From Acholoe squamosa (taxonomy: Eukaryota; Annelida; Polychaeta; Phyllodocida; Polynoidae), in NCBI GenBank assembly GCA_949317995.1, contig OX439037.1, positions 19,208,324-19,272,323 of the forward strand: a stretch of DNA of 64,000 nucleotides, in the 5' to 3' direction. Positions 1-64,000 of this stretch are shown here, piece by piece; within the stretch, counting starts at the first letter, position 1; each line of letters begins with the position of its first letter. Below the pieces are notes generated by a model that was not told the origin of the DNA, ran no database searches, and was given only the letters and a program-made list of their open reading frames with translations. The position numbers were made by a program, and so were the translations under genes.

Positions 1-300
1 AATCACCATTTAATATAGCATACTCGTATTAAGATCTGGTAGCCCCAGTAAAGATTTCAATAATTTTATTTGAATCTGTTCCAGTCATGGGTATGGGGAA
101 TGAAAGTACCAGCAACATGACACAGGAGACTGTGCCACCCAGCCTGCAGACGCTGACCTTACATCATGCATCAGTCCATATGTACCGGAAGTGCTGATGC
201 GCATGCGGGAGGCGAGCACAGGAAACAGAATACAGCGCCACCCAGGGTACGCAGCGTTTCCCGTCAGACGGCGCCCAAAGCAGCGCGCCATTTCGCTAAG

Positions 301-3300
301 ATGGCAGACACCGTGGCCAAATTTGTCTCTCAGAAAATCAGCAAAATACGGTGGCGCCCGACAACGAAACAGGCCATTCAGGAAGCTGATGTGTTTGCTA
401 CTGGAAGCTGGGACGACGATGTAAGTTTGTTAAGTCACAAATCTAAGGCTGTTAAAACTAGAACAAGACACGATCTTCGTTGGGCAGTGAGTGAGTGACA
501 AGTTTTCGCCGTCAACCGGTCGGGTTCGAACTCGCCGTAGCCTACGCCTTCACACACCGGCTACGGCCGGCCCGCGTGCCGGGGCTGACGGTGATACCGG
601 CCGGCTGGCGGTGTCCTAGACCTGCCCACCGGTCCCTAGGCATATGATGTTAGGGACCGGCTCCTCTCCCATAGAAGGGTTGGAGAATGATTTTGCTGTT
701 ATGTATGGGCAAACGGAAGTTGCTAGCACTTTGTTTACATGTGTCTCACCGATATATTTAGAGGCAAAACTGAGTGCTGTAAATTCTATGGATTATAGTT
801 TATGTTAAAATCTACAATATTTGAAAGATTGGAAACTTAATTCAATGTATTAATTGAGATATAGCAGTTAGAACATCGTTGAGTGAAGCCTTGCGTATGC
901 GATGGCCGCCATCTTTGTTTTGAAATTTCCGAATCAGTGACTCTTAAGAGAAGTCAGATTTTCCTACATTTAAATTTCCGTAGAAGGCCCAAATTTTCAG
1001 GAATGCTAAAGGAGGGTCATATGTATGTGTATACCGATTTCTAAAAAGATCTGTTGAGTATTTAAGGCAGTATATTTGCGCGGGGTTTCCGGGTGCAGCA
1101 TCTCAAAACTTGGACCTGTCTTTACCCTCCACCGCACAGAACGAAGTGCCAAGCGGTGACCTCCACTAGCGGTGTCCTAGACAGGAACCATCGCTAAAGC
1201 TTTTATTAAAGGAGCAATGGTAAGTGGTGGCACTGGTGTTGTGGAACTTCTTCATATCTGTACTCCGTAGACGCTCTGAGGGAACCTCAGAGACCAAGTG
1301 TGTCTGTTGTAGTCTGTTTGGTCAGCCAATCTGGCAGAGTGGCCATTTCTCACAGAAGAGAAGTACCGGTACTTACTGTTCAGGCAGTGAAGTTCAGGTC
1401 CAATGCTTCCACCAACACTTCCCTCAATGTATATCCAAAGATTCACAATACACAAAGCACTTGAAATACTTGTAATGATTAATAATCCAGGTGATTTTCA
1501 AATCTCCCTCCCTAACTCCAAATCATTGTCGGCCATCTTGAAGCCAGGTGTAGCCACCTAGTGCCAAAAAGACTACACTATTCTTGGTTGGTTAGCCCTA
1601 TGTTTCAAGAGCAGTCTAACACCAGCTAGCACCACAGCATGTTGACAATGGAGGCCATTGAGGTAGTGATATCTAAGCTCAAGATAAACATGTCAGATTT
1701 ATTGGATATATCTCATGTTTCAGTCAATATAAGCTGATGTACATTAAAACTACATGTTTGTGAATAGGAGGGACAATTTCCAGGAACTGAAAGTGAGTAC
1801 TTACCGTAAACTCCCGCGTATAAGACGCGTCCTCTACACCAAACAAAATGCTGGGGAGTCTTATAGCTTCCTCTCAAGTTGGGGGGGCGTCTTATACGAG
1901 GGGTAATTTTACTATAGAACAGTACTGGATTTACAAAATTGGTACCTTAGAGGTGCGTCTTATACGCGAAAATGCTTCTGCTGAGTTTGGGGGGCGTCCT
2001 ATACGCGCAGCGCGTCTTCTACGCGGGAGAATACGGTAGTTCAGACTAGCCATGTGTTTGTGCCACTACTTGTATACATCTTGGATCCTGCCTGTGAGCA
2101 GGCAGGTATTTCGGCCTACATATCTGGGGCCCAGGAAGACTAGCCTAGGCTGAGCCCTCTGCAGAAAGACTCAGTGGACATCAATTGCTGGGCCTCTGTT
2201 AGGCTCTGAATGAATATAATATCTGGGCCCGGTTAGCTGGGTAGCGGTGTCCGCATGGGGGGCCGGGCTCCGCATAGCTTAGAAATCTAAACTCTCATCT
2301 CTGTATTAAAGGGAGTGATCATTTTTTCAACAACAGGGGGGGCTGGTGGGTTTGCGCGCAGATGCGCGAAAAAAAATTCGCCCCCCCCTCTCGAGCGGGT
2401 AAAAATTTTTCGATCCCCCCCCATAAGGGACAAAAATCGCGCTCAAACATCCCCTTTTAGCCTATAGTAACGCGCAAGGTTTTCCACTGAAAACAGGTGA
2501 AATTATTTTGACCCCCCCCCCCAATCAGAGGTGTTGAAAAAATTCTGACCCCCCCCCCAGTCAAGGGGTTGAAAAAATTCTGACCCCCCCCCTCAAACCC
2601 ACCAGCCCCACCCCCTGTTGTTAAAAAATGATCACTCCCTTATGGGTGGGGACCACTAAAATCGACATGGCAACAAGGGCTATTTTAGGCTTAGTGACAT
2701 GGGACATGAACAATTTCTTAAAATTGACATGGTGACATGAACAATTTCTTAAAATCAACATGGTGACATGGCCATTTTTAAAAATCGACATATGACATGG
2801 GGGACCCCCCATCCACACCCCCTCTGTACCGTCACGGCGGTAGGGAGGTGACAGTTTAGATTTCTAAGCTAGGCTCCGCACGTCTCACACACATACCATA
2901 CCCACCACTCACTACACAGTATACATTACTCTACCCAGGTAGCACAGAGACATTGAACTCACATTGGCATAACGTTGGGCCGACTTTGGCCCAACCATCA
3001 GCTTTACCTATATGCTGCCCATCCTGCCTACGTAGGCCGGACGGTGCCAACCAAATGTCAACATAAGTCCAATGTTGGCTTTTGGTCGGCAAACATCCAC
3101 ATCGGCAAATGGTCGGCCAGGCCAGGGGCCGACCATTTGCCGATGTCCTGCCAATATAGGCACTGAAGTAACTCCTGTGTGAGGGTCTGCTGTGCGCGGA
3201 GGCCAAAAGTGTGATTAAGCAAAAATGGAGCACCTCAAGTTGACATATCTTTAATTATTGGCCCAGGTCCTCCTGGGTCATTGGTGGTGCCTTTTCAGCA

Positions 3301-6300
3301 GTTTTTAGTCAGTTAAGATGGCCAACTAAAAGTGGGAATTTCTTCTATAAAAAAGGGGTCTAGAAATTAATGGAAAGTTGATGCATGTTCCTTAGGTCCT
3401 TGTTTCTCTGTAGGGGGTGACAATGCCCGAAAAAGAATTTTTTTTACCTATGAAAAAGGGTGAAGAAAAAACCTTACATGTTTGACCTAGTTTCTCATGA
3501 AAAAGAGGCTCCATAGGATAGCATTATGCGGTAGATTTTCGCGATAGACATAACACATTGGCTCCTATGGGAATTGCCAATTAAGACGTTTTTTTTTCAG
3601 CAGGTAAGGGCGGAACACCGTTCATATAACGGGATAGATTGAGGAAAAATTGGTTAATTTTTGTATAGGATGGGTTAAGACGGTTTATAGACCAACCTTG
3701 TAAATCAGACCGCCATCTTTTTGTTATGGCTACCGCATTTCCGGCAAAGCGAGTTGAGGCCTGCACACAGAGTGGAAAGGTTTTTTTTTTCATTTAGCAT
3801 TAAATTAAGGGGATATATTCGATTCAATTCGATTAATATTGCCCAAAAGGCATAGATCACATGCTTAAACTCATTAATTTCAAGTAAAATCGATAGAATC
3901 TATAGTTTCTCCATTGAAATTGCGACTTCCGGCAAGGAGCGGGTCGCACATGCGCACAGAACATCAAAATCCAAAATTATGGCTACCGCATTTCCGGCAA
4001 AGCGAGTTGGGGCCTGCGCACAGAGTGGAAAGTTTTTTTTGATTTAACATTAAATTGAGGGGATGTATTCGATTCAATCCGATTAATATTGCCCAAAAGG
4101 CATAGATCACATGCTTAAACTCATTAATTTCAAGTAAAATCGATAGAATCTATCGTTTCTCCGTCGAAATTGCGACTTCCGTCAAGGAGCGGGTCGCACA
4201 TGCGCACAGAACATCAAAGTCCAAAATGGCGGACAGCGAGACAATCGACTAACATGGTCATCGAAACTGCTTGATTATAACAAAACGGAGGAGAATTACA
4301 GTCTCATGCCTTTTATGGTTAATATGGATCCTTATTCAAGACCTGCTGATATTGTGCAATGCTTAACTCGCCAGGAGAGGAGTTATACGCCAATAAAATA
4401 TGTGAGTGATAATGGGTGCATTCTCCATAGCCTTAACCATTGACGGCTCGGACAAACTGTCACTATATTGACAGTCCCCTACGGTAAGTAGTGGAAGACC
4501 TGGGCCAGTCATGCATTGCACGCGTTCAATTTTTAGTTCAGGGTGTCAGGAGCAGTGAACCATTATCAAATCACCTTATCATCTTATATCTGGCACAAGG
4601 GTCTTCTGTCAAGAAAGAGAGAACAGTAAACATTCTCCAATCTGTTGTGGACCATCAGAATAGATGACAGCAGTGGCTTTCTAGAAGTACACATAAAAAA
4701 GGGGTTGGCATGGGTATGACACAAACATGACTGATGCATGTCCCTTGAGCTGAGAGGTGCCAGCAAAGTTCTCGGTGGTAAAAAGGTCACCTACTATAAT
4801 CACCTCAACTACTGATCAGAACGTCCAGTTTCTTACCCTTAGTTTCACTTTTGAAATTGATTCTGTTGCGATTGATATCCATCACACCAACTAAATTAAT
4901 GTTAAAAAATGAGATCAGAATGAAATTGAAACACTAGACAAATCTCAAAAAGTTTGTCTTTGTATATGCAAATTTTGAAAAAGACAGCTGGAAGTGCCTC
5001 AATCACTACAGTTAGTCAGGAATAGGTTGCATGATATAACTGGCTAAGACATCCCGTATTCCCCTGTGTATAACTATAAGCCCGTACAGGCTTATAAACA
5101 CACTAAGTGGCAAATTTACCAGGGTTATAAACAGGGCAGGCTTCTTCACAGGGCAGGCTTATATTTCTCTACATAAATAATGAGGTAGTGGCAAACAGTT
5201 TGCTCAAGATTTATCTATGGTTGGTACATCATTCTTTAGACATTTTCTATAATCCGTTATCTTTCTTTGCAACAAATATAGGGGTAGGGTAAATTGATAT
5301 AGATGAAAAAAATATATAAATACCAAAAGTTGAAGTATGGTAATGGTCCAAAATGCTTTATCATTGAGCACAGAGGCCATACAGGGGGAAATATAGTACC
5401 CACTTAGACTGCATCAGTAGTGGCCCATGCTAGCGCCCCCTATGGAGGAGCCTTCAAAATAGGTACTACCGTAATCTCCCGCGTAGAAGACGCGTCCTCT
5501 ACGCCATACAAAATGCTGGGGCGTCTTATAGGATCTACTGAAATTGGGGGTGCGTCTTATACGAGGGGTAATTTTACTATAGAAATGTACTAATCTTACA
5601 AATTTCAGCCTTAAAATGTGCGTCTTATACGTGAAAATGCCTTTGCTGAGTTTGGGGTGCGTCTTATACACGCAACGCGTCTTCTACGCAGGAGATTACA
5701 GTATTACAAATGTCAATCAATCAATGGCAGGGTATTCACATTTAATATTTGTATTTATGTGAAATGAAAGCTGGCCAATGGCTGATAGCTTTTACGACAT
5801 TCTACAACGGCCACCTCATTTTTAACACATAATTGGAATGGTTTTAATTCAGAGCCTGCTAAAGTGCATTAGTCCCTCAAATTATCCAAATATGACAGGA
5901 ATGAAGAGACCTGATGTACATAGACTTTGTTAAACATGGTTAAATGTGGGTATAAATGTATAAGTTAATGTGAGGGAAATCATTTTCTTTCAAATTGACC
6001 CCCCCCCCCTTAGAACTGATTAATTTTTTTCAACCCATTCCTAAGGGGGGGGTCACTTTTTTTCAACCTATTCCTGAGGGGGGGGGGGTCATTTTTTTTA
6101 CATTCATTCTGCCAGATTGGCACCCCCTCTGCCATAAATAATGAACGCTCCCTAAGGGCCGTGCTGGTTGCTATGACGTCACTGCTGCTGCCTAGAATAA
6201 GGATAAATGCTTAACAGGCCTAGGTCAGACGTTTCTGAAACCCCCCAGCGGGGAGGGTGATGTGCGCAAAGACAGTGGGGCTCAAAATCTCTGGGCAATA

Positions 6301-9300
6301 GAAAATGAGAGAGAAATTTCTCAAAGTCACTGAATCAATGAAAAGTTAGAAGAAAAATGTACAGAAAAATCGAAAATAAATCAGGAATTTTAAAACCTAA
6401 GGAAATGTAGAAAAAAATTCAACCAATTTATTAGTAATAAAAATTACAGCTTTAAGAAAAATAGAGAGATTTTTCAACCAGGGGTCAGGAGTAGGGGGGC
6501 TCAATTGGACCCTTATCTTATTATCTCTTATCTCCGATTTTCCCAAAACTACACCCGTCTGACCACTAACTGTAAAATACACTAAAACACTAAGAATAAG
6601 TGGTGACTGGAAAAAAACGTCTATAACTGTGGGCTGCCTGAGCTCACGGTAAGATTATTCATCGTGAATTAACTGGGGGCCCACACCCAGAATTACAGGC
6701 CATTTGCCCCAGACCTGCATTGACATCTACCTCTAGAACACAATACCCTAGCATTTTGCAATTACATGTATAAGTATAAACCCGAACCCTTCCTATCCCC
6801 TTTTAGGTGAATAAGGTAGGTTTATGGAGTCTAAACGACCACCAGACACGGCACAATGAGACGGGGCAGCTGCCCGCACCCGAGGGCGAGCCGGAGCTGC
6901 TGTGTGAAGCTGACCACATGGGGGACGTCCTAGACCTACAGGTATCGATATATTTATCTTATTCTACTATTACTCAGTGTATGTAAAATAACCAATTACT
7001 CACTCATAATCCCAAGGTAATCAATGTTAGTGCCAATATCGCTACCCTGTGACTTTAGAGTGTGGTAGTCAGTTGGCTGTTCAGGATATGGAATAAATCA
7101 CTAAATATGTGTACATGTAATAACGCTCAAGGGTTAAGAAAACGAGCACATGTAAAATGATAATTTTTGTTTGTTTCAGTTCCTGAATACAGAACACATG
7201 CTAGTGGCTTCATCCAATGGTTCACTATCAGTTTACAGACATCATCCCAACTCACAGGTAGTAAATTTAATGTTATGTGTATCAAATTTTTTTTATCTGG
7301 AATCAGGTTATTTTTCTAAAGTGTAAATGAATTGTCTATTTTTCACGATGTAGCTGACGTCGGGGCCATGACTAATTCATTCACTATCCAATGTCACGAA
7401 TGTGCAAAAACAGACATACCACATTTAACGTGATTAGCTCACATACCGGTACCATAATAAGCTCACACAACCCTTCTTAGCAATTAATACACATAAAATT
7501 TTTCATAGTGAAGGGCTCAAATGCATCCAAGTGCAGAGGTGACACATTGCACAGTGCATGTCTACCAGTTAGGCCTTCACACCTGTGAGAGCCACAACTC
7601 CTGTAGGTGTGACTACTGGATGCTGCCCTAACCCCCTAAGGTGTGAAAACGTGCTGTCCAAAATATACTGACACATAATGGGAGAGGTGTGCGCTTATTA
7701 AAATTAAATTTTGTTTGTAGTTTTAGAGGAAAGTATAATTTTTTAAGCGCACAGTGTGCTAATTACCGTAAACTCCCGCGTATAAGACGCGTCCTCTAGG
7801 CCAAACAAAATGCTAGGGCGTCTTATAGCTTTCTCTCAAGTTTGGGGTGCGTCTTATACAAGGGGTACTTTTACTATAGAAATGTACTTATCTTACAAAT
7901 ATCAGCATTAAAATGTGCGTCTTATACGCGAAAATGCATGTGCTGAGTTTGGGGTGCGTCTTATATGCGCAACGCGTCTTCTACGCGGGAGATTACGGTA
8001 CATCAAATACGGTAGATAGAAAAAAAAAAGAATGAATCAGCTTATCGAGTATAACCTGCAAACGAGATTTTTTTTAGCTACTTTCAGTCATATGATGTTT
8101 ACTATTACATAGATACTTATCATACTAGAATTGAAGTGGTAGAAAATTGATTGTGCATCCTCCAACCTGACCCACAGAGCCAAGCTAAGCTCTGTGTGTC
8201 GTGAGAAGCACAGAAAGAAAAACCTCGACGTAACGACAGATGCCATGGTAGGACCTGACTTCTGAGCGATAGTCGAGTACATTTATAGTATTACCCAATA
8301 AATAGAATTATTGGCCAATCCCCACCAGAAATTTCATCTTAAGTCTCTGATTATCAAATATCATTTCTGCACAGACTTTGTCGGTGAGTCAGAAGTGGGA
8401 TAAGCTGCATTTCTATGGTGAGAAGCGTAGTCCTTGTACCGGTGTGGCCACCAAGGGAGACGAGACCATTGCCACAGTCGGAGAGGACGGCAGGATCAAT
8501 GTGTTAGCTCTAGAACACAGAAAACCTGTCAGAGTCATAGGTACGTTGTCTTCAGTTAAATGAAGCTATGGCTCAATCCTTCTATAAAACAATACAGTAT
8601 GATACACGAGAATCTCCATACTAGCATTCACTTATAGAACAAAGAATAAAAGAATTAGCAAAGGTAAATAAACAATCAGAAGAAAAAAATAATTGCATGG
8701 GATCTGGTGCCAGGGCTGTCTTTTTCTTTAAAGTAAATATCAAGATATCCACAGCTAGATAACAACCTCTGTAACAATTGGGGATCCATACATAATTCAG
8801 CTAATGTGACAGCTAGATTTGGAAAACATATAATTGCAATTATGACAATTAATGTCTTAATAAATGGGACTCTCTCTTGGATAACAGAGAAGGCAGACAG
8901 CTGTACACTAAATGCAGTCAGCTTCCTTAAGCAGCATGAAGTGGGCACAGTCAACTCGACCGGACAGCTCCGTGTATGGGACCTGCGACAACAGTCTGAT
9001 GATCCTGTCCGCACCTTCCTCTTGTAAGTACCAGTAGACGATTTACAAAGGAGGATATTGCAAAGAGAAAATAGGACTTTGTCGTACCTTTTCTACTGAT
9101 GTGCTTCGTCCAATATTTGGCAGAGAGCAAGAATTTAGCAAAGAGTTTTTATATGAGTGGTGAGTAAGGCAAGAGAATTCACTCTTTTCTCCTCAGAAAT
9201 GTTTCTATAAGACTAGTAGCCATGCACAAAGGTTGATCAACTGCGCCCAAATGTGCATCCTTTTCCTGTGGCTGCATATAACATTCTATTAGACACGCCC

Positions 9301-10556
9301 ATATAATATTACAGGTCAGGAGACCGTGTCCCTCTGCACTGTCTGGACAAACATCCGACCCAACCGCACATCGTGGCCACCGGGGGTCAGGAGACGACGC
9401 TGTGTATCTGGGACATGAGACACGACAAGTTCCCCGTCACCCTGCTCTCTGCACACTCTGCCGACAGTGAGTAAATTAAGATCAACATAAAATAATGTCT
9501 ACATCAGAGAGACTATAAAAATGCAATTTCATAGTTTAACAAAGAAGCCTCATGACTTAAAAGATTTATGCCACGTGAAAAACCCCCCAGTGAGCATACT
9601 ATTCAGACAAATTGGAATACAAGAGGTACGATTTCAGTGAAATTGTTTAGGGACTTGATAAAATGAGTAAAAGTGTTCACCATGGCTGTAACTATGTACT
9701 ACCGGTACATTGATATTGCAGATGCTACCTGCTAAAATCGAGCAGTTAAATGTAGGTATGTGCGATATTATGTATACTCAAGGAAGACCGTTAAAATAAC
9801 CTTTTCCGTGTTGCAGTGTGGGAGGTGCGGTTCCACCCGAGTCACCCTGACCATGTATTCACCTGTTCGGAGGACGGGTCCGTGTGGCACTGGGACGGCT
9901 CCACCATGAACTCACACATAGGGGGTCCATCACTACAGGCCAAAGGTAAGGGGTACTCTGCTCCTTATCTCTGTTGTGTATTGCCTTATTTCATACTTTG
10001 TTGGAATATTAATTCCTACTTTCTCCCAATTTTTTCTGCAAGAAAGTTGACTTTTTACCACACAATTCAATTGACCAAGACAACTAAAGACACTTTTTGA
10101 TGACCAGAGAGTAACATAATTATCGTCATGTAATAATGTGATATCCATCAAAGATGAAAGTGTAACCAATGAAAGCATTCAGAACCTCATCCCGCTACCA
10201 CTCAACCCAAATTTTTTTAACCATTAAATTTCATACTTAATGATCTTCAAACCAGTGAATGTCTTGTTAATGTTTATTCATAACAATTCTCTTCCCCTCT
10301 AATTCCAGGTGGTTTGGGTATGAATGCGTCCCTGTCCATGTCTCTAAATACAACAAACCAGAATACATCCCGCCTTGGTACCTCGTACACCAGCCCCTGG
10401 TTGGCCTCAGATGCATCCAAACACCGCCTTGATGTCACCGACGTACTACCTGGAAACACGATGCCCGTCAACTCACTCGATATTGAGAGCAATACGCTGT
10501 TGTGTGGAACAGATGGGGAACAGATATACACAGTTAAGAATCTAGCTATTAGATAG
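301..10556 (+). CDS. NUP43: Nucleoporin Nup43 (WD40 subunit of the Nup107-160 Y complex), eight exons
   Basis: Nup43 is a WD40 beta-propeller protein of the Y-shaped scaffold of the nuclear pore. Exons, joined by GT..AG introns with consistent phase: 301-420, 6807-6941, 7180-7257, 8375-8540, 8888-9023, 9315-9466, 9817-9945, 10309-10556. They sum to 1164 nt, 387 residues, close to the roughly 380 of vertebrate Nup43. Recognisable stretches are the start (AKFVSQKISKIRWRP), VGEDGRINVL in exon 4, VNSTGQLRVWDLRQQ in exon 5, VATGGQETTLCIWDMR in exon 6 and HPDHVFTCSEDGSVWHWD in exon 7. The start ATG at 301 gives the family N-terminus directly and sits in a good context (aagATGg). All splice sites are canonical and no frame break is visible, so the gene looks functional. 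Intron 1 (421-6806) is the largest and holds most of the repeats. The promoter region (about 200-300) is GC-rich and has no evident TATA box. Confidence 0.95.
1802..2038. repeat. Palindromic MITE, family A (TACCGTAA ends), copy 1
   Basis: The ends are TACCGTAAACTCCCGCG and an inverted counterpart ending ACGCGGGAGAATACGGTA. The motif GCGTCTTATACG recurs inside in both orientations. No open frame. The same structure recurs at 5467, 7764, 12518 and 26397, which defines a short non-autonomous family. TA at both outer edges may be the target duplication. Confidence 0.85.
2268..2880. repeat. Nested palindrome: outer inverted repeat enclosing MITE family B copy 1
   Basis: The outer arms GCTCCGCATAGCTTAGAAAT (from about 2270) and their inverse near 2851-2880 enclose the region. 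Inside, at about 2307-2642, lies an inverted pair starting GGGAGTGATCATTTTTT and ending AAAAAATGATCACTCCC, with poly-C/poly-G cores. The 2643-2850 segment repeats an ATCGACATGGTGACATG-like motif. This is probably one palindromic element inserted in another. Confidence 0.75.
3101..3146. repeat. Perfect-armed hairpin within a palindromic repeat
   Basis: CATCGGCAAATGGTCGGCC is followed after 8 nt by its exact reverse complement, giving 19-bp arms. It sits in a larger unit (about 2935-3170) of GGCCGAC/GTTGGGCC repeats, of the kind seen in short palindromic transposons. Confidence 0.8.
3724..4237. repeat. 253-bp direct tandem duplication
   Basis: Two adjacent copies, about 3724-3976 and 3977-4237, start TTATGGCTACCGCATTTCC and end near ATGCGCACAGAACATCAAA. 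Similarity is high, with scattered substitutions and a shortened T-run in copy 2. No coding content. Confidence 0.9.
5467..5703. repeat. Palindromic MITE, family A, copy 2
   Basis: Begins TACCGTAATCTCCCGCG and ends ACGCAGGAGATTACAGTA. The internal sequence is near identical in order to the copies at 1802 and 7764. Confidence 0.85.
5971..6154. repeat. Diverged MITE family B copy
   Basis: The degraded end GGGAAATCATTTTCTTTCAAATT and the terminal AATGAACGCTCCCTAA bracket poly-C/poly-G tracts with TTTTTTCAACC motifs, as in the family B copies at 2307 and 15874. Confidence 0.6.
7764..8000. repeat. Palindromic MITE, family A, copy 3 (NUP43 intron 3)
   Basis: TACCGTAAACTCCCGCG at the left and CGCGGGAGATTACGGTA at the right. 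It is the best-preserved copy in the window and lies between NUP43 exons 3 and 4. Confidence 0.88.
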
Positions 10557-10716
10557 TGGGAGTTTGTGAGGGTTAATAAATGACTTGATTGATTGTTATT
10601 ATGTATGAAGGATTGTTCATAGGAAATTGTGACTTGATGTTAAACCCAGTGTATTCAAAATAGTGATATCTTTCTGTGTCCGTATTTAGAAGGATCATTG
10701 CTTTGTATTTGCAGGA

Positions 10717-10722
10717 AATAAA
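10717..10722 (+). terminator. NUP43 polyadenylation signal
   Basis: AATAAA lies 161 nt after the NUP43 stop codon and is the first canonical signal downstream. The 3' UTR between them is AT-rich and without repeats. Confidence 0.7.
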
Positions 10723-11655
10723 AAGTATTTTGTATAAACACATTCCTTGTCAGATCTCTTTGTGGAATAGCCATTGCGATTGTTGTGATGTAATCTAGGT
10801 TTCACATAACATAATTTGGTATAACGATGAGCTTTTGATGCTTCTGTTACTTTTTAATTATGAATTGGTTAAAAAGGAAGGCTACCGGACTTGGAATTCA
10901 GCTGTGGTACCGGTGTATTGAAACCGAAATAAGGAAGTCATCCTCCTGTTCAGAATGAGCTCTCAGTGCTTAGCTAGATCTTTGAAACTTTAGGGGAGCA
11001 ACAGAAACCCCCTAATAAATATTTTTCTCACTGCCGGTGTATGCTTTAAAAAAATTGACATCGTTCAAAAAAAAGAAAGATAACACTAACCAATATGATA
11101 CCTTATTAAAAACCTTAGTGGTATGGTAGAGTGAAAGTCTGTTAAATTGCACGATTAGTAACCAATTATACAATATCCTAATACCAGCAGCTCGAATTAT
11201 CATTTGCAAATCCATTAGAAGTATTCAAATATAAATCAAGGGGATGATCCAATCAATTGAACCTACACTACAGCTGAAAACTGGGAGAAGGGATCTAAGT
11301 AAAACATGGTACCATCATATCGAACTGATACTGGTGCTAGTGACCGCTATATTACTGCAGTATATGTAACAAGCTCTGTGTAATTGTTATTGGTATGGTC
11401 ATAACCAAGGGTTGGCAGAACAAATATCGATAGGAAGGCGGCAAAATCGGTACTGTGAGTTTGCAAGTGGTGCCTCCTTGCGGCAGATAATAGTAAACAC
11501 TAGGTGGCGTTCCTAATGACACTTCCGGTCGGTCGACGGAGGCGAACACAGAGTGATGTCCCGGACGCGTTAAAAGTGATTTTTAATGCGATATTTTGGG
11601 TTATTTATCTTGTTTTGCTTCCTTGTGAAACAGTAGAAATAGAAAAATCAAAGCC
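10723..11655. other. Intergenic spacer and malic enzyme promoter region
   Basis: Short spacer between NUP43 and the malic enzyme gene. Most of it is AT-rich without recognisable features. An ACTTCCGG motif, which would suit an ETS-family site, lies near 11519-11526 just before GC-richer leader sequence. This fits a TATA-less housekeeping promoter, but the transcription start is not visible. Confidence 0.5.
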
Positions 11656-25312
<13,657 letters not shown>

Positions 25313-25532
25313 GGAATTATCAGTTAGCGAGACAAAGTTTTTTCAAGATAGGATTTACTCATCATATCAATTAACAAGGGAAAGAGTCAGAAAAAAAGAC
25401 AAGGTGGTAGGATTAAAGCATATCTAACAAGGTTAATAAATGTTAAAATGCCATTTTGATCAGAGTTAATCAATCGAGCCAGGGCCATTGCTGGCACTAT
25501 GTGTTCATGTGAGAAGCCGCCAAAACAGAACA

Positions 25533-25538
25533 AATAAA
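25533..25538 (+). terminator. Candidate malic enzyme polyadenylation signal
   Basis: AATAAA 221 nt after the malic enzyme stop. An ATTAAA at about 26274 is an alternative, so the true 3' end is not settled. Confidence 0.4.
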
Positions 25539-26396
25539 GATCACATGAACAAAATCCATCAACACCGGTGAGGGGGTAGAAGCGCATAAGCTATTTGGTA
25601 TCTGCTGTTAAATGGCTCATTCTATATCGATTTATCAGGATAGTGACAAGAATTGACACCCAGACTGAATGTGTTCTTCAGTGAGAGCTAAAGGGATCAC
25701 ATGGAGTAATTTACCAAAGAACATGTTGTATGTCATTGTTAATGTTATTGAAACAGTGTAATACGACTGTTAAAAACTATTGTTCAGAGTGTGTGAAGAC
25801 TGAGATGACCACTTGGTTAATTTAGATCAAGGTTTACAGGAATATATTACATGTATTATGTAAATTATTAAGGTATAGCCATTTCATGGTTAATTGTTAT
25901 ACATTTTGTAACTGATAGTGTTCAGTTTGTCGCTGCTATCATGGGTTTATACTAATAATTTATAGACACAAGTTCTTGTGTATTCCTCATAGTCGGTTCA
26001 GTGCATTTTGCCAAAGTGAAGTCGTTTACAAGTGACATTAAGGATATTGCTGAAGGCCAGTATTTCTTATTATGTTGGTTGAATAATTATATACAGTGTG
26101 TTGTGTCTCCCTGCGGTATTTGTTTTATACCCCCATATAACGGTTTAAATCCACCATTCTCATTTTTTATATTTACTTATTTATAAAATGAGTATATTTC
26201 AATTTTTATCTTCCATCCTTTGTCCAACTGTGATACATGCAGGATTTAAGTTGTCTGAATACATCTTAAAATATTAAACTGTTTGTCTCTCCGCCCTGAT
26301 CTATATATGATACGCTAGCGCTTTGTGCAATGAATCTGCATTACCCTTACGCCTAGGGCTTATAACCAATATTTGAGAACATGGAGAGTATGAGTA

Positions 26397-26555
26397 TACC
26401 GTAATCTCCCGCGTATAAGGCGCAGCCCGCGTATAAGGCACACCCCCAACTCAGGGATGCCTGTCCCACGTATAAGGCGCACCCCTAAGGGCAGATTTTT
26501 GTTAATTTAGTAATTTGGCGTATAAGATGCGCCTTATACGCGGGAGATTACGGTA
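26397..26555. repeat. Palindromic MITE, family A, short variant, copy 5
   Basis: TACCGTAATCTCCCGCGTA at the left and ACGCGGGAGATTACGGTA at the right. It contains several GCGTATAAGGCGCA motifs and is shorter than copies 1-3. Confidence 0.85.
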
Positions 26556-27660
26556 TGAACAGAGAATAACTTATATGCCATTTTAGGTCACATGCTACTT
26601 TATGATATATAATACAATGCTGTCATTGTGTGTGCCAATGTTCTATTTTTAGTGCAATGAACATCATCAATGTACTGTTGTATTCCCAGGTTTCCACTCA
26701 GGCTTCTGGTACTTTAGTTGTCTCTTTGACTAGTCTGCTTTTTATCTTCTCAAAAAAGTCCTAATATAGGAGTAGCTTTACAAAATACACTGTCTGTCGT
26801 GTGCTGATACTTTGCTGCATATTTCGTGTGCTTAACCCCAAACACAACTATCTATGGTAGCTTACATTTTCCAGCGCTTATATGATATTGAAAACAACTG
26901 TTATCTCACTGTCCTTAGGATAACTGTGTAGACTGTAGCATAGTAGGATCTGTAATTCATGCTTCATTCTTTCAGGACTCTTTCTCCTTTCTCCATATAA
27001 TACTCAATAGCTATGGATTTTCAGTTTTGTATCTTTTATTTTTCACTTATATTAGGGAATTCTCCATTTTAGTCACTGTACCTTGTACTTACTTAAGTTA
27101 TACTTTATAAAATTATAACATACATACTTAAACATCGGCAGTCATTTGCATATAAGAAGTATTGGGCCACTGCTATATTGAGTATAATGTAATGCATGAT
27201 ACCATTATATTGATCTGAATTTCCCTGGTTTGGGACAGGCAGTGAGAGGCACAGAGATGGAAGTCTTCAGGGATTTCCCTGATTTCAGGGGTTTTTCAAG
27301 TCCCAAAGACCTATACTTTCAGATAAAAAATGAACATTTAGACAGGTTCAAATATAGCATTTCAGGGATTTCTGGCCTCAGTGACTTTCATCCCTGGAGG
27401 CATCCCTGAGCCATTTTACATAACAAAAAGCAGTTAAACATAGGGAGTTCTGTGTGTACCCAAGACCTGTTTCACATGGTGGTTTGTACTTGTCACACCA
27501 ATTATCCCAATATACTCATTATTTGGTTTTTATATACTTGTACAATACAACGTTCATTTGAAGGGTGCTGCTTACCTGAAATTGGTCAACATTGTCTTGG
27601 CGTGTAATGTACATTGTTACATTGAGCCAGATTACAGTCCATTAAATTGTTGGACAGACT

Positions 27661-29041
27661 ACAGCTCGATGCAGCAAGTTGGGAACCTAAAACTTAATTT
27701 TTCCTGAATTTTCACTAAGAAATTCTGTAGTTTAACCGAAAATTATCCGATTTACACAATATTTGCAGCAAATGAAAGACGGAATTCATTGCTGTCAGAC
27801 CAGGGTAGATGGTTTTACATTAATGTAGTGCACAGTTTACCACTGAAGTACAAAGTATAGATTTAAAAATCATTAGTTTAAAAGAATTCCTGTTTTTCAA
27901 AGTTTAGCCCTATATATTTTGTGAAAAATATTTCTAACCATCTGTTTTTCATAGAGAGTGCATAATACTGACCCATCAAGTTGATAAATGAGTATGCTTA
28001 ATTTTCCTACCTCTTTGGTGGCTCATTACACTATGGGAGACGTCATTTTTGTTAGTTTGTTTAAACTGTGATTTTCAGCACAGTTTTTGATTGGTTTTTG
28101 ATGTGGGACCACATAGATCACCATATATGGATGTGGAATCCCCCCACTGATACCAAAATTATCCATTTTTGTGTTCTACTTGATCACCTTTAAAGGCATG
28201 TGAAATATCTAAGTGATACAATAAGTGTGAGAAGAATCAGGCATGTCTCATGACTCTAGTCTTTGGTGGCGACAACACTTTTGTTGCTATGTACAGCTAA
28301 ATAGCTCATTATAAAACGGCTGGCAGTGCTCTGCTACACTATAGAAGTGACCTTGAGTGCATTATAGGAGTACAGTGCATGCCTGAGCAAGGTCACAGTA
28401 GTGATAAACAAGTTGAGGGCCATTAAATGGTCTAGACATACCTTGATACGGTGATTAATTGTTTGGAATGTAATGTACAACGTTTTATAAAGACAATAGA
28501 CAACTCCTTCTTCACATCTTGACTGTCTGTTGTCCTATAATGCACGAATGCATCTGACAGTCTCGATGTGAAGAAAGTCGTTGTCTATTCTCTAAATAGA
28601 GCATCATAATAGGCCTATGGGGTTCTAATAGCATTTCAATATGGTTTTCAATGAATCATAAGGTCAAAAGAATATTTGATGATGGAATTTAATAGAAACA
28701 AAAGGGAAATTTCACCATGGACCTATTCACATTGTTCAGGTCTTCAGATATTCTTATCTTGAAAATGATGAAGACATTTATGAGCATGGTGCTTTTCCAG
28801 CCCGTATGGGACCTACAGAGGGCATTTCATCTAGTGTGACATGTATAATGAGGGAATAATGCATAGCACATGCTTCTATTTTCATATTTTGTTATGTTTT
28901 TTTTTTTATAGAATCATACACAAGACTTGTCTTCTGCAAAATATGCAAAAAAGTCCCTTGAATGAAGACATTTTACATGCACAGCTGCCTCCAAAACTGA
29001 AAAACACTCAGGTTCCCAACTTGCTGCATCGAGCTTTAGTA
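27661..29041. repeat. Inverted repeat pair 1.35 kb apart
   Basis: AGCTCGATGCAGCAAGTTGG at about 27663 continues GAACCT. The inverse, AGGTTCCCAACTTGCTGCAT, lies at about 29009-29035. About 26 bp of arms match. No coding sequence lies between. Confidence 0.6.
28491..28593. repeat. Long imperfect hairpin
   Basis: ACAATAGACAACTCCTTCTT and CACATCTTGACTGTC on the left pair with GACAGTCTCGATGTGAAG and AAAGTCGTTGTCTATT on the right, giving arms of about 38 nt and a loop of about 28 nt. It could be a short palindromic transposon relic or an expressed hairpin. Confidence 0.75.
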
Positions 29042-31924
29042 CTAGAAAATATGAAAAAAGAAAATTATCTAGGATAAAAACAAATTCAATGTCACAATTT
29101 CCATCAGATGATACAAAGTTAAGACTGTGTATTATTATATAAGCATTTGATATTGTGGAAGGCATTTCATACTCAAACTGATACTCAAAGTTCTAGTCGC
29201 TTGCACAGAATGATATTTAGCTCAAGGGGAAAGTTAAATGAATTCAGTAGTTGAAATTGAAAAAAAAACTAGGATGATTTTGTAATGGATGCTATAGTCA
29301 CAATTTTATAACCTGGGCGAGACACCGAACTAGAAGAAATGTTATCATATACTGTATATCAATGTTATAATACAAAGCAAACCTTGAATGTTTAATAAGG
29401 TATTTATCATTAAATGGCTACTCAAGCCAAATATAAAGGGTTTTATAAATGCTTCTTAGAAATGGGGTTTCCACCTAACATAATCTTCACTCAGCAAGCT
29501 GTTAGTAAATTCGGTCTCGGAAATACCAGGTACTTAATAACTGTTTCCCTTATGGTAATTATACCTCGGTTAAAATAGGTGCCTGCCTCATGATTTGTCT
29601 TAGGAGATTTGATAGTTTTGTATTGGCAAAACTCTCATAGGCAGTTGTCTAACAATCACAACAATATGCAAAAGTTTTTGTGTAATAGATGTAGTTTCGG
29701 CATTTGAATTTCAGAGCTTTGAGCATTTGATAACCATAGTCGTGTAACCATGTGCCAACAGTAAGTCTACATTATAGGCAGGCAAGAACAAAATACATTG
29801 GATGTACTTAGGATTTAGTCACAATTATAGTTATTACTTGATTTGATTTGCAGTGCTATGCGACCCCAGGATACCTAACTATTGAATAATGCAGCAACAA
29901 AGCTGCTTCCATATACTCTTACTATTTACAGTGAAATATCATTGGAAAATAATGGGCAATTCATAAGTGGTAGCATTTCTGCAGGCCTAACCATAAATAA
30001 TCCAACGTTACTCATTGAAGCCTATTTGAACAAAACGATCATTTTCCACCTACTTATACCGGGGTATTTACTTTTTTTGTGGTAAACAGACATGTCACTT
30101 TTCCTGGTTTTGTTGGGTCCAGGTTTCTTGAAGTTTACGCTTGTTTTGTCTGCAAGCAAATGGCATATCTGGATATATTATTCTCCTGATATTGTTTTAC
30201 GTACTGTTGTACTTCTATATGTCGCTCTTGTGTGTATTTCTATTTTACATAGTTATTAATCTTATTTCTCTACTTGCAAACTATTGCAGCGTATAATGTG
30301 TCAAGTATATCTTCATATGCCAAAGATGTAATTGAAAAAGTTTCCACTAAGATGATAAGAGGACAGTGAACAAGGTAAAGTGAATAGTTCAAGGAACAGT
30401 TGAACATTTGTAAATTGTCCTTCCTTTAGGCTTTTGGCTATTTCAAATACAGAAATTATGGAGTAAATGATACGAAACTCCCTTTTAATATTGTAGTTTA
30501 GTTTGTAGCCCTTAATATAAAACGCACAAAGTGAAAGTAGAAAATAAAATTCACAAAGTGAAGGTAGAAAATAATGCATGAAGTACTTATATTTCGTAAT
30601 TTAGACTAGGTAAGGTGCACAAAATTATTTACTCATTCTTTGGTCTCGCCAGTAATTAGGGAACTAACAAATATGAGACATCGATATTTTAAGGTTACAC
30701 AACTCTACACTTTGAAGATAGGAAAACTGAAATGTTAATTAAAAATTAAGTCTACCTACCCTGTTGCATGATAATGTGTTAATTATTGGAAAAGATTTAA
30801 GTGGATGCGCCCACAAATGGAACATGATAATTATGTACAGATGAATTTGTATACCAGGTATTTCTGATCTCGTTCAATGTAAGTCAGAATGTTGTCGGTA
30901 TTCACTGTGATCGTTTCATATCTGTTTTGATGCTTGTTGGTCAAACATTCAAGACCTGCTGATCTATTAAACAATTGTTGTTCTTTATTCGATATTAAAA
31001 TCATTTGAATAAACTTAAATCTAAAATTTTCACTTTTTGTATTGTTTAGTATGATTAGAACACTCAGGAGGGTCATACATGTACAAATATCGTAGTCAAG
31101 AGATTGAGGTATGGCTAAGTGTGTATTTGGAAGATCAGACAACCAAATAAGCTTTGTTTAAGTTCTTTTGGTTTCAGACTTTTTATTCACAAAATACATA
31201 ATTTTCAATTGGTGAAGTACATTCAATTGAATAACTTACAAGTGTTAGTATCTATATATTAAGTTCCAATGATTTCAGAATTTCTATTGACAAAGGGCGC
31301 ACTGTACCATTGTATAAGCAATTGAATTATTGATATATATAACATATATATCAGTACAGGTACAGGAAAGTCTAATTGAATTAATTCTACCGTAATAGGT
31401 AATAATGTCAGCTTTGACAACACTGGAAGCAGCAAATTAGAAAGACAATTGAGATAGGCAAACTGGCATGATTCCCGCAGAGTTTCACTAGAATACAAGA
31501 CTCGTAACGAATAACCTCAATACCTACATGAAATATAGGTCCACGGCTATCGTGCAATGCAAATCAAAGCAAGGCAAGAACCACAGGGTATATAGCAAAG
31601 CACAATTAGGTCACTATGAACATCTCAAGAATAACAACATACAGACAGGAAATATTGGGTATTGAAAAAATAACTAAAGCTTCTAAATACATCGGCCATA
31701 TGACACTTAAATCATGAGTAAAGAATTAGGTATAGCGGCACGAATTTATAAAAGCACACAGCAGCACTGGTTGGAGTCAGGTTTCTGGGGTTCCTTCAGT
31801 CATCAAATTGCCTACACCGAGATTTCCTTGTCAGTCTACAAACAAGAGAGTGTTTCTATAAGACCTTATTTTTCTGATTTGGATTGCCTTCACATACAGT
31901 GAAGTCTGATGGAGATGTTCATGT

Positions 31925-31925
<1 letters not shown>

Positions 31926-31989
<64 letters not shown>
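31926..31989. repeat. (TA)n microsatellite left of the solo LTR
   Basis: Nearly pure AT dinucleotide run immediately before a TGTAGCG terminus. Confidence 0.95.
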
Positions 31990-31992
<3 letters not shown>

Positions 31993-32373
31993 AGCGTTTG
32001 CCAACCCCGCCTATGAATAAAGGATGATCCAACTCCGCCAACTTGTGTTCAACTCTTATACTTTATTGCCTGGCAGTCTTCGCCACACCATCTAAGTCCT
32101 TATACTGTCTTACGGTGAATACCTGAAGGCCAACCCTGGAGAACGTCCCCATCCAGCTCGTAACTCGAACTGTCCAACGGAGGATCGCTTTCCTATATAT
32201 ATACACCTTCATATCCTCCAACGCTGGCTCGAAGAACCATCAAGTCAGCGTCGGGGGATCTCCTCCGCCAACATGTAAACAACGTCGGTTTCTGACATGA
32301 CTCCGAGCTTAACAGTCTCGCCGCCCCCACGCCAGGGTGGTTTCAGCTCCCCCACCAAGCCCTCGGTCTACGC

Positions 32374-32376
<3 letters not shown>
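31990..32376 (-). mobile_element. Solo LTR-like insertion within a TA microsatellite
   Basis: The plus strand starts TGTAGCGTTTGCC and ends CTACGCCAC, flanked on both sides by TATAT repeats. On the minus strand it reads as an LTR: a TATATATAGG box, then CAATAAAG as polyadenylation signal, then a CTACA end. No internal coding region or second LTR is present, so it is probably a recombined solo LTR. Exact ends are uncertain because the flanks are simple sequence. Confidence 0.6.
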
Positions 32377-32421
<45 letters not shown>

Positions 32422-32425
32422 TAAT
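32377..32425. repeat. (TA)n microsatellite right of the solo LTR
   Basis: TATATA tract continuing the target microsatellite split by the insertion. Confidence 0.9.
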
Positions 32426-32684
32426 ATGTCCATATACTCCGTCGAGCTGACAGCCAATAGTTGTAGACCAATATAGTTATGAGCCTTTGGAATTTGCTCA
32501 TGTTAATTAATTATATTGACTAGAGGAAACATGGGTATATCAGGCATAGATCCCTCTTCTATCTGTATAATATACCTGTAACACATCAGGCAATATTGCT
32601 ATAGCTATTTTTTTTGTCCTGTTTTATTGTGAGATAGAAACAACCATACAAAGACACTAACAGTATCCTTTCTACTGTACTCAC

Positions 32685-34074
32685 CGGCATTTCCGTAAAG
32701 TCCACTGCCTTAGGGTTTACAACTTTACTGATGCCGTGATATTGAAGTACTCCTGGGGAAAAGAGAAAAATGAATAATACAATGAGAGGGGGAAGTAAGT
32801 ATTAATTGGGAGGGGAAGTAGATTTGTATCTTTGGGGCTGAGTGAATTTGCAGCCCTGAGGGACCAGATTGATTTCAACCACTTTGCTGAACGAATATAT
32901 GTATGCATACATCCTAATGCAATAGTGGTAGCATTATGAAAAGTTTATTTCTATTTACTGCCTTAAATACCAGAGTCGGTTCCAATGCAGCCGGACCAGA
33001 TGTCTGGTCGGTCTTTATGAATAGTTTTCAACTTGCAGGACATCAGTGAGGTTTTTATAAGCGCCGGATAACAGTTATTTGGCCATGAGGACCGAGTGTC
33101 CTGTACATTCTTTGAAAATACATTCATAAAGAGTGATGCATATAACCATTTCTTGATTTAACTCACCATCGGCACCGATGGGTCCCATAGCAGTCAGGAG
33201 GTAGTACTTATTGTTGGCCAGGTCAGTAAGGAGGTCTTTATCAGCTAGTGGCAAACCACTGACCAGACTTTTAGACTTGATGTAGGAGAAGTGGCAGGTG
33301 ATCCTGCCATCCACATACTCCCCAGACATGGTCTCATGTAGACCTAATGAGGGCTGTAAGATAATGATGGTGTTAGACAGGAAGGTTATGGTGCAGGTTA
33401 GGAATTCAGAATGAATCCAAATGGAATATAACTGCTGTAATAGGTCCATATTACCTGTTGTAATGCATTACGTATTTGATGTGGTTTATACTAGAACATG
33501 AGATGGACCGCCAACCATTGTCTTACAGAAAGTGCAGAAAGAAACTATACAACATAAGACCTCAGATCCGCCCTATAGAATCTCATTAAATCCAAGTTGT
33601 CATATGACCCAGCACTTACTGGGGAAAGGAACCTGTTGTCTCGTTCCTCATTCACAGCAGACTTAATGGTCACTGCTGCTGCATTGTCTCTCATACAATC
33701 CACAGTGGCCGATGGAGACTGGTGATGGAAAAGGGATATGTATTATATTCTAAAAATGTATTATTCATACTGGTATATCCTAGCATTCTTACCATCTTAC
33801 TATCTTCTAAGTAGAATAACAGTGATAAGTTGATAAAACTTTACTAAATGAGTTTTCAGCAATCAACAAAAATGCAAATTATGATATTTTAACATACCAT
33901 GGTTCCTGTTGATGAAAAGCCAATGGCAAACCACTTGTCTGTTACTGGCATCAAACCGGCAGCTGTAAACTTCACATAATCCCCATCTAATTTCCATCCA
34001 ACTTCTACATCACAATCATTACCAACACAGTTCTCAGGATACCTGAAGCAGTTCTCCTCTAACTCACACACAAC
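32685..34074 (-). other. DOMON unit 4 (four exons, last one shortened)
   Basis: Exons of 177, 99, 187 and 68 nt. Contains [34 protein letters not shown] and [16 protein letters not shown]. The last exon ([22 protein letters not shown]) ends in a CCG|GTGAGT donor about 50 nt earlier than in other units, so at least one more exon should follow towards lower coordinates. A weak candidate after TTTGTAG at about 31837 codes only seven residues before a stop. Confidence 0.8.
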
Positions 34075-37000
34075 CTGTTTGTAGAAAACGAAAATGATTT
34101 TGATCAGACTTTGGACATATTCTCTGTTTCGATGTCCGAGGGGCATGTTTCTGATGGTGTGAATTGAATTTCTAGGTAATAATCATAAACATGTCTTTGT
34201 GATGCCTGAGCACTGGCAATTGCTGTGTGGGAAAACAATTTACAACCACACAGCTTTCCATACCAGTGAATTGCTAGCTATCTTATATACTTATACCTTT
34301 GCCTATTGTGAGTTGTGCATAAATAAGTACATCCACTCACTGCTCTTGGTTGCATTTCTTGTAACACCTTCTTGTCATTTGAAGAGTCCATATGTTCGGT
34401 GAAGTTTATCAGCCGGGGAATGACAACCTTGTTTGTCTTGTGATATCCAAGACGTCCTAAGGACCAAAAGAGCGATATTACAAAATGTGCCACAAATTTT
34501 ACAGTCTATACACTGCAATATATATGGACTAATCGCATACAGTATTAGGGTGATTACAATCATTCATATGCAAGGAATAAAATCATTCATATTCTGAGAG
34601 GGTGCATTAATATCATGAACAGAATCCCCATAATTGTTATGGGTGTGTCTGAACAATAATATAGATGTTCAGAAGTAGGTGAAAGGTTGATTGAAACTTG
34701 AATTACATTCCTTTTGATTTAATCGTGAATTAGAGTTTAAAGAATCATTGATGTTATCACCTTGATCAGTGACAGGTCCCCTGGCAAACATTAAGTCATA
34801 TTTCTGGTTCTGGAGATCCGCCAAAAGGGCTGCATCACCAGCCTGTGATTCCCTATTAGCACCAGCAAGACTTTTAGTTCTCACATAAGCGAAGGAACAG
34901 GTTATCAAGCCATCCTCATATGAACCAGACTTGGTTCCATGAAGACCCAAAGTTGGCTGGAATGTACATTTTCAATAGCAGTTAATGGTCAACAGAAAAT
35001 AATTGGACTAAAACTCTCTTTGGACTTACATGCACCTTCTAGGTCACACATTTTGGAAAAATCATTATCATACAGAAAACAAGCACTTTTGTAGTGTTAT
35101 CTTATTCACAACAGAATATCATTCTACTGCTAGAATTACATGTGTATACATTGATTTAATCACTAGATCTTCAAATCATGAGGTAATTGGCCAATGGTTA
35201 TTTTGTGACCATGTTCCATGGTCAGAGGGAAGATGTAAGTTGCAGTATTACCGGAGATAGGAATCTGTTGTTACGTTTGGTTCTGTTTTGTTCATTGTGA
35301 GCAGATTTTATTTCAACCTCGTCTCCGTTTAGTATGCAGTCAACAGTTGCAGAAGGGGACTAGAAAAGAACAGAAGACATTTTATTTTGAAGTGGTTGAG
35401 TATCTGGAGAGTTACGTGCAGACTAGTTACAGATCTTTCCTCCTTTTATGCCACTTTATCGCATAAAAGTTTGTCATTGTGACTGGGGAATGCACAAAAG
35501 CTACCAACTTAATCACTACTTAAACATACTTCTGTATTAGAAAGCTTATTGGATAAGTGCTACTTGATCTGAGAAAAAAACAAACTTACCATGAGACCTG
35601 TAGTTGAGAATCCAATCGCCAGATACTTCTCATCAGCTGAAAGTTCTCCCGAGACCAGAAACTTGACATAATCTCCATCCAACTGCCATGTAGCACTCAC
35701 TATGGCATTTCCATCAGGGGATTGGAAGCAATTCTTTTCATTTCTACACACACTCTATAAAAAGACACACGTTTATCTCAAAATGTATTGCCAATTTGTA
35801 ACTTGACCGTTTTTTCTTTGGCTGGGGTTCTGCTAAAGTCATTTACATTTTTATGAGATGTTCAAGGGATAACATTATAAACGTACCTTATGGAAGGCAA
35901 GTTAAGAGATCTGGAGCTTATTTCAAAACATCCTGGGATCGCAACCCCAGCGATCTTAGTGTAGGCACATATCATAAGACCTGGCTGGTCTACCCTATCT
36001 AATGCAGTGGTTGCAGGCCTGTCAAGAATAGCAAGTCCTGGGATCACTTCACTATTCCTTTTCCAGCACTAAGATCACTGCGATCTTACTGAAAAAATTA
36101 CATAGTGGTTTCACCTGAGTACAAGAGCACTTACAGGGAACACTCCTGATGGAAAGAGTGAATAGCCTGCTGCATACATATATAGAGGGGAGGGAGGCCG
36201 TTTGCTGAGTGTCCTAGAGGGCTCTTAGGGCTACTCATGCGTTAAGTGCACTGTAAGGTAATTCTTCTTTTCTCTCTCTTTGTCCTGGGGGGAGGGCACA
36301 ATGCTTCTAATAGGCAAGCATAAATCATACATTCATGGGAACAACTCTTGAATACTGTACTGGGGTCAACTGCACCCTGTGCTCTTTTGTTAGCCCATAT
36401 GGGGACGGGGAACGATGGTATAAACACTGTTGTGAAGAAGAGTGGCTCCACAGCTATTCCTTTATTTTGGGACTCTTACCCCTGTGCCCAGTCAGTACTT
36501 CTTGGAATAGTGTAAGAGGGCTGAGGCTAAGATCAATGCGATCTTAGTACTGGCTAGGAAATCTGAACGCAGTCTAATCTTAAGATTGCTTAATAGGATA
36601 AGGTAGAATAATTCCTAAGATCGCTGGGGTTGCGATCCCAGGATGTTTTGAATTAACCTCCTGTGCCCAGTCAGTACTTCTTGGAATAGTGTAGGAGCGC
36701 TGAGGCTAAGATCGATGCGATCTTAGTGCTGGCTAGGAAATGTGAATGCAGTCTAATCTTAAGATCGCTTAATAGGATAAGGTAGAATAATTCCTAAGAT
36801 CGCTGAGGTTGCGATCCCAGGATGTTTTGAATTAACCTCCAGATTCTCACTGTAGACTTGTAGTAAAGCCTATGACTTTTCCCCTGCCTATAAGGTGCGC
36901 CCTGAATTCAAAGTAGTATAGTATGTATCGGAACGGGAATATAGCTGACTACAGGATATTTAATACTCACTGTGGATGCAGCCAATCCATTTGGTCACAT

Positions 37001-40000
37001 GACCTGGACCTCCGTGGTGCATACCCATATATGGTCATGTGACCTTGACCTAATTAGGGGTGTGCATGCCCATATATGGTCATGTGACCTTGAGCTTGAC
37101 CTAATTAGGGGATTACCCCGGTCATGTGACCCCTCATTTGCATAATAGGCCACCCTCCCTTTACCTAATTAGGGGAACAGGACTATAGCTAACTACAGGA
37201 TGCAGCCAATCAGAGGCCTCCATTTGGTCATGTGACCTGAACTCCCTGTGGTGCATCCCCATATATGGTAATGTGACCTTGAGCTTGACCTAATTAGTGG
37301 TGTGCATGCCCATATATGGTCATGTGCTCCATATGGTCACGTAACCTGGACCCCCGTGGTGAGTTCCTTATTTGGAAAATAGGCCACGCCCCCTTTGGCC
37401 ATGTGACCTACACTCTGCATGGTGAGCTCCTTATTTGGAAAATAGATCACACCCTTAGCCAATTAGAGGCCTTCATTTGTGACCTGATTATGTAAATGGG
37501 GGTTGGTTAACCAAGTAACCCTTTTGTTTGTAAACAACACATGATTTAACTATGTGGTTTTTTTTGGGGGTAAAAAAAAAGTTTTTTAAAATGGGGGGGC
37601 CCTTGGGGTGGGGGCCCCTTAAAATAGAGTGATTATGTTGATGATTATGTTGCCCAAAAAAAAAAAATCAATTAAATGGTCAGTATATCCGTCAGCTGTA
37701 GTTGCACCAGCATGGAATTCTCTAGCGTGAGGGTGATAATGTTCAACATCAGCAGGAGCAGCAGCAGTAGCACCTTCATCAGCAGAAGCAGCAGCACCTT
37801 CAGCAGCAGTAGCAGCAGAAGCAGCAGTAGGCACAGCAGGGGCTACACCACATGGGTTGTAAGCAAAAGCAGCTGCTGTAGCATCTTGAGCAGTAGGAAA
37901 AAAAGCTGAATCCTTGGACCTTTTCGTCTTCCTTAAAAACTGCAGCTTAGTAGGTCTTTTACTCATGGTGAGGGTTGAAGAGAAAGTGTGAGTGAATGAA
38001 ATTTTCTTTCTCCCTTATATACTCCTCTGGAGATAAGCCTCTTACTACAGTTTAAATACAGTAAAATCTCTTTATAACGAACTACTTGGGACAAGCAAAA
38101 TAATTCGTTATAAACAAATTTCGTAGTATCCAAATAAGAGAATTTATAGCCCTTATAACCAGGTATAGACTCTATTAAGGGGTTTGGGGGAAGTCCTATT
38201 AAATGCTATGGCGTCCCTCACAGGTAGGTGTTGGGGCGGAGAGTCCTGTTCAAAAGCTGTAGCCCCCCTCTGATGTACCCCCACCCCACCCTTCCCGGCC
38301 ATACTAGGGACAGGTAGGTGTGGGGGCAGGGTGGGGAGAGAAGTGCTATTCAAAGGCTGGAGGCCCCTCTGATGTACCCCCACCCTTCCCGGCCGTATTG
38401 GGGCAGGTAAGTGCGGGGGGAGGGAGAAGTCCTGTTCAAAGGCTGTGATGTAGACTAAAACTACCATAAGAAATACATTTTCAGTCAGAATTTGTTCGTT
38501 ACATCCGAATTCTAAAGCCCATACTTCGTTATATAAGGATTATTTAACTATAGAATTGTATGGTTATGATTAGGGACCAAGCATTTTGTTTGTTATAACC
38601 GAAAATTCGTTATAACAGGATTTGTTATAAAGAGATTTTACTGTAGATGAAAGGTGGCTTTTGGTTTAAGTCACCTACTAACAAGGGGAGGGGTAAAAAT
38701 TAAGGAATCTCATAATACCTTAACGAGCGAACCTTCCTTACACCTGTAAGTCGTACAGCTTCTAACTTTTTGTAAGCCCACCAAATACAGTTATCACAAG
38801 ACCTTTCCACCTGTTTCATGTCAACAGATCTAAAGATAAGTCGCTACACAGAATGCAAGCGATCACCCATAATCCCACCAAATACTCTTGTCACAGTGTC
38901 TTTCCTTTATGTTTTACTTTGATTTTTATAATCTCATAATGAGTGACATTGTCTTACACCTGTAAGCCACATTAAGATATTTATCACAGGTTCTAACAAC
39001 TGTAATCCTACCAAGATTTCTATTTTCAGCTGGATACTCCCCATAGATTCCTTAGCTCATTAAGTGTGGTTGGTCCCAGAGGGAAAAGATAAAGGACTTA
39101 AAAGGATTTTGATTCCATAGTCACAGAGATTTTTCCTCGGTCAGGTGTTTGTCTCCTCTTGTTAACCACCCCTGGTAATTATTTTAATTAGTAGAGCCGC
39201 CCTGTCCCTTGAAACAGGGGCGGGTTTACTAAAAATTAAAATATGAGTGAGGTCACGTGACCCCTATGTTTGTAAACAACACGAGGTGTAGCTACATGAC
39301 CCTTGTTTGTAATCAAGGCCCGGGTTAATTATGCAAATGAGATAGTGACCTAATTAGGGATTAGCAACCATTTTCACCTGCCGTTTGCTGTAGGCATCGA
39401 TCCCTTAGAATCATTAAGTGTGGTTGGTCCCAGAGGGAAAAGATAAAAGACTTAAAGAGATTTTAACCACTCTTTGTAGTTTTGTATACAGACTTTGAAT
39501 GTCTTAATCTCCTAACGAACCATAATCTGCTTATACATGTAATAGGTAGGTAGGTAGGTAGGTAGGTAGGCAGGCGGGGAGGTGGGTATGTGTCCACCAT
39601 TTCTGCTGTGTACCCCACACCTTTGGTAGTGAGTAATCCAATTAAAACACTTTGACTTTTCTCTTACAAGATTATATTTTCCCTTTGTTGTTAATCACCA
39701 CCTGTAGTTTTTGTATACAGACTTTGAACACCTTAATCTCCTAATGATCCATAATCCTCTGATACATGTAAGTCGTATTAAGGTAATTATCACAGTTGTT
39801 ACACCTGTTATCCCACTTTGATACACTTATTCCAAAAAGCATTTTTCCCTTTTTCATGTTGATTGATTGAGGGGTGGAAGGATCCAGGTGAAAACGGGAT
39901 TAGATCTTTCTCTCAATTATATAAAGAGTCCTGAAGGGCAGATTATGTCCGCTGTCTCCTTTGACAGCATCAGCGGCAGCAGGGGCAGCAGAAGCAGAAG

Positions 40001-43000
40001 CAGAAGCATGAGTAGAGGTAGGAGTATGTGCAGTGGTAGGAGCAAGTGCAGCGGGAGCACCAGTATGCGCATGTGCAGCAGGAGCATGTGCATGTGCAGC
40101 AGCAGCAGCAGCAGCAGTTAGTACAACAGCAGCGACAGTAGTAGCTAGTAGTAAGAGCAGCAGCAGCAGCAGTGACACCAGCAGTAGCAGCAGCAGCAGC
40201 AGTAACAATAACAGCAGTAGAAGTAGCGTAGCAGCAGCAGCAGTAGCAGCAACAGGTGTAGTAGCAACTGCAACACCAGTAGTAGAATAGTAGTTGCAGG
40301 TACAACAGCGTAGTAGGTGTAGGAAGTAGCAGTAGTAGTAGTAGCAGCAGCAGCAGGAGCAGCAGTACTAGTAGTAGTAGTAGTAGTAGTAGCAGCGCCA
40401 GCAGCAGTAGTAGCAGAATCAGCAGCAGTAGTAGACAGCAGCAGTAGTAGTAGAATTAGACTGCAGTAGATGATCGTAGTAGTAGTAGCAGTAGTATTAC
40501 TAGTAGGCTTAACAGAGAAAATACCAGTATTGCCCCCTGTAGGGTACTTGGAGAACTACTAGCACCCGGGTGACACAAGTTTGGTAATAACAGAGCAGGA
40601 GTAAGTTGTGGGCGAATGGTCTGAGGTAGGTGGGTTGTGCACTCTTTTGTATCTCGCAGTAGGAACTCCAGCAGGTAGGTAGCAAGTTGCAGTCATTTAC
40701 CTACCTTTCATACATATGTGTGATGGACAATGTCTATCACAATAAACCCTTCATTTCCAAAAGGTAAATGTGTTCTTGCCCCCATTCATTTATATGTAGC
40801 AAAACTGCAAATTATGCTTGGAAGAAATGGTGGTTGAGAAAGTAGTTCATCATTGCCCAAAATTAGAGGTATGTCAGTTACACTTTTTTGTCGTTAACAA
40901 AATAGTTTTACCATAAATGTCTGAATAGATTTTGATGTCTTGGTTACTGGATTACAGCTTCCAATATGTTGATAGACACAGTTCCATTCGTGCATCATTC
41001 TATTAGCAACGTGAATGGAAAATTCTATTATGATATTTTATTGGAATATGGTGAACCATTAAAAAGAGCTAGACATGGGAAATATGCTATTTTTTTGAAT
41101 CTTTCAAAAAAGATTAACTATTTCCATAGTTATTCAGCTTTTTTGGTGCTTTTATCCACTATAGAAATATGTCAAAATTGAGTAGGATGTCTATGGAGCT
41201 ATAACATAGGGAGCTGACTGGTAGATGGACCATGAAAATATACCTCTCTAGGAATGGGGTCCTCCAGGGTTGACAAAAATTACAGCATGGTGATGTTTTT
41301 ACAGTTTCAGTCAAACTCCTTGACCAAGGCCCTTCCTCTTCAATATTAGTTTAGATTTACTGACTTTTCACTTCTAAATGATGAATGCTCAGCTTATTAA
41401 TGGCTCAATGTACTCAGTGAGAATATTTATAAATTTTATACCCTTGTTCCACTATCACTGACTTTAGACACATTACCTGAATCTGATACTTTGCAAATAC
41501 CACCACACAATATAATTCACCTTTGATTTTCTACTTATAGCACAGAGATTGTCTATATACTGACATGTAGGGTAAACCCCATCTATGTAACAGGCCATAA
41601 GCCTCTTAGGTAATTCCCTTTCCTAGCCCAGTACTTGTTACTGAACACCCAGGGGTTGTGATGATCATGGGTGGTGACAGGGGAGTCTCACTACTATATA
41701 CACAAACCTTGGGGTTCCCACCCTTGAACATACAGTAAAGTGTACCACATATCTAAATAAGTTATACTAGTGATAGTATAGTTAGTTAGTATTAAGACAG
41801 TGTTTACAGATCTGTCCATTATTCACTGAGTTATGAGGAAATTAGCTAAGGAAGGTATGGGAAGCATGAATACCAGACACTTAGCCCCTTATTTATGGCC
41901 CCACTTACGTTGCTACATTCTATATTTTTTTATATATTCCTTATCTTCTCAATGTGTTTGAACCAAGTAACTGTGGAAGTACCTTATACATTGAACTTCA
42001 ATAAGAATAGGAATAGTCTGGCTGGTGTGCTTGCTTTTGAGTAGCCAGGTAATGTTAAATCTAATCCTGGTGTAGATAGGGGTACTGGGTACTAAAGTGT
42101 GTGTTCCAGTAATATTATCTACAATTGTGGAGGAGAATTGTTCAATACTGGTACTCACAGATTGAGACGCTCATAAATTTACAAAAAAGTGATTTAGACA
42201 CCCTACTAGACTCACTTAACTCCCTACTGGTAGGTAAGCTCCCTCTAAATTTAATCCCATGAGACAATACAACTAGACCTCAATAATCTATCAGATGCAC
42301 TACATAATGCCCACAAGGGACCCAAAGAGGCTACCCTTAAAATATGTTCGTTTCCTGTCCAGAGGGTGGGATTTTTCAGACTCATGAGGGAGGAAGGGAA
42401 ATTTTTTTTTAGGAAAATAATTTTTAATTGTCATGAAAATTTTAGGCCGGGATGGTCTGAATTCGCCATCACGTTCTAAGAAATCCACAGGAAACAAAAA
42501 TATTTCTAAGGGTGGCCTGATATTAAGTGTACCCATAGGTTACTACAACAAGAGGAAAGTGCATGTGCACTGGCAGAATCAAAACAAGACACACGTCACT
42601 GTACCCATACCCATCAAACTGGGGAAAAGCATTTACTCTATTTATAGAACAGAGGTATTCCCGATTTGCTTTGATACAAGCAACGTCTACTCCACAGAGT
42701 ATACACTGGTACAGTCGCTACCAACTTTCATAACCATGTCCATATCTTACTCACATTACATTGAGATGAACCACACGAACATGAATATGTGTGAAGCTGG
42801 TAATTTTATAAGTTGTAGTCTACCCCTCCCTATGTTATTTTCCCGATATATTTAAAAAAAAGGGAATCACTGTGGATCATGGTTTCTCCTACTTTACCTC
42901 TACTTGACACACACGTCTTGTGTTTGTCACTTTACAAAAGTCAGCATTTTTCTGCTTTGTGGGGTTTTAACATCTCCATCACCTACTTGTACTGTTTTTG

Positions 43001-46000
43001 AGATGTTCCATTTCCTACAGTTAATCTTAAAAAGTATAGCTCATCTCAAACCATACCAACACGAACACTGTTACGATATTGTCTGGCATGGAGCTTAAAG
43101 CTGGTGTAAAACAGTTGTCTAGTTCCCATTAACCTACCACTGTGGCAACATTTTGGAAACCCACCTTTAATGTTTCTGGTGTAACCATAGCAAGCACCCC
43201 ACCGTCTTAAGTCTACCAAATTTCCACCGTTTTAAAACCCTACATAATCAAAAAATATTAGCACTGATTAAGGATGTTCTCACCCTAAAGAATACTGCAT
43301 CAGGTATCCATGATAGATCAATATTGTCCACAGACTCAATAACACACTTCTCGGATATCACCTTGAGTTTTCACCATGGTCACTTGTTGTCACCAATCAT
43401 AGGCGTCCTTTCCTGTGTGCTCACGTGTCGTGTGCATGTACATGCATCATGTGACCATACACCTGACATAGCTCATCACTCTTCACAGTACACCGATCGT
43501 GGTAGAACCACAATCTTTTTTTGACTAAACTGAAGGAGATGATTAAGAACGTCAACCATGACTGGTTATTGACCACACCTTTCATCTGCCATTTTGACAC
43601 TCAATAATGATCCCCAAGTAAAATGAGTCTTTCTTCTCAAACCACCAAAGGATAAATACCTCCTGTTTGATCCTACACTGGCTGAGAGGACAACTGACAC
43701 TTTTAATGGTGACTTTTCCTTCTTTTTTGACAATAAATCCCAAGATTCATGTGATGATCATCCTTGGCTCTGGGTCGGACATAGCACCGGATAGGTTGGT
43801 GATGATGCTGATTTGGCGATGCCCCTTTTCCCATCCACAACACCATCCTCCTACAGAACCTCTTGCCCCCCCAGGACCCCACTTACACCCCAAGTCTCAA
43901 TAACATATCAGCTCACCCCATAACCACTTACGATAACATCAAGTGACAACAGTAGATAAGTTCAGCTAACACGTTATGCACCGGTACTATCCAAAGAACG
44001 CCAGCCACAGCGCCTGGTTGGACTTTTCCCGCCAGTCGTGTCAGCCCGGCGCCATCTTGAATATGCATTGATGTATCAAAACTGACGTCCGTCATGGCCA
44101 TCACCATGGTAACCATCCATTTGGTGACGTCCTCAACTGTTGCACAAGTCATTTTTTTTTTTTTTTTTTTTTTTTGGACTTGCTCATTGCATTAATGAAC
44201 TGCTATGTTCATTTAAATAATGCTATAGAGCAGAACAACAACATTGACACGTGTTAACACAACTTTTTACTCAGTAAACTTTTACCTACCTTAGAAACCA
44301 TTTTGTACCCCTGGCTCCACTACAGTGAACACGATTTGCGTAATACTGGAAATAAAAACAAATCTTTCTCTTTAGAACGGCAAACCAAACACAAAATTAA
44401 TTCAAAATTCCGAATTTGAGATGCAATCTTGATAAATTACCCACCTTTTGTCCGTCATTGTGATGGTGAGGTAGAGGGTGACGCTGTTGGGGAAAACCAA
44501 CTCTACCTCAAAAACCATGTTGACTATTGCATAACGTCTAAAAAAAATTTTCCTTTTATAGTGCACTGGCCCGCGCGTCGCGGTCCAAACTTTGAGATGC
44601 TATCTTGATAAATTACCCACCTTTTGTCCGTCATTGTGATGGTGAGGTAGAGGGTGACGCTGTTGGGGAAAACCAACTCTACCTCAAAAACCATGTTGAC
44701 TATTGCATAACGTCTAAAAAAAAATTTTCCTTTTATAGTGCACTGGCCCGCGCGTCGCGCTCCAAACTTTCGGCACATTTTTCGACCTTTTCAAAATTCC
44801 CGTGGTTTCAAACAACAATAACCATACATTACCCAAATCCAGTTATGCACCCATATACTCCCAAAAACAAAGGTGGGAGCACTTCTGAGCAATTATTCGA
44901 GCTTATAAAGCATAAATTGATACACGTTCTCGCCATGACGGCTCAGCACTAGCGCAGTGTCGCCACCTGGTGTGTTACCCATGAACTAACCAAAGTGTCT
45001 CTGGTAACCAAACCCGCGCCTTGTCTAGGTCTATAGAGCTCTATGTATTGTGTTTGTCGAGTTGATCAAATACAAATTTAACCTTGCTATCTTTTCTGTA
45101 TTGACCGAGACCAAACTTGTGAACCATAACAGCTGTTCTACGCTAACAAACGGTCTCTATTATGTTGTCTTTTATCAAAGGTCTACTTTAGATGAGACAC
45201 CACTTGCTCGCTTCACCCTCTTTTATCCAACACCATCACCACTCTCATCCTTTTAATTTTTTTATTTAAAAAAATAAGGGTGAAATAAAATAAGATGTAA
45301 TTTTTTTTATTTATGAAAAATCTCATTTACATAATAAACCACCCCTAGGTGGTCATGCACCCCTTGATACTTTTATCCAAGTCTCTTTTTTCAACACATA
45401 AATTTATTCAAGGGTCATTTCATAGGTAGACAAATAGTTCAATATACACTACCCCCTCATCAGTTACCTAGTGGTTTTCTTAGGATGAATGTTATTATGA
45501 GTACAAATAACAAATTTCAACTTTTTTTACTTTGTTCACAGTTATATTATAGAATTTCTACTGGAAAGGTCTACGACCAGTAGAGGTCGGCGGAAAATGT
45601 CATTGAGAAACCGGGAGTCGAACCCGGGACCCTCCAACCTGCAGGCGGAAGCTCTACCGCTGAGCTACTTCCCCGTCTGACATTCTCTACCTTCCAACTA
45701 CATCTGGATCGGTATAATACACACGTAGGGGGAGCTACCACCGGATGCCAGCCCCTGGGGGCTGGGATCTCCAGAAACGGGGCTGCTCACCTTACGGCAG
45801 AGCTGGTCCCTACACTCCTCCCTACCTACAGGGGGTAGCTTATACCGGCTGACCAGCCCCTGAGGGATGGTGCAACCGGAACGGGGACAGATGGCATACC
45901 GCCATAGACTCACAGCCAGAGCTGGCCCCTACACTCCTCCCAACCAGCTTCAACCATGGCCAACCAGCACCAAGCATTCCTCCCAACCAGATCGATGGGC

Positions 46001-49000
46001 TTTATCAAGCAGTGTGAGGCACTCCTGACTTCCCAGTTGACCTACCACTGGTAGCCAGGATGACTGGAGTACCTTCTTCGGTGCCCCATCTGGCCATAGT
46101 GCATGGTGGGCTGGAGAGGAGTCCTCTGGTAAGCAGCGCCCGCCTTACAGCGAGTACGCGGCGAAGTTCCCTGCCATGGGACCTGCGGGACCCGAATTAC
46201 AGGTCCTGACCTCCTTGGGCCGAGCTAAGGCTCGGGGTAGAGGCCGCGGTGGAATCGAATCCACCCGAGCTCCCCCGGGCTACGGCCGAGGCCGGGGAGG
46301 CACCACAGTTGAGGGTACCCAGGTCCCTTCTGCAGGCGCTTCACCTGTTACTGTGCAGGCTCCTGCACCAGCAACAGCTACCACCCCATCCGCGGGCCCT
46401 CGGGTCCCCGTCATAGGACTGATAGCCAGTACTCTGTCAGGTCTTCAGGATCTGGATACGTTCGTCGACCATAGAGACGTGCGTACCATCGAGATCCAGA
46501 ATGACCTGATGGCTGAGTGGCAGTCTTTCCATCGCCAGAAGTCAATTGACTACTGGCGGACGATGACTGAAGCCACCTTCAATCTGGTATACGAGATCCA
46601 GAAGAGGGAGGAAGACAAGATTAAGGAGCAGGAGATTAAACGGGTCGAGGAAGCCTATAAATCCTGCCGAGAGAAACAGAGGGAAGCCGAGAAGCTTAAG
46701 GAGTTCCACGCCGCTGAGAACTCGAAGTACATCCATAGGTACAAGGAGGCAGACTTGAAGTTCTTCCTCTGCTTCGGCAAGCACCTGGATGACTGGGACG
46801 GCTCCGCGTCGTCTCTAGTCCTCCCTTCGGGTGCTGAAGCCGATGCAGCGGTGGACAGTCCCTCCGAGGGCATGGGTGCTCTGAGTCTACTCAGTGACCC
46901 GAGCACCGAAGCCCTTAAGCTACTTGCCACGAGCAGTAGCAGCAGCTCGGCTCCCACTACTAACCCGGAGCCAGCTGAGAAGATGGACACTGAAGACGAG
47001 CCCGAGGACTTGTAAGTGTCCATCTGCCGGTGTAACCTCACCAGTACCCGAGAGTACAGGCATACTTTATGCCAGAAGATTAACTTCTTAAAGGACTATT
47101 CGGATCCAACGGACTGGAATGACAACCTGCAGCTAAGATGGACGCCACCTGAAACATCTAGGGATTACCACACGAACCCGGGGCTCCATCTTCCCATCCT
47201 CACCAGGGCACAACATACAGCAACGTGGCTTGCCACCACTCGTTTGTTGCCGTATGGAGCTGCAGAAACCCGTCAATCCAGGTTCGCCGGAAGTAAGTAA
47301 CCTCCATATAACTTAACATATTTAAATACGTCTTAACTATAATAACTTTGTAACACTGTTACCCACATATACCAGCATAGGTTGATGGTGCATAAGGCAC
47401 CACCTCCTATTTATGTTATTATTTAGTTACTTCGGATTATATGCGACGATGCCTATTACTATGTACATATTATTTATAATGCCCCTTTAATGTTAAATAT
47501 TCTATATGACATTGTTATAATAGACTTACCTGTGTATATATTGTTATATAACTTTAACAATAGGTAATTAATAGGTAATTAACACCTACCCTAGGTAAAG
47601 TCTAGGGGGGGTGATGTAGGGGCCGGCATCATTGTATATATATTAGTGCGCTTCATCCGAGAGACGTGCTCGTGTGGTGCTCGTTCCTTCTATGCCAACC
47701 AGGTGTCACTTCGCGATACCCGTTTGGTACAAGAGGGGGCAGCACCATGCCTCGCGTCCAGCTTCTACTAAGAAGCCGGACGATCCGCAGAAGGGGACTG
47801 GACATGGTCCAGCCCAGACGTATGTTCTGAGACGTGAATAAAGGCCTACCCGAGCAGTAGGGAGTCTGGGGCTTTGCCCAACCCGAACTACTCGTGTTGT
47901 GTTGGTATCTTTAGTGATAAGCGAGCCAAAGAGCCACCCAACATATAAGTCGATACAAACCATTACACTTTTGTCAGCCAATACACGTTTATAATCCATA
48001 TTGAAAAGATATGTTATCAGTTCTTTTACATTCAGGGTATTGACAACGTCAAATATGGCACACACCCTTGTAAATTCATTCCAAATATCACCGACAAGCA
48101 TCCTGGAAAATACCCACTCTCCATACATAAAAATTAGTTCTTCCTTGTCGGAGTAGCATCCAAGATATTTAACCTGCGACTTATGGTTTTTATATCCATA
48201 ACATTCATCTTTTACTGTCCTATTAAACTTCCTGAGTAGTGAATAATGACATTAATAACCTGGCTTTTGATCGTTCCACAATTGTAGTAACCATTAATGC
48301 TTTAGCTCTCTCCCTCTTGGCTATCATTACGGCCTTCAAACAGTTTGACATCTTGAGAAGGTTTTGAGGTGTTATGTAGTCATTAATGCATACTCTATAC
48401 AGATGCATTGTGTCTGCCTTTTTGGATATATTTTTACCCCTCGACCTTTATAAATGAAAAAAAAATTAAAACATGATTATTTGAAAAAAAATGTAATGAT
48501 ACAAATTATTTTTGTCATTATTAAACATACATACAGTAAAATTCCTTTACAATGAAGTGCTTGGGACATGCAAAAAAATTCGTTGTAAACGAATTTCATA
48601 GTAACCAAACAAAGCCAGATAGAGGTTTACAAATCACCTCAACTCTAGTTTGACCTCTTTGGTCACCCAGGTGAGAAGAGATCTCCCCCCCCCCCCAGAC
48701 ACACAATAAGAAGGGAGGTGGCTGTAGATGTCCTAACACACAGCCCCTCACACCTCTCAGTTCCCCTCCCCCCAGCCTAGGTGTGAAATGAGGCGGTTGT
48801 AGATGTCCTGACACAACCCTTCACACCTCTCAGATCTCCCCTACTACTCTTGCCTGTGTATTCTGTACACTTTGATTTCCTTTGAAAATGTGTTTATGAC
48901 AAAATTATTTCGTTATATCCGAATTCTCAAGCCAAAACTTCATTATAAAGGGATTATTTTAATATAGAAATGTATGGTGATGATTTGGTACCAAGCATTT

Positions 49001-52000
49001 TGTTTGTTATAACCGAAAATTCATTGTAACAGGATTCATTGTAAAGGAATTTCACTGTAATACCTCATAACTCTAACTAATAGAATTACTTTACCACACA
49101 TGTGACCTTTCCTCTACGGGTTCAAGGTTATAAAATATGGTTATACTGGTAAACAAGGTAAATACTTACTGAAAAGAACCTAGATCCGTTGGAAAAGCTT
49201 TAACCTCGCAAACAGGCATCCTAGAATACATTGTTGATGATAAAGTGTCCTTTAGACTAGAGCGACAGACATATATATATACCCTTCATACTTTGTATTC
49301 TCACCTTACACTCAAAGTTTGACACGTTTTTTGCAGCTAACACTTGAAAGAAAAGTAGCATTTATTTTATCTCCCCTTAGCATGTTGCACACATAATGTG
49401 TGAATGCTTGCTGCAAACACATAACCCTAACCCTTACTTTAAAGGAGTAAGGTGGGTTTACTTACTTCTTTTTTTTTTTGTTTGGGCAAGCTTTTAGCTT
49501 GCTTTAAAAAATAAACTAATTTCCCCCCTATTTTAAAGGGCCCCTCACCCCAAGGCCCCCCACCCCACCCTACCCTAAGGGGCCCCCCACCCCAAGGGGT
49601 TCAGGTCATGTGACCAAATGGAGGCCTCTGATTGGCTGCATCCTGTAGTTAGCTATAGTCCTGTTCCCCTAATTAGGTCAAGGGGGCATGGCCTATTATG
49701 CAAATGAGGGGTCATATGACTGGGGTAATCCCCTAATTAGGTCATGGTCAAGGTCACATGACCATATATGGGCATGCACACCCTAATTAGGTCAAGGTCA
49801 AGGTCACATGACCATATATGGGTATGCACCATTGGGGGGTCCAGGTCACATGACCAAATGGAGGCCTCTGATTGGCTGCATCCACAGTGAGTAATATCCT
49901 GTAGTTAGCTATAGTCCTGTTCCGATACATACTATACTACTATTCAAGCAGAATTTTATTTAATATTTTTTTTTCATTAGGACGCAGGAGGATGCTTTAA
50001 TTCAAGCCTTATATATGAGCTAGATGATAGAGGAAGACGGTACGGAAATTCAATTCCCTTGGCTGGACCTTTGATAATTCCTTCTTTTCCTTTAAAAATC
50101 CTGCAGTGTCAGTGAAGTTCACCAACTCTGGGTTGACCTGCCTGTTTGCCTTGTGATATGAGAGCAGTCCTATAAGAGAACAGTGTGATTTTTGAAATAA
50201 TATGATGCACTGACAATATTATGAAGCAAAGTTTTCTTTCTTTTAATCAATGCACTAGATGTTAATAGTTCCAGACATTTTCAGTCAGGTACTCTAAAAG
50301 GGTGATTCAATTTGGTGTCAGTTTCATAGACTGGATGTGCAATGAATATGAAGTGAAACTTCTACTTTGTTGTTTGTATTGTAAGCCTGCCAAATTGCCG
50401 AAAATACATAGAAGGAAGCAATATGAACCTAAAGGATCTTCATAGCATAGTAGAAAGTGACTTTATTCAGCTACACATGACCACATGTGTCAAGTAATAG
50501 AAATTTACATGTAAATGAGAAAAAAACTATTTATTTGAATCTCTGATAACATCACTTTTGGTTCCACTATTGCAGATTATCATCTCAAAGATCTGGTGCT
50601 GTGCTCACCTTCAGCAGTGATAGGTCCTCTGCCCACAAGTAAATAATACTTCTGGCTATTGAGATCAGCCAAAAGGTCAGCATCACCAGCCTGTACTGGA
50701 GTTGCTAGACTCTTAGTCTTGACGTAAGAAAAGTGACAGGTTATCCTTCCATCTGCATATGATCCAGACTTGGTTTCGTGAAGGCCTAATGTTGGCTGAA
50801 ATCAGTGGAAAGTAAAGCTTCATAGAAATAGGCAATGATAACTAACAGGATTGAGTCTGTCATCATAAACCACTCACTCCAGGTGAACCTAATGAAATAA
50901 GCTTTGACTTTTCTGTTAGTTTTATCCTTCTGAAAAAAACCCCAACAAATTTGACTTTCACAAATGATATCACTCCACCACTTCTATGAGATTACAATAG
51001 ATCATTTAAGTTTAATCTAATTGGGGTATTGACTCTCGTCAATGGCAAATGTTGCCCATAGGAAGAAAAAGGAATTAAGTTGAAATATTACCGGACAGAG
51101 GAACCTGTTGTTACGTTTGGTGCTATTTTGTTCATTGTGAGAAGATTTGATTTCAACATCATCTCCATGTAGTATGCAGTCAACAGTTGCTGCAGGGGAC
51201 TAGAAAGGAGAAAAAGACATTATGTTTCAGTGGTTGGAAAAGTCAATTCCATAATTCCTTTGCAATGTAGTGTTTGTTATACCACGATTTCTGGCTTACA
51301 CAGTGCTTTTTGGGGTCTATTCCCATCCACATATCTGTCGATATTGCACACCCTGTAGGCTGTAACTTCAATTTTGGATGGCGTGCGGTTATCCTGGATA
51401 ACAGCACGCCTTACATGGATAACAGCACGCCTTACATGGATAACAGCACGCCTTACATGGATAACAGCACGCCTTCCAAATCATATATTACATGTTAAAA
51501 CCCACGAAATTTTCCAGGCCAGGGTAGGGATCGAACCTGCAGTCTCACATCCCAAATCCAACTCCCTATGCTCTGCGCCACAGGGACTGACGAGATACGC
51601 TCGGTTCGAACCAAATCTGGATATGATACAAAGCCGTGTGCGCTGTCGCTGTCCGCTGCCGGGCGACGAGGTGTAGTATACATACATATAACCGCGAGAC
51701 GCCGTGAGCAGAGTAGGCGCGGTGGTCTAGCGGTTAGCGCTTTGCGCTCAGCCGTGAGAGGTACATGGATCGCCCCCCGGTCCGGGCGCATCTATTTTCG
51801 CCGTGTGCGCTGTCGCTGTCCGCTGCCGGGCGACGAGGTGTATTATACACAAACATAACCGCGAGAAACATCTTTTTTCGCCGTGTGCGCTGTCGCTGTC
51901 CGCTGCCGGGCGACGAGGTGTATTATACACAAACATAACCGCGAGAAGCATCTTTTTTCGCCGTGTGCGCTGACGCTGTCCGCTGCCGGGCGAGGAGGTG

Positions 52001-54091
52001 TATTATACACAAACATAACCGCGAGAAGCTTCTTTTTTCGCCGTGTGCGCTGACGCTGTCCGCTGCCAGGCGAGGAGGTGTATGTACCTGTGTACACACA
52101 CTGTCATGGCTGGCTTCGAGTCCCGGGAAGGAGGAATAATTTTTGTTTTCAACTTGAATTTATTGGTATAATATTGATTATTTATTGGTTCCGTGGTATA
52201 AAATAAGTAGTCAATGGATAACTCATGACTCGTGGGGGTTATCGACGATAATAAGACTTGGCCTACGGCCTCGTCTTATTATCCGTCGATAACCCCCACT
52301 GATCATGAGTTATCCATTGGTTACTTGTTCAATAATTGAAAAGAATCTAACTTGTGCTATTGTGTTGTGTTGATCAGCAACAGACAAGTATTACAACACT
52401 GGTACATACTGGAAATTCTGGTTATAATTTGAGCACATTTATGTTGGGGAGAGAAGTCTCCATTGCGTAACTGATAAGATAGATGCCATTTATTGGGGAA
52501 ACTCATTTAACCTAAATCATCAAGGACACCTACCATGAGACCAGTGGGTGAGAATCCAACTGCCAGATATTTCTCATCATCAGTAAGTACTCCTGTGGCA
52601 CCAAACTTAACATAGTCTCCATCCAATTTCCATCCAACCATCGCTGAGCAGTCTTCATCAGCACAGCCAGCAGGAACCCGGAAGCAGTAGGGGAAGGTTG
52701 CCTAATTTGGACCGGCTCCTAAATTGGACCACCCTTGTTTCCCCTAGTGGCAGTAATAGGAACTAGGTTCTAATGCTGCCATTTTTTAGTCAAGATCACT
52801 AAAGTTCCTAATAACTTCCAAAAATGTAATTTTTCTGTAATTTTATACACATTTTTCGTGGAAAATGGTTTTTGGACCTCTTGATCTTATTTGCGTCACC
52901 ACATACTTAAGCCCTCCTGGTTGCTAGGCAACATTTTTTTGTTCAAAATCCTTTAAAATTTTTAGATGTCATATTATACTTTTAGACTAAAATGAAATTT
53001 GATAAAAACCATTGTCAAGTTTTAGAAAACAAATTATCAATGAGAAAGATGAAAAGTTGCCTAAATTGGACCAGCTTGAGTTGCCTAAATTGGACCATAG
53101 TTGTAATATTGGATCCAATTTAGTTGCCTAAATTGGACCACCCGGTGGGGCCTATGCCCAGTTTTCTAAGTTGGATCAACGTGTAACCTTTTTCTTACTC
53201 CAATACAGAGCAAATTCACAGGATATTGATAGAAACACTAAGAGGACATCTGATATCATATATCCAAAGTTTCTTAGTTTTATATAATTTTCAATATAAT
53301 GAAAGTATAAGGAAATACAGAACAATAGTGCATATTGGTCCAAATTAGGATACTAACTGGTCCAATTTAGGCAACCAGGTGCCTAAATTGGACCATTAGG
53401 CTTTCATTTTTAATTGCACACCCTGACTAGAGAAATTCAAATTCCTAGATTTCTATGCTATGACCATAAAGCTATAAGGTACCATCACAAAATGTATACA
53501 TTTTACATTCAAATTCATAGAAATAATCACTGGACAGGAAAAAGTTCTTAGGGGGTCCAAATTAGGCAACTTTCCCCTACTTCTCATTATCACAAACACT
53601 CTGTTAAGAATTAACTCAATAAATTATATGCTGAATCGTCAGGAGATCAAATTGAATTGAATAGAGTATGAGATGCCAATGAACTATTTATTACCACATA
53701 TATGCTTATACAGGTTTTCTACTGATATATATCAAAACATGTAAATGGAAGGTCTTTGTTGTCCCGACTGCACAATTGAAATGAATGTGAAACAGAGAGA
53801 ATATTCTTTCATCAGGGAAATTTTTCAGATCTTCACCTGCATCTTTTCAATTGTCTTCCTTGTTTGAGGTCTATTAATAACGGCTCCATAGGCTGAAGCT
53901 GTAAAATTGACTAGTTTTTTGTTGACCATCTTGTGCACTCCATGATACTTTGGATTTCCTGGTGGATAGAGACATGTTGTTTAGTGAAAACATTATCTTG
54001 AATATTGTCTTCAGGCAGCTTTAGTTTCTACTTTACAGTACTAGTTCTACTAGAGCAGTCAATCAGCTGAATGTGTGCATAGTTCTAAAGA

Positions 54092-54169
<78 letters not shown>

Positions 54170-57088
54170 TGGACACACTGGCTATACTTTATATAGTTGT
54201 TTATTTATTCTGCAGTAGTACAGATGAAGTGTGGAATGATGTGGGATGATGAGTCGTAATTAATTACACCTAAATGCAACTTAAATACAGTATTCTTGAA
54301 TCTGAAGAATAGACTCATGTCAGAGACTACCATGATATTGCCAGGGCTCCACTACGCGGCACAGGGCGGCAGCGTCACAGGCGGCACAGGTTTTCTGCCT
54401 GCCAATGCAGGAACGCAGCGTTTCACGTGAATTTCGCAGCGAAATTGCCGCAACATTCAAGCATTGGCATGCAGAAAGGATACCCCAGTGCAAGGAAAAC
54501 TTGTGCCACCTGTGGCCTGCCGCCCCGTGCCGCCTATTGGAGCTTGGGCTTATGTGGAGTCCAATGGCAATGGGAGCCACTTTCATGTAACTGCATGGGT
54601 AGTAGGTTCACTATGTAACCAGTAAACGTAGTCATTAACAATGACTAAGGCGACAGAAACTATTTCCCTGGAGGATCAGATTTTAAACTGCAGGTGGAGG
54701 AAAATCAGAATACATACCTTCTGCTGTAATTTCACCCTTTGCTGCCAGCAGATAATACTTCATGTTAAGAAGGTCTGCAAGGAGGTCTTCATCTCCAGCC
54801 TGTGTCTTTGGGGTGGATGGTTTTAGAAGACTCTTAGTTTTGACATAAGAGAAGTGGCATGTGATCCTGCCATCAGCATACTCTCCAGACTTGATGTTAC
54901 CAAGCCCCAATGAAGGCTGGAATAGTACAATAGAAGGTTTGCCTATTCGGTATTTGATTTTTATCATTATGTGAGAGTATATTAACCACTTCACATTCTG
55001 AGGGGGAACTTTCTGGTTTACTTTTTACAACTGGGATTCATGATATGATGCATTGATAAAATAATGACATGAACAGACCATATCCCTGGCACAGTAAATG
55101 TTTACATCCGAGATTCTTCATATTGGTATGATCATACATTAGGCCAAAAAAATAAAGGTGTGTTTCCAGTTACATGCCTCAAACATCTAGGATCGGTAGG
55201 TCGGATTTTTTTTTTTTTGATTTTGTATAGAAATGTATCGGCAGACATGTTGGATTCTATGATATTACAGTAGAATTATGAAAAACACAAGAAATATGAA
55301 GCGCATGTAAAAGATATGAATGAATGTTATGAACTCTATACCAATAGATGGGGACTAGATAAGCTCCACGAAAAATTGATGAAAAAATATGAAAATTACT
55401 GGAAAAATCGTTAAAAATTGCCAAAAAATGTAAAAAAAATCACAAAATAAAATAAATAATTCCATGATCGGTCCTGTTTTGCTAGGGTCGGTCGGGTAAC
55501 TGGAAACAAACCTTTTTTAGGCCTTACTACATGTGCTATGCGAAGGGTTCACATCTTACCGGATCTAGGAACCGGTTCCCAGTGCCATAGTCTACGTTGG
55601 CGGCAGCCTTAATTATGATGGAATCTGATGAGTCACGTACGCAGTCCACTGTTGCAGCTGGGCTCTGTATATGAGAAGAAATAATATGAATTAGAATAGA
55701 TGATTTGTGAACTGCCCTATCTTACAAATTAGGTAGACGTAATTTTAAATCCTACTGCAGAATTGGGTATTAAATTGTCAGCACCAGATTACTTTCAATG
55801 TTTGAAACAATGTTGAAACAACATTGAATCAATATAGAAATACGATTTTTGAATCATCACTGATGGTTTAATAGATGTTGAATTTGATTTGTTTATATCG
55901 TGTCAACTTTCAAATTCTAACATATTTCAACTCTGAATCAACTGTTACTATGCAAACATTAAAAACGTTGATTCAATGTCGAATCAACGTCAGTATGCCA
56001 ACTGGGCAGCTGCATGCGTCCAGTTGACTACCCATCCTTTAGCTGTCAACTGTACACTTTTTCATACATTGACATTCACTTGGGAAAATACAAGATAAAC
56101 CATTGTCTTTACCATTGTTTCAGTAGCAGAGAATCCTATGGCCAGGTACTTCTCATTTGTATTGACAGAACCTGAGGCACTGAATTTCACATAGTCTCCG
56201 TTTGGCTGCCACCCAACCACCATCTGACAGTCTGCATCAGCACAGTTCTCAGGTCTACGGAAACAGTTAGTCTCATCCACACAGATACCCTATGATAAGA
56301 ATATAAACAGACAGATCTAAGTTCAGAGAGATTGAAAGATTTATATGAATCACAGAAATTTCAGGCTGATACAAGTATAGATAAAACCTAATCACAAGAA
56401 TTAAGACAGAAATAAAAACGTCATGCATCCTCACCTGGCGATAGTGAATCACGTCGGATTCAAACGGTATCCAGTACTGCTGTCTTTCTTTAGAGATTGC
56501 CACCCTGAGGTAAGATTTAACATGGAATAAGAGAGTATTCTTTTCATCTGGCCATTCCTTGATATTACGCTACATGGGTTGCCATAAACCCTGTATCATA
56601 TATATTATCTTAAGAACATTATCAATATATTCTTCATAGAACAAAGAGGAGGGGCATCTACACTACTCAACATAATACTCCCCTAGTATAGAATAATGGT
56701 TACTTCCAACGTCTGTGATATTTATAACAACCCCAACATACCAGAAGTTGATGTCAATGCCTGGCACCTTGTCCGTGGAGGGTGCAACCCATGTGAAGGT
56801 CAGCCTCGTCTTAGGTTTATCAGCATCAGTCTCCGTTAGCACTTGCTGATTTAGACACAAGCATCTCAGTTATCATAAACCCATTGTGACCCTGGTGTTA
56901 GCGCTGTAGGTGGATGCTGAGGTGAGGATATGGACAGGTGAGTGTCCAGTGTTAGACTTCATGTTCAGCCCCAGGGTAGCTGCCTTACAGGCCTCTTCCT
57001 GTAGGTGTCCTGTAGCAGGACGGCCATACGCAGTTTGCAGCACACAGACCACCACCACCCCCAGCACAGCAACCAGTGTGCTCCCCAT
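32685..57088 (-). CDS. Secreted Reeler plus four-DOMON protein (FRRS1/SDR2-like), disrupted
   Basis: Reeler and DOMON domains occur in ferric-chelate reductase 1 (SDR2) relatives; DOMON modules bind haem or sugars. Exons in transcript order: 57088-about 56881 (signal peptide, start of Reeler), 56845-56742, 56504-56435 (end of Reeler, [12 protein letters not shown]), then four DOMON units of four exons each: 56289-56113, 55664-55560, 54916-54718, 53958-53837; 53600-53580 plus 52689-52534 (split), 51199-51092, 50795-50609, 50167-about 50040; 35754-35590, 35359-35252, 34956-34761, 34456-34341; 34074-33898, 33718-33620, 33353-33167, 32752-32685. Each unit shows NCFR, DGDYVKF, IGFS, TVDC, NRFL and [10 protein letters not shown]. 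No cytochrome b561 segment was seen. Damage: a transposon in the fifth DOMON-type exon position (unit 2), a doubtful donor after 50040, a missing Reeler exon, and a 13 kb element in the intron between units 2 and 3. A possible tiny last exon ends near 31814. Confidence 0.8.
34341..35754 (-). other. DOMON unit 3 (four exons, intact)
   Basis: Exons of 165, 108, 196 and 116 nt, each with canonical acceptor and donor and phases 0-0-1-0 as in unit 1. Contains [37 protein letters not shown] and [16 protein letters not shown]. The first exon is 12 nt shorter than its sisters, having lost the middle Cys pair region. Confidence 0.85.
35900..36090. repeat. Palindromic repeat related to the 179-bp unit
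   Basis: Contains CATCCTGGGATCGCAACCCC and AGCGATCTTAG, the inverse of sequence in the 36481-36839 duplication, plus further GATC-rich arms near 36075. Probably a small palindromic transposon. Confidence 0.6.
36481..36839. repeat. 179-bp direct tandem duplication
   Basis: Two near-identical copies (36481-36659 and 36660-36839) start CCTGTGCCCAGTCAGTACTT and end GGATGTTTTGAATTAACCTC. Only a few substitutions separate them. Confidence 0.9.
36912..37626 (+). repeat. Left terminal inverted repeat of the 13 kb element
   Basis: Matches the inverse of 49522-49942. It is longer because an internal segment (about 37240-37560) repeats the TGCATGCCCATATATGGTCA and CATGTGACC motifs. It ends in a GGGGCCCTT-rich block, as the right one does. 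Confidence 0.85.
37619..37966 (-). CDS. TATA-headed alanine-rich small protein at the left end of the 13 kb element
   Basis: 115-codon frame starting [20 protein letters not shown], a basic N-terminus, followed by an Ala-rich middle coded by GCA/GCT triplets and ending [15 protein letters not shown]. The ATG is in a strong context (caccATGa) and follows a TATATAAG box by about 50 nt, so the gene is read inward to outward, ending inside the TIR. No family was recognised. A short basic protein followed by Ala-rich sequence would suit a DNA-binding or virion component, but that is a guess. Confidence 0.45.
   Translation of the reverse strand: MSKRPTKLQFLRKTKRSKDSAFFPTAQDATAAAFAYNPCGVAPAVPTAASAATAAEGAAASADEGATAAAPADVEHYHPHAREFHAGATTADGYTDHLIDFFFLGNIIINIITLF
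38014..38021 (-). promoter_or_regulatory. TATA box of the left-end gene
   Basis: TATATAAG on the minus strand, 48 nt before the ATG at 37966, with a pyrimidine-rich leader between (CACACTTTCTCTTCAACC). Confidence 0.55.
38059..38643. mobile_element. pogo/Tigger-like MITE, copy 1
   Basis: The inverted ends CAGTAAAATCTCTTTATAAC and GTTATAAAGAGATTTTACTG are flanked by TA on both sides (38057-38058, 38644-38645), as expected for Tc1/mariner-pogo elements. The interior is GC-rich with repeated CCCCACCCTTCCCGGCC and has no transposase. Confidence 0.85.
39060..39800. repeat. Repeated segments internal to the 13 kb element
   Basis: AAGTGTGGTTGGTCCCAGAG with its continuation occurs at about 39061 and 39415. 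TTTTGTATACAGACTTTGAA with its continuation occurs at about 39479 and 39709. A TIR-like stretch (TGCAAATGAGATAGTGACCT) lies at about 39332. A (GGTA)n run sits at 39546-39570. This looks like local duplication rather than coding sequence. Confidence 0.7.
39965..40500. repeat. Imperfect CAG/GTA trinucleotide expansion
   Basis: Over 500 bp of interrupted AGC and AGT triplets. Frames on both strands stay open and translate to Ala, Ser, Thr or Leu runs. On the minus strand the low end leaves the repeat as [17 protein letters not shown], so a protein like the Ala-rich one at 37619 may once have been coded here. Confidence 0.9.
40966..41181 (+). CDS. Coding-like fragment inside the 13 kb element
   Basis: 71-codon frame beginning [20 protein letters not shown], then [20 protein letters not shown]. 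The residue mix is protein-like and an ATG starts it. No family recognised. It is probably the first of several plus-strand pieces (next at 42518 onward) of one decayed gene or of several genes. Confidence 0.35.
   Translation: MLIDTVPFVHHSISNVNGKFYYDILLEYGEPLKRARHGKYAIFLNLSKKINYFHSYSAFLVLLSTIEICQN
41949..42145 (-). CDS. Coding-like terminal segment on the minus strand of the 13 kb element
   Basis: Open frame following a possible acceptor (GAGTACCAG) that codes [20 protein letters not shown] ... [16 protein letters not shown] and ends ...YLVQTH with a TGA. It reads as the C-terminal part of a protein, but no family is recognised and no upstream partner exon was identified. Confidence 0.3.
42329..42517. 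repeat. MITE family C copy inside the 13 kb element
   Basis: Ends GGCTACCCTTAAAATATG and TTTCTAAGGGTGGCC with internal GTCCAGAGGGTGGGA, the same design as 21773-22047. It overlaps the first codons of the open frame starting at 42433, so that ATG is probably not authentic. Confidence 0.75.
42518..43946 (+). pseudogene. Broken plus-strand coding block of the 13 kb element
   Basis: A series of protein-like open stretches in changing frames. 42518-42855 includes [20 protein letters not shown], 43172-43524 includes [20 protein letters not shown], and about 43635-43780 includes [20 protein letters not shown] last stretch ends ...PITTYDNIK with TGA at 43944-43946. Stops and frame changes between them imply decay or unrecognised introns. 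A capsid-type gene would be expected in a Polinton, but I cannot identify this one by motif. Its end overlaps the convergent minus-strand frame at 43928 by 19 bp, a compact virus-like arrangement. Confidence 0.4.
43928..44152 (-). CDS. Small minus-strand protein of the 13 kb element
   Basis: 74-codon frame beginning [20 protein letters not shown] and containing [19 protein letters not shown]. It is uninterrupted and its end overlaps the end of the convergent plus-strand block. The ATG follows a long A-run on the coding strand (T-run 44153-44175), so it may instead be the last exon of a longer gene. Family not recognised. Confidence 0.35.
   Translation of the reverse strand: MTCATVEDVTKWMVTMVMAMTDVSFDTSMHIQDGAGLTRLAGKVQPGAVAGVLWIVPVHNVLAELIYCCHLMLS
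44553..44560 (-). promoter_or_regulatory. TATA box, copy 1 of the duplicated promoter
   Basis: TATAAAAG on the minus strand, 35 nt before the ATG at 44518. Confidence 0.5.
44730..44737 (-). promoter_or_regulatory. TATA box, copy 2 of the duplicated promoter
   Basis: TATAAAAG on the minus strand, 36 nt before the ATG at 44694. Confidence 0.5.
45050..45256 (+). CDS. Coding-like fragment of the 13 kb element
   Basis: 68-codon frame starting [20 protein letters not shown] and containing [20 protein letters not shown]. The composition is protein-like and distinct from the AT-rich surroundings. No family recognised and no promoter seen. Confidence 0.3.
   Translation: MFVELIKYKFNLAIFSVLTETKLVNHNSCSTLTNGLYYVVFYQRSTLDETPLARFTLFYPTPSPLSSF
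45604..45674 (-). tRNA. tRNA-Cys(GCA) or tRNA-Cys-like sequence
   Basis: The minus strand reads GTAGCTCAGCGGTAGAGC (D arm), an anticodon loop CTGCAGG with GCA, and a perfect T arm CCGGGTTCGACTCCCGG. These A and B boxes and the GCA anticodon match animal tRNA-Cys. The acceptor stem has an end mismatch and wobble pairs, the anticodon stem one mismatch, and it abuts a repeat island. It may be a tRNA pseudogene or SINE head rather than a working gene. Confidence 0.55.
46176..47015 (+). CDS. Gag-like or accessory 279-residue protein of the nested island
   Basis: Longest uninterrupted frame in the window outside spliced genes. The N-terminus (about 1-75) is Gly/Arg- and Pro/Ala-rich, with ARGRGRGG and GYGRGRGG boxes that suggest RNA binding. 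Residues about 90-205 are highly charged, with a predicted coiled-coil character ([20 protein letters not shown]). The tail is Ser-rich and acidic ([12 protein letters not shown]). This order would suit a structural (Gag-like) protein, but no zinc knuckle or capsid motif is visible and no family was recognised. The ATG context (gccATGg) is strong. Codon use is GC-rich, unlike the host element. Confidence 0.55.
   Translation: MGPAGPELQVLTSLGRAKARGRGRGGIESTRAPPGYGRGRGGTTVEGTQVPSAGASPVTVQAPAPATATTPSAGPRVPVIGLIASTLSGLQDLDTFVDHRDVRTIEIQNDLMAEWQSFHRQKSIDYWRTMTEATFNLVYEIQKREEDKIKEQEIKRVEEAYKSCREKQREAEKLKEFHAAENSKYIHRYKEADLKFFLCFGKHLDDWDGSASSLVLPSGAEADAAVDSPSEGMGALSLLSDPSTEALKLLATSSSSSSAPTTNPEPAEKMDTEDEPEDL
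47016..47300 (+). other. Same-frame extension after the TAA of the 279-residue frame
   Basis: Directly after the stop at 47013-47015 the same frame stays open for 94 more codons ([20 protein letters not shown] ...). It contains [15 protein letters not shown] and ends FAGSK before a stop. Readthrough, a recent nonsense change or chance are all possible. No protease or reverse transcriptase motif is present. Confidence 0.4.
47615..47910 (+). repeat. LTR-like terminal segment of the nested island
   Basis: Begins TGTAGGGGCCGGCATC directly after a purine tract, contains GTGAATAAAGGCC as polyadenylation signal and ends near GTTGGTATC. No second copy exists in the window, so the LTR call rests on position and signals only. 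Confidence 0.5.
47911..48408 (-). pseudogene. TATA-headed coding gene near the right end of the 13 kb element, frameshifted and interrupted
   Basis: The first segment starts [20 protein letters not shown] and runs 60 codons to a stop at about 48223. A second frame overlapping it continues [19 protein letters not shown] ... [20 protein letters not shown] and [14 protein letters not shown] down to about 47911, where the GC-rich island cuts it. A TATAAAG box lies 38 nt before the ATG. One frameshift plus one insertion therefore break a formerly longer gene. Family not recognised; no polymerase or integrase motif is seen in the surviving part. Confidence 0.45.
48446..48452 (-). promoter_or_regulatory. 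TATA box of the right-end gene
   Basis: TATAAAG on the minus strand, 38 nt before the ATG at 48408. Confidence 0.45.
48534..49057. mobile_element. pogo/Tigger-like MITE, copy 2
   Basis: Ends CAGTAAAATTCCTTTACAAT and ATTGTAAAGGAATTTCACTG with TA on each side (48532-48533, 49058-49059). Related to the copy at 38059 (shared TTGGGACA(A/T)GCAAAA and GTATGGTGATGATT-type interior). Confidence 0.85.
49522..49942 (-). repeat. Right terminal inverted repeat of the 13 kb element
   Basis: Inverse of the left TIR from the terminal AGTAG through the CATTTGCATAATAGGCC and CCAATCAGAGGCCTCC motifs to the GGGGCCCC block. Confidence 0.85.
51394..51479. repeat. 21-bp tandem repeat, four units
   Basis: GGATAACAGCACGCCTTACAT repeated four times, the last unit diverging at its end. 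It lies in the intron between DOMON unit 2 exons a and b. Confidence 0.95.
51515..51592 (-). repeat. tRNA-derived SINE-like segment
   Basis: The minus strand reads GTGGCGCAGAGCATAGGGAG as an A-box-like head and CAGGTTCGATCCCTACCCTG as a B box and T-arm-like end. The anticodon region is not well formed, so it is a SINE head rather than a tRNA. Confidence 0.55.
51632..52085. repeat. 80-bp tandem repeats flanking the SINE-like head
   Basis: Units of CGCCGTGTGCGCTG(T/A)CGCTGTCC... CGAGGTGTATTATACAC... CATAACCGCGAGAA start at 51799, 51879, 51959 and 52039 with exact 80-bp spacing. A further diverged unit begins near 51636, before the tRNA-like segment. Confidence 0.9.
51714..51790 (+). repeat. 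tRNA-derived SINE-like segment, plus strand
   Basis: GGCGCGGTGGTCTAGCGGTT matches a tRNA A box, followed at tRNA-like spacing by a degenerate GGATCGCCCCCCGGTCCGGG B-box region. It is followed immediately by the 80-bp tandem repeats. Confidence 0.55.
52205..52326. repeat. 120-bp hairpin
   Basis: AAGTAGTCAATGGATAACTC, GTGGGGGTTATCGACG and ATAATAAGAC on the left pair with GTCTTATTATCCGTCGATAA, CCCCCAC and GAGTTATCCATTGGTTACTT on the right. Arms are about 55 nt with few mismatches and almost no loop. Confidence 0.85.
52690..53577. mobile_element. 888-bp TA-flanked DNA transposon inside a DOMON exon
   Basis: Left end GGGGAAGGTTGCCTAATTTG and right end the inverse (AAATTAGGCAACTTTCCCC), flanked by TA duplications at 52688-52689 and 53578-53579. 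The motif CCTAAATTGGACCA recurs several times inside in both orientations. No transposase frame. It is non-autonomous and resembles Tc1/mariner-type MITEs by its target duplication. It splits DOMON unit 2 exon a. Confidence 0.85.
54090..54170. repeat. (TA)n microsatellite
   Basis: About 38 AT dinucleotides in the intron between DOMON unit 1 exons c and d. Confidence 0.95.
54344..54545. repeat. Palindromic GC-rich MITE-like element
   Basis: GGCTCCACTACGCGGCACAG at the left pairs with the inverse of CCGTGCCGCCTATTGGAGC at the right, and GGCGGCACAGGTTTTCTGCC with the inverse of AAAACTTGTGCCACC. Open frames across it come from the palindrome. Confidence 0.7.
55790..56000. repeat. GTTGAATCAACGT-type palindromic repeat
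   Basis: Multiple GTTGAA/TTCAAC motifs in both orientations (AACGTTGATTCAATGTCGAA at the right, ATGTTGAAACAACATTGAAT at the left). This is a small palindromic repeat in an intron. Confidence 0.6.
56435..57088 (-). other. Signal peptide and Reeler region of the DOMON gene
   Basis: The first exon starts [19 protein letters not shown], a clear signal peptide, followed by an ACKAATLGL... [15 protein letters not shown] stretch resembling the Reeler N-terminus. The exons 56845-56742 and 56504-56435 supply the Reeler C-terminus ([11 protein letters not shown]... INFWVAISKE). The central Reeler portion is absent: only about 36 nt separate the last sensible exon 1 codon from the next acceptor, too short for a normal intron. 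Confidence 0.7.
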
Positions 57089-57521
57089 ACTGAAGGGGAA
57101 TAACTAATATAAAATCAGACTTAAAAAAGAGTGATATAGTACTAGATAAGAGATAGGCAATTAACAGGTTGTTGCATGGCCCACTTTTTTTAGAAACAAG
57201 TTTACTGATTTGGAATGACAAATAGTGAAAATGTGTTACAGATGGTTTGACCTGCAACCCTATGCATGTGCCTGTAATTCTGATTGGTTAAGGGTTATCT
57301 CTTTGAATATAAAAGGGGTCTATATGATAAATTCATTATTAATTATCGTTCCAGGATAGATTATCCAGTCATTTTGAATTTAGACCACTGACCATGGTCA
57401 ACTGTTTTGACAGCCTACCTTAAGTTTGTGATGACTCACAATACCTTATAGTCATGCGTTGAAGATCTAGGGATTGTGCAGGCTAAGTTGGTAAAGAGTG
57501 CCGAGACAGATAAGGAGCCAG

Positions 57522-57529
57522 CTTTTATA
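57522..57529 (-). promoter_or_regulatory. TATA box of the DOMON gene
   Basis: TATAAAAG on the minus strand, about 435 nt upstream of the start ATG. A candidate leader exon follows, with an ATAAG|GTATTG donor at about 57455. An acceptor CCCCTTCAG|T lies immediately before the ATG at 57088, so the 5' UTR is probably spliced. Confidence 0.55.
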
Positions 57530-58380
57530 CTATCTGAATGGAAACGCCATTTAGCAGACAGTGGGGGACAAGACTAGGCAAAGATTCCCCCATTGCTTTT
57601 TCTTTCTACCTTCCTTGAAATAACACAAGGTTGTTACCAAAGTGATAGCTAGCATTATTAAAACATCTACCCACCTATATCTCCAACATGTCATACTTTC
57701 AAAGCAATGTTGTCACTACTATTCCATACCTGCATCCCATGGTGTGGGCAATACACTAATGCCATTCCAATCGATAAGATTGACACTCAGGTTATCACCT
57801 ATGTCTGCTCTGATAAAGTACAGTCAATTTGTTCAAAAAATTAATATTGATCACCCTTAATCAACATTCACATTTCAACTGTCCACACCGACCTGATGTA
57901 CACATTTTGTCTTTGTAAATCAATCTTTGAAGATGCTTGACCAGATTTGGATTTCTGTATATATATTTGTATGAGATATGCCAATACAAGGGTAACATGC
58001 ACACGTACAATCCTCGGTCACTGGGTCATGCGAAACACTAGAATACATTTTAATTATATAATATAGATTTTTCTCTTGTAACAGGTGCTACCCTTTTTAC
58101 AAAACATATCAATCAATCATGAGATATCATCATTTTCTAATCCTGATGCTAAATGGTTAATGTTGGCTGTTACAAACTCGCTCCCACATGCGGTTAAACC
58201 CCATTTCGGTTTACACTTTGGGTATTTTTTATCAGGACATAGATAAGCCGCTCAAAAGATTTTGGGATGAGAAATAGCCTTAATGCCATGCAAAAAGGAA
58301 GCGGCTTTTGAACGAGGACAGATTGATAGTGCACCTTATAATACCAGCATAGGAAAGTAAAGTGGCCCAGGAGGGTCAAA

Positions 58381-59437
58381 ATGTGAAATGAAAAATGAAA
58401 TCAACGTTCAAAAATGAAATGTAAAATGAAAATCCAAATTTGATATTTATTTTAAAGATTGGTGCTGTCATTCTGTCAAATCATGCAAAACAACTTGTGC
58501 TTGACACCTTTTAACATAGAATTTGGGAATCTGCACATTTCACGAGAAAATGCTTAGTCACAAGTGATTTTCAACTTGATTCTGTCAAACTGTCAATCTG
58601 TCAATCTGTCAATTCATGCAAAAAAACAGGTATCTTTTACCATTCGTACTGACATATTCCATGTAGCATTGGTGGAGGATGAGTGAGATGGGGGATTAGG
58701 GGTCAGGTTATCAAGAAGTGTGCAATTACAAATTTTGTAAGAATGGTCAGTTTCTCAGAAAATGCCACATGGTTGGAAAATGCATATTTTGGCTTGGACT
58801 CAAATAAATTCAGATTGGGGACAGTTCGGGAGAAAACGCAATCTGGGACTTTGCAATATGAAATTCAGCAAAGGGGTTATGTTGAGAGAAAAACATACCT
58901 TATGACGTATCAAACTTGTTATTTTAAAAAATGGTCAGGTTAGCGGAAAAGCACACATATGGGACTTTTCATACTCGGAATTTCAGAAAAGGGTCATTTT
59001 AGCAGATGAACACACATTAAGATGTATCAAACTCTAACTCAATATGGTCAGGTTAGCAGAAAAACAGACATTTTGACTTTTCCATGTATCAATATTTCAA
59101 AAGTGGTCAAATTAGCAGAAAACAGGCTAGCAAACAAACATATTGTGACTTTTCAAAATCACAAATTTCAGAAAAAGGTGAGATTGGCAGAAAACACATG
59201 CTATAAAAGTATCACACTCAAAATGTTAAAAAGTAGTTAGATTAGCAGGAGAAAACACACATTTTGACTTTACGACTTATCAAAATTTCAAAAGTGGCAA
59301 AAAAGATGGTGGTCACAAGTTGTTTTGCATGGGTTGACAGATTGACAGCACCTATTTTTACATTGATAATCACTTTTGTATTTTCATTTTACATTTCATT
59401 TTTGAAAGTTGATTTCATATTTTTCAATTCACATTAT
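58381..59437. mobile_element. 1.06 kb fold-back element with about 120-bp inverted ends
   Basis: The left arm contains AAAATGAAATGTAAAATGAA and GGTGCTGTCATTCTGTCAA and ATGCAAAACAACTTGTG. The right arm is the inverse in the same order. The middle (about 58740-59300) consists of diverged units of about 75 bp sharing GGTCAGGTTAGCAGAAAA and CACACATTTTGACTTTTC. No transposase frame. Confidence 0.8.
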
Positions 59438-61744
59438 GCATTCAGATATAATAAAGATGCAATATTTGTTTAAACAGAGATATGCCCTACATATTAAACG
59501 TTATACATGTACCGACGTTAGTATTATTGTAATATGTTGGATTTTTTTCTTCAAAATAAGAAATATCAGATACCGGACATAATCCATCCGTGTTGGCCAA
59601 AACTAACAGATAAATACCACAATACTGCGTTCATAAAAAAGGTCAATGACCTGGGGATTTAATCTAAAATATCAGGGATGGAATCCTTGGTAAATGATAA
59701 AGCATACAGTGGAGATAAGGTATAGATGTGCTTGAAGATGCACCAAGGCAGACTGGGGCAAGGTTCATGACAATAATTATGACATGAATTCTAGAGTGAT
59801 ACCATCTCCTCCTGTTATCTTTACCAACAAAGGTATGGTTGTTTACAGACACACGTTAGGACAGTTTGTATGATTCCTCAGTGGGGCACACGTTTTGGGC
59901 CGCAATTTGTAAACCGACGTGAGCTAATCGAATGGCGTGTGCCACATTTTTTTGTGATTATTTTTTTATTCTGGAGGTCGGAGAAAGTTAGGCATAGGCA
60001 TATTACTTTTAAGGAAACCTATTTGCATCGTGCTCTAGCCGTGCTTTTTTCGTGTTCAGATTTACATACAGCTGGGGTGTGTATTTCTCAAAAGGAAAAT
60101 AAAGGAAAATTGGGCACATAAATTAAAACACAAACAAGGTTCTGCTGTATGGAACCTTTTTCTTTGTTTGCTTTGATATAACCTGCAACCCACTTTGCCT
60201 AATTGGTTTGTTGGACGTCATCCTTGGAGGACGAATAATGCTTCGTCGTGACAGACTTATCTTATTAAAATAAATTGGGTGAAAAACTGTAACACCAATG
60301 CAATGAGTGGGTACAGAATGCGATAAGCATTGATAACAAAAAGGTGAAAGTATGTAAGATAAGTTCCAAGAGATAGGCTCGCCCTTAATTCTAATTTGCA
60401 TTTAATGCCATGTGATGTCCCATAACTCAAAGTTGAAGGTCAATGTGTGAAAATAGCATGACCAAAATCAAAATGATAACATTGAACTATAGTAGCATGC
60501 TATCTTGTGCTATTGATAGCATATAATATCACAGTGTGCTGATATCAAATTGACTCAGGAACAAAGATACTAGGATCTTGTTATTGAATTACCATTACCA
60601 TTCCATCTATAATATAATATAATCATGCAAATCTAATAGTGTCAGACCAATTGTGGGATTGGTATGAGGGATTGAGTTTCATCCGCCAGTTCCAATGTTT
60701 CCACCCACTTACCTTCATTGTGCTATGTCCAGTAACGACACCGCCGCAATGATTATTTTCATCATGCACGATGCTGCCGTATTAGAGGGGGGGGGAGTAG
60801 AAATCAGCTTTTTTTTTTTTTATGGGGGGGGGGGTTCTAGAGGTCTTCCACTTTTCTAACTTTTTTTTTTAGAAAGATGCTAATTCTACAGTGGCATCTG
60901 AATGCCAGTTGGTATCACGTATACACAGTAGCATACGGCACATTATTAGTGCAGTCTCCCTCACGGTTACAACTATCAGTCTCTGAAAATGAATTCAAGT
61001 GTTTAAAGGAAATGTTTAAATGCTGATAATGTGCTCAATTAAATTAAGATTCTATGAAAAATGTGCGCATTCACAATTTGATCACGTGTACACATTTCAA
61101 ATCTAAATCCAAAGATACGTGTATCACTGTACTAGGAACCAATTTAAATATTGATTGTGAGTCGCTTCTGTTTTATTTTTTTAAATACTATTTCAAAAAT
61201 TATATTTTGGTTTATTTCTCTGAATTATAAAGATCATGGATGTTAAGTACACTGGATGGGAATCCTTATAGCATTGCAGTCTGATATCTGTTCCATGGGT
61301 CACCTGGTGAGCATCCGATGAACTACTCCAAAGGGTCCCCTAAATGACTGCCTGAAGATACCGGTAATTATTTTGGTCCAGTTGCAATTGGCATTTGTAT
61401 TTCATGTCTCTGATAAAGATGACTGTTTCAGCAAATTCAATATGACGGCTATTCATGAATCTAAGTTAACCAACAAACAGAAGATTAACACATAACAAAT
61501 GCACAATTTTATTCACATAGACTTTTATGGAAGAGGGTTCAACTCTCAAGGTTGTCTTTTAACAACAAAACTTCGATCAAATGGCTGGAAGTTCTGAAGT
61601 ACTGAAAAACAATAACAGTGTAATTACAGAATGAGTAATAGAAATTAAATGTTGCAGTTTGTACAGGTGATTAAAAAAGCCTTTACATATCAGCGGATAA
61701 TATGCAATTAAGGGGGCGGCCTGGGGTTTACTTGAATACAAATA

Positions 61745-61975
61745 CTAAATATATACATGCACAACCATAACAGTCGCAGTCTTGTCATGATATTCATCAA
61801 CATCAGGGTAACCTTTGTGGACGAATGAAGAGCTCCCATACTTTGAAGGCAAGATTTTCAAATTCATAGGACCACTAAGTATATCTGGGATATGCAAATT
61901 TTTAGGCAACAGATAACTCAACTTGATTCTTTTTCTTTCTATATGGCATCTTCCCAATATAGGGAGGATCATGCT
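61745..61975 (-). CDS. Candidate terminal exon of an unidentified minus-strand gene
   Basis: An acceptor-like ACTACTCAG precedes a 75-codon open stretch: ILPILGRCHIERKRIKLSYL, LPKNLHIPDILSGPMNLKIL, then PSKYGSSSFVHKGYPDVDEY and a stop at 61745. An AATAAA lies on the minus strand at about 61508-61513, some 230 nt downstream, as expected for a last exon. The protein family was not recognised, and no upstream exon is secure in the remaining 2 kb. Confidence 0.35.
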   Translation of the reverse strand, partial: SMILPILGRCHIERKRIKLSYLLPKNLHIPDILSGPMNLKILPSKYGSSSFVHKGYPDVDEYHDKTATVMVVHVYI

Positions 61976-62261
61976 GCTGAGTAGTTCTACCCCAAGCCCA
62001 GAGACCTTCTCCTAAGGAAAGTGCATTGCGAAATTGGTCAAGAGGAAGGGGACGCAGGGTGATGTATTAGGCGTTTGTGCTGGATGAATATGTAGGACAT
62101 TCAGTACTGTTTAGAGGAGCGGAGGGGAAATGAGAAAATTTACAAGGATAACGGATTAGTACAATGAAGTGGGGGATTATTGATGGGGATATGTGCAATT
62201 GATATTTACATAGGGATTAGGAAGCAAATAGGGAGAGTAGTGTACTGCAACTGGGAGTCCA

Positions 62262-62337
62262 CCCCAACCGGGACTCGAACCCGGATCTCCGACACTGCTT
62301 AATGTGGCACCATACCATTAGACCATTGGGACAATAA
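62262..62337 (-). repeat. tRNA-like sequence
   Basis: The minus strand reads CCCAATGGTCTAATGGTATG (A-box-like) and ATCCGGGTTCGAGTCCCGG (good T arm and B box). The anticodon stem does not fold with a seven-base loop, so a working tRNA is unlikely. Related text near 62760-62850 (TACACCACTAAGG, ACCCATTAGA) suggests a dispersed family. Confidence 0.5.
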
Positions 62338-64000
62338 CCCCAGTACACTACTAAGGAGAGATACTAGATTATAGTAGGACTACTCTCTGATTAAAACCAA
62401 ATGAGGACCTCGAAAAGGGATCGAAATAGCAAAAGAAGGACCTGCGGATTAAAGGAGTGTAATAAAAACTGCATGATCAGCCATACCTGTCACCATATGG
62501 CTTAAGTGCTATATTCATCTGATTATACTTACTCTTAGAACTGTTATTCAAATAGACAGATAGAGGGTGGCTGTGGGGATGGGCGGAAATGAGGGATGAG
62601 GAAGGGTCGGAGAAGAAGACAGGGGTAAGGGGTGCACATGGCAAAACAGGATAGAATTATGAAGGTGATGTATTCTGTCTTTTGTTATTTCCCACATAGT
62701 CTTCCCCGAGAACAGGCCTACTCAAACCCTGTTTAATACCCTGAAGTTTAATATCCAAATCAAAGTTTCTGATATTGCAGAACGGTATCCTACCCATTAG
62801 AAGACTGGAGTGTTACCCTCTACAGTACACCACTAAGGGAATGCACAGCAAGCTCCTTAGCATCTACAATCTATTATGGTCATGCACATGAGGGACAGAT
62901 CATTCAACAGGTCAAAGAACATTTTATCCATTCTATATACACTGGTAATTATAATCGCATCCCAATGCTTTGTTAGTTCGACCCCACCCCCGCATATGCC
63001 AGGTTTACACACATCTCTGAATTGTCACTTTTTACAGAAATATACTAGAGCTATGTATACAGTTATAAGGTATATTTACAACTCAATTTCTTATAATATA
63101 ACATACCCCCGAAACAAACAAAAAAAGAAGAAAGACAAAAAAGTGAACAAAAGGAAAAGAAATGACAGCAAAAACCATCGGATAAATATCAATAATTATA
63201 CAAGACAGTGACAGGTATGGGATACATGTATTTTGATAGATGCCATATCATGTGTGACTGATTCTGATTCCAGAAATTTTATGGTTCAAATTTCGATTTA
63301 GAGAGAAAGTACAAAAGGTGAATTTGAGAAAGGGTGAGCAGAATACTTCACCTATGCACCGTTAAACAGGAAACGTGTATCTAAGAGGTATTATTCATCA
63401 TCGTATTTCATGTGTATGAATGCAAATAGTGATTCAAAGGGTGACATACTGCCTCACTTAACCCTTAAAAGACAGCGGCCCATACAGTTTAATCAACCAT
63501 GTGCTGTGTTTTCTATGATGCATGGAGGCAGCATTAGTATAGGAAACTTGCCAGGACTGGATTCATTCATCAAACTGACCGTACGAGATTGATACACCCC
63601 TGGAGGATCGCCATTGATGCATAATATGTGACAGGATCTGCGAAAAGGGTCCTTAGTGCAGGGTGCATTGAGGTCCCTATTCCCAGTATATGTCACATAT
63701 GTATACTGAGCATGATGCATGGATGCACCGAGGAAAGGTTACTAACCAGGCTCAATGCATTGAAATAGTTACCTAATGTTCAGACTGTAGAATGAAAAAT
63801 GAGGTCGCTATGGTCAAGTGCGATTGCATTACGAAAGTAAGTTTTATGAAGTGATTCTTTTTTCAATTGTATTCCCCTTGTCAACATCAAGTTAGATAAA
63901 TCCGAAAAAAAGAAGATTTTTGAAACTTCTACTTCAGTTTGTCTCACATTATTAACCTGGGATTATGGGTGATTACCATAGTTGGTATTAGGCAACAGGA

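What the first reader, a model, noticed from the sequence alone, without database searches (positions are those of the whole stretch)
36912..49942. A 13 kb Polinton/Maverick-like element sits in an intron of the DOMON gene
The element has exact inverted ends beginning AGTAGTATAG, AG/CT termini, TIRs over 400 bp and a perfect ATTCAA duplication on both sides. Polintons are known for exactly these four features. The interior has compact convergent frames and TATA-headed genes, also virus-like. Recognisable polymerase B and integrase are missing, so it may be a decayed, non-autonomous or unusual lineage.
Basis: partly seen in the sequence, partly recalled or inferred. Interest (0 to 1): 0.9.

Follow-up and report, generated by a model that had tools for sequence, protein, structure and literature searches.

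The report
Gene-less passenger of a Polinton family
The 13 kb insertion is a gene-less passenger copy from a large family of virus-like jumping elements (Polinton relatives), whose gene-bearing members seem to divide their replication and integration genes between two kinds of element, one of which also carries cell-death-control genes.

Summary
The element is real: inverted ends at 36912 and 49941, terminal repeats of 342/354 bp (93% identical without gaps), ATTCAA duplicated on both sides. The 23-bp end occurs 2,469 times in the 1.48 Gb genome (control 0). AGTAGT...ACTACT ends with 6-bp duplications are a published Maverick signature.

The window copy has no recognisable Polinton gene. It belongs to a repeated non-coding subfamily: a 9.7 kb sister aligns end to end without two of the nested insertions, substitutions show no codon rhythm, and the longest ORF lies in a nested 2.4 kb insertion.

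Relatives with the same ends carry the missing genes, in two sets. Type I (complete copies 7.1-12.5 kb): BIR (IAP), Death, PC4-like, PolB, MCSC. Type II (5.3 and 6.4 kb): integrase, protease-like and penton-like ORFs, a diverged MCSC. None of the eight copies read has both PolB and integrase; the one close PolB-integrase pair found genome-wide is separated by an element end.

So this is a non-autonomous derivative of an unusual Polinton lineage, probably moved in trans. The boldest reading is a two-part Polinton that spreads IAP genes; deletion of an unsampled complete parent is not excluded.

The parts
36906..36911 (.). left target duplication ATTCAA
36912..37253 (+). left terminal inverted repeat, starts AGTAGTATAG; outer ~86 bp head shared with types I and II
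37619..37966 (-). 115-aa ORF; its upstream half and the start codon region (37757-38058) align with the MSRR gene start of type I relatives; decayed remnant or short gene
38059..38643 (.). nested insertion, absent from L049 and L054; by eye a MITE with ends like CAGTAAAATCTCTTTATAACGA (pogo-like by recall)
38644..38906 (.). intergenic piece that in type I relatives (L051, L056) lies upstream of the Death gene
39543..45572 (.). non-coding body shared with sister copy L044; the piece 43125-44120 is found at 40 scored loci, the window included
45573..47965 (.). nested 2.4 kb insertion absent from L044; holds the 279-aa ORF 46176-47015 and a tRNA-Cys-like sequence; by eye a piece of an LTR retrotransposon
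48532..49057 (.). nested insertion absent from L044, by eye a second MITE with similar ends
49588..49941 (-). right terminal inverted repeat, ends ACTACT
49942..49947 (.). right target duplication ATTCAA

Best explanation
The window element is a non-autonomous, gene-less member (type III) of a large Polinton lineage. Shown: same ends as gene-bearing relatives, 6-bp duplication, repeated non-coding body, relatives that carry PolB (type I) or integrase (type II). Inferred: integrase made by type II elements recognises the AGTAGT ends and joins the linear DNA to a target cut with a 6-bp stagger; PolB made by type I elements copies any DNA with these ends; type III copies are carried along in trans. 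This copy entered an intron of a minus-strand DOMON gene and later received at least three insertions that brought it to 13 kb. It probably arose from a type I element, since it keeps the intergenic region and gene start next to the Death gene.
For: 2,469 ends genome-wide, control 0. Of 15 end pairs read, 8 have an exact 6-bp duplication (one is GGGGGG and says little) and 4 match at 5 of 6 bases. End motif as published for Mavericks. Sister L044 aligns with 7,209 of 8,106 bases identical, substitutions 285/303/309 over the codon phases. Body piece at 40 scored loci, 13 of 40 within 20 kb of one of 40 listed ends, 0.04 expected. PolB pieces in six relatives, integrase in two. PolB copies lie within 15 kb of a listed exact end in 5 of 7 cases, 0.09 expected. 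Type I remnants in the window copy.
Against: 3 of 15 end pairs have no matching duplication (L044, L053, L057/58), among them the sister copy L044 and the type II copy L053. No protein of the lineage hits the window by tblastn, so its descent from type I rests on DNA similarity of short pieces (74-95%). Integrase copies near listed exact ends are few (2 of 12). Movement in trans was not observed.
Confidence: 0.86

Rival explanations
1. A single autonomous Polinton that inserted here and lost its genes in place by mutation.
For: 7% divergence between the two terminal repeats shows some age; three nested insertions.
Against: The same gene-less body is repeated in the genome and aligns with L044 end to end; no codon-phase bias.
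Confidence: 0.05
2. A different DDE transposon superfamily that also makes 6-bp duplications, unrelated to Polintons.
For: Ends and duplication length alone do not identify a superfamily, and the window copy has no enzyme gene.
Against: Relatives with the same ~86-bp end head carry PolB or a retroviral-type integrase; end motif as published for Mavericks.
Confidence: 0.03
3. On the two gene sets: types I and II are two classes of internal deletion of one complete parent (about 15-20 kb or more) that carries PolB, integrase and capsid genes together and was not in my sample.
For: Both types share ends and an MCSC gene. No major capsid or ATPase gene was seen, so other gene-bearing forms probably exist. 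The genome-wide lists hold only 2-6% of the candidates: if sampling were independent, only about 4 joint PolB-integrase places would be expected even if every copy were complete.
Against: Six type I copies share one gene order and two type II copies another, the latter with integrases only about 65% identical over the core, so both layouts are old. 0 of 8 copies read hold both genes. The only PolB-integrase pair within 20 kb (1 of 72) has an exact end between the genes.
Confidence: 0.55

Closest known systems
Polinton/Maverick elements (polintoviruses)
   Same: AGTAGT...ACTACT ends, 6-bp duplications, terminal repeats of hundreds of bp; PolB, rve integrase with chromodomain, and a protease-like frame in relatives
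   Different: Window copy has no genes; described Polintons are 15-20 kb with these genes in one element (PMC4028283, passages); here PolB and integrase lie in different elements in all eight copies read, and BIR and Death genes are part of type I
Canonical Polintons of the same genome (PF03175, open frames up to 1,582 aa)
   Same: same superfamily of PolB; PolM and PolC1 pieces match them (28% over 176 aa)
   Different: 0 of 16 on contigs 1-2 lie within 15 kb of a listed exact end of this family (0.21 expected by chance)
Bidnaviruses
   Same: a Polinton-derived PolB in a virus whose genome is in two segments (PMC11071308 passages; PMC4061559 listing)
   Different: single-stranded parvovirus-like viruses, not integrated TIR elements with integrase; analogy only
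Burro retrotransposons of planarians
   Same: mobile elements that carry BIR and other apoptosis-linked domains (PMC6431247, passages)
   Different: LTR retrotransposons, not Polintons

Membership tests
Polinton/Maverick | terminal inverted repeats with (AGT)2//(ACT)2 or (AG)3//(CT)3 ends | tested here: met
   window ends AGTAGT/ACTACT; motif from PMC8097293 passages
Polinton/Maverick | 6-bp target duplication | tested here: met
   ATTCAA in the window; 8 of 15 pairs exact, 4 at 5 of 6, 3 without match
[quoted passage not shown]
   none in the window copy; present in six relatives with the same ends, recognised through homologs with PF03175 (1 of 4 rescanned homologs), not by Pfam directly
Polinton/Maverick | rve-family integrase in the element | tested here: not met
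   none in the window copy; present in L053 and L059; homolog P0121 passes Pfam's cut-off and matches PFV integrase at 2e-11
Polinton/Maverick | adenovirus-like cysteine protease | tested here: inconclusive
   not in the window; L059 frame matches Peptidase_C48 at 0.0056, below cut-off
Polinton/Maverick | major capsid protein, penton, FtsK-like ATPase | tested here: inconclusive
   penton-like frames in type II judged from recalled motifs only; Pfam, PHROGs, PDB and a structure model (pLDDT 35) gave no support; no targeted search was made for major capsid or ATPase
Polinton/Maverick | size 15-20 kb | tested here: not met
   window copy 13.0 kb with nested insertions, sister 9.7 kb
Non-autonomous derivative of a Polinton lineage | shares ends with gene-bearing members, lacks their genes, is repeated | tested here: met
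Non-autonomous derivative of a Polinton lineage | mobilised in trans by Polinton proteins | not testable with these tools
   needs an experiment or polymorphic insertions

The most novel reading that the evidence does not exclude
This lineage is a two-component (bipartite) Polinton: type I elements carry PolB together with BIR and Death apoptosis-control genes, type II elements carry the integrase with protease- and penton-like genes, both are marked by the same terminal repeat and keep an MCSC gene, and gene-less type III elements such as the window copy ride on both. Type I would then spread single-exon IAP (BIR) genes as cargo in hundreds of copies, an alternative to retroposition for intronless IAP expansions such as that of the hard clam.
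Probability: 0.35. Interest if true: 0.87.

Novelty: new variant of a known kind. Interest (0 to 1): 0.62.

Why it matters
If a Polinton genome can be divided, that gives an integrated counterpart to two-segment bidnaviruses and shows how a virus-like element can become a community of parts. If BIR genes are standard cargo of such elements, the intronless single-BIR IAP genes of the hard clam, which its authors attribute to retroposition while noting DNA transposons enriched around IAP genes (PMC7831173, passages), could be checked at once for flanking Maverick ends. A family with 2,469 recognisable ends, gene-less 10 kb passengers included, also shows how far this machinery can shape an animal genome.

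Tried and rejected
Individually decayed Polinton: rejected, since the gene-less body is repeated. The 279-aa ORF as an element gene: rejected, it lies in a nested insertion. Canonical Polintons of this genome as close kin: PolB match only 28% over 176 aa, and 0 of 16 near listed ends (0.21 expected by chance, so weak on its own). Pfam alone did not recognise the PolB pieces; that assignment rests on homologs and on PolB motifs that I know from recall. Structure prediction of the penton-like homolog failed (mean pLDDT 35), so no fold search was made. PDB searches with the PolB, protease and penton-like pieces gave nothing useful. IMG/VR: no exact copy of the 23-bp end, and no relative of the PolB piece or of integrase P0121 by the tool's test. 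PHROGs matched only the integrase homolog. The bacterial promoter/terminator scan was near chance and is not informative for an animal element.

Papers: PMC4028283, PMC11071296, PMC11071308, PMC7831173, PMC8905726, PMC6431247 and PMC8097293 were seen as passages only; all others as search listings only. The listings show no title or abstract start that reports BIR or Death genes in Polintons or a two-part Polinton. Searches returned mostly unrelated papers, and subscription journals are not held, so this is no proof of absence.
Full report
OBSERVATION. The element runs from 36912 to 49941. Its outer 23 bases are exact inverted copies, unique in the window with up to 3 mismatches and absent from 100 shuffles. 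ATTCAA stands on both sides. The terminal repeats align over 342 and 354 bp, 314 of 338 aligned bases identical, so 'exact over 400 bp' is too strong; there are further internal repeats. Minus-strand frames with DOMON matches lie on both sides (33889-34179, E 2e-5, below Pfam's cut-off; 56062-56289, E 2.8e-8), so the intron claim is supported, though no transcript was seen.

FAMILY. The 23-bp end occurs 2,469 times with up to 2 mismatches (1,267 forward, 1,202 reverse), against 0 for the pattern read backwards. Only the first 100 places, exact matches on contigs 1 and 2, are listed. I fetched end pairs from that list and one pair on contig 13, and one further locus. Of 15 end pairs, the window included, 8 have an exact 6-bp duplication (one is GGGGGG, which says little), 4 match at 5 of 6 bases and 3 do not match (L044, L053, L057/58). 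The outer ~86 bp are alike in nearly all of them; one end of L044 and one of L057/58 share less, and the window's left end aligns with type I ends over 27-77 bp only. Termini read AGTAGT...ACTACT; a study of vertebrate Mavericks gives (AGT)2//(ACT)2 end motifs and perfect 6-bp duplications (PMC8097293, passages).

THE WINDOW COPY. L044 (9.7 kb) aligns with it from end to end, 7,209 of 8,106 aligned bases identical. The window copy has extra blocks at 45573-47965 and 48532-49057, and L044 has blocks that the window lacks; L049 and L054 lack 38059-38643. The longest window ORF lies in the first block. Substitutions fall 285/303/309 on the three phases, so there is no sign of coding. The piece 43125-44120 matches at 40 scored loci, the window included (1,152 candidates); 13 of 40 lie within 20 kb of one of the 40 main end places, 0.04 expected. 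The window copy keeps the start region of a type I gene (MSRR, 37757-38058) and the intergenic piece before the Death gene (38644-38906), so it probably came from a type I element. I call it type III. By tblastn no lineage protein hits the window.

GENE-BEARING RELATIVES. MSRR and MCSC are my labels for genes of unknown function. Type I: L039/40, L042, L043, L045, L046 and L051/52 carry PolB pieces, with the order BIR - Death - (divergent) - MSRR - PC4-like - PolB - MCSC; parts are missing or broken in some copies, and for L043 no right end was fetched. The five copies with both ends are 7.1-12.5 kb long. BIR (1.1e-16) and Death (4.6e-9) are recognised by Pfam in L056, a locus with two listed ends in the same orientation; the L042 Death-like frame scores only 0.061. 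PC4 scores 1.1e-4, below cut-off, in L051. PolB is recognised through 272 homologs, many with precomputed PF03175 (1 of 4 rescanned ones passes), not by Pfam directly. Type II: L059 (5.3 kb, exact ATCCCC duplication) and L053 (6.4 kb, no matching duplication) share the order MCSC - integrase - penton-like - protease-like - one more ORF. The integrase frame scores 6.9e-6 for rve, below cut-off; its 85% identical homolog P0121 passes (3.7e-8), has a weak chromodomain match (3.8e-4, below cut-off), and matches foamy-virus integrase structures (2e-11). 'Penton-like' rests on recalled motifs and 'protease-like' on a weak match (0.0056).

GENOME-WIDE LINKAGE. The lists hold only the best-scored copies. 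PolB-MCSC within 8 kb: 24 of 72, all same strand, 0.12 expected. Integrase-protease within 8 kb: 38 of 149, all same strand, 0.24 expected. PolB-integrase within 20 kb: 1 of 72, 0.29 expected. PolB-protease within 20 kb: 2 of 72, one of them the same C9 place, the other (C16) not examined. PolB-BIR within 10 kb: 14 of 72, 13 on opposite strands, 0.15 expected; MCSC-BIR within 15 kb: 21 of 150, all opposite; integrase-BIR: 2 of 149; protease-BIR: 1 of 150. Integrase-MCSC is only 1 of 149 and protease-MCSC 2 of 150: the MCSC query was the type I form, which is only about half identical to the type II form, so the MCSC of type II rests on L053 and L059. One search repeats these counts with a typing slip mended; none changes. 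The C9 PolB-integrase pair: L039's spacing would put a type I end near 3137888, and an exact end lies at 3137837-3137859, between the two genes. Within 15 kb of a listed exact end on contigs 1-2: PolB 5 of 7, MCSC 8 of 17, BIR 7 of 17, integrase 2 of 12, protease 4 of 19, canonical Polinton PolB 0 of 16 (expected 0.09, 0.22, 0.22, 0.15, 0.25 and 0.21).

HOW STRONG IS THE SPLIT. The lists are 2-6% of the candidates (72 of 3,426 PolB scored, 150 of 2,827 integrase), so under independent sampling only about 4 joint places would be expected even if every copy were complete. The split therefore rests mainly on the copies read: six with PolB, two with integrase, none with both, two different stable gene orders, and one end subtype (GTTAAGTACTGTTTATT) shared by type I L039, L042, L045, L046 and type II L053 (L042, L045 and L046 with small variants). 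Against it: few type II copies read, no major capsid or ATPase gene seen or searched for by profile, and one deletion event can found a whole class.

SELECTION. Pairwise dN/dS is below 1 in 33 of 34 comparisons of at least 90 codons (0.31-0.82); the exception is Death in L051 (1.24). BIR gives 0.44-0.67. Overlapping alignment pieces count some codons twice and stops were skipped, so the values are rough; they fit past purifying selection followed by decay.

MECHANISM. Shown: shared ends, 6-bp duplication, repeated gene-less body, PolB and integrase in relatives with the same ends. Inferred: integrase acting in trans joins the AGTAGT ends to a target with a 6-bp stagger, and PolB acting in trans copies the linear DNA. 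Whether PolB and integrase are divided for good, or types I and II are deletion classes of one parent, is open; I give 0.35 to the first.

KNOWN AND NEW. Polintons are described as 15-20 kb with PolB, integrase, ATPase and protease (PMC4028283, passages). BIR domains in mobile elements are known from Burro retrotransposons (PMC6431247, passages). In the hard clam 42 of 49 clade-1 IAP genes are intronless with one BIR exon, attributed to retroposition, with DNA transposons enriched around IAP genes (PMC7831173, passages), and a table gives Maverick 1.69% of that genome (PMC8905726, passages). Here the element's BIR frame has 1,081 candidates; 150 were scored, and the listed ones are 66-100% identical. 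I tested no clam and did not identify the host. The window element is filed as a non-autonomous derivative of a Polinton lineage, not as a Polinton, because it has neither PolB nor integrase.

Noticed in passing
G000, loci L009-L038: The genome also holds many canonical Polinton PolB genes with long open frames (up to 1,582 aa; 71 candidates scored of 871), several with identical scores, which suggests recent activity of other Polinton families.
   Followed up: partly
L056:1121-2519 (C1:3252680-3258800): A BIR gene and a Death-domain gene side by side next to an element end; two listed ends in the same orientation 5.9 kb apart and two identical BIR hits suggest a tandem duplication.
   Followed up: partly
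window 45603-45675: A tRNA-Cys-like sequence (minus strand) inside the nested 2.4 kb insertion.
   Followed up: no
window 39000-50000: GC skew is positive in the left part of the element (39-42 kb) and negative in the right part (42-50 kb), switching near 42 kb.
   Followed up: no
window 44415-44770: A tandem pair of 176-bp units, 98% alike.
   Followed up: no
window 39900-40560: A long imperfect trinucleotide stretch that would read as alanine-, serine- or leucine-rich repeats; parts of it match similar stretches in relatives.
   Followed up: no
L045 and L046 (C2:7492890-7500140 and C2:7620200-7627380): Two type I copies with the same flanking sequence in opposite orientation about 120 kb apart, so probably one insertion duplicated by an inverted segmental duplication; they may count as one insertion event.
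   Followed up: no
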